DNA from: Bryopsis sp. KO-2023
Taxonomy: Eukaryota > Chlorophyta > Ulvophyceae > Bryopsidales > Bryopsidaceae
Direction of reading: 5' to 3'
Length of the DNA: 64,000 bases
Assembly (NCBI GenBank): GCA_030272585.1
Contig: BSYQ01000007.1
Span: forward strand, 6,142,001 to 6,206,000
The translations under genes and the position numbers were made by a program. Positions 1 to 64,000 of the stretch are shown here, piece after piece (within the stretch, counting starts at the first letter, position 1; the number at the start of each line of letters is the position of its first letter). The notes beneath the pieces are model-generated. The model did no database searches. It saw only the letters and a list, made by a program, of their open reading frames with translations, and had not been told where the DNA came from.

Positions 1-360
1 ACTTTCCCGATAACCGATAAACGTCGGTCCCAGACAGATCCGATATTGCCGACCTCCGACATAATCGTTCCGACTTAGTCGATGGGCCGATCTGATCGGC
101 CCGACTATACTTTGTCGGCCCGACTGTTCCGATAAATAACGGCCGACTGTCCAGTTCCTGCTTCAAAACCAGATCGGATCGGGGTCGGGGTCGGCGTTTG
201 CCGACTTAAACGGTTTCTGTCCGGTAAAATCGGATCGGCGCCGATCATGATCGGCGCCGATCCGATCATCGATCACGATCAAATCTGGTTCAGTTGTTCA
301 CACCCGGGATCGTTCGTCGGTGTATGAGAACCTGAAACCGTCTTTTTTCCGTGCTTTTCC
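1..360. repeat. CGATC/GTCGG-dense subterminal region of hAT element
   Basis: The sequence is packed with GATCGG, CCGAC and CGATC words and matches in style the region 6390-6800 at the other end; a block around AACCAGATCGGATCGG occurs at about 168 and 6550. Dense short motifs next to the tips are typical transposase-binding subterminal repeats of hAT elements. No gene is visible here. Confidence 0.6.
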
Positions 361-660
361 GTGAAGATGCGTGGAAACCGTAAAAAACAGCAACCGCGAT
401 TTCTGCACCGTACAATACCCCCCCCGAACGCAGACGTAAGGGGGCCAGTACTATCTCGACAGACCCAGCAGCGGCGGAGCTCAGATTCAGTTAACCCACG
501 CCGAGCACCAGAAGGATCTACGCCATCGGCTGGAATTGGAACTGGAAGCCGTACTGGAGCAGGGCAACTATCAGCCACCGGTGAGCGCAGCAACAAACCG
601 TCACTGAGCAGGGGGTTGGGCCTGTCCCTAGAAAGTGTGAAAATAGTTTTCATTTGAAAG

Positions 661-2982
661 GTGCTACAAACAGTGACAGTGTTTTGGCCAACTTGTGGCT
701 GCCCTGCAGTTGATGTTCCATCCCACAGTTCAGCACAGACAGGTGTGCCCAACCCGGTCCGGAGCAGCAAGTGGGTGGATGCCCTTTTTGTACATGATGC
801 TGAGGGAAAAATGGAGGTTTTTGTTGATGAGCTGGAGAAACCGATCGTGACCTGTAGGATCTGTTCAGCTCGGTTGGTGTTTAAAAAGGGTGGGCGGACC
901 CCATTGGTGGGCCATGCCAGAAAGCATGGCCTGGGCACGAGGGAACAAATGCGGTTTGCAGTTCAGATGGGGTTTCGGGAACAGCTTAATCAGATTCAGA
1001 ATGGGGGGCACCGGATGGCATCGTTTGGGACTCAAAGAACATTGCCTTTCGTGTCGAAATGGAGCAGCCAGAGCCGGGAGTACAAGAAATATCGGCATCA
1101 GGTCATGAAGTTCGTGGTCAGCACCGGAGCACCGTTCAGAGCAGTGGAGGATGTGCAATTCAGGGCCATGTGCACCTCTCTGAATGCATCAGCACCGCCT
1201 CTGAGTGCAAAGACAATCTCTCACCAGGTCGGGGTGGCAGCCGAGGCCCTCAGGAAACAGATCAGGGATGAAAACTTGGCCAGATTCAGACCCTGTTTTG
1301 TTGCAGACGGCTGGTCACAGAGCCCCAACCACTGGTTTGCCATGGGCGCCGTGTATATTCACAGAGATACTGATCAGGATCTGTTTCAACTGAAGCGGAT
1401 CAGTTTGGGTACCTGGGATCTGAAGGGGAATTGTGACGCTGATGATATAAGGAAAAAAATGGATCAGATTCGGATTGAGTATAACCTTACCGGGTACAGG
1501 GCCAGTATAGTAACTGATCATGAGGCCAGGATGGGAGCTGCGTGTGAGCGGGCGGAACTGTATGACTGGCACGGATGCGGAACCCACAGAATCAACCTCG
1601 GGGTCAGAAAAGCTCTCAAAAACATATCTGCTCCGTTGGATGACCTGATCAGTACGGTACACCGGCTCTGTGTGCATATCATGGGCTCCGCAACACAATG
1701 GGAAACATTCAAGGCTATTCAGTTGGCGCGGTTGGACAGGGAGCAGGCTGAGCAGGATATTCTCGAGATCACACGTGCAACAGAAGCTGAGATGAGAAGT
1801 GAAGCCAGCCACAATGTGAGCAGTGAGGGTCAGAATGAGGGTGTCACTACAGCTCAGGGGCAGGGTCAGAACCCGGGTGGCAGTCAGAATCAGGGGCAGG
1901 CTGCAAGTATGGATCAGAATCCGGTTCAGGAGGACGAGGATGCCCCCCCCATATACTCATCTGATGAAGACACATGTCCTGATGATGGAGACGATGTGGA
2001 AGAAGAAGAAGACTGTCCAGGTCCGGTCAGGAAATCGCAGCGGGTTCTGAGACTGACCCTGCCTGTTGAAACCAGGTGGAACAGCACGTGGTACATGATC
2101 CATCGGTTCCTGATCCTGAAGGAGGACGTGCAGGAATTGTCACAAACATTACCGGATCAGTATCAGGTGACGGAAGAACAATGGGAACAGCTCAGGGTGC
2201 TGCATTCGATTCTGAGGCCATACAAGGAGGCAACCAAACGGATGGAGGCGGAAAAAACTGTGACGTGCTCGCTGGTTCTGATGGTCATGGCCAGGATCAG
2301 TCAACACATCGATGAAATGCGCATTGATGATCTGGAACTAGACTTGTTCAGAATCAGTATCAGATCCTGTATGGACGAACAGTTTGACGATCCCAATTGG
2401 CTCCGTGCCGTGGGCTGTATGCAACAGCTGGATCCGTCACGATTGCGATTGGATGATCCTGTTATCACCCAGTATCTGTGGGGATCAGATGGGTTCCAGT
2501 ATTTAAAATCAGAGTGGTCTCGGAGCGATTTGTGGATTGCTGATGTGTTCAAGGAGTGTGAGAAACTGGTTCAAGATATCAAAGGAAGACATGGGCAAGA
2601 GGGTGGATCAGGGGGTTGTGGAAGTGACGAGGGCTCCAACAAGAAAGGGGCGAGACCCAAGTATGATTGGCTCACATCTGTGGATCCTGCTGCTGACCAG
2701 TACGGTACTGTAACGGATGAGTGGCACCGGTACTGTGGGATGAGGGCAACCCCCTTGACAAGCGTTCCAGGTTCAGGTCTGGAATGGTGGAGAATAAATC
2801 AGGCTCTGTATCCGAATGTTGCAGTTCTGGCAGCAGAATATTTGTGCGTACCTGCCTCCAGTGCCTCGGTGGAACGGATGTTCAGTGTCAACGGCCATCA
2901 ACTCAATAAACGCCGACGACTGATTGAACACAGTAAGGTACGGGATCTGACCATGCTGCGGGATAATCTGGATTTGATTTAG
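661..2982 (+). CDS. hAT-superfamily transposase
   Basis: This is the DDE transposase expected to cut and reinsert the element. Numbered from position 661, a BED-type zinc finger is visible (C65, C68, H85, H89). D216 lies in an ADGWS context and D286 in a VTDHE context, both candidate catalytic acids. A CGTHRINL segment and an RWNSTW block follow, with an acidic Gln-rich insert at about 380-460. The C terminus is a hAT dimerisation domain with the S-x-E-R-x-F-S block (E738 is the candidate third acid). The reading frame is open from 658 but has no ATG until 811, inside the BED finger, so an upstream exon probably supplies the start; several AG acceptors lie at about 670-760. A 98-codon ORF at 361-657 could hold that exon but no join is proven. 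No internal stop is seen. Confidence 0.9.
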   Translation: MLQTVTVFWPTCGCPAVDVPSHSSAQTGVPNPVRSSKWVDALFVHDAEGKMEVFVDELEKPIVTCRICSARLVFKKGGRTPLVGHARKHGLGTREQMRFAVQMGFREQLNQIQNGGHRMASFGTQRTLPFVSKWSSQSREYKKYRHQVMKFVVSTGAPFRAVEDVQFRAMCTSLNASAPPLSAKTISHQVGVAAEALRKQIRDENLARFRPCFVADGWSQSPNHWFAMGAVYIHRDTDQDLFQLKRISLGTWDLKGNCDADDIRKKMDQIRIEYNLTGYRASIVTDHEARMGAACERAELYDWHGCGTHRINLGVRKALKNISAPLDDLISTVHRLCVHIMGSATQWETFKAIQLARLDREQAEQDILEITRATEAEMRSEASHNVSSEGQNEGVTTAQGQGQNPGGSQNQGQAASMDQNPVQEDEDAPPIYSSDEDTCPDDGDDVEEEEDCPGPVRKSQRVLRLTLPVETRWNSTWYMIHRFLILKEDVQELSQTLPDQYQVTEEQWEQLRVLHSILRPYKEATKRMEAEKTVTCSLVLMVMARISQHIDEMRIDDLELDLFRISIRSCMDEQFDDPNWLRAVGCMQQLDPSRLRLDDPVITQYLWGSDGFQYLKSEWSRSDLWIADVFKECEKLVQDIKGRHGQEGGSGGCGSDEGSNKKGARPKYDWLTSVDPAADQYGTVTDEWHRYCGMRATPLTSVPGSGLEWWRINQALYPNVAVLAAEYLCVPASSASVERMFSVNGHQLNKRRRLIEHSKVRDLTMLRDNLDLI

Positions 2983-3039
2983 TTTCATTTGCTCTCTGCA
3001 TCTGGTGCACCTTATGTTACCGTTTTTTTTGTTTGGTGG

Positions 3040-3411
3040 TTTTGGTTTTCAAGAAGGGTCTGGTTCAGAGCTGCCTCTGATCAGAGGGATTGGTGTGGTT
3101 GTTTTGGTTTTCAAGAAGGGTCTGGTTCAGAGCTGCCTCTGATCAGAGGGATTCGTTTGTTTGTTTTGGTTTTCAAGAAGGGTCTGGTTCAGAGCTGCCT
3201 CTGATCAGAGGGATTCGTTTGTTTGTTTTGGTTTTCAAGAAGGGTCTGGTTCAGAGCTGCCTCTGATCAGAGGGATTCGTTTGTTTGTTTTGGTTTTCAA
3301 GAAGGGTCTGGTTCAGAGCTGCCTCTGATCAGAGGGATTCGTTTGTTTGTTTTGGTTTTCAAGAAGGGTCTGGTTCAGAGCTGCCTCTGATCAGAGGGAT
3401 TGGTGTGGTTG
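3040..3411. repeat. Six tandem 62-bp repeats in hAT element
   Basis: Units begin at 3040, 3102, 3164, 3226, 3288 and 3350. Each contains the perfect palindrome CCTCTGATCAGAGG. The block starts just after the transposase stop codon. Copies are nearly identical, with small changes at the unit ends (TTGGTGTGG versus TTCGTTTGT), which points to recent amplification. Confidence 0.95.
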
Positions 3412-3582
3412 TTTTCGGTTTTTGTTATGTTGTGTAACAGATGATAACATGAACCAGTGTTAAACTCTCAAGACACAAACTTGCTTTCAAACTCTGTTTA
3501 AAAGATCTCCAGCCCCGGTTTATAACCCACAAACCAAAACCTGATCAGATCCCAATCTGAATCAGTCTATATAAAAAAAAAA

Positions 3583-4040
3583 CCTGATCAGCATCACTCT
3601 GAATCAGGAAAAAAAAATCATTGTTCACCCCCCCTCCCAAAGACAAAGGAACCAAAAAAACCTGATCAGCATCACTCTGAATCAGGAAAAAAAAATCATT
3701 GTTCACCCCCCCTCCCAAAGACAAAGGAACCAAAAAAACCTGATCAGCATCACTCTGAATCAGGAAAAAAAAATCATTGTTCACCCCCCCTCCCAAAGAC
3801 AAAGGAACCAAAAAAACCTGATCAGCATCACTCTGAATCAGGAAAAAAAAATCATTGTTCACCCCCCCTCCCAAAGACAAAGGAACCAAAAAAACCTGAT
3901 CAGCATCACTCTGAACCAGGAAAAAACAACCATTGTTCACCCCCCCCCCCCAAAGACAAAGGAACCAAAGGAACCTGATCAGCATCACTCTGAACCAGGA
4001 AAAAACAACCATTGTTCACCCCCCTTCCCAAACAAAAAAA
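3583..4040. repeat. Six tandem 78-bp repeats in hAT element
   Basis: Units begin at 3583, 3661, 3739, 3817, 3895 and 3973. Each contains CCTGATCAG, a C-run and an A-run. The block lies downstream of the stop of the minus-strand gene ending at 4088, so it could be that gene's 3' UTR. A 155-codon open frame through it is only the repeat read in one frame. The 170 bp between the two repeat blocks holds no gene. Confidence 0.95.
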
Positions 4041-4087
4041 CTCAAACCATTCCCAGAAACCCTCACGACCGAGTGAAGTGTGCTGAA

Positions 4088-6102
4088 TCACCAGGCACTG
4101 CGCCCACTCTCATAACGCTCCAGTCGCTCCTGCCTATCCTGCTCCCACCTGTCCTGCTCCCGCCTGTCCTGCTCCCGCCTGTCCTGCTCCTGCCTGTCCT
4201 GCTCCTGCTCAGCCTGCAGAGTCGGCTCCCGTCGCTGCTGGTGGTCTGATACCTCCACATGCTCCTCCACATGTTCTCCCACACTTCTGACTCTGATAAC
4301 GCAAGATATATTTTGTGCATGTTTGGCAAACGGGATCAGCTCCTGATTATCAGTTTCCCTGTATACCATATCTGGTCCGATCGCGATTCTGTGAAATTTC
4401 AATGCTTCTTTTAGCCTGTGCAGGATCCAGGAGTTTTCTACCGCAACGTTTTGCAGGAACTGGCATAAGTGCGTCATCGACATGAAACTGATCGGAAACT
4501 GGAGCTGGTAGTCTGGTGTGAAACTATAAAACGTCCCTGCATTCATCAACCGCCTCTGTTCTTCAAACCTATCCCTTTCAGTGGGTGTACTGATCCTGGT
4601 CGGCATCGGTGAATCCCGTCTCTGCAAATTTCCATGGTCGTCCAGTTTACAACGCAATCCATCAAAATCACGGGGCCAAGGTGTTGCACCATAGGCTCGC
4701 AGGAGTTCCTCCCGGGTCTGGTTCTGCCTCATGTTCGGGGGTGGCCCCCTCCCACCGGGTCTGCTCTGGTTCTGCCTCATGTTCGGGGGTGGCCCCCTCC
4801 CACCGGGTCTGATCTGGTTCTGCATCATGTTCGGGGGTGGCCCCCTCCCAGTGGTCCTGAGGACCCTGCCCCTGCCCGGGCCCACACCCATGCCTCCACC
4901 AAACGCCCAGGCTGATCCTGATGGCAATCCACTTCCAGATGGCAGACCACTTCCAGATGGCAATCCACTTCCAGATGGCAGACCACTTCCAGATGGCAGA
5001 CCACTTCCAGATCGCCACTCACCTGGTCCAGCTCCGGTTCTGGGACGTTGCCGGGGTGGCTCCACCTCCCCATCCTCGTATTCTGAATCTGATTCTGGTC
5101 CAGGACCAGGTCCGAATTCACCAATGAACTGGACTTCCTCCTCCTGATCGTGTTCCATTTCACCCCACCTGTCCTGGGGTTCCACCTGCACACACACCAT
5201 GTTGCGGGTCAGGAATCTATTTTGAGACTGATACACTGTGGACTTTGTTACCGAAAGTTTGAAATAATATGCACTCTGGAAATACTGATGGTCATGTTGG
5301 TTTAATTCATTGGTATCATTGATTGGACAAACCTTGATTTCTGGTCCAGCAGACCTCGACCATGCTGATGCAGTTCCAGGTGGGAGTGTTCCAGGTGGGA
5401 GTGTTCCAGGTGCTGAAACTGGTGCAGGTGCTGAAACTGGTGCAGGTGCTGAAACTGGTTCAGGTGCTGGTAGGGCGAGGACGAAGTCACCGCTGATTTC
5501 AGTGTTCATCAGGACCATCATTCGAAGTTCATCTCGCAACTGATCAAGACTCTGGTGCAGATCCATGGCTTTAAGCAGAACTGCACCACACAACACTCAC
5601 AAGTTCAGAGCATGTGAGAAACATGATTGAAATGAAGAACACACACATAGATTCCTGACCTGTTTTCACTCCTATTGCCAGATGCTGATCTGAGTACAGT
5701 AGGGTAATGTTTTCCTCCTGGATTCCGGGTGGGCAGCTCTGCAGTTTCCCCAACAAGTGGTCTATCAATCTGAAACTGAACGGGTCGTCTTCTCGGGCCT
5801 GATCCCAGTAGGGCTGTCCCAGAACCGAAGCAATATTCAGAAAGGTACCCTGCAAGGCCGTCGAAACCCCTCACGTCCGACCTTCGAACCGCAACAGCAA
5901 CAACAACAGCAAAAGCAAAAGCAAAAGCAAAAGCAACACCGACCCCTACCTTTTCCAAACCGAAATACCGACGCAGAGTCCGAGCGGCGAAAAAGAGTCT
6001 GTCCCTCTGCAAAACCGTATCTGAAGCGAATGCCCTGGGTATTTCGCCCCCGATCTGATTCAGGCTGCGGGCGTAGGCCAGGGAAGGAAGGGGGGCTACC
6101 AT
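4088..6102 (-). CDS. Second gene of the hAT element, three exons, function unknown
   Basis: I do not recognise this protein. A consistent spliced model on the minus strand is: exon 1 6102-5950 (ATG at 6102), intron GTAGGG...TTGCAG of 100 nt, exon 2 5849-5660, intron GTCAGG...GTGCAG of 79 nt, exon 3 5580-4088. The phases match at both joins, giving about 611 residues. Exon 3 has low-complexity tandem repeats: a short Ala/Pro/Val repeat, an acidic stretch, five SGSGLP-type hexapeptides, three 19-residue units with GRGPPPNM, and a C-terminal run of EQDRR units. A non-repetitive domain lies between about 4250 and 4650. It faces the transposase gene tail to tail. An accessory role in transposition is inference only. 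The first donor site (AAG/GTAGGG) is better than the second. Confidence 0.6.
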
Positions 6103-6389
6103 AGCGGAACTGAACGGGAAATGACGGAACGCAGAGCCTCGAGAAACTGATAACTGGTCGGTGCAGGAACTGATGACGGAACGGAGATCCGCTAGAAACT
6201 GAAAACGGCTCGATGCAGGAACTGATGACTTTCTCGTAGAGCAGCGACAAACTGAACACAACGGCAAGTATGAAAGGCCACAAAAACGAAACGAGCCTGT
6301 GCGCAAACCTCCCAGGGCTGTCGATATATTCGGAGCAGTTCCGTACAGTACGTAATAACTCAGTCATCGATGTGGCCCATAACACGATG

Positions 6390-6805
6390 GTCGGAGTCCA
6401 GGTCGGCATCAGATCTGCGTCGCCGATTTCATCGGAAACACCGACTTTACGCCTTTCCTACCGATCATGATCGGACGTCGCCGACTATTGCTCCGATCAA
6501 AATATGGCGCCGACTTTTTGGTCGGCCGACTATGCCGATCCCAGCTTCGAAACCAGATCGGATCGGTGTCGGGATCGGATCTGCCGACCTTTATTCGGGT
6601 CGGGCGCCGATCCCGACTAGTCGGTCCGATTTTGACACCGATTTCCGATTATCGGCCCGACTTTTGAAGATTTCAGAGTATCGGAACAGGACCGACTTTT
6701 TTCAACTTTCCGAGAATAATGGATTCGTGAAAACCGGAATCCGATCCGATCCCGTACAGGTCTGTTTATGTGCGGCCGATATTTGCCGACTGTATCCCTA
6801 GTATG
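6390..6805. repeat. Right subterminal region and tip of hAT element
   Basis: CGATC, GTCGG and CCGAC words are dense up to the tip at about 6805. The segment 6103-6389, upstream of the minus-strand gene's ATG, would be its promoter region; no clear TATA box is seen there. Confidence 0.6.
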
Positions 6806-6806
6806 G

Positions 6807-8459
6807 ATGCCACTGCCGAAGAAATCAGTAAAGCAGTTGGCTGCATCATGGCCGCCACTAGACCAGAGCTTCGCGGTAGGAATGGTTGGGGCAGGAACCT
6901 CAACAATACCGGCTCCTCCAGCAGTACAGGTCGAGGAGGGTGAAATTGTTGCTGCAGAAGCACCACCATGCACTGCAGTGGACAGCGCACCAGACGCTGA
7001 TTTCACATTCCCTCAATTGATACCTCCAAGTACAAGAGCTCAGCCTGGAGTACGCATCTCAGAACCCGACTCTGCCGATGGATCACGTAGACCCACACGA
7101 ACTAACCCAAGAGTTCTCTCCTCAGCAGAAGTGTTATATCAAATTGACCTTGAGCGTGCTAAGGCACAGGTCAGAGAAGAGAAAGGAAAAGAACCCATGC
7201 AGATCCCCACACGTACTGGAAGATTGGGACTTGGGTTAAGTGCTTTGGGAGCAAGGGTAGAAAATAATCCCTTTGCTGCACTTGGTTCATATGAGTCTAC
7301 TGGTGGACCCAGTCGAGTTCCTCGCATGCGAGGTAACTTTGGAGACCCTGGTGATGACGACCCAGATGATGATGGCGGTGATGATTACCGCGACAGACGA
7401 AACCGCCCACCTTCCCGCATTCCAGGTGCGCCTGATGGCGGAGGAGGTGGTGGCGGCGGTGGAGATGGTGGAGGCGGTGGACCTCCCGGTGGACCTCCTG
7501 GTGGAGGTGGAGGTGGAGGTGGAGGTGGCGCTGGACCAGCAGGGCCAGGACCTCCTAGGCAAGGACAGTGGTTGCCTAGCACCGTCAAGTTGCAGATGCC
7601 TCGCGCATTTAACGGAAGTGGAGAACCAAAAGCCCGTAAATGGCAAGTGCTCATGACGCGGTACTTGAGAACCTGCGGAGTGCATGAAGCACAGTGGCAA
7701 TCGATTATGGCCACTAACCTTTATGGGGCTGCCTCGGATTGGTTAACGATGCAAGAGTTGAAAATTCACCGAGGTGAAAGACCACCCTTCCGTGACTGGA
7801 TGGACTTCATGGATGGCTTAGCTACAGCTTTCGAATTCTCTAGTGATCGAGATGAAGCGTGGCGTGACCTCCACAAACTCAAGCAGACTGGAACCGTGAA
7901 ACAGTTCGTTAAAGAGTTTCAGCGGTTAGTCTTGAGGATTCCAGACCTCGAAGAGGATCACCAGTATTTGCTCTTCGTGGATGGACTTAAAAGTGAAGTT
8001 CAGAAGTTAGTCGCAGCAACGGTACCTCGAGATGTCGAGGCCGCCATCATATCCGCCGAACGATTGGAAGCCCTTGGAGTTGGAACACAAGGCCAAGGAG
8101 GGCAAACCAATCAGAGAAAGAAAGGAGTCTGGCGTGGTGGAAGAAAGAAGAAAGGCCAGAATCAGGGTCAGCAGCAGCAGAACCCTACACCACCAGCCCA
8201 AGCACCACCACAAGCTGCCGCAGGAGTGCAACAGCAGCAGCAACAGCAACAAGGACGAGGAGGAGGACGTGGTGGTGGTGGACGTGGACGCGGTGGTGGG
8301 AACCGTGGAAGAGGACAAGCCAATCAGGGAAGACAGAACCCCCAGGGGGGAGGGGGATATAATTGTTATCTTTGTGGAAAGAAGGGTCACCCTGTGAGGC
8401 AATGTCCTAGATTGGAGGAGGTGAAAAACCTCCCCGATGTAAAAAAAATGTTAAACTGA
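6807..8459 (+). CDS. gag: Gag, family 1 copy 1A, N-terminally interrupted
   Basis: This is the capsid/nucleocapsid polyprotein of a Ty3/gypsy element. The visible part starts at the MPLPKK position of the 883-residue Gag of copy 1B. It has a Gly/Pro-rich low-complexity stretch (about 7430-7540) and a retrotransposon Gag capsid-like domain (about 7570-8070). A Gln/Arg/Gly-rich basic tail follows, and one CCHC zinc knuckle near 8370 (C-x2-C-x4-H-x4-C, in YLCGKKGHPVRQC). The Gly run is longer than in 1B. The open frame extends back to 6768, but the first 13 codons come from the hAT tip. The stop overlaps the frameshift signal. Confidence 0.88.
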   Translation: MPLPKKSVKQLAASWPPLDQSFAVGMVGAGTSTIPAPPAVQVEEGEIVAAEAPPCTAVDSAPDADFTFPQLIPPSTRAQPGVRISEPDSADGSRRPTRTNPRVLSSAEVLYQIDLERAKAQVREEKGKEPMQIPTRTGRLGLGLSALGARVENNPFAALGSYESTGGPSRVPRMRGNFGDPGDDDPDDDGGDDYRDRRNRPPSRIPGAPDGGGGGGGGGDGGGGGPPGGPPGGGGGGGGGGAGPAGPGPPRQGQWLPSTVKLQMPRAFNGSGEPKARKWQVLMTRYLRTCGVHEAQWQSIMATNLYGAASDWLTMQELKIHRGERPPFRDWMDFMDGLATAFEFSSDRDEAWRDLHKLKQTGTVKQFVKEFQRLVLRIPDLEEDHQYLLFVDGLKSEVQKLVAATVPRDVEAAIISAERLEALGVGTQGQGGQTNQRKKGVWRGGRKKKGQNQGQQQQNPTPPAQAPPQAAAGVQQQQQQQQGRGGGRGGGGRGRGGGNRGRGQANQGRQNPQGGGGYNCYLCGKKGHPVRQCPRLEEVKNLPDVKKMLN

Positions 8460-8493
8460 CCGCCAGGCAGGAAACTGCTTCGTCTGAGCCTGG
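8441..8493 (+). promoter_or_regulatory. Gag-Pol -1 frameshift signal, two slippery heptamers plus stem
   Basis: In gag frame, A AAA AAA (8441-8447) is followed by G TTA AAC (8450-8456), then the gag stop TGA (8457-8459). Six nt after the second heptamer CCAGGC (8463-8468) can pair with GCCTGG (8488-8493). Pol is open in the -1 frame across this point, as programmed frameshifting requires. G UUA AAC is a slippery site known from arteriviruses. Confidence 0.8.
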
Positions 8494-11400
8494 CCGACGC
8501 AAACGTCGTAAGCGAAACAGAGTTCGTAGGCGGCGTAGGAAGCTAAGATCAAAAGTAGGTGCCTCGAAAAAGGTTTGTACTCACAGCGGAAAACCTGAGG
8601 AGCGGACTAGTACACCGCGTGAAGAGAGAACAGAGACACTCTCCACACCTACCCAATCGGCACATGACAACTGCGATTGGAAAAATGAACAGAAGGAAAG
8701 CACACCGGATGAGATGGACGCGCCTCATGCGTCATCTGCATCTCTTCCCTCTGTTAGTGAATCTGTGGGCTCATTGGAGTCGCAGAGTAGTCTACAGGAG
8801 TCCCTGCCTGCAGACGTAGACGATAGTGGGTCAGAAACAACCCAGCGGTCTACCACAGAGCGAGTTAATGTGTCAGAAGTTCGATCAACTTCGTCAACCA
8901 AGGGTGACACATGCCCTCTGTTAAAAATTCAAGAAGTGCCTGTGAGAGGGTACGAAGTAAAAGCACGGATCAAGACCACGGACCTTTATGCATTCATTGA
9001 TTGTGGAAGTACCGCAAACTATATCAATGATAAGGTAGCGCGTGATCTCGGGTTGTCGATTACACCAAGCTCAAAGAGAGCAATGTTGGCAAACGGAGAT
9101 ATTAAAGAACTGGCTGGCAGCTGTAACAACCTCCGAGTAAAGATAGGAGGGCTGAAGTGCAAAATGAAAGCGGATCTGTTCCCAGACCTTGGTTATGACC
9201 TAATATTGGGCATGCCTTGGTTGCAGAAAGAAAACCCCCGCATAGACTTTCAGCAAAATGAGATTTCAGTTTGCAAAAACAGCCAAGTGTTTCATCTCCC
9301 GTTGCGTCATCCAACCCAAGAGAGTATTGAACCTGAACGAAAAGTACAGTCGATACTGCAAGAAGTGCCAGTGACTGAGTGTTCAGCTAAGAGAATGATG
9401 CGTCATCTCAAAACAGAGACAGCATTCATGGTTGTAGTGCAAGAGTCTGAAGAGAAAGCTTTAGGCCAACATGAATTGCCTGACGCAATAGAGCGAACAC
9501 AGCCATTCAACACTGAGGATGAGATTGGCAAACTTATTCGTTCAGACACCCCTGCCGAAATTAAAAAGGTGGTAGAAACACACCGTGGTGTGTTCCCTCG
9601 TGATCTACCCCCAGGGATCCCTCCAAAGAGAAAAGGTCATGAGTTTAAGATAGACCTGGAGGATCCAACACCTATCCATCGTCCAATATACAAGCTTTCA
9701 CCAGCAGAGCTGGATGAAGTGAAAGCACAAGTGGACTACCTTCTGGAACAGAAGAAAATCAAACCATCCGAGTCCCCTTGGGGCGCGCCAATCCTATTTG
9801 TACCGAAAAAGGATGGAGGCTTAAGGATGTGTGTGGATTACAGGTGGATCAATAAGGTGACGGTGAAAAACCGATATCCTTTACCCCTGCCAGAAGAATT
9901 GATGGATAGAGTGTTTAAAGCCAAAGTGTTCTCAAAGTTAGATCTGCGATCAGGCTACTGGCAATTTCCAGTAAGGCCATCTGATACAGAGAAAACAGCG
10001 TTCCGCACGAGATACGGTCACTTTGAGTTTTTGGTAGCGCCTTTTGGGCTAACCAATTGCCCAGCGCAATTCCAAACTCTAGTGCAAGACCTACTCACAG
10101 AGTTTTTAGATGATTTTGTTGTTGTCTTTATTGATGACATACTCATCTTCTCTGAAAACATGGAACAGCATGCCGAACACTTAGAGAAAGTCCTGTCGCG
10201 ACTAGCAGAATATCAGCTTTTTGCTAAGGCAAGTAAAAGTGAGCTGGCTGTCGCAACAGTAGACTATCTTGGCTACCGCATTAGCGGAAGTGGGTTAGAA
10301 CCACAGGAACAAAAAGTGAAGGCAGTGAAGGAGTGGAAGGAACTACAGAGTGTTAGCGATGTACGTAGTTTCCTTGGAATGGTTTCATACTACAGGAAGT
10401 TCATTCCCCAGTTTGCACATGTTGCTGGACCACTCCATGACTTAGTGAAAAAAGACCATCCCTGGAGATGGGGACAGGTTGAGCGTGGCGCATTCAATGA
10501 ACTGAAAAAGCGTCTAAGTCAAGCTCCCGTCCTTATTTTTCCAGATGCGTCACTGCCTTACACTGTGATCACTGATGCGTCGAATGAGGCCATCGGTGCC
10601 GTGTTAACACAGGATCACGGAGAGGGGCTACAGCCAATAGCTTACCTCTCACGTAGATTCAAGCCTGCCGAGCTTAACTATGCACCATACGATAAAGAGT
10701 TGTGTGCAATATGTTATGCGATGGTGCAGTGGAGACATTATCTAGAAGGTTGTGCGGGTGGAGTAACAGTGTTCACTGACCACCAACCTCTGACGCATAT
10801 TCTGTCGCAGAGGAACCTTTCTAGAACCCAAGCAAGATGGCTTGAGGCGGGGTACCTGACTTCGATCAACCCCAAGATCTCCTATATCAAAGGCAAGGCT
10901 AATGTGTTAGCAGATGCTCTCTCCCGCAGTATTCCTAAGCCCGTGGAAACTGCGATGAACATTTCCACTTGGCAAGTGCATCAAGCAAGCCAAGACGAGT
11001 GGAAACAAGCCCTCCAAGCTGATAACTCCTTGGTGAAGATATTGCGGAAGCTTGAGAGTGGCGAGGAAGTTGAGGGATATTTCCTCAGAGAGGGAATACT
11101 CTGGACGGTCCCAAAGAGAGGATTAGTCGAGAAAGTGGTGGTTCCTAAAGGCCAGCGCAATAAGATTATGAAGGAGTGCCATGAGACACCTTCAGCAGGC
11201 CACACAGGACCAGCGCGAACAGGAGAAATCCTAGCGCGGCGATATTGGTGGAAGGGGTGGATGAATGAGTTGAAGGCATTTGTGCGCGAATGCCCTGTGT
11301 GCCAACAAATAAAGGCTGACACACAGAAGCCTATGGGCTTACTTCAACCCCTGCCAATACCTGAGCGGAAGTGGGAGCAGATTACCACTGACTTGGTGAC

Positions 11401-12454
11401 AGATCTACCAGCATCCAATGGGTTTAGTGCTGTAGCTGTCTTTGTCGATAGACTTACCAAGTTTGTGCATTTCGCCCCATGTACTAAAGAGATTACCGCT
11501 GCAGGATACGCCCAACTTTTTATCGAACATGTTTACCGCAACCATGGCCTACCTAAAGTGATTGTGTCTGATAGAGACCCTCGCTTTACCAGCAAGTTCT
11601 GGCAGACGCTTTTTAAAGCTCTGGGTACAGAGATTCGTATGAGTACAGCTTACCACCCTCAGACGGATGGGCAGAGTGAGGTTACCATACGTACTCTGGA
11701 AAATTTTCTAAGGCCATATGCTGAGAGGTATCCCCATAAGTGGGTTGAGTATTTACCTACAGCAGAGTTTGCAGCAAACAATGCAGTGAATGCGAGTACA
11801 GGGTTCGCACCTGCATACTTGATGTATGGGTACCATCCAGAAACACCAAACATTGGTGGGACGGCAACGCAATTTCAAGTGGAAGCAGTTAAGACTATGG
11901 TAGCACGGATGGCACAGGACTTAGATACCGCAAAAGCATATTACTCTAGAGCACAACACAGAATGTGTGTGAGTGCAAATAAAAAGAGGAAAGATATTGC
12001 TTTTGAGAAAGGGGATAAAGTCCTGATAAAAAGCCGTTTTATTCCGTTGGCTGCTTTGAACAAAGTGAGTCCCAAACTGCGCCGTCGATTTGTGGGTCCC
12101 TTTGAAATTGTGGAGAAAATATCAAAGGTGGCTTACAGAGTTCAACTTCCGGAAACATGGCTCATTCACCCAGTGTTTCATGTTTCTAAGTTCAAGCGTT
12201 ATCACGCCTCGAGTGATAACAGCAGGCAGATACAACCTCCAGAAGGAGAGTTGATTGGTAGCGAAGTAGAGTATGAGGTCGAAAATATCCTAAGGGCTAG
12301 AGGTAAACGCAATCGTGAATACCTAGTGCTGTGGAAAGGATACGATCTACTTGACGCTACTTGGGAACCTGAAGCTAATCTGGTTAACGCACCAGATATA
12401 CTTCGCGCATTTAAAGAGAAAGAAAGAAAAGAGTTGCAGAAAGGAAGAGAATAG
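8456..12454 (+). CDS. pol: Pol, family 1 copy 1A (PR-RT-RNase H-IN-chromodomain)
   Basis: This polyprotein carries out reverse transcription and integration. In order: a very basic Arg/Lys linker after the frameshift, aspartic protease (DCGST, Asp codon 8999), reverse transcriptase (FIDD, about 10130-10138), RNase H (TDAS near 10573) and integrase. Integrase has an HHCC finger (about 11180-11305) and a DD(35)E core (D at 11390, SDRD near 11570, E after YHPQTDGQS). A GPF/Y-like module and a C-terminal chromodomain (EYLVLWKGY, about 12300-12400) follow. The -1 frame is open from before the gag stop, so a Gag-Pol fusion is expected; the first ATG is at 8714. No stop or frameshift is seen. The chromodomain probably directs insertion toward marked chromatin. 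Confidence 0.95.
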   Translation: MTARQETASSEPGRRKRRKRNRVRRRRRKLRSKVGASKKVCTHSGKPEERTSTPREERTETLSTPTQSAHDNCDWKNEQKESTPDEMDAPHASSASLPSVSESVGSLESQSSLQESLPADVDDSGSETTQRSTTERVNVSEVRSTSSTKGDTCPLLKIQEVPVRGYEVKARIKTTDLYAFIDCGSTANYINDKVARDLGLSITPSSKRAMLANGDIKELAGSCNNLRVKIGGLKCKMKADLFPDLGYDLILGMPWLQKENPRIDFQQNEISVCKNSQVFHLPLRHPTQESIEPERKVQSILQEVPVTECSAKRMMRHLKTETAFMVVVQESEEKALGQHELPDAIERTQPFNTEDEIGKLIRSDTPAEIKKVVETHRGVFPRDLPPGIPPKRKGHEFKIDLEDPTPIHRPIYKLSPAELDEVKAQVDYLLEQKKIKPSESPWGAPILFVPKKDGGLRMCVDYRWINKVTVKNRYPLPLPEELMDRVFKAKVFSKLDLRSGYWQFPVRPSDTEKTAFRTRYGHFEFLVAPFGLTNCPAQFQTLVQDLLTEFLDDFVVVFIDDILIFSENMEQHAEHLEKVLSRLAEYQLFAKASKSELAVATVDYLGYRISGSGLEPQEQKVKAVKEWKELQSVSDVRSFLGMVSYYRKFIPQFAHVAGPLHDLVKKDHPWRWGQVERGAFNELKKRLSQAPVLIFPDASLPYTVITDASNEAIGAVLTQDHGEGLQPIAYLSRRFKPAELNYAPYDKELCAICYAMVQWRHYLEGCAGGVTVFTDHQPLTHILSQRNLSRTQARWLEAGYLTSINPKISYIKGKANVLADALSRSIPKPVETAMNISTWQVHQASQDEWKQALQADNSLVKILRKLESGEEVEGYFLREGILWTVPKRGLVEKVVVPKGQRNKIMKECHETPSAGHTGPARTGEILARRYWWKGWMNELKAFVRECPVCQQIKADTQKPMGLLQPLPIPERKWEQITTDLVTDLPASNGFSAVAVFVDRLTKFVHFAPCTKEITAAGYAQLFIEHVYRNHGLPKVIVSDRDPRFTSKFWQTLFKALGTEIRMSTAYHPQTDGQSEVTIRTLENFLRPYAERYPHKWVEYLPTAEFAANNAVNASTGFAPAYLMYGYHPETPNIGGTATQFQVEAVKTMVARMAQDLDTAKAYYSRAQHRMCVSANKKRKDIAFEKGDKVLIKSRFIPLAALNKVSPKLRRRFVGPFEIVEKISKVAYRVQLPETWLIHPVFHVSKFKRYHASSDNSRQIQPPEGELIGSEVEYEVENILRARGKRNREYLVLWKGYDLLDATWEPEANLVNAPDILRAFKEKERKELQKGRE

Positions 12455-12908
12455 GGAAGCAGAGTGTTTGATGGCTAAGGTGGAACTCCTTATAGCAAGG
12501 GGGCGCGAAAAAGGATACCTTAGAAAAACTCTGTCGACTTCCAAACCAACTCTTTAACTTTAATGCGTTAGGTGCCTAAGTTATTTGGCTGGCGCAGTAA
12601 GTGTAGCTTCAGTAGTACTTTAGAAACCGGGCAAACGATGTCACATTCGAGATAGTGTGGTTGTTCCGAGAAAACCCCTATCAAGTGACGTGTTGAGGTG
12701 GTCTTGACGAGACTCCAACCGAGCGAAACGTTGGTGTCTCACCCCAATAACCCAACGAGGAAAGTGTACGAGTCACCCAGCCTTATAAGCGCAGCCCTCG
12801 AACCATTTTGCCCTAGTGTTTGTGTAAACGGAGCGAGCTCCTGAGTAAAAAAAAAAAAGTCTAAAGACGCACAAACCGTTGTTTATTTCTTTCTTTCCGA
12901 CGAACATA
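12455..12908 (+). other. 454-nt spacer between pol and ORF3, family 1
   Basis: There is no ORF of note. A TATA-like CTTATAAGC lies at about 12783, some 125 nt before the ORF3 ATG, and an A-run follows at 12847. Copy 1B has the same spacer with a changed A-run. It could hold an internal promoter or splice acceptor for ORF3; neither is proven. Confidence 0.4.
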
Positions 12909-14723
12909 ATGGCTGCCGACACACCCGCCGCAAGTATTGCGAGGTTGGAAGCGGAGGTAGCTCAAAAAGAAGAGGAGCTGCAGCACTTTACGTCGACCGC
13001 AGAGGAAGTGCTGCAGAACAATGAGGCCTTAACCCGGCAGCTCTCAGAGTTGAGTGACCGGACGAAAGCAGCTGAGGCTGCGAAGGAGGCAGCGGAGAAA
13101 GCCAAGGAAAAGGCGGAGGCGGAAAAGAAAGAAGCGGAGGACAAGACTAAGGTCTTGGAAGAAAAATTGGAAGCCATGAAGCTGAAGAAGCAGCGGTTCC
13201 AATCTCACATGATGGCTAACCATCGTGAGAATGACCTCCGCAAGCAAGCTCTCGGGGGAATGGTGGATCGATTTACCGCGGTAGAGGAAACGCTGCAGCG
13301 AGCTGTAGCAACCGCGTGGAGTGCAGCAGCCAACAACCTTAAGAAGGAATTGGCAGAACAAGAGCTGCAGATCGATTTGCTGGGAGAGTCCCTCAGAGAC
13401 GGCTCTGAAAAACTTCAAGTGCAGAGCGAAACAACGGACAAGATGCTGCGTTTGAACCCGGCGGTACCAGCACCACGGGTACGCGAAGAACTGGATCGCC
13501 AAGTCCAAGTTCTGTTGTCAAACGCAACACTTGATCTGGAACCGTCCAAGGACGATGATGCGGGAGGCTCAAGCAAGGGCAAGGGGAAAGGGAAAAACAA
13601 ACGCCCAAGCTCGCCGTGTAGGGATGAAGATCCACACGGAAAGAGAAGGCGAGAGGACGGTGACGATGAAGGTGGTGAGCCACCGAGGGATCGTATGCCT
13701 GGAGATGCAGCAAGAGCCAACTTGTTACTCAAGTTAAAGGCTGCCGCATTAAAGACTCCAGCACCCTCACAACCAGCACCAACAGTTCAGACTCCCGGAG
13801 ATGAGGCTACCGCAATAGCACCGGGGGAGGACTTATTCGACATGAGAGAGGAGGAGCTTTTGGACTTGGATTTTAACGAAGAAATTGACTTCGGCAGTCC
13901 ACCTCCTAGGCTCGAAGGTCCTAGTTCTGAACTGGAGGACGGGGAAATAAGGAATGATGAAGGGCCAAGCCAGGTGACAGAGGTTCAGCGTGCGGTCCAT
14001 CCACCGTTGGAGTTAGCTCCAACAGGAGCAGCACTTCGGGCTTTCCGAGAAAAGGTTAAGCTCAGGAGATTAAGGGCGGCTGCTCAGGACAAAGTGGATG
14101 CTGCACCTAGCGAAGTGAACCTGTCACGGGAGGATATCGAGGAGGCTTGCAACCCCATCACTGCGTCAGAGAAATGGCCGAAGGTCCAATATACTAACCC
14201 CAGGGACCGAGCCTTGCAAAATTACCGCGGCAACCGGCACTTTCATGAGTTGCCCATGTGCATTTGGTGCGGGAGAAGCCCAATGCAGGCAAGTGCTCAG
14301 CGGCTGACGCAGAAGAAGTATTCCGTCCTTCCTTGTGGGTATCACCTCGTGTGTGATGCTCATTGGTTGGCATACTCGATGCTGGGGCGCATCGTCACGG
14401 CGGTCCAAAAAGTCGCGGAAGTGGACAACAAGTCCATCGCCACCGTCTCCCCATTCTCTCTACCTGCCCATATGTTAAAGCTGACACGCTCGACGTTCGA
14501 AGAAATCCCTCCGTTCCCGGCTGAGCACGAGAAGTTGCCACACTGCAACATGTGTGTGAAGCGGCAACTCAAGGTGTCCGGCATCACAAGGGATCTGCCA
14601 TTCCTTAAGTCCAAGAGGGTGGCTGCCGCGTTTGATCCCTGTGTCCGGTATCGTGCAGTGCAGCAAGCGCATGCGCAGGAGCAGCGTGCTATTCAGCAAG
14701 CGCAAGCGCAGGAACAGCGTTAA
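12909..14723 (+). CDS. ORF3, family 1 copy 1A: coiled coil plus Cys/His array, function unknown
   Basis: The product is 604 residues from the ATG at 12909, in the position where env sits in some Ty3 elements. It is not Env-like: no signal peptide or membrane span is seen. The N-terminal ~190 residues are a charged Ala/Glu/Lys coiled coil. A basic KGKGKNKR patch and an acidic middle follow. The C-terminal part has C451-x2-C454, C476-x2-H479-x2-C482-x2-H485-W and C546-x2-C549. The same array occurs in the ORF3 proteins of families 2 and 3, so a zinc-binding fold is likely. The frame is open 10 codons further upstream, but ATG 12909 gives a start conserved with copy 1B. RNA or particle binding is only a guess. 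Confidence 0.85.
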   Translation: MAADTPAASIARLEAEVAQKEEELQHFTSTAEEVLQNNEALTRQLSELSDRTKAAEAAKEAAEKAKEKAEAEKKEAEDKTKVLEEKLEAMKLKKQRFQSHMMANHRENDLRKQALGGMVDRFTAVEETLQRAVATAWSAAANNLKKELAEQELQIDLLGESLRDGSEKLQVQSETTDKMLRLNPAVPAPRVREELDRQVQVLLSNATLDLEPSKDDDAGGSSKGKGKGKNKRPSSPCRDEDPHGKRRREDGDDEGGEPPRDRMPGDAARANLLLKLKAAALKTPAPSQPAPTVQTPGDEATAIAPGEDLFDMREEELLDLDFNEEIDFGSPPPRLEGPSSELEDGEIRNDEGPSQVTEVQRAVHPPLELAPTGAALRAFREKVKLRRLRAAAQDKVDAAPSEVNLSREDIEEACNPITASEKWPKVQYTNPRDRALQNYRGNRHFHELPMCIWCGRSPMQASAQRLTQKKYSVLPCGYHLVCDAHWLAYSMLGRIVTAVQKVAEVDNKSIATVSPFSLPAHMLKLTRSTFEEIPPFPAEHEKLPHCNMCVKRQLKVSGITRDLPFLKSKRVAAAFDPCVRYRAVQQAHAQEQRAIQQAQAQEQR

Positions 14724-14918
14724 GGAGGAGGGAAAAGGAGTTATCGTCGACCAAGTGTGTGCGTGCAGCAGCTGTCAGAGACGTCAGAGCAAGAGACAGG
14801 TCCAAGACAGTTGGGTGTGGGTATGGGAGTGGGTGAGTTTTGTGTTTGTGTTTTTGTGTTTTTGTTTTTCTTTGTGTTTTGGTGTGCGTGGGCGCCCACT
14901 TTTTGCGGGGGGGGCGTA

Positions 14919-15339
14919 TGTTAGTCTTTTAGCGCTATACGAGGTAGTTTGGGATAGAGCCGAGGGTGGCTGACGCATGTGGGTTCACGAGTAAGACAGA
15001 TTAGACCCAGAGTTTGGGGCATGCGTCAGCGTACTACACTTAGGGGTACTTAAGAGGCCCACTCGTTGTTTTGACATTCCATTCTAGTTGTAAGAACTCG
15101 GGATTCGTGGGATTGGTGTGTTCCCGCTTGTGTGTGTGTTTGTGTGTGTGTGTGTCTAAGTGTTTGCCTGACGCAATCACTTATCCAACCAAGTGCTCTA
15201 GTAGCGTTCACAACTGCGCTAGCTAGAGAGTTGTCTAAACCAACAAACCCCACAAGTATACTTGCGTTAGCCAGCAAGTTATCACGAATCCAACCAACAC
15301 AGCCGACCACTATTGCGTCACCCACAAGCTTCACTATCA
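14919..15339 (+). repeat. 3' LTR, family 1 copy 1A
   Basis: The LTR runs TGTTAG...CTATCA, 421 bp, preceded by a G-rich polypurine tract (about 14903-14916). It differs from the 427-bp LTRs of copy 1B by small indels around a TTTTATTTCAC segment and a TG microsatellite (15126-15154). The segment 14724-14918 between the ORF3 stop and the LTR has no gene. Confidence 0.92.
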
Positions 15340-15815
15340 GAGATGGACTGTCGCTCACGCTTTTTTGCCAACAGATAGAAAACTTACAGTTCGTGTTCGT
15401 CCCCTTTATCTCCAACTAGTTTTTGTCAAGGGCGTCGGTTCACACGCCGACAGAATCTCGTTTCTCTATAGAAGTATATATCCCATCTGTCCTTGATTCT
15501 ATCTAATAGAACACAGTCTCAAAAGCAAACAAGAACAAAAAACCCAACCAACTTCTACTGAGATAGTTTCAGCAGCTCCTTGTGCTGTGCGACGTTGCGT
15601 GTAACAGACCTAGAAGGGTAGGTTCGTTAGAGGGAGTTTCTTAAGGGATAGAGGAGAAAGGGGTGGAGGAAGAATCGTGGGGCTAGCATGATTAGTCATG
15701 TTAGTTATGGGCCTAACCATTGTCGAGTTTGTATTTGAGCGATGAGGGGATTGTTATTGATATCAAAGTTTTGGTGTAAGAAGCTTTTCTCGCCGTCCCA
15801 AGTCCCGACCCTTAC
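15340..15815. other. Unassigned spacer between elements 1A and 2A
   Basis: No ORF, RNA gene or recognisable repeat is seen in these 476 bp. It could be host sequence or an unrecognised element. Its last five bases CTTAC are the TSD of element 2A. Confidence 0.4.
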
Positions 15816-16376
15816 TGAAACGGATTCTTCTTCGAGGCCAGCCGCCACTTGATCCGTTCTTCACACACGTTGGGAGACGACCAGAAGTTCTATAGGAAAG
15901 GTCTGAGACACGAGAGTATACAACTGAAATCTTATTTCAACAAGCTTGTTCTTTACAACGATCCCCAGCCTTTTATACTCTCAGCCCAGAGCTTCTAGAA
16001 AACTCCCAGCCCATCTCCTAACCTTACAAATACTAGCTATCATCTAGCTCTCCTCAAAACGTCTCTATCATTTCTCAGCTCAGCCCTTCTAGCCAGAGCT
16101 CCGACTAACCCTTTATAACCCTTGATAACCTCTAGACTAAGGACCCAGACTGAAGCTCCTTCCAGTCTGACTCCCGACTCTCTACCCAAACTCTCAGCCA
16201 TCTGAGACCTGACACTGAATATACTGAACCTGGTTCGAACTCTTTTCACTACGTTTCAGCCTCTCATTGAGCATCACGTAACTACCCCATTCCAGTCAGT
16301 CCGCGACTACCTGGAACTCTCAGACTGTAACCTCTGTTTTCCGCCTAGATCTTCGCCTACTAAGTCAGCCGTTTCA
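15816..16376 (-). repeat. 3' LTR of 2A
   Basis: The LTR is bounded by TGAAACG...CGTTTCA. It is 561 bp, lacking about 10 bp (near 15838) present in the other family 2 LTRs. A polypurine tract (AAGGGGGGAGGAG on the minus strand) abuts it at 16377-16389. The 500 bp from there to the ORF3 stop at 16886 is 3' untranslated sequence without a gene. Confidence 0.95.
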
Positions 16377-16885
16377 CTCCTCCCCCCTTAGAGAGAGATC
16401 GCTGACCCAGCGATGTTCTGTACACTAAGTTCGTATTGCACGACTTCACCAGAACTGCCAAGTGACTTAACTCGCTTATTCTGAGAATACCTCTGATATA
16501 GCTGTAAGCAATATTCTCCGACGTTTTCCGTAACAACTTCCCGATTGCGACTTGAGCTGAATGTTGGTTTCTGCTTATGGTTACTTCTGCCGCTGTGACA
16601 TCCCATCCCAGCCCGTTCACACATAAACCCAACCCTGTTCAATAGACTTCACAGCCCACACTGGAAATCACACAGTCTCAGCTCTAGTCAAACTGTAATT
16701 CTCACAAGTGTTTTTACACACTCAGTATGTTAATTGTTTTCCAGAAATTCCCTCTACCCTCACTTGATCCATTCACTGTTCTTTTCCTTTTTCTTCCAAA
16801 AACAAAATAAAATTCAAACACCCAATTACCAACAGAAAATCATATTTCACTCTTGATCCTATTTTTTTTTTTATATATATTCAAC

Positions 16886-17905
16886 TCAGGCTTTTCTGAG
16901 TTTCACATTTCTGGATCCTCCTGAACTTCCAGGAGGTTTCCTTTTCTTTCCTTCTGGTTCACTGTCTCCGCCTGGCTCATTGACGACCCAATCCCCATCG
17001 TAATCCGTTGGCTCTGCCTCGTCTTCGGCTGCCTCGAATTTTCTCAGGGGGCCCACGGTCCGCTTGGCCTTCAAATACACTCCCCGAGTATAATCCGACC
17101 CCAACTTGAAACCCAAGGCGCAGAGTTTGCAGGTTTCCGAGTGTAGCACCATTGGTGGCCCTGTTTCAGCTGGTACCCACATTCTCCGCCAGTCTCGTTT
17201 TTCCTCCTCTACTTCCAGACTGATACTCAGCCACACCCGATCCCGACACCCGATATTCGAGCACACCCAGTGCCGTTGGCAGTCTTCTCCGGTCGGCTGA
17301 CAGTTGCTGCTCGGGGTGCGACAAAACACGCAAGTGTGTTTTTCCCCCTCTTCGTGCTTCACTTCTCCGCTTGGTTTTCCCGACCTGGCCTCCACCATAC
17401 TCTTCAACAAGTCTACCTGGCCCTGGAGCTGTTGGTTCCGCATTTGCTCCTCCCGCAGCTTGTCTTCGACCCCGTCGAGCTTGTGGCGCATTTCCTCATC
17501 TGCCCCTTCTATCAGCAGCTTTTCCGCCTCTCTTTTCGCCGCGTCCGATGCAGTTTCCGCCATCGCCAATTTTACGCTGAGGTCCTCGTTTTCCGCCAAA
17601 TATTTCGCCCTGTCGTTGAGCAACCGGGTGCGTTCAGCCTCCCAGCTATCTCTTTCCGCCTGAAATCCCCCTTCTTCTTCCAGCTCGCCGATCTTTTGCT
17701 TGAGTTGTTCTTTTTCCTCCTCCAGCTTTGCCATTTTTTCCAGGGCCTCCTGCTCATCCCTTTCTTGGATTCTTTCCAATCTGGTTCCTTCCTTCAGGTA
17801 CTCCTCCAACATTTTGTTGATCCTTTCCGACACTCCCTCGATAGCTCCAGCATTCTTTTTAATCTCCTCCAACAGTGCTTTGACTCCTCCACCAAACTCA
17901 ACCAT
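16886..17905 (-). CDS. ORF3, family 2 copy 2A: coiled coil plus Cys/His array
   Basis: The product is 339 residues from the ATG at 17905. About 180 residues of Glu/Lys-rich coiled coil lead into a Cys/His region (CVFC, then C-x6-C, C-x2-H-x2-C-x4-C, then CKLC about 40 residues on) and a charged, basic C terminus. The array parallels ORF3 of families 1 and 3. The gap to the pol stop (18000) is 94 nt. The ORF3 frame is open into the pol 3' end, so either reinitiation or a frameshift could express it. It is intact, and very similar to the copy in 2B. Confidence 0.82.
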   Translation of the reverse strand: MVEFGGGVKALLEEIKKNAGAIEGVSERINKMLEEYLKEGTRLERIQERDEQEALEKMAKLEEEKEQLKQKIGELEEEGGFQAERDSWEAERTRLLNDRAKYLAENEDLSVKLAMAETASDAAKREAEKLLIEGADEEMRHKLDGVEDKLREEQMRNQQLQGQVDLLKSMVEARSGKPSGEVKHEEGEKHTCVFCRTPSSNCQPTGEDCQRHWVCSNIGCRDRVWLSISLEVEEEKRDWRRMWVPAETGPPMVLHSETCKLCALGFKLGSDYTRGVYLKAKRTVGPLRKFEAAEDEAEPTDYDGDWVVNEPGGDSEPEGKKRKPPGSSGGSRNVKLRKA

Positions 17906-17999
17906 GTTGTCTACTTTCTTTTTCTTTTTCGAACTCCAAACTGTCTCTCGCACACACTCGCACTCGCACACACTCAACCCGAACTCAGGAAAACAGGAG

Positions 18000-20900
18000 C
18001 TAGTCCATGGAAGATTTTTGACGTAAATACTCCTGCAGCACTTGCTGCGCATTACCCAAGTGATGTGACGGGAGCCACTGGTCCTCTTCCGATCCGTATC
18101 CTTCCCAGGAAACCAAGTACTCTGTCACATTCTTCTTTTTCCGCCGTTTGGTTCGATGTGTCTTGATCTTTTCGACGATATATTCCTCGACTCCTTCCAA
18201 CACCACTGGATCTGGAGGTGGAGAAATAGCCCTGGCTGGAAACTCTTCTGATCCATCTTCAAATGCTTTTAGCTTGGAAACATGAAAAACATCATGTATT
18301 TTCCAGTGATTAGGAAGTTCCAACCTGTAAGTTACTGATGTCACAATATCAATAATTCTAAAAGGTCCACAAAACTTAGATACCAACTTCCGGCCCATCA
18401 TTGGCGGTAAAGGTAAATCAGATGTCGATAAAAAGACATACTGATTTAATGCAAAACTTGCATCCCTCCGCCCTCGGTTTGCGACAGCCCTCTGTCGCTG
18501 TTGGCTTTTCAAAATCGCTTGCCGAGCCAGCTGTAAACTTTTAGCCCAAACTGTCCACCATTCATCTGAAACTGGACCTGAGTCTAACAAATCCTGAGGG
18601 GATCGGGGATGTTGCCCATAAACCAAATAAAAAGGTGTAAAACCTGTTGATGAGTGAACGGATGAGTTATAAGCAAACTCAGCCGCCACTAATTTAGTGT
18701 CCCAATCACCCCCTATGGTCGAAATATAAATTCGCAACATGTCTCCGACTACTCGATTTGCCCTTTCAGTCATTCCATCAGTTTCAGGGTGATATCCAGA
18801 GGACATAGCTAAACGAGTCCCCGCTAATTCCCACAGTTTTCGCCAAAACTGGCCTGTAAAACGAGTATCTCGATCGGAAATAATAGCCTCTGGCAACCCA
18901 TGATGTCTGAAAATTGTATCAAAGAAAATTTCAGCTACCCCACTAGCTGTAAATGCAGTAGTGGTGGCTACCAAGTGGATCATTCGACTAAAACGGTCGA
19001 CCATAACCACTAAATAATCATGACCCTTTTGTGTCATAGGTAAAGGTCCCACAAAATCTAAACAAACTTCTTTCCAGCGTTCGTCTGGAACTGGAATTGG
19101 CTGATATAACCCCAATGGTTTTTGAGTGCTAGACTTGTTTTTCTGACAACCAACACAAGTTCTAACATATCGTTCGACATCCTCAGTGCACCTAGGCCAA
19201 TAATATCTTTTTCGAACATTTGCGACAGTTTTGTGTCGCCCAAAATGTCCAGCCTGATCGTGACATTCAGCCAACACTGTTTGTCTAATTTCTTTGTCCT
19301 TTGGAATATACCAAAACCATTTGTCTTTCAGACTATACCACAATTTTGTGCCATCCCACCTATAACGCGGATCTTTTTCACCAGCTTCCCAATTAGCTAT
19401 AACTTCTCTGCAATGTTCATCCCCTTGATACGCAAGTCTAACCTGATCCTGAAATACTACGCCTGCTCGGACTTTTGCCACAGCGTTTAATTCCATTTCC
19501 GACCTTCGACTCAATGCATCTGCAACTGTATTTTCTTTTCCACGTTTGTATTTAATCTCAAAATCAAATTCCTGTAAAGTTTCCATCCACCTAGCCTGTC
19601 TACTGGATAATTTAGGCTGCGTCTGAATATATTTCAGCGGAGCGTGGTCCGTGTGAACCACAAATTTCCTCGCCCCCAAATAATGTCGCCAAGTTTTCAA
19701 ACAATAGACTATCGCATACAGTTCTTTTTCGTGCGTCGGATAATTCCTTTCAGCTGAATTTAATTTCCGACTTTCAAACGCGGCTGGTTGTTGCCCCTGA
19801 CCTTGATCTTGCGTCAAAACTCCTCCAATAGCAAAATCCGATACGTCTGTAGTTACTTCAAAACTCAACTCCGGATCTGGAATTATTAACACAGGTGCCT
19901 CCTGCATGCTCTTCTTTAGCGTCTGAAACGCTTTCTCCTGACTTTCAGTCCACTGCCATTTAACTTCCTTCCTTGTTAGTTCATGTAACGGCGTTGCAAT
20001 CCCAGAGTATCCCTTAATAAATTTCCGATAATAATTCGCTAAACCCAAAAACGACCTAATATCCCGAACTGTCTGAGGTTGTGCCCACTCCTTAATGGCT
20101 AAAACTTTCTTAGGTACCACGGAGAGTCCCTCTCTTCCGACTATGTGTCCCAAAAATTCGACTTCTGTCATCCCCAAATCACATTTGTCCGGTGAAACGT
20201 AAAGTTTGTGTTTTTCGAGTAGCTGAAACACTTGTCTAAGATGTTCCTTATGCTCTTCCCAGTTCCGACTGTAAACTAAGATATCATCGAGATAAACTAT
20301 AACAAACTTATCCAGATGTGGTCGAAAAACATCGTTCATCACATTCATAAAAGTTGCTGGTGCATTTGTCAAACCCATTGGCATAACTGTGTATTCGTAA
20401 GATCCATATCTAGTTCGAAAAGCAGTTTTCGCCCAATCCTTTTTCGCCATCCTGACTTGATAGTATCCCGAACACAAATCTATTTTCGAGAAGTATTTTG
20501 CGCCATGAAGCTGATCTATCAGTTCATCTATCCTCGGAATCGGATAAGCGTTTTTCACCGTCACCTTATTCAATGCCCGATAATCTACACACATGCGTAG
20601 TTTCCCGTTCTTCTTCGGTACAAAAATTACCGGTGCTCCCCAAGGTGATCTACTCGGTCGAATAAACCCTTTTTCCGACATGTCTGCAATCTGAGTTTTC
20701 AGTTCTGCCATTTCCTTGATGCCTAGTCGATAAGGTGCTTTACTTTGTGGAACCGTGCCTGGTTCCAACTGGATCGTGTGTTCGATACCTCTGGAAGGGG
20801 GTATCTCACTGGGTAATTCTTCCACAAAAGTGTTAGGAAATTCCTGTCTGATTTCTGCTGCAAGTTCAGCTTGTCTGGAAACATTTTGTTCAGAGTCAGT

Positions 20901-21545
20901 TCTGTTCAAACATGTTTCAAACACCATCAGCACATACTGTTCCTCTTCCTCCTCTCCGGGGTTTACCGGAGGAATCAAATGTTCTTTCAGCCCGTCTGAA
21001 ACCACTACCTCATTTGTTCGAAAATCAACCCGGGGATTATGCTTAGCCAGCCAAGTTTTTCCCAATATAGCATCATACTTAGCAAGAGACATTTCATGAA
21101 AAATCTCCCTACTAGCAAAATCTCCAAATCTGAGAGTAGCCCTGATCTTCCCTTTAGATTCTAAGGTACTTCCCCCAGCCAGGCTAACTTTTTCTTCTTG
21201 TTCTTCTAATTCCAGCTTATTTTTCTCGCAAAATTTCCGAGCTAAAAAGCAATCAGTTGCTCCACAGTCTATTAATATCTCAGCTGCAAAACCTGAGATT
21301 TCCCCTTTCACAGTAATCAGTTGTCTAGTTCGGTTATCAGTTTCAGCCACTGCTAGAAATCCGAACTTAGTCATGTCTAAATCTGTCCCATCAAATGAAT
21401 GGACTTCTAGGTTATCTTGGTTATCAGGTCTAGTCGGCTCCTTGGACGTTTCTTCCAACGAAAAATCCCTCGAACTCCTAGAATTCCTCGAACTCGCAGG
21501 CTTCCCCTTAACTTCACATCCTGCGAGTTTACCTAACATACTCAT
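18000..21545 (-). CDS. pol: Pol, family 2 copy 2A
   Basis: The product is 1181 residues from the ATG at 21545, which overlaps the gag stop as ATGA. In order: protease (DCGATD), RT (YLDD), RNase H, integrase (HHCC finger, SDRDTRF, YHPETDG), GPF/Y module and chromodomain (EYLVSWEGY). The reading frame is complete. In RNase H the residue after the first catalytic Asp is Val (codon near 19848), whereas copy 2B has Ala. Gag of this copy is disrupted, so Pol would have to be made from a broken element or act in trans. Confidence 0.93.
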
Positions 21546-22345
21546 TTTCGCGAGGGGCAATCTCGAGCGTAATGCCCTCGACGCCCACACTTGTAACACT
21601 TCACCTCTCCGTCTGCTTTTTCTTTCTTCCAGACTGGCTTATTTCTTTCTCTCTCTTTATCACCTCGCTGTCTCTGCTGTCTCTGTTGTCGCCTTCTTCC
21701 GACGTAGTCCAACTCCATGTGATCTGATCTGCGATTTCCGCCGCCGCTGTTGCCGCCGCCGCCGCGATCTCGATTCAAGATCGAACTCCCGGATTGAGCT
21801 CCTCCCCACCTTTCCGCCACTCGAATAGCTTCATCCAAGGTCTTGGGGTTTTGGAGGTCGGTCTCGATGCCAACCCTCCCTCGCAAACCATCGACGAACC
21901 TGTGTATTTTCTCGCCCTCTGATGCGTCGGAAATATACAGCATCAGCTGTCTAAAACGATGCGTGTATTCCCGCACAGACATTCCGCCTTGGCGTAAATT
22001 CGCCCATTCTGTCCGTGTGCGGCGCAAAAAATGTGGTTCCCCGAACTGGTTTTTCAGCTCCTCACAGAAGTCCTCATACGTCGGCAAAGGTCGGCCTCCA
22101 TCAGTCTCCGACTCCTCCACTCTTGTCCTCCACCATGTCGCGGCTGGCCCTCTCAGTAGAGATCCTGCCAGGCGGAGTTTCGAGACTCCATCTTCGACGT
22201 GGGTGGCGTCAAAATGCACTCGGAGGCTGAACAACCAATCCTGGATAGGAGGGTCATTCTGCCTGCCTCCCCACAGATCAGGTCGGGCTGGCTTACTTCT
22301 CAGGTCATTACCTCGACCACCACTTCCAGCCGCCGTTCCAGCCTG
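21542..22345 (-). pseudogene. gag: Gag of 2A, 3' part (5' part at 50010-50203)
   Basis: The open frame covers the capsid-like domain and a CCHC knuckle ([14 protein letters not shown]) just before the stop. Codons match copy 2B gag from the GTAAGSGG position. The first 65 codons lie 27.7 kb away at 50010-50203, separated by element 3A with TSD GCCTG. Apart from the insertion the frame has no stop. Confidence 0.92.
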
Positions 22346-22519
22346 TGTTAGGTCCCTGTAGGTTTTAGTGAAGTCGTTGCTGAGGTTGAGACTGGGGTCA
22401 CACACACTACAAACCAGAGAATTAATTTTACAAGGTGTTCTCTCTGAACTTAACCCCCTAGAACCCGTACTAACCCGTACTACACACTCGTACTGCAAAA
22501 TGAGTGCGACAACGTATCA
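22346..22519 (-). repeat. 3' LTR of 3A
   Basis: The LTR runs TGATACG...CTAACA on the minus strand, 174 bp. The polypurine tract G15-AGTAGT (22520-22540) abuts it; the same 21-nt tract precedes the right LTR of the coding-poor element at 61188-61208. Confidence 0.93.
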
Positions 22520-22664
22520 ACTACTCCCCCCCCCCCCCCCAAAGGGTGTCCACACCCGTAGAAGAACCCAAAAGGAAAGAAAAAGAAAAGAAAAGAAAAG
22601 AAAACCCCCAAGGAAAAACTGTCTCTGTCCGGCTCTGACTCTCTGGCTCTGGCTCCGCTCGCTC

Positions 22665-24329
22665 TCACTCTGTATCCGAGTCCAAGCCCTCGAGATCCCA
22701 CATCGTTCGTAGGATGTATGTCAGCCGGGATCCAAGCTCCTTGACACCGGTTTTTGAAGGGAAGGCTGCGGATTTGACCCGACACACCTGACATGGTAAG
22801 GTGAGCTGATCAGTGGCATCCGGGGGTGGAAGCGATGGGAGCGGAAGAAAATCCTCCGCACGTTTCCCGAGGCGAAGATGCTCCGCGGTCATATCGAGCG
22901 GCCGGATACTTTTATCCGCGAGCCACCGATTGATGACCCGATCCATTACATGATGATGGGGCCAGTGTGTGGGACAAACGTAGTGAGCCCCACAACTGGT
23001 TTTTATCCCGACACCATGTTGCGTTCCCGCGCAGTAGTAGCACTTCGTTCCCGCGAGTGCTGGATCGTGCGTGCCTTTGATCTTCTTGAGCGCTGCACGC
23101 AACTCTTTCGCGTCCTTCGCGCGTGTGCGTTTCTTCCCCCGCTTGGTGCTTTTCTCCGCGCCCTTTTTGTCCGCTTCCTTCACTTTTTCCGCATCCGCCT
23201 GAGTCGACGGCTCCCCTTTCTTGGTTTCAGCGGTTGTCTTTTTCTCCGCGTCCGCCTTCTTTTGTTTTCCCGCGTCCGCATGTGTTTTCTCCGCGTCCGC
23301 CTTTTGTTTTTCCGCAGCCGCCTTTTTCTCCGCATGTGTTTTCTCCGCGTCCGCCTGTTGTTTTTCCGCGGCCGCCTTTTTCTCCGCGGCTGCTTTCTTT
23401 TTCTCCGCAAGTGCTTTGAGCATTGCTGCTTTGACGAGTGCTTTTGTTTGAGCGTCCTCCGCGCTCAGCGGTGGTTTTGAACCTGTCGGTTCTTCCGCTA
23501 TGACCTCTTCGTTGTCGTCATCGTCAAGGGAACTCTGGGGTGGTTTCGTCAACTGCTTTGAGATATTCTCCGCTGCCCCGTTTATCCGGCTCAACCAGTC
23601 GTTCACTTGGTCCAAGTTGTGCGCTTTTGTAAGGTCCACGTTCGTGATGGTGATCTCCTTGACCTTATGCATGTCGACCTGATCTTTTATCCGGCCGTCT
23701 CGCACCAACTGCGCCTGCGCCTTCGCGGTATCCAGACGTACTCCCACGAGTCCGTGTGAGAAGCTCGCGAGTGACTGCGGGATGTCCATGAGGTTGGCCC
23801 GAAGCCGATTGACCTCAACTTTGGACGCGACGAGTTCTGACATCAACACACGGGCGGTCGTGCTGCTGCAGAAATCGTCTCCCTTTTCCGCCTTGGCGAG
23901 AGCGGCTTTTGTGGCTGCCAACTCTTTTTGGACCGTGACGAGGTGTTTATAGCGTTTCTCCGCCTCGCCGATGAGCTGTTTGTTCTCCTTGTGGTACCAA
24001 TCTGTATCCGCTTGAGCTTTGGTGGCTGCTTTCCGGGAGAGGGTCAGATCGGTGGTCAGCTGGGTGATTTCCTTTGCTTTCGCGGAAATTTCTTGATCCC
24101 GCGCGGAAATTGTTTGATCCTTTGCGGAATTTTCTTCCTCTTGCGCGGATAACTCTCTTTTGATGGTCTTGAGTTCCGCTTCCGCACCGCGGGCTTTCAC
24201 TTGAGCATCACTCAACTGCTGTTGAAGAGCCCGGTATCGATCCTTCCAATCCGCCTCCAGCTTAATTTTCTCCGCCGTCTGTTTCTCCTCTGTTTCCCGG
24301 AGTTTCGCCGCCAGCTCACAGATTGACAC
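22665..24329 (-). pseudogene. ORF3, family 3, N-terminally fused by deletion
   Basis: The open frame encodes up to 554 residues but has no ATG near its start. Its 5' end abuts RNase H sequence in a different frame, so the true N terminus is lost. A coiled coil rich in Ala, Lys and Glu (with repeated AEKKAAAEKQ-type units at about 23180-23410) precedes a Cys/His array: CYYC (about 23030-23046), C-x2-H-x2-C-x2-H-W (about 22962-22993) and CQVC (about 22782-22797). The spacing of the central motif is identical to family 1 ORF3. The 3' untranslated part (22541-22664) has a pyrimidine/purine-skewed AAAAG run. Confidence 0.75.
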
Positions 24330-24417
24330 AGAACTGCTCCATATGCAGTTCCTGATGCGTCCGTTATTACGGTGTACCTAAGAAGCGGATCGGGTAGGAG
24401 AAGTATGGGGGTGCGGG

Positions 24418-24882
24418 CAGAGATAGGACTTGGGCCAAATTTTTGGTCCGACTCCGGTCCGGTCCGGTTACGGTCGGGTTACGGTCACCGTACTACGGCC
24501 GTAACTCCGTACCGTAACCGGAGTAATATGTTGTTTTTACGGTACGGAACAGGTACGGTATAACTACGGTAGGCCCTAAATCACCGTGAAGTAGCGTGGT
24601 TCAGTGCTAAAGCGTTAGGCTGCAGTCAGTAGGGTCGCGGGTTCGAATCCCCCTGGGTTCCTTTGGAATCGCGGGACCCTGCGGGGGTCACTTTCTACGG
24701 TTTACGGTTGTTACGGCCGTTACGGTCGTTACGGTCCGGTACGGAGCGGTACGGAGTGGTACGGTGCTACGGTTACGGCCGTAAAAGTACGATTTTCTGA
24801 CGAAAATTGTACTCCGGTTACGGTCCGGTTACGGTGGTTACGGTCCGGTTACGGTGACCGTAACCGTAAAGTCCTATCTCTG
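24418..24882. mobile_element. 465-bp hAT-type MITE with TTACGGTC-dense arms
   Basis: The terminal inverted repeats are perfect: CAGAGATAGGACTT at the left and its complement at the right. The flanks GGTGCGGG (24410-24417 and 24883-24890) are an 8-bp TSD, typical of hAT. The arms are filled with GGTTACGGTC and TACGGT words. A tRNA-like sequence lies in the centre. No ORF is present. It interrupts the pol of 3A. Confidence 0.92.
24592..24665 (+). other. tRNA-like sequence (A and B boxes) inside MITE
   Basis: The sequence aligns with a class I tRNA: GTTCAGTG..TAAAGC in A-box/D-arm position and GCGGGTTCGAATCCCCC as T-arm with B box. A CTGCAGT loop would read GCA if the arm formed. The anticodon and acceptor stems do not pair well, so it is a decayed or tRNA-like Pol III promoter, not a confident tRNA gene. 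Confidence 0.5.
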
Positions 24883-26990
24883 GGTGCGGGTGATCTTTTG
24901 CTTGAGTTTGCTGAAGGCTTCGCGCTGAATAGGCCCCCATGTCCACACATGATTCTTTTTGATCAGATCATGTAAGGGTCCTGCAATCCGCGCAAACTCT
25001 GGTATAAACTTACGATAGTAAGATACCATGCCCAGAAAACTTCGCACATCCCCAACTGAGCTCAACTCCTTCCATTCTTGAATAGCCCGCACTTTATCAT
25101 CCATTGGTTGCAGGCCTTTTCCTGACAAATGATATCCCAGATAATCGGTCTCGCTGACCCCCACTTCACACTTGCTCGCTTTCGCGTAGAGCTTGTGTTT
25201 GTGTAACCGCTCGAATACCTGTTTCAAATGATCGACATGTTCTTCCACTGAATTGGAAAACACCAGAATGTCGTCAATGAAAACAACCACAAAGTGGTCC
25301 AAAAACTCCCCCAACAAATCCTGCACCATAGTTTGAAACTGGGCCGGACAGTTGGACATTCCGAAGGGACAAACGAGGAACTCGAAATGCCCGTATCGTG
25401 TGCGGAATGCAGTTTTTGGGGTATCCTTTGGCCGGACTGGAAATTGCCAGTAGCCCGAGCGGAGGTCGATCTTGGTGTAGATCTTCGCTTTAGCGAGCCG
25501 GTCCATTAACTCTTCGGGAAGCGGAAGTGGATAGCGGTTTTTAATGGTGTAGTGGTTGATCCATCTGTAATCAACACACATCCGCAGTCCGCCGTCTTTC
25601 TTAGGGACAAAGAGTATGGGGGCTCCCCAGGGACTCTCTGACGGCCTAATCTTCCGTTGCTCGAGGAGATAATCCACTTGTGTCCGAACTTCATCCAATT
25701 CAGCCGGAGAAAGTTTGTACAGGGGACGGTGGATTGGGCTCATACTCTCATCCTCAAGGTCGATCTTAAATTCATGACCCTTGCGGACGGGAGGTATGCC
25801 AGGTGGGAGATCTTTTGGAAAAATGTGGCTATATTCCTCCACCACAGAGCGGATATCCGGGTGCATCTGATCATGCAGCAACTTCGGTACCTCCGTCTCT
25901 TGTGGTGTGTTGGTGCCCGCTGAAGTTTGAAGGCTATCAACGGTTACCCCCTCATACGGATATTGCATCAAGTGATTGCTATCCGTGGGGTCAGATTCAC
26001 GCACCACCACCAAGTAAGCCAAACTATCTGTGGTTTCAGTTTGCTTCTTGATGTAGCGGAATATCTTCTTGTGGGTGATGAGAGGTGTGGTTTCATTCGC
26101 AAGTTGAAGATAATCAGTCGGTCTTTCCTTTACCGGTACTGTTATCCAACCTTGACCTTGGCGAATGTTGATAGTTCCCTGTGCAAAGTCTATGGACGGG
26201 TTATTGGCGATGAGCCACGGTAACCCTAACACGATGTCATATGTGAGATGAGGAAAAACATCCGCAGAAAACTGGGTTTTGTATCCGCCCAACTGCATGT
26301 TGATGTTTCCGCATCGTTTGTCCACAGTGCAAACAGACCCGTTGGCTAATGAAACGGTCTTATTACACGAGGAGAACTCTAACCCCAAACGATCCACAAG
26401 TTTCTGCGCTACATAATTTTCCGTAGCTCCACAGTCCAAATAAGCGGAGATTGAAACTCCCCCTATCCGCCCCTTAAGCTCATACCCCATGAACTTAAGG
26501 TGGTGATTATTTACCAGTGGATTAAAACTGTCTTGAAGGTAATCCCCACCTTCAACCCCTGGTTGTTTCTTTCTGTCCGATGCCTCCCTTGCACCGGCGT
26601 CAGACGGAACCCTTGGGCTGGTCCGGTCTAAACTTTTTACACTTCCTTCCGAAGCCTGTTTCTCTCCACAAGGCGGGATAGATTCCAGGTTGCTATCTCC
26701 GGAGGAACTTCCAGAGTCTTCATGTACTGAACCAACACTTTCCGCCAACTCTCTGCCGGAAGTGCTTAGGATGACCGTACTTGAATCATCCATCCGCTCT
26801 TTGTCACCAAGTTTTGTACTCATCAGCGGATTTTCAGCCCTCTGGGCGGGATTTCTTTTTGACTCTTTCTCGGTCTTTTTATTCCCCTCTCGTTCTCTTG
26901 CTCGTGACTCCCGGAGCTTCTGACGTTTGCGATGTCTATATCTTCGGCGTCTGGCTCTTTTCCTTCTGGCCGCATGGAGCGAAGTCTCCT

Positions 26991-27309
26991 CTATGCGGCG
27001 TGATCTTTTAGCCATTTTTGAAAAGTTGGGCCTTTAGGACATTTTCCAAAGCCATGACCCACTTCACCGCAGATGTAACATGCGCCTCCGCCTCTAGCTC
27101 CGCCTTGTTGCTGCCTTCCGCCACCACCTCGATTTCGTCCGCCACCTCGTCTTCCGCCTCTTCCGCGGCCACGGCCGCCTCCACCTCTGTTGCCTCCTCC
27201 CATTTGCTGATTTTGATCTTGGGGTGGAGGTGGTGGTTGCGGTTGCTGACCCTGCATTTGCTGGTTCTGGTCAGCTTTGGGCTTGTTTTTCCAATTCCAG
27301 TTCCATCGC
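26991..27309 (-). pseudogene. gag: Gag of 3A, 3' segment with zinc knuckle
   Basis: The segment has a Gln/Pro-rich part, an Arg/Gly-rich part and a CCHC knuckle (CYICGEVGHGFGKC). It is in frame with 36568-38477 once element 2B and one ATCGC copy are removed. It overlaps the pol start by 25 nt. Confidence 0.88.
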
Positions 27310-27879
27310 TGAAACGGCTGACTTAGTAGGCGAAGATCTAGGCGGAAAACAGAGGTTACAGTCTGAGAGTTCCAGGTAGTCGCGGACTGACTGGAATGGG
27401 GTAGTTACGTGATGCTCAATGAGAGGCTGAAACGTAGTGAAAAGAGTTCGAACCAGGTTCAGTATATTCAGTGTCAGGTCTCAGATGGCTGAGAGTTTGG
27501 GTAGAGAGTCGGGAGTCAGACTGAAAGGAGCTTCAGTCTGGGTCCTTAGTCTAGAGGTTATCAAGGGTTATAAAGGGTTAGTCGGAGCTCTGGCTAGAAG
27601 GGCTGAGCTGAGAAATGATAGAGACGTTTTGGGGAGAGCTAGATGATAGCTAGTATTTGTAAGGTTAGGAGATGGGCTGGGAGTTTCTAGAAGCTCTGGG
27701 CTGAGAGTATAAAAGGCTGGGGATCGTTGTAAAGAACAAGCTTGTTGAAATAAGATTCAGTTGTGTACTCTCGTGTCTCAGACCTTTCTTACAGAACTTC
27801 TGGTCGTCTCCCAACGTGTGTGAAGAACGGGTTAAGTGACGGCTGGAAGTATTCAGCCTCAGGAAACAAATCCGTTTCA
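27310..27879 (+). repeat. 5' LTR of 2B, with TATA box
   Basis: The LTR is TGAAACG...CGTTTCA. TATAAAAG at 27708-27715 is a likely core promoter, which would put transcription start about 30 nt on. The same box occurs in the other family 2 LTRs. Confidence 0.94.
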
Positions 27880-27880
27880 C

Positions 27881-27892
27881 TGGTTTCGGAGC
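27881..27892 (+). promoter_or_regulatory. Primer-binding site of 2B
   Basis: TGGTTTCGGAGC lies one nt after the LTR end. It is complementary to a tRNA 3' end GCTCCGAAACCA. The same 12 nt occurs in every family here. It resembles the TGGTATCAGAGC initiator-Met site of plant Ty3 elements, but the primer tRNA is not identified. Confidence 0.85.
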
Positions 27893-27897
27893 GAGTT

Positions 27898-28128
27898 ATG
27901 CCTATAATCAGAGAAGAAGAGTACTGGTTTGGCGAAGAAGGAGATCCTAGGTTACTGCTTGTAGACCTCTGGCTGGAAGAGAACCCGTTGGAAGTTCTGC
28001 ACATAGGCGAAGACAATAGTGATACTGAAAGCACAGGATCAAGCGAATCGAGAACTGAGACAGAGGCGACAGTTGATCTTCCGCTTACCCCTGAAACCCC
28101 AACTCAGGAGGAACCCCAACATCAGTGA
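27898..28128 (+). CDS. ORF-a, family 2 leader ORF (76 aa), function unknown
   Basis: The ATG at 27898 follows the primer-binding site by 5 nt. The product is acidic (ends in Thr/Glu/Pro-rich sequence) and has no recognised domain. It is in the same frame as ORF-b, separated by one TGA. At the stop, CAGTGAGTT also matches a GTGAGT splice donor (28125), so this could be an exon end instead. In copy 2A the ORF is cut to 39 residues by a small deletion. Confidence 0.5.
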   Translation: MPIIREEEYWFGEEGDPRLLLVDLWLEENPLEVLHIGEDNSDTESTGSSESRTETEATVDLPLTPETPTQEEPQHQ

Positions 28129-28140
28129 GTTTTGTTGTCT

Positions 28141-28440
28141 ATGGACCCTTGGCTGGCTCACCTTCTCGATCTTTATTACAGAGTAGAGTGGCAGTATCCC
28201 GACGAGGAACTGGGATTACCGATTGTGCGGAGGGAAGCTAGGAGGAACGAGGTTCAGTTGAACTACGAAGAACTCGACCTACTCTGCTTCCTGAAAGAGC
28301 TGGAAGAACAGGCTGACAAAGAGAATCAGCCAACCCCAACTACCGAGTCACCTCTCGACTTTCCCACTACATCAAGGTTTTACCGCTACGACGAGGAGGA
28401 ACGGAACTCCTTGGCCCTGACATCGCTTTTTCACCAATGA
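28141..28440 (+). CDS. ORF-b, family 2 leader ORF (99 aa)
   Basis: The start is taken at ATG 28141, since the open frame further up has no ATG after the ORF-a stop. The product is acidic with a helical-looking LNYEELDLLCFLKELEEQ segment and no recognised domain. Its stop overlaps the next start as ATGA (28437-28440). Copy 2A has the same ORF with a few substitutions and no stop, which argues for coding. Confidence 0.6.
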   Translation: MDPWLAHLLDLYYRVEWQYPDEELGLPIVRREARRNEVQLNYEELDLLCFLKELEEQADKENQPTPTTESPLDFPTTSRFYRYDEEERNSLALTSLFHQ

Positions 28441-28796
28441 AAGAGGAGAGGATCCACGAACTAAACGACACCTACCAAGTAAAGTGGACGCTCGCGCAGC
28501 CAGGAGTACATAACGTACGGGGGCACGAGCAAGAGCCGGTCGTAAACTCAGAGGGTCTGGAAATCCCAACTATCAGACCTCTGGGTTTGTTTGGCGACAA
28601 GTTTCTGCAGCTGACCCAAGAGGAGCGGCAGATTGTCAGGACGTGCACCGGAGATCCAGAGAGGAAGAGGGTTCCAGACACCCTCGTAAATCAGGAAGGA
28701 GAGTCAGTGGAGCTCCTTGATCGGAAAAGGCAGTCGAAGAAAGTTAGGGTATCCGAATTTACCTATCCGCGGAATACCCTAACCGAAGATCTTTGA
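28437..28796 (+). CDS. ORF-c, family 2 leader ORF (119 aa)
   Basis: The start ATG overlaps the ORF-b stop. I see no known domain; the product is charged, with a basic DRKRQSKKVR segment near the C terminus. The stop lies 7 nt before the gag ATG (28804). Copy 2A keeps an open ORF of equal length differing at about three residues. ATGA coupling suggests stop/restart translation. Confidence 0.62.
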   Translation: MKEERIHELNDTYQVKWTLAQPGVHNVRGHEQEPVVNSEGLEIPTIRPLGLFGDKFLQLTQEERQIVRTCTGDPERKRVPDTLVNQEGESVELLDRKRQSKKVRVSEFTYPRNTLTEDL

Positions 28797-28803
28797 GTCT
28801 GAG

Positions 28804-29799
28804 ATGGAGCAACAGGTGGCTGAGTTGAGGGCGGCGTATGAGGAAGTAATGGGAAGGTTGAACCGAGTGCAAGGCGTGGTCGAAGAAGTACCGGGAATGC
28901 TGAGCACGGCGGTGAATGAGGCTGTGGGAAGCTCCATTTTGGAGCAACTAACCGACAAGGTGGGAACAGCAATCGGGGCGGCAACTGCAGCACAGGCTGG
29001 AACGGCGGCTGGAAGTGGTGGTCGAGGTAATGACCTGAGAAGCAAGCCAGCCCGACCTGATCTGTGGGGAGGCAGGCAGAATGACCCCCCTATCCAGGAT
29101 TGGTTGTTCAGCCTCCGAGTGCATTTTGACGCCACCCACGTCGAAGATGGAGTCTCGAAACTCCGCCTGGCAGGATCTCTACTGAGAGGGCCAGCCGCGA
29201 CATGGTGGAGGACAAGAGTGGAGGAGTCGGAGACTGATGGAGGCCGACCTTTGCCGACGTATGAGGACTTCTGTGAGGAGCTGAAAAACCAGTTCGGAGA
29301 ACCACATTTTTTGCGCCGCACACGGACAGAATCGGCGAATTTACGCCAAGGCGGAATGTCTGTGCGGGAATACACGCATCGCTTTAGGCAGCTGATGTTG
29401 TATATTTCCGACGCATCGGAGGGCGAAAAAATACACAGGTTCGTCGATGGTTTGCGAGGGAGGGTTGGTATCGAGACCGACCTCCAAAACCCCAAGACCT
29501 TGGATGAAGCTATTCGAGTGGCGGAAAGGTGGGGAGGAGCTCAATCTGGGAGTTCGATCTTGAATCGAGATCGCGGCGGCGGCGGCGGCAGCGGCGGCGG
29601 CGGAAATCGCAGATCGGATCACATGGAATTGGACTACGTCGGAAGAAGGCGACAACAGAGACAGCAGAGACAGCGAGGTGATAAAGAGAGAGAAAGAAAT
29701 AAGCCAGTCTGGAAGAAAGAAAAAGCAGACGGAGAGGTGAAGTGTTACAAGTGTGGGCGTCGAGGGCATTACGCTCGAGACTGCCCCTCGCGAAAATGA
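28804..29799 (+). CDS. gag: Gag, family 2 copy 2B
   Basis: The product is 331 residues. An N-terminal helical region of ~70 residues precedes a retrotransposon Gag capsid-like domain (about residues 85-250; [25 protein letters not shown]). A Gly-rich linker and one CCHC knuckle ([14 protein letters not shown], near 29740-29785) follow. The stop TGA overlaps the pol ATG as ATGA, so pol is probably reached by termination-reinitiation. Confidence 0.93.
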
Positions 29800-32700
29800 G
29801 TATGTTAGGTAAACTCGCAGGGTGTGAAGTTAAGGGGAAGCCTGCGAGTTCGAGGAATTCTAGGAGTTCGAGGGATTTTTCGTTGGAAGAAACGTCCAAG
29901 GAACCGACTAGACCTGATAACCAAGATAACCTAGAAGTCCATTCATTTGATGGGACAGATTTAGACATGACTAAGTTCGGATTTCTAGCAGTGGCTGAAA
30001 CTGATAACCGAACTAGACAACTGATTACTGTGAAAGGGGAAATCTCAGGTTTTGCAGCTGAGATATTAATAGACTGTGGAGCAACGGATTGCTTTTTGGC
30101 TCGGAAATTTTGCGAGAAAAATAAGCTGGAATTAGAAGCACAAGAAGAAAAAGTTAGCCTGGCTGGGGGAAGTACCTTAGAATCTAAAGGGAAGATCAGG
30201 GCTACTCTCAGATTTGGAGATTTTGCTAGTAGGGAGATTTTTCATGAAATGTCTCTTGCTAAGTATGATGCTATATTGGGAAAAACTTGGCTGGCTAAGC
30301 ATAATCCCCGGGTTGATTTTCGAACGAATGAGGTAGTGGTTTCAGACGGGCTGAAAGAACATTTGATTCCTCCGGCAAACCCCGGAGAGGAGGAAGAGGA
30401 ACAGTGTGTGCTGATGGTGTTTGAAACATGTTTGAACAGAACTGACTCTGAACAAAATGTTTCCAGACAAGCTGAACTTACAGCAGAAATCAGACAGGAA
30501 TTCCCTAACACTTTTGTGGAAGAGTTACCCAGTGAGATACCCCCTTCCAGAGGTATCGAACACACGATCCAGTTGGAACCAGGCACGGTTCCACAAAGTA
30601 AAGCACCTTATCGACTAGGCATCAAGGAAATGGCAGAACTGAAAACTCAGATTGCAGCCATGTCGGAAAAAGGGTTTATTCGACCGAGTAGATCACCTTG
30701 GGGAGCACCGGTAATTTTTGTACCGAAGAAGAACGGGAAACTACGCATGTGGGTAGATTATCGGGCATTGAATAAGGTGACGGTGAAAAACGCTTATCCG
30801 ATTCCGAGGATAGATGAACTGATAGATCAGCTTCATGGCGCAAAATACTTCTCAAAAATAGATTTGTGTTCGGGATACTATCAAGTCAGGATGGCGAAAA
30901 AGGATTGGGCGAAAACTGCTTTTCGAACTAGATATGGATCTTACGAATACACAGTTATGCCAATGGGTTTGACAAATGCACCAGCAACTTTTATGAATGT
31001 GATGAACGATGTTTTTCGACCACATCTGGATAAGTTTGTTATAGTTTATCTCGATGATATCTTAGTTTACAGTCGGAACTGGGAAGAGCACAAGGAACAT
31101 CTTAGACAAGTGTTTCAGCTACTCGAAAAACACAAACTTTACGTTTCACCGGACAAATGTGATTTGGGGATGACAGAAGTCGAATTTTTGGGACACATAG
31201 TCGGAAGAGAGGGACTCTCCGTGGTACCTAAGAAAGTTTTAGCCATTAAGGAGTGGGCACAACCTCAGACAGTTCGGGATATTAGGTCGTTTTTGGGTTT
31301 AGCGAATTATTATCGGAAATTTATTAAGGGATACTCTGGGATTGCAACGCCGTTACATGAACTAACAAGGAAGGAAGTTAAATGGCAGTGGACTGAAAGT
31401 CAGGAGAAAGCGTTTCAGACGCTAAAGAAGAGCATGCAGGAGGCACCTGTGTTAATAATTCCAGATCCGGAGTTGAGTTTTGAAGTAACTACAGACGCAT
31501 CGGATTTTGCTATTGGAGGAGTTTTGACGCAAGATCAAGGTCAGGGGCAACAACCAGCCGCGTTTGAAAGTCGGAAATTAAATTCAGCTGAAAGGAATTA
31601 TCCGACACACGAAAAAGAACTGTATGCGATAGTCTATTGTTTGAAAACTTGGCGACATTATTTGGGGGCGAGGAAATTTGTGGTTCACACGGACCACGCT
31701 CCGCTGAAATATATTCAGACGCAGCCTAAACTATCCAGTAGACGGGCTAGGTGGATGGAAACTTTACAGGAATTTGATTTTGAGATTAAATACAAACCTG
31801 GAAAAGAAAATACAGTTGCAGATGCATTGAGTCGAAGGTCGGAAATGGAATTAAACGCTGTGGCAAAAGTCCGAGCAGGCGTAGTATTTCAGGATCAGGT
31901 TAGACTTGCGTATCAAGGGGATGAACATTGCAGAGAAGTTATAGCTAATTGGGAAGCTGGTGAAAAAGATCCGCGTTATAGGTGGGATGGCACAAAATTG
32001 TGGTATAGTCTGAAAGACAAATGGTTTTGGTATATTCCAAAGGACAAAGAAATTAGACAAACAGTGTTGGCTGAATGTCACGATCAGGCTGGACATTTTG
32101 GGCGACACAAAACTGTCGCAAATGTTCGAAAAAGATATTATTGGCCTAGATGCACTGAGGATGTCGAACGATATGTTAGGACTTGTGTTGGTTGTCAGAA
32201 AAACAAGTCTAGCACTCAAAAACCATTGGGGTCATATCAGCCAATTCCAGTTCCAGACGAACGCTGGAAAGAAGTTTGTTTAGATTTTGTGGGACCTTTA
32301 CCTATGACACAAAAGGGTCATGATTATTTAGTGGTTATGGTCGACCGTTTTAGTCGAATGATCCACTTGGTAGCCACCACTACTGCAGTTACAGCTAGTG
32401 GGGTAGCTGAAATTTTCTTTGACACAATTTTCAGACATCATGGGTTGCCAGAGGCTATTATTTCCGATCGAGATACTCGTTTTACAGGCCAGTTTTGGCG
32501 AAAACTGTGGGAATTAGCGGGAACTCGTTTAGCCATGTCATCGGGATATCACCCTGAAACTGATGGAATGACTGAAAGGGCAAATCGAGTAGTCGGAGAC
32601 ATGTTGCGAATTTATATTTCGACCATAGGGGGTGATTGGGACACTAAATTAGTGGCGGCTGAGTTTGCTTATAACTCATCCGTTCACTCATCAACAGGTT

Positions 32701-33341
32701 TTACACCTTTTTATTTGGTTTATGGGCAACATCCCAGATCCCCTCAGGATTTGTTAGACTCAGGTCCAGTTTCAGATGAATGGTGGACATTTTGGGCTAA
32801 AAGTTTACAGCTGGCTCGGAAAGCGATTTTGAAAAGCCAACAGCGACAGAGGGCTGTCGCAAACCGAGGGCGGAGGGATGCAAGTTTTGCATTAAATCAG
32901 TATGTCTTTTTATCGACAGCTGATTTACCTTTACCGCCAATGATGGGCCGGAAGTTGGTATCTAAGTTTTGTGGACCTTTTAGAATTATTGATATTGTGA
33001 CATCAGTAACTTACAGGTTGGAACTTCCTAATCACTGGAAAATACATGATGTTTTTCATGTTTCCAAGCTAAAAGCATTTGAAGATGGATCAGAAGAGTT
33101 TCCAGCCAGGGCTATTTCTCCACCTCCAGATCCAGTGGTGTTGGAAGGAGTCGAGGAATATATCGTCGAAAAGATCAAGACACATCGAACCAAACGGCGG
33201 AAAAAGAAGAATGTGACAGAGTACTTGGTTTCCTGGGAAGGATACGGATCGGAAGAGGACCAGTGGCTCCCGTCACATCACTTGGGTAATGCGCAGCAAG
33301 TGCTGCAGGAGTATTTACGTCAAAAATCTTCCATGGACTAG
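29796..33341 (+). CDS. pol: Pol, family 2 copy 2B
   Basis: The product is 1181 residues: protease (DCGATD, codon 30072), RT (YLDD near 31050-31058), RNase H (TDAS near 31494) and integrase. Integrase has an HHCC finger (about 32085-32195) and a DDE core (LDFVGP near 32281, SDRDTRF near 32462, YHPETDG near 32550). A GPF/Y module and chromodomain (EYLVSWEGY, about 33200-33320) follow. One RT residue is odd: codon 30750 is TGG (Trp) in the RMxVDYRALN block, where copy 2A and family 1 have Cys. The frame is complete. Confidence 0.95.
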
Positions 33342-33435
33342 CTCCTGTTTTCCTGAGTTCGGGTTGAGTGTGTGCGAGTGCGAGAGTGTGCGAGAGACAG
33401 TTTGGAGTTCGAAAAAGAAAAAGAAAGCAGACAAC

Positions 33436-34455
33436 ATGGTTGAGTTTGGTGGAGGAGTCAAAGCACTGTTGGAGGAGATTAAAAAGAATGCTGGAGCGAT
33501 CGAGGGAGTGTCGGAAAGGATCAACAAAATGCTGGAGGAGTACCTGAAGGAAGGAACCAGATTGGAAAGAATCCAAGAAAGAGATGAGCAGGAGGCCCTG
33601 GAAAAAATGGCAAAGCTGGAGGAGGAAAAAGAACAACTCAAGCAAAAGATCGGCGAGCTGGAAGAAGAAGGGGGATTTCAGGCGGAAAGAGATAGCTGGG
33701 AGGCTGAACGCACTCGGTTGCTCGACGACCGGGCGAAATATTTGGCGGAAAATGAGGACCTCAGCGTAAAATTGGCGATGGCGGAAACTTCAGCGGACGC
33801 GGCAAAAAGAGAGGCGGAAAAGCTGCTGATGGAGGGGGCAGATGAGGAAATGCGCCACAAGCTCGACGGGGTCGAAGACAAGCTGCGGGAAGAGCAAATG
33901 CGGAACCAACAGCTCAAGGGCCAGGTAGACTTGTTGAAGAGTATGGTGGAGTCCATGTCGGGAAAACCAAGCGGAGAAGTGAAGCACGAAGAGGGGGAAA
34001 AACACACTTGCGTGTTTTGTCGCACCCCAAGCAGCAACTGTCAGCCGACCGGAGAAGACTGCCAACGGCACTGGGTGTGCTCGAATATCGGGTGTCGGGA
34101 TCGGGTGTGGCTGAGTATCAGTCTGGAAGTCGATGAGGAAAAACGAGACTGGCGGAGAATGTGGGTACCAGCTGAAACAGGGCCACCAATGGTGCTACAC
34201 TCGGAAACCTGCAAACTCTGCGCCTTGGGTTTCAAGTTGGGGTCGGATTATACTCGGGGAGTGTATTTAAAGGCCAAGCGGACCGTGGGCCCCCTGAGAA
34301 AATTCGAGGCAGCCGAAGACGATGCAGAACCAACGGACTACGATGGGGATTGGGTCGTCAATGAGCCAGGCGGAGACAGTGAACCAGAAGGAAAGAAAAG
34401 GAAACCTCCTGGAAGTTCAGGAGGATCCAGAAATGTGAAACTCAGAAAAGCCTGA
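33436..34455 (+). CDS. ORF3, family 2 copy 2B: coiled coil plus Cys/His array
   Basis: The product is 339 residues from ATG 33436. A coiled coil (about 1-180) is followed by C192-x2-C195, C202, C209-x2-H212-x2-C215-x4-C220 and C259-x2-C262, then an acidic part and a basic C terminus. No membrane segment is present. It matches 2A at nearly all residues. Of the Cys/His spacing, C-x2-H-x2-C is shared with ORF3 of families 1 and 3. Its frame runs open 147 nt back into the pol end. Confidence 0.85.
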   Translation: MVEFGGGVKALLEEIKKNAGAIEGVSERINKMLEEYLKEGTRLERIQERDEQEALEKMAKLEEEKEQLKQKIGELEEEGGFQAERDSWEAERTRLLDDRAKYLAENEDLSVKLAMAETSADAAKREAEKLLMEGADEEMRHKLDGVEDKLREEQMRNQQLKGQVDLLKSMVESMSGKPSGEVKHEEGEKHTCVFCRTPSSNCQPTGEDCQRHWVCSNIGCRDRVWLSISLEVDEEKRDWRRMWVPAETGPPMVLHSETCKLCALGFKLGSDYTRGVYLKAKRTVGPLRKFEAAEDDAEPTDYDGDWVVNEPGGDSEPEGKKRKPPGSSGGSRNVKLRKA

Positions 34456-34693
34456 GTTGAATATATATAAAAAAAAAAATAGGATCAAGAGTGAAATATG
34501 ATTTTCTGTTGGTAATTGGGTGTTTGAATTTTATTTTGTTTTTGGAAGAAAAAGGAAAAGAACAGTGAATGGATCAAATGAGGGTAGAGGGAATTTCTGG
34601 AAAACAATTAACATGCTGAGTGTGTAAAAACACTTGTGAGAATTACAGTTTGACTAGAGCTGAGACTGTGTGATTTCCAGTGTGGGCTGTGAA

Positions 34694-35719
34694 CATACTA
34701 TGGATCTGATCGATCTTCCAAAACTAAGGTAATATTAGGTCACAGCAGTAATCCGACATCATAACTGCGTCCTAGAACCGATTTTAGCAATGATCGGTTT
34801 TTTTTTTTTTTTTTTTTCATTTTTGGCTGATCGGTGATCGTGATCGTGATCGGCCGATCAAATGTTGATCGTGCTCTTGATCGTCCGATCACATGTTGAT
34901 CGTGATCGTGATCGGTTCGCCGATCACCGATCTGATCGGTTGTTCCGATCACGATCCCGATCACGATCAAGCGCCGCGACCTGTCGGCACTTCATCGGCT
35001 GACCTTGATCGGTGTGATCGTGATCGGCCGATCGTGATCGGACCTGCATCCGATCATGATCGGTATTGATCATTTGATCGATGAATTGATCGGTCTCGCG
35101 AAAATGCCGACAAGTCACCACCCGCAGGTGTTTCTGAGGTGGAAGGATTCGAACCGGGTACCTAACGGATTAGAAGCGTACTCACTAACGCTTGGACCAC
35201 TCGGAGCCACGGTTTGTAGGTTATCCGTGTCATTATATACGTGATTTGTCAGTCCGACAAACTGAGGTATATAATGACACGGATGACCTAGTGACCGTGG
35301 CTCCGAGTGGTCCAAGCGTTAATGCGTCTGTCTCTAGTCTGTTAGGTCCCAGGTTCGAATCCCTGCACCCCAGAAACACCTGCGGGTGGTGATTTCTCGG
35401 CATTTGTGATGGACCGATCAATTGACCGATCATGATCCGATCTAATCGGCATCTCCGATCCCGATCCCGATCCCGATCAAGCGCCGCGACCTGTCGGCAC
35501 TTGATCGGCTGACGTTGATCGGTTTGATCGTGATCGGCCGATCAAAGTTGGCCGATTAAATCGGTCAGCCGATCAGATTGGTGATCGGCCGATCTCCATC
35601 GATGATCGGCCAAACCGATTTGATCGGCGATCGATCTGATCGGAAAAACCCGATCACGATTTAATCGGTCGGACCGATCAATCCACGACCGATTAGATCG
35701 TGATCGGATCCATAGTATG
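34694..35719. mobile_element. 1,026-bp hAT-type MITE with CGATC-dense arms and tRNA-like palindrome
   Basis: The ends are CATACTATGGATC and its complement. The flanks GCTGTGAA (34686-34693 and 35720-35727) are an exact 8-bp TSD; copy 2A has the empty site (in 16621-16680, opposite strand). The interior is built of GATCGG words around a central palindrome (35100-35403). It has no ORF and would depend on a hAT transposase such as the one at 661. Confidence 0.95.
35100..35403. repeat. Palindrome with two head-to-head tRNA-like sequences
   Basis: The arms 35100-35241 and 35260-35403 are inverted copies. Each holds an A-box-like TGGCTCCGAGTGG (minus 35209-35197; plus 35299-35311) and a B box GGTTCGAATCC (minus 35154-35144; plus 35352-35362). 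The centre has CCGTGTCATTATATAC and its complement, giving each arm a TATATAA upstream of its A box. A normal tRNA cloverleaf could not be drawn. Confidence 0.75.
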
Positions 35720-35997
35720 GCTGTGAAGTCTATTGAACAGGGTTGGGTTTATGTGTGAACGGGCTGGGATGGGATGTCACAGCGGCAGAAGTAACCATAA
35801 GCAGAAACCAACATTCAGCTCAAGTCGCAATCGGGAAGTTGTTACGGAAAACGTCGGAGAATATTGCTTACAGCTATATCAGAGGTATTCTCAGAATAAG
35901 CGAGTTAAGTCACTTGGCAGTTCTGGTGAGTCGTGCAATACGAACTTAGTGTACAGAACATCGCTGGGTCAGCGATCTCTCTCTAAGGGGGGAGGAG

Positions 35998-36567
35998 TGA
36001 AACGGCTGACTTAGTAGGCGAAGATCTAGGCGGAAAACAGAGGTTACAGTCTGAGAGTTCCAGGTAGTCGCGGACTGACTGGAATGGGGTAGTTACGTGA
36101 TGCTCAATGAGAGGCTGAAACGTAGTGAAAAGAGTTCGAACCAGGTTCAGTATATTCAGTGTCAGGTCTCAGATGGCTGAGAGTTTGGGTAGAGAGTCGG
36201 GAGTCAGACTGAAAGGAGCTTCAGTCTGGGTCCTTAGTCTAGAGGTTATCAAGGGTTATAAAGGGTTAGTCGGAGCTCTGGCTAGAAGGGCTGAGCTGAG
36301 AAATGATAGAGACGTTTTGGGGAGAGCTAGATGATAGCTAGTATTTGTAAGGTTAGGAGATGGGCTGGGAGTTTCTAGAAGCTCTGGGCTGAGAGTATAA
36401 AAGGCTGGGGATCGTTGTAAAGAACAAGCTTGTTGAAATAAGATTCAGTTGTGTACTCTCGTGTCTCAGACCTTTCTTACAGAACTTCTGGTCGTCTCCC
36501 AACGTGTGTGAAGAACGGGTTAAGTGGCGGCTGGAAGTATTCAGCCTCAGGAAACAAATCCGTTTCA
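35998..36567 (+). repeat. 3' LTR of 2B
   Basis: The 570-bp LTR is TGAAACG...CGTTTCA and nearly identical to the 5' LTR. It is followed by the second ATCGC copy and the resumed gag of 3A. The stretch 34456-34693 plus 35728-35997 is the element's 3' untranslated DNA. Confidence 0.95.
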
Positions 36568-38477
36568 ATCGCCCTCGTCCGCGACCACGTCCGCGGTTGT
36601 TTTGAGATTGGCCTCCCAACGAATCGATTCTTTCGGCAGTGACTATCGCCGCTTCCACTCCTTCTGTCACCATTGTAACAACTTGATGTCGGATCTGGGG
36701 CCGTAGTCCGTCAACAAACGTCAAGTACTGCTCCTCCTCCGTCATATTCGGAATTCTGAGTATGAGATCCCGAAATGCGTTAATGTAGGAACGAACAGTC
36801 CCCGTTTGTTGAAGTTTCCGCAGCTTCCTACGCGAAACATCGGACATCCTTGTAGGTTCGAAAGCAATAGCTAACTCTTCCACAAGTTGTACCCAGTCCT
36901 GGAACATCGGACGAACTCCTTCCCGAATCCGCATCTCTTGCATATTCCGCCATGTGGCGGCTGAACCAGAGAGATTTGTGCGGAATACTTTAAGCCAAAC
37001 AGACTCATCCAAATCATAAACTTTACAGAAGTTGGTGAGTTCTGCCTGCCAATCCCGAATCCAGCGATCGCCAGCGCCAGTATACGGTTTCGGCATCGGG
37101 AATTTGACCGCATTAGGAATGTGAAGCAAACGATTTTCTGGACGTGCATAGCCCATAAAATCTGGGACCCCGCCTGGGGGACCAGGAGGTCCGCCTCCTC
37201 CGCCACCTCCACCACCACCATCTCCAGGACCGCCTCCTGGGTTCCTAGATGGTCCTTCTCTTCCTCCACCAATATGTGGTCCAGGTGCAGACCCACGGCC
37301 ACTTCTGTCCGATGGGCCTCCGCCACTTCCATCACCGGAACCATCATCATCTCCACCTCCGCCTCCTCCGCCTCCTCCGCCTGCGCGTTGAGGAATACGC
37401 GGATAGGATCCCCATCCAACATAGGGGTTTCCGGATGATGGAGCTCCGTATACATTCACGGAGTGACCTAAGATAGAAGGCCGAATGTATGATGCTCCCA
37501 TGGCATAATAGCCGGGTGGTGAAATCATTGATGGATGTGATAACACTGGCTGAGAAACTGGTGGTGGCATGGGTAATGTTCTAGGTGGCTCGGGTGACGT
37601 GGTGGTTGGAGTTGTCAGCGGAACAGTTTGTACCACGGGAGAAGCCTGCGTACGCTGTGGCGGTTGTACTGGCTGTAATACCGCTGGTGGTCTTGTATTT
37701 GGTGTTTGTCCAAACACAGCGCTAGGCCTCACGATCGGCCTAGGTACATTTCCCTGTCCGCTGATTGCACTGCCTCGCCCCACTCCAGGAATAATGACTG
37801 GGGGTGATGCAGGTCAGGTAATCGGTCTATTTGCCCGCGGGAATACTGGTGGTATTGGCGGGAAACCTACCGAATCCGGGGCAAAGCCGGATGAGGTTTG
37901 GGGCGGTTGACCGAATGGAACTTGTACTTCGGCCAAGCTTGGTGGTTGTGCCACCGTTCTGGTTCCCGCTCCCGCCATAGCAGCCACAAGAGGTGTTTGT
38001 TGAGCAGCGGATGCCATTTGTGTGGCAACTGCTGCAGCATCTTTCTTCCGCCAAAACTCAAAATTCGACGTGAACTTTGTGTCCGCTACATCCTCAAACA
38101 CCTTCTTTAGCTCTTGCGCTGTTTCCGGGTCTTGTAGCATTTCTTGTAACATTTCCCGCGGCTCTCTGCTCCTTGTTGAGCTTCTCGATCTGCTTCTCCT
38201 TGAAGACCGACTTTGACTTCTTTTCAACTCCTCCATTTCCGCTTGTAATCTAGCCGCCGCTTCTTTCGCAGCCGCTGCCTCCTTTAACAAATAGGCTACT
38301 TCCGCATGATGCTGTATCTGAAAACTTTCCGCTTTTTCTTGCGTCTCTTTGAGATCATACTTAACACGAACGATTTCCTTGAACTGTTTATCTTGACCCG
38401 CACCCATTTCCGCCTGCGTCTCTCTCAGTTCTTGTTGAACTGTATCCAACCCCCAAAGGGCGTCGTTATATTGCCGG
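36568..38477 (-). pseudogene. gag: Gag of 3A, middle segment, with frameshift
   Basis: In gag order this holds a coiled coil (38449-38220), a Ser/Arg-rich stretch and a Pro-rich part, then a Gly-rich part (about 37200) and a capsid-like domain (37130-36600). The frame breaks at about 37814 (a stop after ANRPIT, with the continuing frame starting beside it), so one small indel is present. The two sides join to 48586 and to 27309 when 1B and 2B are removed. Confidence 0.85.
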
Positions 38478-38904
38478 TGATAGTGAAGCTTGTGGGTGAC
38501 GCAATAGTGGTCGGCTGTGTTGATTGGATTCGTGATAACTTGCTGGCTAACGCAAGTATACTTGTGGGGTTTGTTGGTTTAGACAACTCTCTAGCTAGCG
38601 CGGTTGTGAACGCTACTAGAGCACTTGGGTTGGGAAGTGATTGCGTCAGGCAAACACTTAACACACACACACACAAACACACACACAAGCGGGAACACAC
38701 CAATCCCACGAATCCCGAGTTCTTACAAAGTAAAGTGAAATAAAAATGTCAAAACAACGAGTGGGCCTCTTAAGTACCCCTAAGTGTAGTACGCTGACGC
38801 ATGCCCCAAACTCTGGGTCTAATCTGTCTTACTCGCGAACCCACATGCGTCAGCCACCCTCGGCTCTATCCCAAACTACCTCGTATAGCGCTAAAAGACT
38901 AACA
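38478..38904 (-). repeat. 3' LTR of 1B
   Basis: The LTR reads TGTTAG...CTATCA on the minus strand. A G-rich polypurine tract lies beside it (about 38907-38917), and a CA microsatellite within (38660-38690). Confidence 0.95.
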
Positions 38905-39099
38905 TACGCCCCCCCCGCAAAAAGTGGGCGCCCACGCACACCAAAACACAAAGAAAAACAAAAACACAAAAACACAAACACAAAACTCACCCACTCCCAT
39001 ACCCACACCCAACTGTCTTGGACCTGTCTCTTGCTCTGACGTCTCGGACAGCTGCTGCACGCACACACTTGGTCGACGATAACTTCTTTTCCCTCCTCC

Positions 39100-40914
39100 T
39101 TAACGCTGTTCCGGCGCTTGCGCTTGCTGAATAGCACGCTGCTCCTGCGCATGCGCTTGCTGCACTGCACGATACCGGACACAGGGATCAAATGCGGCAG
39201 CCACCCTCTTGGACTTAAGGAATGGCAGATCCCTTGTGATGCCGGACACTTTGAGCTGCCGCTTCACACACATGTTGCAGTGTGGCAACTTCTCGTGCTC
39301 AGCCGGGAACGGAGGGATTTCTTCGAACGTCGAGCGTGTCAGCTTCAACATATGGGCAGGTAGAGAGAATGGGGAGACGGTGGCGATGGACTTGTTGTCC
39401 ACTTCCGCGACTTTTTGGACCGCCGTGACGATGCGCCCCAGCATCGAGTATGCCAACCAATGAGCATCACACACGAGGTGATACCCACAAGGAAGGACGG
39501 AATACTTCTTCTGCGTCAGCCGCTGAGCACTTGCTTGCATTGGGCTTCTCCCGCACCAAATGCACATGGGCAACTCGTGAAAGTGCCGGTTGCCGCGGTA
39601 ATTTTGCAAGGCTCGGTCCCTGGGGTTAGTATATTGGACCTTCGGCCATTTCTCTGACGCAGTGATGGGGTTGCAAGCCTCCTCGATATCCTCCCGTGAC
39701 AGGTTCACTTCGCTGGGTGCAGCATCCACTTTGTCCTGAGCAGCCGCCCTTAGTCTTCGGAGCTTAACCTTTTCTCGGAAAGCCCGAAGTGCTGCTTCTG
39801 TTGGAGCTAACTCCAACGGTGGATGGACCGCACGCTGAACCTCTGTCACCTGGCTTGGCCCTTCATCATTCCTTATTTCCCCGTCCTCCAGTTCAGAACT
39901 AGGACCTTCGAGCCTAGGAGGTGGACTGCCGAAGTCAATTTCGTCGTTAAAATCCAAGTCCAAAAGCTCCTCCTCTCTCATGTCGAATAAGTCCTCCCCC
40001 GGTGCTATTGCGGTAGCCTCATCTCCGGGAGTCTGAACTGTTGGCGCTGGTTGTGAGGGTGCTGGAGTCTTTAATGCGGCAGCCTTTAACTTGAGTAACA
40101 AGTTGGCTCTTGCTGCATCTCCAGGCATACGATCCCTCGGTGGCTCACCACCTTCATCGTCACCGTCCTCTCGCCTTCTCTTTCCGTGTGGATCTTCATC
40201 CCTACACGGCGAGCTTGGGCGTTTGTTTTTCCCTTTCCCCTTGCCCTTGCTTGAGCCTCCCGCATCATCGTCCTTGGACGGTTCCAGATCAAGTGTTGCG
40301 TTTGACAACAGAACTTGGACTTGGCGATCCAGTTCTTCACGTACCCGTGGTGCTGGTACCGGCGGGTTCAAACGCAGCATCTTGTCCGTTGTTTCGCTCT
40401 GCACTTGAAGTTTTTCAGAGCCGTCTCTGAGGGACTCTCCCAGCAAATCGATCTGCAGCTCTTGTTCTGCCAATTCCTTCTTAAGGTTGTTGGCTGCTGC
40501 ACTCCACGCGGTTGCTACAGCTCGCTGCAGCGTTTCCTCTACCGCGGTAAATCGATCTACCATTCCCCCGAGAGCTTGCTTACGGAGGTCATTCTCACGA
40601 TGGTTAGCCATCATGTGAGATTGGAACCGCTGCTTCTTCAGCTTCATGGCTTCCAATTTTTCTTCCAAGACCTTAGTCTTGTCCTCCGCTTCTTTCTTTT
40701 CCGCCTCCGCCTTATCCTTGGCTTTCTCCGCTGCCTCCTTCGCAGCCTCAGCTGCTTTCGTCCGGTCACTCAACTCTGAGAGCTGCCGGGTTAAGGCCTC
40801 ATTGTTCTGCAGCACTTCCTCTGCGGTCGACGTAAAGTGCTGCAGCTCCTCTTCTTTTTGAGCTACCTCCGCTTCCAACCTCGCAATAATTGCGGCGGGT
40901 GTATCGGCAGCCAT
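39100..40914 (-). CDS. ORF3, family 1 copy 1B
   Basis: The product is 604 residues from ATG 40914, the same length as in 1A with a few substitutions (for example Ser to Ile near residue 8 and Ala to Pro near 183). Coiled coil, basic patch, acidic middle and the CxxC / CxxHxxCxxHW / CxxC array are all conserved. The conserved start and open frame in both copies support translation. The spacer to pol is 40915-41363. Confidence 0.87.
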   Translation of the reverse strand: MAADTPAAIIARLEAEVAQKEEELQHFTSTAEEVLQNNEALTRQLSELSDRTKAAEAAKEAAEKAKDKAEAEKKEAEDKTKVLEEKLEAMKLKKQRFQSHMMANHRENDLRKQALGGMVDRFTAVEETLQRAVATAWSAAANNLKKELAEQELQIDLLGESLRDGSEKLQVQSETTDKMLRLNPPVPAPRVREELDRQVQVLLSNATLDLEPSKDDDAGGSSKGKGKGKNKRPSSPCRDEDPHGKRRREDGDDEGGEPPRDRMPGDAARANLLLKLKAAALKTPAPSQPAPTVQTPGDEATAIAPGEDLFDMREEELLDLDFNDEIDFGSPPPRLEGPSSELEDGEIRNDEGPSQVTEVQRAVHPPLELAPTEAALRAFREKVKLRRLRAAAQDKVDAAPSEVNLSREDIEEACNPITASEKWPKVQYTNPRDRALQNYRGNRHFHELPMCIWCGRSPMQASAQRLTQKKYSVLPCGYHLVCDAHWLAYSMLGRIVTAVQKVAEVDNKSIATVSPFSLPAHMLKLTRSTFEEIPPFPAEHEKLPHCNMCVKRQLKVSGITRDLPFLKSKRVAAAFDPCVRYRAVQQAHAQEQRAIQQAQAPEQR

Positions 40915-41363
40915 TATGTTCGTCGGAAAGAAAGAAATAACAACGGTTTGTGCGTCTTTAGACTCTTTTTCACTCAGGAGCTCGCTCCGTTCACACAAAC
41001 ACTAGGGCAAAATGGTTCGAGGGCTGCGCTTATAAGGCTGGGTGACTCGTACACTTTCCTCGTTGGGTTATTGGGGTGAGACACCAACGTTTCGCTCGGT
41101 TGGAGTCTCGTCAAGACCACCTCAACACGTCACTTGATAGGGGTTTTCTCGGAACAACCACACTATCTCGAATGTGACATCGTTTGCCCGGTTTCTAAAG
41201 TACTACTGAAGCTACACTTACTGCGCCAGCCAAATAACTTAGGCACCTAACGCATTAAAGTTAAAGAGTTGGTTTGGAAGTCGACAGAGTTTTTCTAAGG
41301 TATCCTTTTTCGCGCCCCCTTGCTATAAGGAGTTCCACCTTAGCCATCAAACACTCTGTTTCC

Positions 41364-44300
41364 CTATTCTCTTCCTTTCTGCAACTCTTTTCTTTCTTTC
41401 TCTTTAAATGCGCGAAGTATATCTGGTGCGTTAACCAGATTAGCTTCAGGTTCCCAAGTAGCGTCAAGTAGATCGTATCCTTTCCACAGCACTAGGTATT
41501 CACGATTGCGTTTACCTCTAGCCCTTAGGATATTTTCGACCTCATACTCTACTTCGCTACCAATCAACTCTCCTTCTGGAGGTTGTATTTGCCTGCTGTT
41601 ATCACTCGAGGCGTGATAACGCTTGAACTTAGAAACATGAAACACTGGGTGAATGAGCCATGTTTCCGGAAGTTGAACTCTGTAAGCCACCTTTGATATT
41701 TTCTCCACAATTTCAAAGGGACCCACAAATCGACGGCGCAGTTTGGGACTCACTTTGTTCAAAGCAGCCAACGGAATAAAACGGCTTTTTATCAGGACTT
41801 TATCCCCTTTCTCAAAAGCAATATCTTTCCTCTTCTTGTTTGCACTCACACACATTCTGTGTTGTGCTCTAGAGTAATATGCTTTTGCGGTATCTAAGTC
41901 CTGTGCCATCCGTGCTACCATAGTCTTAACTGCCTCCACTTGAAATTGCGTTGCCGTCCCACCAATGTTTGGTGTTTCTGGATGGTACCCATACATCAAG
42001 TATGCAGGTGCGAACCCTGTACTCGCATTCACTGCATTGTTTGCTGCAAACTCTGCTGTAGGTAAATACTCAACCCACTTATGGGGATACCTCTCAGCAT
42101 ATGGCCTTAGAAAATTTTCCAGAGTACGTATGGTAACCTCACTCTGCCCATCCGTCTGAGGGTGGTAAGCTGTACTCATACGAATCTCTGTACCCAGAGC
42201 TTTAAAAAGCGTCTGCCAGAACTTGCTGGTAAAGCGAGGGTCTCTATCAGACACAATCACTTTAGGTAGGCCATGGTTGCGGTAAACATGTTCGATAAAA
42301 AGTTGGGCGTATCCTGCAGCGGTAATCTCTTTAGTACATGGGGCGAAATGCACAAACTTGGTAAGTCTATCGACAAAGACAGCTACAGCACTAAACCCAT
42401 TGGATGCTGGTAGATCTGTCACCAAGTCAGTGGTAATCTGCTCCCACTTCCGCTCAGGTATTGGCAGGGGTTGAAGTAAGCCCATAGGCTTCTGTGTGTC
42501 AGCCTTTATTTGTTGGCACACAGGGCATTCGCGCACAAATGCCTTCAACTCATTCATCCACCCCTTCCACCAATATCGCCGCGCTAGGATTTCTCCTGTT
42601 CGCGCTGGTCCTGTATGGCCTGCTGAAGGTGTCTCATGGCACTCCTTCATGATCTTATTACGCTGGCCTTTAGGAACCACCACTTTCTCGACTAATCCTC
42701 TCTTTGGGACCGTCCAGAGTATTCCCTCTCTGAGGAAATATCCCTCAACTTCCTCGCCACTCTCAAGCTTCCGCAATATCTTCACCAAGGAGTTATCAGC
42801 TTGGAGGGCTTGTTTCCACTCGTCTTGGCTTGCTTGATGCACTTGCCAAGTGGAAATGTTCATCGCAGTTTCCACGGGCTTAGGAACACTGCGGGAGAGA
42901 GCATCTGCTAACACATTAGCCTTGCCTTTGATATAGGAGATCTTGGGGTTGATCGAAGTCAGGTACCCCGCCTCAAGCCATCTTGCTTGGGTTCTAGAAA
43001 GGTTCCTCTGCGACAGAATATGCGTCAGAGGTTGGTGGTCAGTGAACACTGTTACTCCACCCGCACAACCTTCTAGATAATGTCTCCACTGCACCATCGC
43101 ATAACATATTGCACACAACTCTTTGTCGTATGGTGCATAGTTAAGCTCGGCAGGCTTGAATCTACGTGAGAGGTAAGCTATTGGCTGTAGCCCCTCTCCG
43201 TGATCCTGTGTTAACACGGCACCGATGGCCTCATTCGACGCATCAGTGATCACAGTGTAAGGCAGTGACGCATCTGGAAAAATAAGGACGGGAGCTTGAC
43301 TTAAACGCTTTTTCAGTTCATTGAATGCGCCACGCTCAACCTGTCCCCATCTCCAGGGATGGTCTTTTTTCACTAAGTCATGGAGTGGTCCAGCAACATG
43401 TGCAAACTGGGGAATGAATTTCCTGTAGTATGAAACCATTCCAAGGAAACTACGTACATCGCTAACACTCTGTAGTTCCTTCCACTCCTTCACTGCCTTC
43501 ACTTTTTGTTCCTGTGGTTTTAACCCACTTCCGCTAATGCGGTAGCCAAGATAGTCTACTGTTGCGACAGCCAGCTCACTTTTACTTGCCTTAGCAAAAA
43601 GCTGATATTCTGCTAGTCGCGACAGGACTTTCTCTAAGTGTTCGGCATGCTGTTCCATGTTTTCAGAGAAGATGAGTATGTCATCGATAAAGACAACAAC
43701 AAAATCATCTAAAAACTCTGCGAGTAGGTCTTGCACTAGAGTTTGGAATTGCGCTGGGCAATTGGTTAGCCCAAAAGGCGCTACCAAAAACTCAAAGTGA
43801 CCGTATCTCGTGCGGAACGCTGTTTTCTCTGTATCAGATGGCCTTACTGGAAATTGCCAATAGCCTGATCGCAGATCTAACTTTGAGAACACTTTGGCTT
43901 TGAACACTCTATCCATCAATTCTTCTGGCAGGGGTAAAGGATACCGGTTTTTCACCGTCACCTTATTGATCCACCTGTAATCCACACACATCCTTAAGCC
44001 TCCATCCTTTTTCGGTACAAATAGGATTGGCGCGCCCCAAGGGGACTCGGATGGTTTGATTTTCTTCTGTTCCAGAAGGTAGTCCACTTGTGCTTTCACT
44101 TCATCCAGCTCTGCTGGTGAAAGCTTGTATATTGGACGATGGATAGGTGTTGGATCCTCCAGGTCTATCTTAAACTCATGACCTTTTCTCTTCGGAGGGA
44201 TCCCTGGGGGTAAATCACGAGGGAACACACCACGGTGTGTTTCTACCACCTTTTTAATTTCGGCAGGGGTGTCTGAACGAATAAGTTTGCCAATCTCATC

Positions 44301-45365
44301 CTCAGTGTTGAATGGCTGTGTTCGCTCTATAGCGTCAGGCAATTCATGTTGGCCTAAAGCTTTTTCTTCAGACTCTTGCACTACAACCATGAATGCTGTC
44401 TCTGTTTTGAGATGACGCATCATTCTCTTAGCTGAACACTCAGTCACTGGCACTTCTTGCAGTATCGACTGTACTTTTCGTTCAGGTTCAATACTCTCTT
44501 GGGTTGGATGACGCAACGGGAGATGAAACACTTGGCTGTTTTTGCAAACTGAAATCTCATTCTGCTGAAAGTCTATGCGGGGGTTTTCTTTCTGCAACCA
44601 AGGCATGCCCAATATTAGGTCATAACCAAGGTCTGGGAACAGATCCGCTTTCATTTTGCACTTCAGCCCTCCTATCTTTACTCGGAGGTTGTTACAGCTG
44701 CCAGCCAGTTCTTTAATATCTCCGTTTGCCAACATTGCTCTCTTTGAGCTTGGTGTAATCGACAACCCGAGATCACGCGCTACCTTATCATTGATATAGT
44801 TTGCGGTACTTCCACAATCAATGAATGCATAAAGGTCCGTGGTCTTGATCCGTGCTTTTACTTCGTACCCTCTCACAGGCACTTCTTGAATTTTTAACAG
44901 AGGGCATGTGTCACCCTTGGTTGACGAAGTTGATCGAACTTCTGACACATTAACTCGCTCTGTGGTAGACCGCTGGGTTGTTTCTGACCCACTATCGTCT
45001 ACGTCTGCAGGCAGGGACTCCTGTAGACTACTCTGCGACTCCAATGAGCCCACAGATTCACTAACAGAGGGAAGAGATGCAGATGACGCATGAGGCGCGT
45101 CCATCTCATCCGGTGTGCTTTCCTTCTGTTCATTTTTCCAATCGCAGTTGTCATGTGCCGATTGGGTAGATGTGGAGAGTGTCTCTGTTCTCTCTTCACG
45201 CGGTGTACTAGTCCGCTCCTCAGGTTTTCCGCTGTGAGTACATTTAACCTTTTTCGAGGCACCTACTTTTGATCTTAGCTTCCTACGCCGCCTACGAACT
45301 CTATTTCGCTTACGACGTTTGCGTCGGCCAGGCTCAGACGAAGCAGTTTCCTGCCTGGCGGTCAG
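41364..45365 (-). CDS. pol: Pol, family 1 copy 1B
   Basis: It has the same domain order as 1A: protease DCGST, RT FIDD, RNase H, integrase HHCC plus DDE, GPF/Y and chromodomain. The frame is -1 relative to gag and open across the gag stop; the first ATG is 45104. The basic linker is one codon longer than in 1A. Differences from 1A are few (for example Ala for Thr in the DLLxEFLDD block). No inactivating change is visible. Confidence 0.95.
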   Translation of the reverse strand: MTARQETASSEPGRRKRRKRNRVRRRRRKLRSKVGASKKVKCTHSGKPEERTSTPREERTETLSTSTQSAHDNCDWKNEQKESTPDEMDAPHASSASLPSVSESVGSLESQSSLQESLPADVDDSGSETTQRSTTERVNVSEVRSTSSTKGDTCPLLKIQEVPVRGYEVKARIKTTDLYAFIDCGSTANYINDKVARDLGLSITPSSKRAMLANGDIKELAGSCNNLRVKIGGLKCKMKADLFPDLGYDLILGMPWLQKENPRIDFQQNEISVCKNSQVFHLPLRHPTQESIEPERKVQSILQEVPVTECSAKRMMRHLKTETAFMVVVQESEEKALGQHELPDAIERTQPFNTEDEIGKLIRSDTPAEIKKVVETHRGVFPRDLPPGIPPKRKGHEFKIDLEDPTPIHRPIYKLSPAELDEVKAQVDYLLEQKKIKPSESPWGAPILFVPKKDGGLRMCVDYRWINKVTVKNRYPLPLPEELMDRVFKAKVFSKLDLRSGYWQFPVRPSDTEKTAFRTRYGHFEFLVAPFGLTNCPAQFQTLVQDLLAEFLDDFVVVFIDDILIFSENMEQHAEHLEKVLSRLAEYQLFAKASKSELAVATVDYLGYRISGSGLKPQEQKVKAVKEWKELQSVSDVRSFLGMVSYYRKFIPQFAHVAGPLHDLVKKDHPWRWGQVERGAFNELKKRLSQAPVLIFPDASLPYTVITDASNEAIGAVLTQDHGEGLQPIAYLSRRFKPAELNYAPYDKELCAICYAMVQWRHYLEGCAGGVTVFTDHQPLTHILSQRNLSRTQARWLEAGYLTSINPKISYIKGKANVLADALSRSVPKPVETAMNISTWQVHQASQDEWKQALQADNSLVKILRKLESGEEVEGYFLREGILWTVPKRGLVEKVVVPKGQRNKIMKECHETPSAGHTGPARTGEILARRYWWKGWMNELKAFVRECPVCQQIKADTQKPMGLLQPLPIPERKWEQITTDLVTDLPASNGFSAVAVFVDRLTKFVHFAPCTKEITAAGYAQLFIEHVYRNHGLPKVIVSDRDPRFTSKFWQTLFKALGTEIRMSTAYHPQTDGQSEVTIRTLENFLRPYAERYPHKWVEYLPTAEFAANNAVNASTGFAPAYLMYGYHPETPNIGGTATQFQVEAVKTMVARMAQDLDTAKAYYSRAQHRMCVSANKKRKDIAFEKGDKVLIKSRFIPLAALNKVSPKLRRRFVGPFEIVEKISKVAYRVQLPETWLIHPVFHVSKFKRYHASSDNSRQIQPPEGELIGSEVEYEVENILRARGKRNREYLVLWKGYDLLDATWEPEANLVNAPDILRAFKEKERKELQKGRE

Positions 45366-45380
45366 TTTAACATTTTTTTT
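45328..45380 (-). promoter_or_regulatory. Gag-Pol -1 frameshift signal of 1B
   Basis: It is the same as in 1A: A AAA AAA at 45380-45374, G TTA AAC at 45371-45365, TGA at 45364-45362, then the CCAGGC/GCCTGG stem six nt on. Conservation in both copies supports function. Confidence 0.8.
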
Positions 45381-48013
45381 ACATCGGGGAGGTTTTTCAC
45401 CTCCTCCAATCTAGGACATTGCCTCACAGGATGACCCTTCTTTCCACAAAGATAACAATGATATCCCCCTCCCCCCTGGGGGTTCTGTCTTCCCTGATTG
45501 GCTTGTCCTCTTCCACGGTTACCACCACCGCGTCCACGTCCACCACCACCACGTCCTCCTCCTCGTCCTTGTTGCTGTTGCTGCTGCTGTTGCACTCCTG
45601 CGGCAGCTTGTGGTGGTGCTTGGGCTGGTGGTGTAGGGTTCTGCTGCTGCTGACCCTGATTCTGGCCTTTCCTCTTTCTTCCACCACGCCAGACTCCTTT
45701 CTTTTTCTGATTGGTCTGCCCTCCTTGGCCTTGTGTTCCAACTCCAAGGGCTTCCAATCGTTCGGCGGATATGATGGCGGCCTCGACATCTCGAGGTACC
45801 GTTGCTGCGACTAACTTCTGAACTTCACTTTTCAGTCCATCCACGAAGAGCAAATACTGGTGATCCTCTTCGAGGTCTGGAATCCTCAAGACTAACCGCT
45901 GAAACTCTTTAACGAACTGTTTCACGGTTCCAGTCTGCTTGAGTTTATGGAGGTCTCGCCACGCTTCATCTCGATCACTAGAGAATTCGAAAGCTGTAGC
46001 TAAGCCATCCATGAAGTCCATCCAGTCACGGAAGGGTGGTCTTTCACCTCGGTGAATTTTCAACTCTTGCATCGTTAACCAATCCGAGGCAGCTCCATAA
46101 AGGTTAGTGGCCATAATCGACTGCCACTGTGCTTCATGCACTCCGCAGGTTCTCAAGTACCGCGTCATGAGCACTTGCCATTTACGGGCTTTTGGTTCTC
46201 CACTTCCGTTAAATGCGCGAGGCATTTGCAACTTGACGGTGCTAGGCAACCACTGTCCTTGCCTAGGAGGTCCTGGGCCTGCTGGTCCAGCGCCACCTCC
46301 ACCTCCACCTCCATCAGGAGGTCCACCGGGAGGTCCACCGCCTCCACCATCTCCACCGCCGCCACCACCTCCTCCGCCATCAGGCGCACCTGGAATGCGG
46401 GAAGGTGGGCGGTTTCGTCTGTCGCGGTAATCATCACCGCCATCATCATCTGGGTCGTCATCACCAGGGTCTCCAAAGTTACCTCGCATGCGAGGAACTC
46501 GACTGGGTCCACCAGTAGACTCATATGAACCAAGTGCAGCAAAGGGATTATTTTCTACCCTTGCTCCCAAAGCACTTAACCCAAGTCCCAATCTTCCAGT
46601 ACGTATGGGGATCTGCATGGGTTCTTTTCCTTTCTCTTCTCTGACCTGTGCCTTAGCACGCTCAAGGTCAATTTGATATAACACTTCTGCTGAGGAGAGA
46701 ACTCTTGGGTTAGTTCGTGGGGGTCTACGTGATCCATCGGCAGAGTCGGGTTCTGAGATGCGTACTCCAGGCTGAGCTCTTGTACTTGGAGGTATCAATT
46801 GAGGGAATGTGAAATCAGCGTCTGGTGCGCTGTCCACTGCAGTGCATGGTGGTGCTTCTGCAGCAACAATTTCACCCTCCTCGACCTGTACTGCTGGAGG
46901 AGCCGGTATTGTTGAGGTTCCTGCCCCAACCATTCCTACCGCGAAGCTCTGGTCTAGTGGCGGCCATGATGCAGCCAACTGCTTTACTGATTTCTTCGGC
47001 AGTGGCATTCCAAAGGCTGAGTCCTCAGGCTCAGGAGAAGTTGATTCTTCTCGCTCTGGTGATACTGCACGAGCATCACTTCCACTTTGGGCACTCTGAC
47101 TTCCGCCACTCACATCCTCCATGCTTCGTTCCAGGCCAGATAATCTTAAGGCAACCACATCAGCTGCATCTTGCTGCTGATCCCAGGTTTTGGATGCCTT
47201 TTTCTCCAAGGCAATCAAATCTTTTTGAATTGCTACTCTGGAGCTCTGCAAACGCTTCACCTCAGCACCTTGCTTATGCAAGGACTCCCGAAACAATTCT
47301 AGAGTCCGTTCGACTTTTTCGTTGGAATCCGCAACAGTTCCTAATAAGCCTTCAATTCTCCGCCCTTGAACAAGGGATAACTCGGAGAGTTGTTTTAACT
47401 GAAGTGCTGATGCTTCAGTTGCTTCTTTTAGGTCAGCAAAACGAGAGTCCGCTAGAATGTCTGCGGCATCCATTCTCCTCGTTATTGCGTCTACAGAAGC
47501 TTTGATCTCGGCTCTTTCTTTTCTATGGTCGATATCTTGGCGTAATAGCCTCTGCTCGTATCGACTATGTTGAGCCGCTACTGAATCCAGCTTCTGCTGT
47601 TGCGACACCACCGCATGCTGTGTGGCCTCAACCTGTTGCGCATGCTGGTGCTGTGTTTCCAGCGCCTGCCCGATCACCTCTGATGCGCCAGCCAGTTGGT
47701 TCGACACAGAGGCCTCAGCATGGGCTAGCCTCTGCCCCAGTGTCTGGTCAACTTGCTGCAGGTGACCCCTTAGCCCGTGGGCTAAATCGTCCACACGGTC
47801 ATGGACCGCATCCACATCCTCTCTTAAGGCTTCCGCATCAGCTCCCATGTCTATGTCGACAGCTGCTTGCTGGACATTGTGGATGTTCTGGACGTTTATT
47901 TGTTGGTACACAACATTGGGTGCGTCAGGCAATTCCTCATCGAACTCAGGTTCAATCCCTGGCTCTTCAACTTGAGGCTCGCGCACTGCCAATGCGTGTT
48001 CACGGTCAGCCAT
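45362..48013 (-). CDS. gag: Gag, family 1 copy 1B, full length (883 aa)
   Basis: The ATG is at 48013. An acidic N terminus is followed by a long coiled coil (about residues 50-310) and a linker. A Gly/Pro-rich stretch, the capsid-like domain (about 580-750), a Gln/Arg/Gly-rich basic tail and one CCHC knuckle (YLCGKKGHPVRQC) complete it. Gag is large for a Ty3 element because of the N-terminal coiled coil. The leader between the primer-binding site and the ATG is only about 130 nt and has no ORFs, unlike family 2. Confidence 0.94.
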   Translation of the reverse strand: MADREHALAVREPQVEEPGIEPEFDEELPDAPNVVYQQINVQNIHNVQQAAVDIDMGADAEALREDVDAVHDRVDDLAHGLRGHLQQVDQTLGQRLAHAEASVSNQLAGASEVIGQALETQHQHAQQVEATQHAVVSQQQKLDSVAAQHSRYEQRLLRQDIDHRKERAEIKASVDAITRRMDAADILADSRFADLKEATEASALQLKQLSELSLVQGRRIEGLLGTVADSNEKVERTLELFRESLHKQGAEVKRLQSSRVAIQKDLIALEKKASKTWDQQQDAADVVALRLSGLERSMEDVSGGSQSAQSGSDARAVSPEREESTSPEPEDSAFGMPLPKKSVKQLAASWPPLDQSFAVGMVGAGTSTIPAPPAVQVEEGEIVAAEAPPCTAVDSAPDADFTFPQLIPPSTRAQPGVRISEPDSADGSRRPPRTNPRVLSSAEVLYQIDLERAKAQVREEKGKEPMQIPIRTGRLGLGLSALGARVENNPFAALGSYESTGGPSRVPRMRGNFGDPGDDDPDDDGGDDYRDRRNRPPSRIPGAPDGGGGGGGGGDGGGGGPPGGPPDGGGGGGGAGPAGPGPPRQGQWLPSTVKLQMPRAFNGSGEPKARKWQVLMTRYLRTCGVHEAQWQSIMATNLYGAASDWLTMQELKIHRGERPPFRDWMDFMDGLATAFEFSSDRDEAWRDLHKLKQTGTVKQFVKEFQRLVLRIPDLEEDHQYLLFVDGLKSEVQKLVAATVPRDVEAAIISAERLEALGVGTQGQGGQTNQKKKGVWRGGRKRKGQNQGQQQQNPTPPAQAPPQAAAGVQQQQQQQQGRGGGRGGGGRGRGGGNRGRGQANQGRQNPQGGGGYHCYLCGKKGHPVRQCPRLEEVKNLPDVKKMLN

Positions 48014-48144
48014 GGTCTCTCAGCCACTATTTGGGAGTACTCAACAACCACGGTTGGAGTTTCTCTCTACCAAACAAACAAACAAAAACGTTTGTTGCGC
48101 CACGTTCACAAGTTTCGATCTCAAGAACTTAAAGTTCTTGCCTT

Positions 48145-48156
48145 GCTCCGAAACCA
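48145..48156 (-). promoter_or_regulatory. Primer-binding site of 1B
   Basis: TGGTTTCGGAGC on the minus strand begins two nt after the 5' LTR. Confidence 0.85.
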
Positions 48157-48158
48157 AT

Positions 48159-48585
48159 TGATAGTGAAGCTTGTGGGTGACGCAATAGTGGTCGGCTGTG
48201 TTGATTGGATTCGTGATAACTTGCTGGCTAACGCAAGTATACTTGTGGGGTTTGTTGGTTTAGACAACTCTCTAGCTAGCGCGGTTGTGAACGCTACTAG
48301 AGCACTTGGGTTGGGAAGTGATTGCGTCAGGCAAACACTTAACACACACACACACAAACACACACACAAGCGGGAACACACCAATCCCACGAATCCCGAG
48401 TTCTTACAAAGTAAAGTGAAATAAAAATGTCAAAACAACGAGTGGGCCTCTTAAGTACCCCTAAGTGTAGTACGCTGACGCATGCCCCAAACTCTGGGTC
48501 TAATCTGTCTTACTCGCGAACCCACATGCGTCAGCCACCCTCGGCTCTATCCCAAACTACCTCGTATAGCGCTAAAAGACTAACA
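48159..48585 (-). repeat. 5' LTR of 1B
   Basis: The 427-bp LTR has the same sequence, by eye, as the 3' LTR. The second GCCGG copy follows at 48586-48590. Confidence 0.95.
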
Positions 48586-49333
48586 GCCGGTCATATTCTT
48601 CTTCAAGTTTCTTCCTTTTTTCGTCCGTGTCAGCTACTTGTTCAGCCAATATCCGCTGAGCCTCTTTGGCTTCGTCCACCTCTTTCTAGGCGACATCACG
48701 GATATTCGCCAAGCCAGCTTCCATTTGGCTGAGCCTCCCCTTGGCTGCAGCATCCAGATCTTGTATCCGCTCATCCAACCTTTCACTGAGCTGTCCTTCG
48801 ATCTGGTGATGGCGGGACTGTAGAGTAGAGTCCAACACATCATGTACTTGGGAAGCCATGCTTGAACAAGCTCCCTCCATCCGACTATCAAGGTGCTCGG
48901 CGACCTGGGCTGTCCGCTGGGCAGCCTCATCGGACAATTGGCTGTATAACCGCTCCTGCGATTCATGGAGGTCGCGCTCCTGCAGGCCATCGTTGTGCAC
49001 GTGCAGGGTCTGGTTATGCACGTTTACTTGGCTCTGTTGCAGGTGCTGCGTTTGTTGATTGATGAAGACTCCTGGCTCTTCTTCCATCTCTTCATCAAAC
49101 TCCGGGCCAATGTCCGCTTCCTCATCGCCTGCCTCCTCCACCATGTCCGGGTGCGCGGGGACACCGTATGCCTGTAAAGGCTGGTCCATTTCTGCCTGTA
49201 TCGGCAGTCCGACAGCAGGTAATTCCTGAGCGACGATCAGCGGATATAGCGGCGGGCCATCTGGGGCGTCGCGCTCTTGCTGATTGTCTTCGATACCGTA
49301 TTCCAGGTATAGCTGCTCGTCGTGTCCGCTCAT
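48586..49333 (-). pseudogene. gag: Gag of 3A, 5' segment, with premature stop
   Basis: ATG 49333 opens an acidic N terminus, a His-rich NVHNQTLHVH motif (about 48992-49027) and a coiled coil. A TAG at about 48686 interrupts a frame that is otherwise continuous to the insertion point and into 38477. The His-rich motif reappears in family 4 gag. Confidence 0.85.
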
Positions 49334-49835
49334 GGTGGATGTCTTGATTCGTCGGCGGTAGAATCACGTGTCCGTTTGGTGGATTCCGTTGGCGGGTAAT
49401 CCACGTGACTAATTGGTCACTCTTTGTCAGCGGTTTCTGGCAGCGGTTTCTGGCACGTAATTTCCGGCGGAAACGTATTCGTCCGCAGAAACGTCCGCTG
49501 GCAGACTCGTTTTGTCCGCTCTGCGGTAACCGCGTTCAGTGGCGACAACTCTCCGACAAACGGAAGTACTACTACGCCGTGCTGTGGTCGTAGCGTCCAA
49601 GGATCTATAGATCCTGTGATTTTGGGAGGGATGATCGAGCGCAGCAACGTGCGTTCTCGTTCGTCCAGCGTTTGGTTGGTGCGCAGCAACACGAAGTAGG
49701 TTCCAGACACGAGGGGAAACCTTCTTCGACCTAGCCGACCCTGATCTTTTGCACCTCGACTGCAAAATCTCCTGTCGATCTCTTCCACTAAGTAGACTCG
49801 ACTTGCAGGAAGGGTGCTTTCGCTCCGAAACCAGT
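49334..49835 (-). other. Leader of 3A with primer-binding site (49822-49833)
   Basis: TGGTTTCGGAGC lies two nt from the LTR. A 123-codon open frame (49788-49417) has only a GTG start and no family resemblance, so it is not called. No other feature is seen. Confidence 0.7.
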
Positions 49836-50009
49836 TGTTAGGTCCCTGTAGGTTTTAGTGAAGTCGTTGCTGAGGTTGAGACTGGGGTCACACACACTAC
49901 AAACCAGAGAATTAATTTTACAAGGTGTTCTCTCTGAACTTAACCCCCTAGAACCCGTACTAACCCGTACTACACACTCGTACTGCAAAATGAGTGCGAC
50001 AACGTATCA
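49836..50009 (-). repeat. 5' LTR of 3A
   Basis: The 174-bp LTR appears identical to 22346-22519. GCCTG follows at 50010-50014, completing the TSD. Confidence 0.94.
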
Positions 50010-50203
50010 GCCTGTGCTGCAGTTGCCGCCCCGATTGCTGTTCCCACCTTGTCGGTTAGTTGCTCCAAAATGGAGCTTCCCACAGCCTCATTCACCGCCG
50101 TGCTCAGCATTCCCGGTACTTCTTCGACCACGCCTTGCACTCGGTTCAACCTTCCCATTACCTCCTCATACGCCGCCCTCAACTCAGCCACCTGTTGCTC
50201 CAT
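50010..50203 (-). pseudogene. gag: Gag of 2A, 5' part
   Basis: ATG 50203 opens the N-terminal helical region, matching the first ~65 codons of copy 2B gag before the 3A insertion. The rest is at 21542-22345. Confidence 0.92.
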
Positions 50204-50210
50204 CTCAGAC

Positions 50211-50570
50211 TCAAAAATCCTCGGTTAGGGTATTCCGCGGATAGGTAAATTCGGATACCCTAACTTTCTTCGACTGCCTTTTCCGATCAAGGAGCTCCAC
50301 TGACTCTCCTTCCTGATTTACGAGGGTGTCTGGAACCCTCTTCCTCTCTGGATCTCCGGTGCACGTCCTCACGATCTGCCGCTCCTCTTGGGTCAGCTGC
50401 AGAAACTTGTCGCCAAACAACCCCAGAGGTCTGATAGTTGGGATTTCCTGCCCCTCTGAGTTCACGACTGGTTCTTGCTCGTGCCCCCGTACGTTATGTA
50501 CTCCCGGCTGCGCTAGTGTCCACTTGACTTGGTAGGTGTCGTTTAGTTGGTGGATCCTCTCCTCTTTCAT
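50211..50570 (-). CDS. ORF-c of 2A (119 aa)
   Basis: It matches ORF-c of 2B in length with about three substitutions. The start overlaps the ORF-b stop as ATGA, and the stop is 7 nt before gag. Unknown function. Confidence 0.6.
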   Translation of the reverse strand: MKEERIHQLNDTYQVKWTLAQPGVHNVRGHEQEPVVNSEGQEIPTIRPLGLFGDKFLQLTQEERQIVRTCTGDPERKRVPDTLVNQEGESVELLDRKRQSKKVRVSEFTYPRNTLTEDF

Positions 50571-50866
50571 TGGTGAAAAAGCGCAGTTAGTGCCAAGGAG
50601 TTCCGTTCCTCCTCGTCGTAGCGGTAAAATCTTGATGTAGTGGGAAAAGCCAGAGGTGACTCGGTAGTTGGGGTTGGCTGATTCTCCTTGTCAGCCTGCT
50701 CTTCCAGCTCTTTCAGGAAGCAGAGTAGGTCGAGTTCTTCGTAGTTTAGCTGGACCTCGATCCTCCTAGCTTCCCTCCGCACTACTGGTAAGTCCAGTTC
50801 CTCGCCGGGATACTGCCACTCTACTCTGTAATAAAGATCGAGAAGGTGAGCCAGCCAAGGGTCCAT
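50567..50866 (-). CDS. ORF-b of 2A (99 aa)
   Basis: It is the same length as in 2B, with about six substitutions and no stop. Its conservation and the retained ATGA overlap support coding. Confidence 0.58.
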   Translation of the reverse strand: MDPWLAHLLDLYYRVEWQYPGEELDLPVVRREARRIEVQLNYEELDLLCFLKELEEQADKENQPTPTTESPLAFPTTSRFYRYDEEERNSLALTALFHQ

Positions 50867-50930
50867 AGACAACAAAACTCACTGATGTTGGGGTTCCTCC
50901 TGAGTTGGGGTTTCAGGGGTAAGCGGAAGA

Positions 50931-51050
50931 TCAACTGTCGCCTATGTGCAGAACTTCCAACGGGTTCTCTTCCAGCCAGAGGTCTACAAGCAGTAACCTA
51001 GGATCTCCTTTTTCGCCAAACCAGTATTCTTCTTCTCTGATTATAGGCAT
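50931..51050 (-). pseudogene. ORF-a of 2A, shortened to 39 aa
   Basis: The first ~37 codons match ORF-a of 2B; then a deletion between two GGCGA repeats (the 2B interval about 28009-28090) shifts the frame to an early stop. The ATG lies 8 nt after the primer-binding site. Confidence 0.55.
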
Positions 51051-51058
51051 AGAAACTC

Positions 51059-51070
51059 GCTCCGAAACCA
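51059..51070 (-). promoter_or_regulatory. Primer-binding site of 2A
   Basis: TGGTTTCGGAGC on the minus strand starts one nt after the LTR. Confidence 0.85.
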
Positions 51071-51071
51071 G

Positions 51072-51642
51072 TGAAACGGATTCTTCTTCGAGGCTGAATA
51101 CTTCCAGCCGCCACTTGATCCGTTCTTCACACACGTTGGGAGACGACCAGAAGTTCTATAGGAAAGGTCTGAGACACGAGAGTATACAACTGAAATCTTA
51201 TTTCAACAAGCTTGTTCTTTACAACGATCCCCAGCCTTTTATACTCTCAGCCCAGAGCTTCTAGAAAACTCCCAGCCCATCTCCTAACCTTACAAATACT
51301 AGCTATCATCTAGCTCTCCTCAAAACGTCTCTATCATTTCTCAGCTCAGCCCTTCTAGCCAGAGCTCCGACTAACCCTTTATAACCCTTGATAACCTCTA
51401 GACTAAGGACCCAGACTGAAGCTCCTTCCAGTCTGACTCCCGACTCTCTACCCAAACTCTCAGCCATCTGAGAGTTGACACTGAATATACTGAACCTGGT
51501 TCGAACTCTTTTCACTACGTTTCAGCCTCTCATTGAGCATCACGTAACTACCCCATTCCAGTCAGTCCGCGACTACCTGGAACTCTCAGACTGTAACCTC
51601 TGTTTTCCGCCTAGATCTTCGCCTACTAAGTCAGCCGTTTCA
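51072..51642 (-). repeat. 5' LTR of 2A
   Basis: The LTR is 571 bp, TGAAACG...CGTTTCA, with the TATAAAAG box. CTTAC follows (51643-51647). Confidence 0.95.
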
Positions 51643-52402
51643 CTTACACTGCGTGTCGACTCTGTGGCAGGGTTGATATCAGTTACTCTGAGACCATACT
51701 ACACTTCGTGGCCTTTTTGAAACGGTGTTGTCCGCTTCTTTGGAGCCATTTTTTGATATGAGCAAGCAGAAGAAGAACAAGAAGAAGAGTGGCGGTGCTT
51801 TGAACAAACATAAAAAGACAAGGTTACAATCCCCAGCTTTTCTACTAGCACCCCACTACAAACTCCATAGCACGGCCTCCCTCAGCCACTTCCCGACTTC
51901 GACTACGCTAGCCACACATATCTACCAGCGCCCCACCACAAACTCGACAGAACGACTTCCCTCAGCCACAATTCGACCTCGACGACGCTAGCCAAAAATA
52001 TCCTACCATCGTCCCACCACAAACGCCGCAGAACGACTTCTCTCTGCCAATTTTCGACTTCGACAATGCAAGCCGCACATATCCGCGAGCCACCAGTCGC
52101 AGATGATAGGCTTCCAGCATCATGTGACACCATTCCGCCCCAAAGCTGCACAGACGCAACTGTACGACAGGCCCTTGATGGTGGCACCACCACGGCTCTT
52201 AATAGTGGCATCGAGTGGCAATTTTGGGCCAAATGCCACTTTTCAACATGCCTGGACATGATGTGTGTTGGATGCCCAGATTTCGGCTAAATCAAGGTTC
52301 AATAGCGGGGCTGTTCGGCAGTCAGGGAGGCCATCTTTGTTGTCGCACACCTTGCTTCGATGCATATCTGATCAGTCCCTCTAGGTGACCATCTCCCCAA
52401 GA
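51643..52402. other. Unassigned region with a decayed tandem repeat (51847-52085)
   Basis: Three imperfect copies of an ~83-bp unit (CCCACYACAAAC..., AGCCAC, GACTTCGAC, CTAGCC) lie at about 51847-52085. A Lys-rich 77-codon ORF (51758-51991) overlaps it, with no family resemblance. This may be host DNA flanking 2A or an old element; nothing else is recognisable. Confidence 0.4.
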
Positions 52403-52927
52403 ATGCTTCAAACAGTTGGCATCCTGACAGAGCTGTTTGAAGTCATGTCCAACCTTTCCCTGGATCGATGTGAAATCAAGCCCGATCTCTGGGAGCCAGG
52501 TTCCTACAAATCCAGGTTTTTCACGACACATTGGTTGCACAATGAAACCGGGGCTGCATTCTATTTCTGGACGACTCGTGAAGGTGTGAATACAGCTACG
52601 GTGGCCAAAGAGAGTGGGATGTTTGTGGGAGATGAACCAGCTAATCCCAATCGGATGCCCTTGAGGGCTGTGGCTGTATCAGAGAGAATGACGCCAGAGT
52701 CATCGGCTAAACGTCAATTGTCGTTGAGCGAAGTGACCTTGGCCAATTGTTCTGAGTCTCAGATCGATAGCTGTGGGAGTACCACCACATCCGGCAGTCG
52801 GGAGTTGCCATGGCTTGTGAACTCACTCAGTGACAGCTTCAAGCGAAATGCAAAGTTGGCGAGCGTTAATGAGGGGGACACAAAGGTGAAAACAACACCC
52901 AGGGTCACGTTGCTGAATAGAATATAG
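52403..52927 (+). CDS. Hypothetical ORF (174 aa), possible exon or fragment
   Basis: The ORF starts at ATG 52403 (open frame from 52385). The product has no repeats and a normal amino-acid mix (a WLHNETGAAFYFWTTREG segment), unlike the noncoding stretches nearby. I do not recognise the family. It stops shortly before a probable family 4 LTR. It could be part of a host gene or of an unknown element. Confidence 0.25.
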   Translation: MLQTVGILTELFEVMSNLSLDRCEIKPDLWEPGSYKSRFFTTHWLHNETGAAFYFWTTREGVNTATVAKESGMFVGDEPANPNRMPLRAVAVSERMTPESSAKRQLSLSEVTLANCSESQIDSCGSTTTSGSRELPWLVNSLSDSFKRNAKLASVNEGDTKVKTTPRVTLLNRI

Positions 52928-52956
52928 GATAACTCCATTGATATTGTATGACTACT

Positions 52957-53059
52957 TGATAGTAGAACCTCGGGTTTGGGGTTGTAGTACAATTGCGAGT
53001 ACGACAGGGGTTATAGGGCAGGGGGCCCTCCTGTAAAAATTAATCTTCCCAGTGACTCT

Positions 53060-53094
<35 letters not shown>

Positions 53095-53124
53095 TGTGTC
53101 CCGGGGACTTGTGTGCCCCTATTA
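52957..53124 (+). repeat. Probable 5' LTR of family 4 Ty3 element
   Basis: A primer-binding site at 53127-53138 implies an LTR ending near 53124 (CCCCTATTA, close to the CCCCTATCA end of the LTR at 54867). The left end is guessed at TGATAG (52957); 52939 is also possible. A TG microsatellite lies at 53062-53092. The partner LTR is not in the window. Confidence 0.4.
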
Positions 53125-53126
53125 TT

Positions 53127-53138
53127 TGGTTTCGGAGC
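53127..53138 (+). promoter_or_regulatory. Primer-binding site of family 4
   Basis: TGGTTTCGGAGC matches the other families exactly. The following leader (53139-53783) has no gene; it holds a short palindrome around AGATCTATAGATCT at about 53355. Confidence 0.75.
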
Positions 53139-53783
53139 TGGTCGAGGCCAGGCGCACCCCACAGGAGAACTCGCGAACCCCCCCCAAAGATCTGACCCTA
53201 GGGATTACTAAATCCCACAGATCTGGAACTTGCTAGTTCCAAGGGGCGTGAGAGGGCGAAGATACTTTTCGAGAGTGAGCGACACTCTCGCGTTGTCGCT
53301 TACAACGTCCAGGCGAAGTCGCAAAACAATCGGAGTCCATCTGTGAACCGACTCTCAGATCTATAGATCTGTAGAAGTCGAGAGAAAAACCGTCGGAAAA
53401 GCGCAGGAAAAACAGTCGTTCGGGAAAGCGACCGCGTGAGCAGACGTTCAGAAACGAACGTGCGACTTTACCCCGGAAAGTTCGGAAACGAGAGCGAGAC
53501 GTTTCCGGTTCTGATGACCTGACAGAAACCAGACCGTCCACCGCCCCGTCCGATTACTAAAAGTCACTCTTTCCCGGAGAAAAACACCGCACCGTCTGAT
53601 TCCAGCCGAATTACTTAATATCGCTGGAAAAATCTCATGACAGGATATTAGCTAACTCCCGAAACTGTCTGACACGAGAATGTTTCCATCTTTTCCCGCG
53701 GAAAAGTCGGAAACAGTTCTACGGAAAAACCGAGAACTTTCCTGTTTGCTACAAAAATTCCCGGCGGATTTCACTCCAATAAC

Positions 53784-53895
53784 ATGTCCGGCCAAACGCC
53801 GCCACAACTACCACCTATTCCACCTCCCGAGGAGGAAGTGGTGGAGGATAACCAACTAATCCCCGTGGTTTATCCAGATGTGGTGCACCCACCAG
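53784..53895 (+). pseudogene. gag: Gag of family 4, 5' end, split by MITE (continues 61672 to about 62055)
   Basis: ATG 53784 opens a Pro-rich then acidic N terminus. With the MITE and one TSD copy left out, the frame continues at 61672 through an acidic stretch, a His-rich NVHHQEVHVH motif (about 61856-61890) and a helical region to about 62055, after which similarity ends. No capsid, knuckle or pol remains. Confidence 0.7.
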
Positions 53896-54197
53896 CATAC
53901 TATGGATCCGATCACGATCAGATCGGTCTCCGATCAACCGGGAGACCGATCATGATCGTGATCGGCCGATCACCGATCTGATCGGTTGCCGATCAGGTCT
54001 GGCAGGGCCGATCATCGATCACGATCGGCCGATCACCGATCTGATCGGTTGCCCAACCTGATCGGCAGTTTTTGATCAGCCTGATCGTGATCGGCCGATC
54101 AAAAACTGCCGATCAGGTGCCGACAAGGTGCGACGCTTGATCGAGATCGGGATCGGGATCGGAGCTGCCGATCAGATCGGTATCATGATCAATTGAT

Positions 54198-54632
54198 TCC
54201 GATCATGATCGGTCCCATGATCAATTGATCGGTCAATTGATCGGTCTTACGAAAATGCCCACAAGTCACCACCCAAAGGTGATTCTGGAGGTGTAAGGAT
54301 TCGAACCTAGGACCTTACTGACTGGAATCAAGCAAATCAACGCTTGGACCACCCTGAGCCACGATCATTAGGTCCTCCGTGTTATTATATACCTCAGTTT
54401 GTCGGACTGACTGATCAGGTATATAATGACACGGAGCACACTTTAATCGTAGCTCAGAGTGGTCCAAGCGTCGATTTGCTTGATTCCAGTCAGTGAGGTC
54501 CTAGGTTCGAATCTTTACACCTCCAGAAATACCTTTGGGTGGTGACTTGTGGGTATTTTCGTAAGACCAATCAATTGACCGATCAATTGACCGATCAATT
54601 GATCATGGGACCGATCATGATCGGAATCTTAA
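54198..54632. repeat. 430-bp palindrome with two head-to-head tRNA-like sequences
   Basis: The arms meet at about 54406 and match over most of their length. The minus arm has an A box (54361-54349) and B box (54308-54298); the plus arm has TAGCTCAGAGTGG (about 54450-54462) and GGTTCGAATC (54503-54512). TATATAA-containing sequence lies at the centre on both strands. The outer arms are GATCAATTGATC words. The fold is not a standard tRNA. Confidence 0.78.
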
Positions 54633-54866
54633 ATTAAATTCCGATCAATTGATCCACGGCCGATCATGGTCGGAGCTGATCGGATCAACGGCCGATCAAT
54701 CGGCGTTTCACCGATCTTGATCGACCGATCACGTGCCGACAGGTCGCGACGCTTGATCGTGATCGTGGTCGTGATCGGGACCTGCCGATTAGATCGGTGA
54801 TCGGAAGACCGATCCCGATCACGATCAAGCATTGATTGGCCGACCACGATCATCGATCGGAATTTG

Positions 54867-55096
54867 TGATACGAGGTGACGAGATTAGTGTCTAGATGTC
54901 CCATCGGTGAGTAGGTGTGTCACTGTAGAGTAAGGGGTTAGTGTGTTGTGGACGGTATAAAAGGGGTTGTATTTTTGACATTGTGTAACCTTTGGGGCTG
55001 GGTTTGCTATTGTGTTGTGTTCCCACGTTCTACCCTCCTCCACTTGGAGGAGGGCCCCTATCTACCCTTCCCCCTCTGGGGGAAGGGCCCCTATCA
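54867..55096 (+). repeat. 5' LTR of the coding-poor element, TATA box and two hairpins
   Basis: TATAAAAG is at 54956-54963. Near the end are CCTCCTCC-ACTT-GGAGGAGG and CCTTCCCCC-TCT-GGGGGAAGG, each followed by GGCCCCTATC. The hairpins lie in the transcribed part of the LTR. Confidence 0.93.
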
Positions 55097-55099
55097 TTT

Positions 55100-55111
55100 T
55101 GGTTTCGGAGC
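55100..55111 (+). promoter_or_regulatory. Primer-binding site of the coding-poor element
   Basis: TGGTTTCGGAGC begins 3 nt after the LTR. Confidence 0.85.
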
Positions 55112-58100
55112 TTGGGCGTCCCTAAACGACGAGGACGGACGACCCTGTAGGAGGAGCCACCTGACGACGAAAAAGTCAGTGGCTAGGTTAAGTGCCTATC
55201 AAGAGGGGATGGGCAAGGAGTGATGGCACCAAAGGGGGTGGTGCTAGGTGGGATTGAAGGAGCGCGAGTGCGAGCGACGAGTTCGTAAGCACTGGAAAGG
55301 TCGGGGTAGAGGCGAGGAGAAGGAAACGAAAAGGAACCCGTCGCAGGAAGAGATCTAAGGGTCGGATCTACAGAAATCTGCAGGTGACCTTGTGACTGTT
55401 AACCTAAAGGACAGCACAGTGGTCGAAAAGAGTTCGAAACAGGTCGAAAGAGGTCGAAAAGCAGTGGAAAGGAAAGCTGAGAGCTTAAGTTTCCCTAAGA
55501 CAGAGTTTCGACAGAACCTGTAAATTTCTGGAAGAAGATCTACAGCAGATCTGCAAAGATCTCCTACAAACGAACCACCTATGGACGAACCAAGTTCGAG
55601 GCAACGTTCGTGAGGGAAGTTCGACACACGGACGGCGAACGCGTGGTGGCGGATAGTTGCTGCGCAAGAAGTCGACGACTGCGCCTGTGACAGCTGCCAG
55701 AAATTCCGTTGTCGGACATACAGTCATGTCACACTGTGTTACAGCGGAATTTGGCAGAGCGGAAGTATCACAGCGGAATCCGCGGAGCGGAAGTGTTACA
55801 TTGGAATCCGCAGAGCGGAAATGGCGAGCCGGAAGTGCAGCGGACGAGCCAAAGTCAGACAGCGAATGGAGAAGGCCAGAGTCTGACAGCGGACAAAATA
55901 GCGCAGCGGACAAAATAGGTGGCGGAAAAAGGGAGCGGACAGAACTCCGAGGTAGTTCGTCAGAGCCGGAAAAACGAAGTCCGCCAAAGCGGTTAAACGG
56001 AAACGGCGGAGAGTGAGGGCGGACAGAGGCAGAAGGCGGGCAAAGTGGCCCAGCGAACTGCTGCCCTTACACTCTGCTGGGCGGACTATGATATTCCAAC
56101 GCGGAGGAAGAATAGGCGGTGTTGTTGTGAGCTGAAGCGGTTGAGCTTGGAGGAGCACCAGCGGACACACAACACGGAATATCGGCGAAGTATCGAGGCT
56201 AAAACTACGGTAGTTTCGCGATCGCGTTGGAGGCGGATTTTAATACATCAAGAGTTAGAGGCGGTCAGGAAACAGGAGCTGGAGGTTGTGTTACATGGCA
56301 GGAGCAGAAACGAGTCTGTATCAACGCACAAACCGCCTGGGCTGATCACCCAGCGGACTAGCAATCGCAAGGAGCGGATTTACAGTGCGAAGATAACAAG
56401 ACAAAGACCACATACTGTTAAGCGTTGGACCATAGCGGAAGAATGTAAGCACAACTAGCGACAAGAAGACAAAGAGAGAAAAGAAGTCGCCAGGCTAATA
56501 GAGAGCGGAAGAGCGGCCTGCCAGTTACCTACAAACCGAGTTCAAGCGATAATGAAGTTCAACGCGCCCAAGTGGGGGATTAAACCGCCTGCAAAGCTGC
56601 TAAGTACGCAGGGCGGAAGAGAAGGAATCATCTGCTAAGCTATTAAGTATGCAGAATGATTTGTTGCAGAAGGAGCTGGTGGAGAGTATAGTTCGTTTGG
56701 AATGGACTTTCAATAAGCCAAGACCTCACACAGGCGGATATAAGACGAGCGGATTAAATGTAGCTTGCCGCGAGCTATCGAGCATTCTCGAGAGTTTGAA
56801 TCTGATTAAGGAGCACGCAATAGCAGTGCCACATTGGATGTTTGTGACTTAATGTTATGAACGGGCAAGTGAAGCATTGTTGAAGCTCTGAGCGGATATC
56901 TTGTGGGTAAACTTTGAGGTCTCATGGATGTGGTGGCGGACTGTAATATTCTGGGCTGAGTGAAGAAGAAGAATTAGAGGTTAATGCCGTGGAAGTGTAT
57001 GGTGGTATTCTTTGGAACTAATCGAGTTGCCATGGAACCAACCGAGAATCACGAGCGGAAAACTCATTCTCTTTTCAACAGCGGAATAACAGAGGCGGAC
57101 TAAATTAAGCCGCCAAGGCGGACTAAATTATACCGTCAGGCGGATCATATTAGACCGTCAAGAACCTGAACAGAGCGGAAATAAAAGAGCCAACCTGGAT
57201 GGTCAGGTCCAAGGACTATTGGCTGAAAGACTAAGCGGAATCATACGTCTGGTCAGGGCGGACACTACCACAATCCATTGAGCGGATATGGCTCACAATA
57301 CTAGCCATAAATGGAAGTCTAGCGCCAAGAACAACACCCAAAAGTCTAAGGAGTATTCATCGACCAAATTACAGCCGTCAGACTATTGCACGAAGCGAAA
57401 GAAGCTAAGGCAAAGGCGGACTGTCGGAGCGGACTGCTGAGGCAGAATGCAAAGGCGATGAGGGGGTGTGTCTTGAGCGGAAATTCCAATGCAGCAAAGG
57501 TGCAAGCGGACTAAGTGACAGACAATATATCATATGGAGCATTCAAATATGATCACCGACAAGCGTGTTCTGTCAAATGGAGCGCGAGCAAAGAGTCAGC
57601 GGATTTTTGTCAGAAGCAAGAGAACAAGCGGATTATCAAGTGGATTGGAAGTAAGGGCGGATTATACTCGTATTAGCCAGTGTAAGGCATTGAGTTAACC
57701 GAACCTGAAGAGCGGAAAAAGCTACCAAGCGGATAAGGAGTGCTACTGACAAAATAATTTAAAGGAAAAGCGCAAACTCAAGGATCAGCGGAAAAAGCTA
57801 TGTGTCTGGGAGAGTTGAGCGCTGAAGAATGGATTCTACTGCTGACAAGCGGACAAAATTATGGAAGGTCCTGCAAATGACAAAGCATGCGGAAAAAGAT
57901 GCATAAGAGCATGTCGGAGTGGAGGAAACTTGTCAGAGAAACGGATTATTTAGTGCCAGGGAGATGAGTCCTACCGCAGAAGACACATTTGGATGAAGTA
58001 CTTCACAGGAGCGGAATTGCATCATCACCAAGACTTCAAGAGTTGCTGGAGGCGGAATACTACTGTCACTTGGGGATTAAAGCGGAAATTTTGAACAAGT

Positions 58101-61100
58101 AGGCCGACCTAAGAAGGGCGCCACTAAATAGAGATTTCCAGGAGCTTAATCCAAAGCTTGAAGGACCAGCAAGCGAAATATTGACTGGAATTGGAATTGG
58201 AAGAAGCTAACGACAGATATCCACGACATGGGCGGATATTGCTTCAGATGGCGGAACACTAGAGTGTATAGGCGGATTACTAGCTTGAGCGGCCTATGGC
58301 GCCAGCGGATTCGACCTAAACCGGACAATCCTGAAGCAGGCATGGAATGGATGGATCCAGCAATGATGATGGGGAGAATGGACTCCAAAGCTGACTCCAA
58401 GGCGAACTATAAGGTTCCAAACTATCCCAGAAACCGAGAAGCGAGTAAATGGGAGTTTTGAAGCTTTGTGGCTGGAAAGGAGTGCTTCGATTCCGTAGAT
58501 TGAAGAAGTTGTCCACCATTGAGAGGGTGGAAGAACCACGATTAAAGAAGGGGAATATAGCTCTTATTTGAAGCCTTAGCGGACAAATATTGACCGAGCA
58601 TTGCTCAAGAGCGGATTCCAGCAAATAGTGGTCACCAAGAGCGGAAATACTACGTCTTGGTAACAAGCCTGGAAGGATGAATTAGATTACAAGACAGGCG
58701 GATATTGCTTGATCAATGGAGGACAAGTGGCGGAATTTAAGTGCCACTACACTTTGTGTGATATATAGTTTCTTGGGCGGATAAGAAATGCTTGAGGAAT
58801 AAGAAACCATTACCAGAAGAACCCAAAACGCGGACAAAGGAAGCAGCGAATCAATCGGACAACCGCAAGGAAGTGGGTCTGATAACGGCCATCTCAAAGA
58901 GAGTTGGGGCGGAGTTCCAGAGCGGATAGAAGCATTGATGAGAGCGGACTATCTGCGGTGAAAAGAATCGACGCGGAAATGGATTCAGACAGTATCAAGG
59001 AGTGAAGGAATAGAAGGAATGTGCGGACATTCAAAAATTACTCTTCTCCAACGAAGGAACCTCGAGCGGACGTGGAACTGACCGAAGGGCGGATTATCAC
59101 AGAAGCCGAGCAAAGAAAGAAACCGAAATAAATCCTGAACTATGACCCGTGGAGACGGAAAACACATACAGTTGAGTGACTGAATTCGTTCGGGCGGATA
59201 ATTGTACATCAGTTGGCGGAAACAGCAACTGAAGCGGACAATGCACTTGTCAGGAGGAAAGCAACTTCAACTACGGCGGAAGAAGCGAAGTTCTGAAGAG
59301 AACTTGAAGGGTATTCGACTGGCGGATTGTGACCAGCGGATTAAGCCTGTTGGAATATGACTAGCGAGTTAATATTTGCGAAATCAAATTGTTAATACGA
59401 AGACAAGAGGCATTTAGACGGACAAAATCCAGTACTTAAGGCGGATATCGTGCCTGCAGAAGCGGAAATTGTGCTGCAGAAGCGGAATTGTGCCTGTGAA
59501 AGCGGATATTGTGCTTGAAGAAGCGACACAATTCCAGTGAGCGGAATATGAAGGCGGAATTGATGATCTCAAAGAGCCAAAGCGGGAAAAAATCAGTCAA
59601 GGCGGAAAATATCAGCCAAGGCGGAATTTGAGGATCACGGTCGCACGTACAATTAGGAACGAATGAAAGGGCGTCAAAGCGAACGTTGGAGCGACCTAGC
59701 GGACAACACTAAGCGGAAGTTCTGATCAACAACCGACTTGGAGGCGTGAGGGTAGCTATGCAACGATTGACTCAGTCACGAGCGGATTATGGATGTTCTG
59801 AAGCTGAGGATGTATTGGAGACTTATGGGGGTTTACCAAAGCATCAGAGGATTGGCCGAAGACAACAAAGCATCGCCAGGATGGATTAAATTGGACCACC
59901 AGGGCGGATTAATTCAAACCGCCGAAGAAGGAGCGGACATTATTTAAAGACCCAAACTCGGAAAAACATTGGAGCGGACCACTGAAGACAATAGCACTGG
60001 AGCAGAAAGGACGAAGAGGTCAGGGAATGGCCGGACGCTCTGCTGCATATACTGGCTCTCGCTGCTACGTAGGGACTCTAGTAGCCAACCAGCGGATTGT
60101 GATTCGATGAGATCCTGGGGGAAATGTAGGCCTCAGACAAATCTCTATAGCAGTGGCCATACATGTTATGGATATGCTCGAGCGGCTATTGTTCTGAGGT
60201 GTTGCGGCGGAGAAACTCATGGGAGATTCGTAGGGACGTTGAAGAGAGAAGAAGCTGAGAGATCAGCCGGACTTCTCATCGGTGTACTGGCTCTCGCTGC
60301 TAAGTGGGGACTCTAGCAGTCAACCAGCTTAGTGAGATCCTGGGGGTATCCGCATAGGATTTGGCCTCGGACAAATCTCTACACTGATGACCGCTTATAT
60401 ACTAGCGGATAAACGTAACGAATGGAGTGTTGTGCCTAAGTGATATCCGACCAAGCGTTTTACCGAGCGAAGAACGAAGATGTACCGTGGAAGGAAGGAA
60501 AAATATCAGTTGTAAATGAAGAAAACGGAAGTGGAAATCTGACCAAAGAATTGCAGCGGAATTGGAATTGACCAAAACTGCAATGGATGAAAAGCCGCAG
60601 CGGATATCAACAGCAGCGGACTACAGGAGAGTGTCTGACAAGAGCGAAGCTTATGGTTTCCGACTAAGTGAAACTGCGAAGCGAGGTAGCGAGCGGAAGT
60701 TATAATCTGAGCTTGCGCGGACTTGGAGTCTTGAACGGATAAAGCATAGCGGGCATTTCGTCATGTTCGTGTGCTGAATCACGAGCAAGAAGACATTGCA
60801 AGCAATGCTTAAGCCATGTTTAACCTTCTCCTTGGCGGTACTCGTGGGCGGAATCCACATCCGCACCATAGAACCACGAGTTAGGAGAGGCTTGAGCGGG
60901 CTATTACTAAATGCCCTGATGAAGCAAGCAGACGAAGAAGCGGGCATCCGTCCAAGCAAGAGACACAAGGTTTTTGGATTTCACAGAGTATGGGATCTGT
61001 TATGCCGTTTGAAAATCATCTTGTTTGCATGAGTGTGAGGTTTGTTTTCTATTTTTCTATTTTTCTTCGTGTTTTGTTCAGTGGATGGCCCTGTTTCTCT

Positions 61101-61187
61101 GTTTAGCGGCCAATCAAAGTACTTACTCTTTATTTCTTTCGGGTTTTCTTTCGCGATTAACTTTCTTGAGTGCTGAGGACACCACTC
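55112..61187 (+). other. Non-coding interior with dense sense-strand GCGGA motif
   Basis: No ORF longer than about 145 codons and no protein similarity are seen. From about 55740 to 60650 GCGGA (usually A/G before, A/T/C after) recurs every few tens of bases on the plus strand: eight copies by hand count in 57061-57300, none of its complement there. An ~110-bp segment (TACTGGCTCTCGCTGCTA...) is duplicated at about 60047-60155 and 60281-60390. Confidence 0.75.
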
Positions 61188-61208
61188 GGGGGGGGGGGGG
61201 GGAGTAGT
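61188..61208 (+). promoter_or_regulatory. Polypurine tract of the coding-poor element
   Basis: Fifteen G followed by AGTAGT directly precedes the 3' LTR, the same 21 nt as the family 3 tract at 22520-22540. Confidence 0.85.
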
Positions 61209-61438
61209 TGATACGAGGTGACGAGATTAGTGTCTAGATGTCCCATCGGTGAGTAGGTGTGTCACTGTAGAGTAAGGGGTTAGTGTGTTGTGGACGGTAT
61301 AAAAGGGGTTGTATTTTTGACATTGTGTAACCTTTGGGGCTGGGTTTGCTATTGTGTTGTGTTCCCACGTTCTACCCTCCTCCACTTGGAGGAGGGCCCC
61401 TATCTACCCTTCCCCCTCTGGGGGAAGGGCCCCTATCA
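61209..61438 (+). repeat. 3' LTR of the coding-poor element
   Basis: The LTR is 230 bp, TGATACG...CCTATCA, and ATTTG follows (61439-61443), matching 54862-54866. Confidence 0.94.
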
Positions 61439-61671
61439 ATTTGATCGGCCGATCCCGATCCCGATCCCGATCCCGATCCCGATCCCGATCCCGATCCCGA
61501 TCCCGATCCCGATCATCGATCATGATCGGTAAAAAAAAACCAAAAAAAACCGATCATTTTTAGAATCATGTGGAACGAGATCGTGTCAGGTCAGATCAGT
61601 GAAACGACCTGTCCTGACATCGAAAATGGACGGCCGATCATTTCCGATCACGTCCATAGTATGCCCACCAG

Positions 61672-62055
61672 CGCAGCAAATACATGATTTGCAATGGGAC
61701 AGACATGTTCCCGACCAAGTTGAGGAACCGGACGCAGACTTAGACTCTGAACAAGAGTCGGAAGAGTCCGGGGACAAGGAGGAATACGATGAGGATATGG
61801 AGGACGTCCCGACAATAGAGGTCACCAACATCCTCCACCATGAACATCAGCACATGAATGTCCACCATCAGGAGGTGCACGTTCATGGTGTGGACGAGGG
61901 ACAACTTAGGGACACAGCCGAGCATGTATATGCTGCTGTCTCCTCGAATATGCAAGAGGTCGCACAAAACCTGGAAGGACAAGTTCACGAGCAGGTTCAG
62001 CGTGCAGAGCCTACCTTAAAAGGAGACCTGAAAGAGGAATATGAGCAGCAGACGT
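61672..62055 (+). pseudogene. gag: Gag of family 4, continuation after MITE
   Basis: The in-frame continuation of 53784-53895 encodes an acidic region, the NVHHQEVHVH motif and a helical segment. The open frame runs to 62117, but the last ~20 codons belong to GGACAGG-rich sequence of another repeat. Confidence 0.65.
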
Positions 62056-62110
62056 GGGCGCCGACCCGTTGGACAGGAATGGACAGGACCGGCCACCACT
62101 TTCTGGACCG

Positions 62111-62761
62111 GAAATGACCTTTATTAGACAGGTGTCGGACCTGTCCAGACCGGTCCGACACTGAAACGGATTCTTCTTCAAGGCTGAATACTTCCAGCCG
62201 CCACTTGATCCGTTCTTCACACACGTTGGGAGACGACCAGAAGTTCTATAGGAAAGGTCTGAGACACGAGAGTATACAACTGAAATCTTATTTCAACAAG
62301 CTTGTTCTTTACAACGATCCCCAGCCTTTTATACTCTCAGCCCAGAGCTTCTAGAAAACTCCCAGCCCATCTCCTAACCTTACAAATACTAGCTATCATC
62401 TAGCTCTCCTCAAAACGTCTCTATCATTTCTCAGCTCAGCCCTTCTAGCCAGAGCTCCGACTAACCCTTTATAACCCTTGATAACCTCTAGACTAAGGAC
62501 CCAGACTGAAGCTCCTTCCAGTCTGACTCCCGACTCTCTACCCAAACTCTCAGCCATCTGAGAGTTGACACTGAAGATACTGAACCTGGTTCGAACTCTT
62601 TTCACTACGTTTCAGCCTCTCATTGAGCATCACGTAACTACCCCATTCCAGTCAGTCCGCGACTACCTGGAACTCTCAGACTGTAACCTCTGTTTTCCGC
62701 CTAGATCTTCGCCTACTAAGTCAGCCGTTTCAGACACCTGTTCAATAAAGGGTTTAGGGGG
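62111..62761. repeat. Inverted repeat (24-bp arms) split by a solo LTR
   Basis: With the solo LTR left out, CCTTTATTAGACAGGTGTCG (62111 on) pairs with its near-complement ending at about 62752, two mismatches in 24 bp, around a 10-nt spacer. The flanking DNA is rich in GGACAGG and CCGGTCC words, in the style of the MITE arms. It may be part of another foldback element. Confidence 0.5.
62162..62732 (-). repeat. Solo LTR, family 2
   Basis: A complete 571-bp LTR flanked by GACAC on both sides (62157-62161 and 62733-62737) with no internal sequence. It arose by LTR-LTR recombination of a family 2 element. Confidence 0.95.
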
Positions 62762-63510
62762 TTCGCGAGCGCGAAAAAATTTTTCCTTGACTATTCCTCG
62801 CAGCTCCCCCACTAAATCGACCCTAAAAATCATCTTTTTTTTTAGAATGCACAATTTTCATTGATTCATTTTTGCGCTAGGGCCAAAAAAGGGCTTTTTT
62901 AGGGGTTTTTTAGTCATAACTTTTTTTCCTGTTAATTATATTTCTAAAAAAAGTTTCGCAAATGTTGCTCCTCTATGTGGGAACATGTCCTCGAAATTTT
63001 AGGTCATTTCAATGATTCATTTGTAAGCGCTTGGGCCTCAAAGATGGCCCGTTTCGGCTTTTCTCAGCTTTTTTTCGGCTTTTTTTCGGCTTTTTTTCGT
63101 TAGCGAAAAAGACAGATTGGCCATAACTCCTGAAGTATTGACCTTAAAAGGATTTCGTTTCGAGATTTTGGATTTTTGGAAGAAAGTATTTTTTGACTTT
63201 TTGAAAATTTTATTACGTAATTTCAATTCTTAATTTTTAATTGGCTCTAACTCCTTAAGGAGACGTCCGATTGAAATTCCGTCAAAGCGAGAATCTTTTA
63301 TGGAAGAAAGTAACTTTTCGAATTTTCGGATTACGTAAGCATTAGTCATGACGACTTTGACGTCTATGACTAAGGACGACTTTTGACGAAAATGCAATAT
63401 TATATTCAAAAGTTCAGAAATTTTATGTAGATTTTGAAATTTTATGTTTTGGCCGAAAATTCGTGAGAGGCAAGCTGGTAGGAGCGAAAGAAGCCTGAAA
63501 GAAGTACGGA
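62762..63510. repeat. AT-rich region with old degenerate repeats, no gene
   Basis: Segments recur in diverged form: GATTCATTTTTGCGCTAGGGCC (about 62861) and GATTCATTTGTAAGCGCTTGGGCC (about 63014); CCATAACTCCTGAAG (about 63121) and GCTCTAACTCCTTAAG (about 63244). A TTTTTTTCGGCT unit repeats three times near 63066-63100. No ORF of note. Confidence 0.45.
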
Positions 63511-63512
63511 AG

Positions 63513-63535
63513 CACACAAGGAAGGATTCGAACCC
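63513..63535 (-). other. Isolated B-box sequence
   Basis: GGGTTCGAATCC on the minus strand looks like a tRNA T-arm, but no A box or acceptor stem is found upstream. Confidence 0.35.
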
Positions 63536-63580
63536 GTGACACTATCGAAGTATAAAAATACTAAAAAAGACAAAAGTTTC

Positions 63581-63680
63581 GCCCCAGGCGGGAATTGAAC
63601 CCACGATGCCGCTATGGCTAATGAGACAAGCACACGTCTCGAATACCCACCGGGACATCCTACCACCATGTAGCTGGGGC
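63581..63680 (-). other. tRNA-like sequence
   Basis: On the minus strand a 7-bp GCCCCAG/CTGGGGC stem closes 100 nt. It contains a T-arm (GTGGG-TTCAATT-CCCGC, B box GGTTCAATTCC), an ACAT/ATGT stem and a GAGAC/GTCTC hairpin. Alternatively TGTCCCGGTGGG is a Ser/Leu-like A box in an 84-nt frame. No standard anticodon arm results in either reading, so I do not call a functional tRNA. Confidence 0.4.
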
Positions 63681-64000
63681 CCCGGAATTTTCGGTCGCTT
63701 CAGGGGTAATATACAAAAAAAGAGCGTTTTGGATAAAGTATATCATTTAGTTCAACCTTAGATTCGATACTCCAACCCTCACGACTTGGACTTCTATTAA
63801 ATCTATCCCTTTTCATCAATACGTCAAGCTACGAAATAAGTGATCATGAGTGATTCTTTGAAGTGCAAGTGGTCTTGACTTTGATTGAAGTACCTCAATC
63901 CGATTCGTTTATGTGATAACGTAATGATTTGGACAGTTGCTAACCATCGGTTGGAGTATATAGGGTGATTTATGTTGTGTTAGTATCGTTGAGGTCGTAG
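63681..64000. other. No feature seen
   Basis: These 320 bp show no ORF, repeat or RNA feature that I can support. Confidence 0.5.

Follow-up and report, generated by a model that had tools for sequence, protein, structure and literature searches.

A Cys/His protein domain is carried by three kinds of mobile element in one alga, the siphonous green Bryopsis sp. KO-2023 (Bryopsidales, Ulvophyceae; 91.1-Mb assembly). The carriers are Ty3 retrotransposons, a Helitron, and a repeated element that lacks reverse transcriptase (RT). Our best explanation, to which we give an even chance of being right, is that the encoded protein is a transposon-borne nuclear accessory factor that acts on host chromatin or silencing.

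The window (the whole 64,000-nucleotide stretch of DNA that was analysed, C7:6142001-6206000 of the assembly) was originally predicted to hold three Ty3 families with an ORF 3' of pol. This was confirmed for all five ORFs concerned (Table 1). The predicted C-terminal array C-x2-C / C-x2-H-x2-C / C-x2-C is likewise found in all three families, and its middle motif reads, as had been proposed, C-x2-H-x2-C-x2-H-W in families 1 and 3 and C-x2-H-x2-C-x4-C in family 2. A regular-expression scan for C..C-x(8-32)-C..H..C in the six frames of the window hit five places, which are the five ORFs. The pol genes of families 1 and 2 have the order PR-RT-RH-INT-chromodomain, and that of family 3 has PR-RT. 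The window copy of family 3 is damaged: pol is split by an insert, the integrase is gone, and an RNase H fragment abuts the third ORF, whose stop-to-stop frame is 570 aa versus 602-680 aa in 38 of the 51 genome matches with at least 89% identity. The LTR identities of family 1 copy B (100%) and family 2 copy B (99.8%) indicate that both are young. GATC-rich repeats 3' of family 2 were considered as binding targets and rejected, as they belong to a separate insertion that is absent from copy A. ARAGORN (bacterial code) found no tRNA genes in this insertion; parts of it look tRNA-like by eye.

Table 1. Third ORFs, their Cys/His domains and associated element parts in the window
Feature	Position	Strand	Remarks
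Family 1 copy A third ORF	12909..14723	+	604 aa from ATG: coiled-coil-like region, charged low-complexity middle, zinc-type domain
Family 1 copy A type I Cys/His domain	14259..14555	+	C-x2-C-x21-C-x2-H-x2-C-x2-H-x60-C-x2-C
Family 1 copy A pol	8714..12454	+	PR, RT, RNase H, integrase, SH3, chromodomain
Family 1 copy A gag with CCHC knuckle	6768..8459	+	Motif read by eye
Family 1 copy A 3' LTR, aligned part	14919..15339	+	
Family 1 copy B third ORF	39100..40914	-	604 aa from ATG
Family 1 copy B type I Cys/His domain	39268..39564	-	
Family 1 copy B pol	41364..45104	-	Inverted copy of copy A
Family 1 copy B 3' LTR	38478..38904	-	100% identity to 5' LTR, 427 bp
Family 1 copy B 5' LTR	48159..48585	-	
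Family 2 copy A third ORF	16886..17905	-	339 aa
Family 2 copy A type II Cys/His domain	17120..17332	-	C-x2-C-x13-C-x2-H-x2-C-x4-C-x38-C-x2-C
Family 2 copy A pol	18000..21599	-	
Family 2 copy B third ORF	33436..34455	+	339 aa
Family 2 copy B type II Cys/His domain	34009..34221	+	
Family 2 copy B pol	29742..33341	+	Inverted copy of copy A
Family 2 copy B 5' LTR	27310..27879	+	99.8% identity to 3' LTR over 570 bp
Family 2 copy B 3' LTR	35998..36567	+	
Family 3 third ORF, N-terminally truncated	22665..24329	-	554 aa, no ATG at 24329
Family 3 type I Cys/His domain	22782..23042	-	
Family 3 PR-RT part of pol	24874..27015	-	Integrase absent from window copy

Similarity searches of the genome with Cys/His domains as queries gave 19 groups in two signature types. 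The grouping and the names fam4 to fam19 are our own; fam1 to fam3 are the families of the window. The signatures, written after the alignments had been seen, are C-x2-C-x(12-21)-C-x(2-3)-H-x2-C-x2-H-x(47-60)-C-x2-C for type I (13 groups, including fam1 and fam3) and C-x2-C-x(12-20)-C-x2-H-x2-C-x4-C-x(38-43)-C-x2-C for type II (6 groups, including fam2). Every one of the 20 domain sequences (19 groups, fam4 being represented twice) retains all eight ligands, which agrees with the expectation that the metal-ligand pattern is the conserved part. The domains of fam11 to fam19 end in C-P-x-C.

The fam1 domain has at least 150 matches in the genome, all at 99-100% identity among the matches listed of 272 candidates. 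The fam2 query gave 106 matches, of which 58 are full length at 95-100%, 29 are fam4 (38-45%), 7 are fam5 (36-38%) and the remainder are fragments. With fam3 there were 145: 51 of at least 89% identity, followed by fam6 (mostly 50-56%) and fam7 (32-36%). The fam5 query added fam8 and fam9 (74% alike), the fam8 query added fam10, and the fam7 query brought no further group among the matches listed. Group fam11 was first met by reading the DNA that adjoins fam5, and used as a query it added fam12 to fam19, the last of which is perhaps a decayed offshoot close to fam12. Every one of the 19 groups is multicopy and, among the matches listed, none resembles a single-copy host gene.

What elements carry these genes? 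Genomic context was read for 13 of the 19 groups, fam12, 13, 16, 17, 18 and 19 being outside this count, and most copies were placed by coordinates rather than read as sequence. Nine of the 13 are Ty3 elements (fam1, 2, 3, 4, 6, 7, 10, 14 and 15). In fam6, fam7, fam10, fam14 and fam15 the ORF is preceded on its own strand by a Ty3 pol (the pol similarity of the last two is by BLAST), and RT and integrase lie upstream of fam4. By contrast with these, fam8 and fam9 lie to the two sides of a Helitron helicase (Pfam Helitron_like_N 1e-42, PIF1 1e-51). The genome has 34 Helitron_like_N matches, five of which are this Helitron (four frames of 1386 aa and one of 578). The order fam8-helicase-fam9 recurs at all five copies, as judged by position with one copy read as sequence. 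At these five places fam9 is always open (449 aa), and fam8 has 454 aa at four and 367 aa at the fifth.

The remaining two groups, fam5 and fam11, form a divergent pair in the RT-less repeated element. They adjoin a CxC5-like ORF at six of six full copies (one of them read as sequence), and there is one relic ORF besides; a seventh fam5 copy, on contig C8, has no fam11 among the matches listed. The element matches DUF3987 (1.4e-6) and, below the cut-offs, CxC5 (2.6e-4; 21.6 bits versus 26.9) and a chromodomain (3.6e-4). A tblastn comparison of one 17.5-kb copy with 14 proteins detected no gag, RT, integrase, Helitron or hAT similarity and gave one chromodomain match. A KDZ transposase that might serve this element had no match in the genome, but the controls were silent too. 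Noncoding tandem repeats accompany both the Helitron and the RT-less element; no large tandem array lies beside the third ORF (ORF3) in family 1.

The carriers are also linked by the searches themselves. A Helitron domain query reached the Ty3 group fam4 at a genome-wide E of 7e-9, and the fam11 query reached the Ty3 groups fam14 (5e-17) and fam15 (1.5e-16). The suggestion of a new retroelement protein family therefore needs amending: no known family was matched, but the scope was wrong, because type II occurs in a Helitron and both types occur in the RT-less element.

Are the two types one family? Profiles of four clusters were run on a set made up of the 20 domains, 1031 background ORFs and 1000 shuffled sequences; three background entries proved to be true members (L006 is fam7, window_1_0_463 is fam2 copy B, and L080 is a relic). 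The profile of families 3, 6 and 7 found fam1 at E 2.4e-5. That of fam11 to fam19 found fam7 at 5.7e-6 and fam1 at 3.9e-4, and no background ORF, pol ORFs included, scored below E 1 with it apart from known members. A pooled profile of both clusters, from which fam1 had been left out, recovered fam1 at E 1.7e-10, in support of the homology of families 1 and 3. Profiles were needed for this: the single fam11 domain as query missed fam1, 3, 6 and 7 in the genome, with all 137 candidates scored. We take type I as one family. The type II groups are linked at genome-wide E values of 2e-5 or less, save fam10 (0.012-0.046 with the fam8 query). Between the types, the type II profile found fam3 at E 1.2e-4 (best decoy 0.5) and the fam1, 3, 6 and 7 profile found fam5 at E 3.6e-4 (best decoy 0.14); the pooled type I profile found no type II member below E 0.41, and hhalign of type I against type II gave a probability of 4% and an E of 0.011. 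Common descent of types I and II is thus suggested by sequence comparison and not proven. The idea of a domain shared by all three window families stands for families 1 and 3, but common ancestry of family 2 with them is not established.

For eight Ty3 families we compared the available pieces of pol with the ORF3 domain by pairwise scores. The integrase regions of fam6 and fam7 are 74% identical and their domains 34%, suggesting that ORF3 evolves much faster than pol. Similarly, the pol proteins of fam2 and fam10 are 53% identical (795 bits over 734 aa) and their domains score just 18.5 bits. The pair fam2 and fam4 shows the reverse, with 27% identity in the integrase (77.8 bits, 277 aa) and 38.5% in the domain (69.7 bits, 96 aa). 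Domain likeness above what the integrases predict points to module exchange, and vertical descent alone would not readily yield the fam2/fam4/fam10 pattern. The gene would accordingly be a module that is held by, and exchanged among, unrelated mobile elements: Ty3, Helitron and RT-less.

Outside the Cys/His domain, the N-terminal part was predicted to form a coiled coil. Coil character was measured as heptad periodicity in the longest stretch free of Pro and Gly-Gly, relative to 200 shuffles. In eight of 11 ORFs the periodicity was matched by at most 6 of the 200 shuffles. The coil prediction fares well for families 1 and 3, where 4 and 0 of 200 shuffles reached the observed value, but the signal is weak in family 2 (42 of 200), as it is in fam4 (26) and fam8 (16). 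Basic runs, by a simple pattern, occur in seven of the 11 ORFs, and in fam8 and fam9 they fall within the Cys domain. The ORF3 proteins showed no recognisable DNA-binding signature. None of the 11 has a membrane span (the highest 19-residue Kyte-Doolittle mean is 1.18), as had been foreseen, and a retroviral or errantiviral Env is ruled out on this ground.

In families 1 and 2 ORF3 lies in the sense orientation between pol and the 3' LTR and is kept in most copies, the features that define an additional ORF in Ty3 elements. Of the 30 family 1 loci fetched, 28 have it at full length (604 aa); in family 2 it has 339 aa in 26 of 30 loci, 332 aa in two and fewer in two. Both sets consist of the best matches and are biased to that extent. 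The 28 family 1 copies show 55 nonsynonymous and 89 synonymous changes (dN/dS about 0.25 at kappa 3), and the 26 family 2 copies 13 and 37 (dN/dS 0.13 at kappa 3), with each variant column counted once against the majority codon and the other loci (two and four of 30) excluded for length. These values are well below 1. Because choosing copies by their match to the domain protein biases the domain itself (in family 1 it has 0 nonsynonymous changes by construction), the figures for the region outside it, 0.32 in family 1 and 0.17 in family 2, are fairer. Purifying selection maintains ORF3 in families 1 and 2. A chance ORF is ruled out by the copy numbers and dN/dS.

As expected for a new family, nothing in the ORF3s scanned scored above the Pfam or NCBIfam cut-offs. 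Sub-threshold matches were to coil families, to scattered zinc models (such as Zn_Tnp_IS91 at 0.013 and Zn_ribbon_8 at 0.1) and to RING-class models, whose matches span ligands one to five or six. An AlphaFold2 model of the fam11 domain, built from an alignment of 13 type I rows, had a mean pLDDT of 89.6 and a pTM of 0.82, so that the type I fold is predicted with confidence: a beta hairpin and four helices, one of them directly after the sixth ligand. The type II model (nine rows) was poor, with a pLDDT of 39.8. Foldseek found no PDB match for the type I model (best E 3.8), and the Foldseek and VIA-align searches of PDB and BFVD brought up nothing credible, which is no proof of a new fold. 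No solved relative was found by sequence profile either (best E 0.07): two lentiviral integrase chains at E 0.07-0.1, which would suggest the integrase zinc domain as a relative, were taken as chance, the pol ORFs of the background set having given no score below E 1 with the fam11 to fam19 profile; a RacGAP chain matched by type II at E 0.6 was judged in the same way. Homologues elsewhere were sought by a word-based search that misses distant relatives and, for fam1 and fam4, omitted the alga's own proteins. It gave 0 of 269 candidates for the fam1 region at E 0.01, 0 of 21 for the fam4 region at E 0.1, and for the fam11 region one of 32, which is a 'hypothetical protein' of Bryopsis sp. KO-2023 itself; absence outside Bryopsis is for this reason weakly supported. 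No paper among those listed by the literature searches concerned Bryopsis transposons or this domain, to judge by titles and the opening parts of abstracts.

What could such a protein do? Its N-terminal region resembles a coiled coil, a charged linker follows, and the domain at the C-terminus has eight residues that are probably zinc ligands. The coil, the zinc domain, the basic runs (7 of 11) and the lack of a membrane span fit a nuclear oligomer; such a protein would bind zinc, oligomerise, reside in the nucleus and have silencing or chromatin as its target. Helitrons have no particles, capsid, RT or LTRs. Because they lack capsid and RT, roles in the LTR-element cycle do not explain the Helitron carriers, and a role that suits all carriers would concern host chromatin, silencing, nuclear access or transcription. 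Particle assembly, reverse transcription and cell entry would be less likely roles. We suggest that the factor may keep the element expressed, or aim it, via the host chromatin or silencing machinery. Fragmentary matches to cytosine-5 DNA methyltransferase occur at two host loci, one of which has in-frame stops, making methylation-based silencing possible. A bolder version, which we regard as tenable and rather doubtful, holds that types I and II belong to a single ancient zinc-domain family and that the gene is a counter-silencing module from a common pool in Bryopsidales, swapped among Ty3 elements, Helitrons and the RT-less DNA element as host defence adapts.

The domain could instead be a highly diverged RING-like cross-brace. 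The protein would then be an E3 ubiquitin ligase with a coiled coil, directed at a host silencing factor that it removes or modifies. This we think unlikely, and such a ligase would itself be one possible route to chromatin or silencing control. Bre1/RNF20 is an E3 ligase with a coiled coil in its layout, and the sequence of ligands in 20 of 20 domains, C,C,C,H,C,(H or C),C,C, closing with C-P-x-C in fam11 to fam19, agrees with that of RINGs (C3HC4). There are also weak Pfam matches to RING_XB3 (0.0022, two of eight type II members) and, among type I members, to zf-RING_5 (0.057, 2/13) and Prok-RING_4 (0.038, 1/13), and the predicted helix after the sixth ligand of type I would suit such a fold. 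However, all RING-class matches are below the curated cut-offs (the best has an E of 0.0023 and 18.4 bits versus 50), those with a range shown end after the fifth or sixth ligand, short of the last CxxC, and the non-RING zinc models named above match equally weakly. In usual RINGs the loop between ligands 6 and 7 is shorter than the 47-60 residues of type I. With the coiled-coil RING E3s (Bre1/RNF20-40, TRIM) the ORF3 proteins share the eight-ligand order and a coil-like region; they differ in the longer loop, the profile matches are all sub-threshold, and the Foldseek search of PDB gave no match of fold.

Somewhat more improbable is a chromatin-reading or target-choice factor that steers insertion and complements the chromodomain of pol. 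A zinc domain with a coil is a common layout of chromatin readers, and chromodomains are found in the pol of fam1 and fam2, by eye in fam6, fam7 and fam10, and weakly in the RT-less element; set against this, the Helitron carrier has no integrase, and fam4 carries the ORF although its integrase ORF showed no chromodomain. The position of ORF3 between pol and the 3' LTR, a frequent spot for additional ORFs in plants in the available text of PMC7264820, would suit a factor for RNA packaging, particle maturation, nuclear import or entry, whether Env-like or an accessory gag. We consider this improbable, given that the same domain occurs in a Helitron and an RT-less element, that ORF3 lacks a membrane span, and that gag has a CCHC knuckle of its own. 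Since Helitrons are known to capture genes (accessible parts of PMC4289320 and PMC2575219), their copies could be passengers. That the gene as a whole is a captured host gene without function is very improbable in view of dN/dS values of 0.13-0.25 over 26-28 copies, the multicopy state of 19 of 19 groups with none like a single-copy host gene among the matches listed, and the retention of the ORF across deeply diverged pol lineages.

A nuclear factor acting on chromatin or silencing has parallels in known systems, described here as far as the available text of each source goes. The plant mobile domain (PMD) is, like the Bryopsis domain, a single accessory domain found in Gypsy LTR elements and in a class of DNA elements, MULE, and its host relatives MAIL1 and MAIN act in silencing (PMC5418596). 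The Bryopsis ORF3s differ in having no PMD match in Pfam-A and no host copy seen, and their domain is Cys/His based and present in a Helitron. VANC of Arabidopsis VANDAL elements is also a transposon accessory protein with a conserved domain and a highly variable rest, and it usually targets noncoding tandem repeats, which some Bryopsis carriers share; it has DUF1985 and DUF287 (PMC5735166), and the ORF3s scanned have no such Pfam-A match. The additional ORFs of plant LTR elements resemble ORF3 in being sense, placed between pol and the 3' LTR, and present in most copies, but the sense ones are env-like and ORF3 has no membrane span; the words 'zinc', 'coiled' and 'algae' are absent (0 each) from the available text of that review (PMC7264820). 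Fanzor is likewise one family in several DNA transposon superfamilies, including Helitron, but it is marked by a TnpB-like motif that includes a C4 finger and RD, a kind of match that Pfam did not give for the Bryopsis ORFs, and its abstract does not name LTR elements (PMC3627910). Finally, the CxC clusters that accompany KDZ in Pfam are Cys-cluster proteins in large transposons, as here, and no ORF3 domain matched a CxC profile.

Extra conserved domains in LTR elements have been called a rare event (available text of PMC9289625), and in the literature searched there are few described precedents for a protein shared by RNA-copying and DNA transposons, PMD being the clearest (PMC5418596, in the text available). 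The Bryopsis domain combines a confidently predicted type I fold with the lack of any match in the PDB search. A module common to unrelated elements suggests a problem that all mobile elements face, most simply host silencing. The shared module offers a sequence-based route to counter-silencing proteins in algae and, if our reading is true, phage-like exchange of counter-defence genes between transposon classes would become testable.

The family 3 copy in the window is incomplete, and its RNase H fragment immediately adjoins the truncated third ORF, which carries the zinc domain. The insertion in family 2 copy B has near-terminal inverted CATACTATGGATC/GATCCATAGTATG and numerous GATCGG motifs, and a relative with 78-80% identity lies at about 53893-54858 in the window. 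Two opposed tRNA-like stretches can be seen by eye in this insertion; ARAGORN called zero tRNAs in it. A pair of direct repeats matches the family 2 LTR at 97% identity, and no ORF of 200 aa lies within the sequence they enclose; the whole unit is probably a non-autonomous or decayed relative. At the other end of the window, Dimer_Tnp_hAT recognises the hAT transposase ORF (3.6e-14), which is followed by two minisatellites, one with a 62-nt unit in 6.3 copies and the other with a 78-nt unit in 5.8 copies; a Pfam search with the 502-aa ORF gave no match at E 0.1.

Features of the window and of related elements elsewhere in the assembly (G000)
Feature	Location	Strand	Remarks
hAT transposase ORF, two minisatellites and minus-strand ORF	window 661-5596
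502-aa ORF	window 4088-5596	-	after hAT transposase ORF
Family 3 copy	window 22665-27015		pol with insert; integrase absent; ORF3 truncated
Insertion in family 2 copy B	window 34700-35723		not in copy A
Direct-repeat pair, 574 bp, 99.5%	window 51069-62732		encloses 11.7 kb
RT-less repeated element	L086 + L083, G000:C11:3819500-3829500		ORFs DUF3987, CxC5-like, chromodomain-like
Divergent ORFs in Helitron copy read	L075:107-541, L076:65-649	-	one per zinc-domain gene

Elsewhere in the genome, the CxC5-like ORF of the RT-less element occurs in six full copies, and no transposase was recognised in the two stretches of this element (L086, L083). Since the NCBI gene model of fam11, a zinc-domain group found in it, is 409 aa long (P0006) and omits part of an open frame that spans 556 aa, the gene may have an intron. 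The divergent ORFs beside both Helitron zinc-domain genes, known from one Helitron copy read as sequence, resemble each other at the start (PKKSTQAEEL/PRKSTQAEEL), are coil-like in sequence and represent a putative further accessory gene. A second Helitron type has eleven copies inside 127 kb (C11:3347457-3473943; four on the plus and seven on the minus strand) with frames mostly of 1806-1816 aa; no zinc domain in this cluster was among the matches listed in the genome searches.

Contig C2, which makes up 8.83 of the 91.1 Mb (<10%) of the assembly, holds 21 of the 35 weakest matches (E 2e-7 to 0.07) of the genome search with the fam11 domain. Several of those on C2 contain stop codons, and two pairs are placed in mirror fashion (5176184+/5770532- and 5182872+/5763611-), an arrangement that resembles that of a large palindrome. 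It is possible that this region of C2 is non-recombining or sex-linked.
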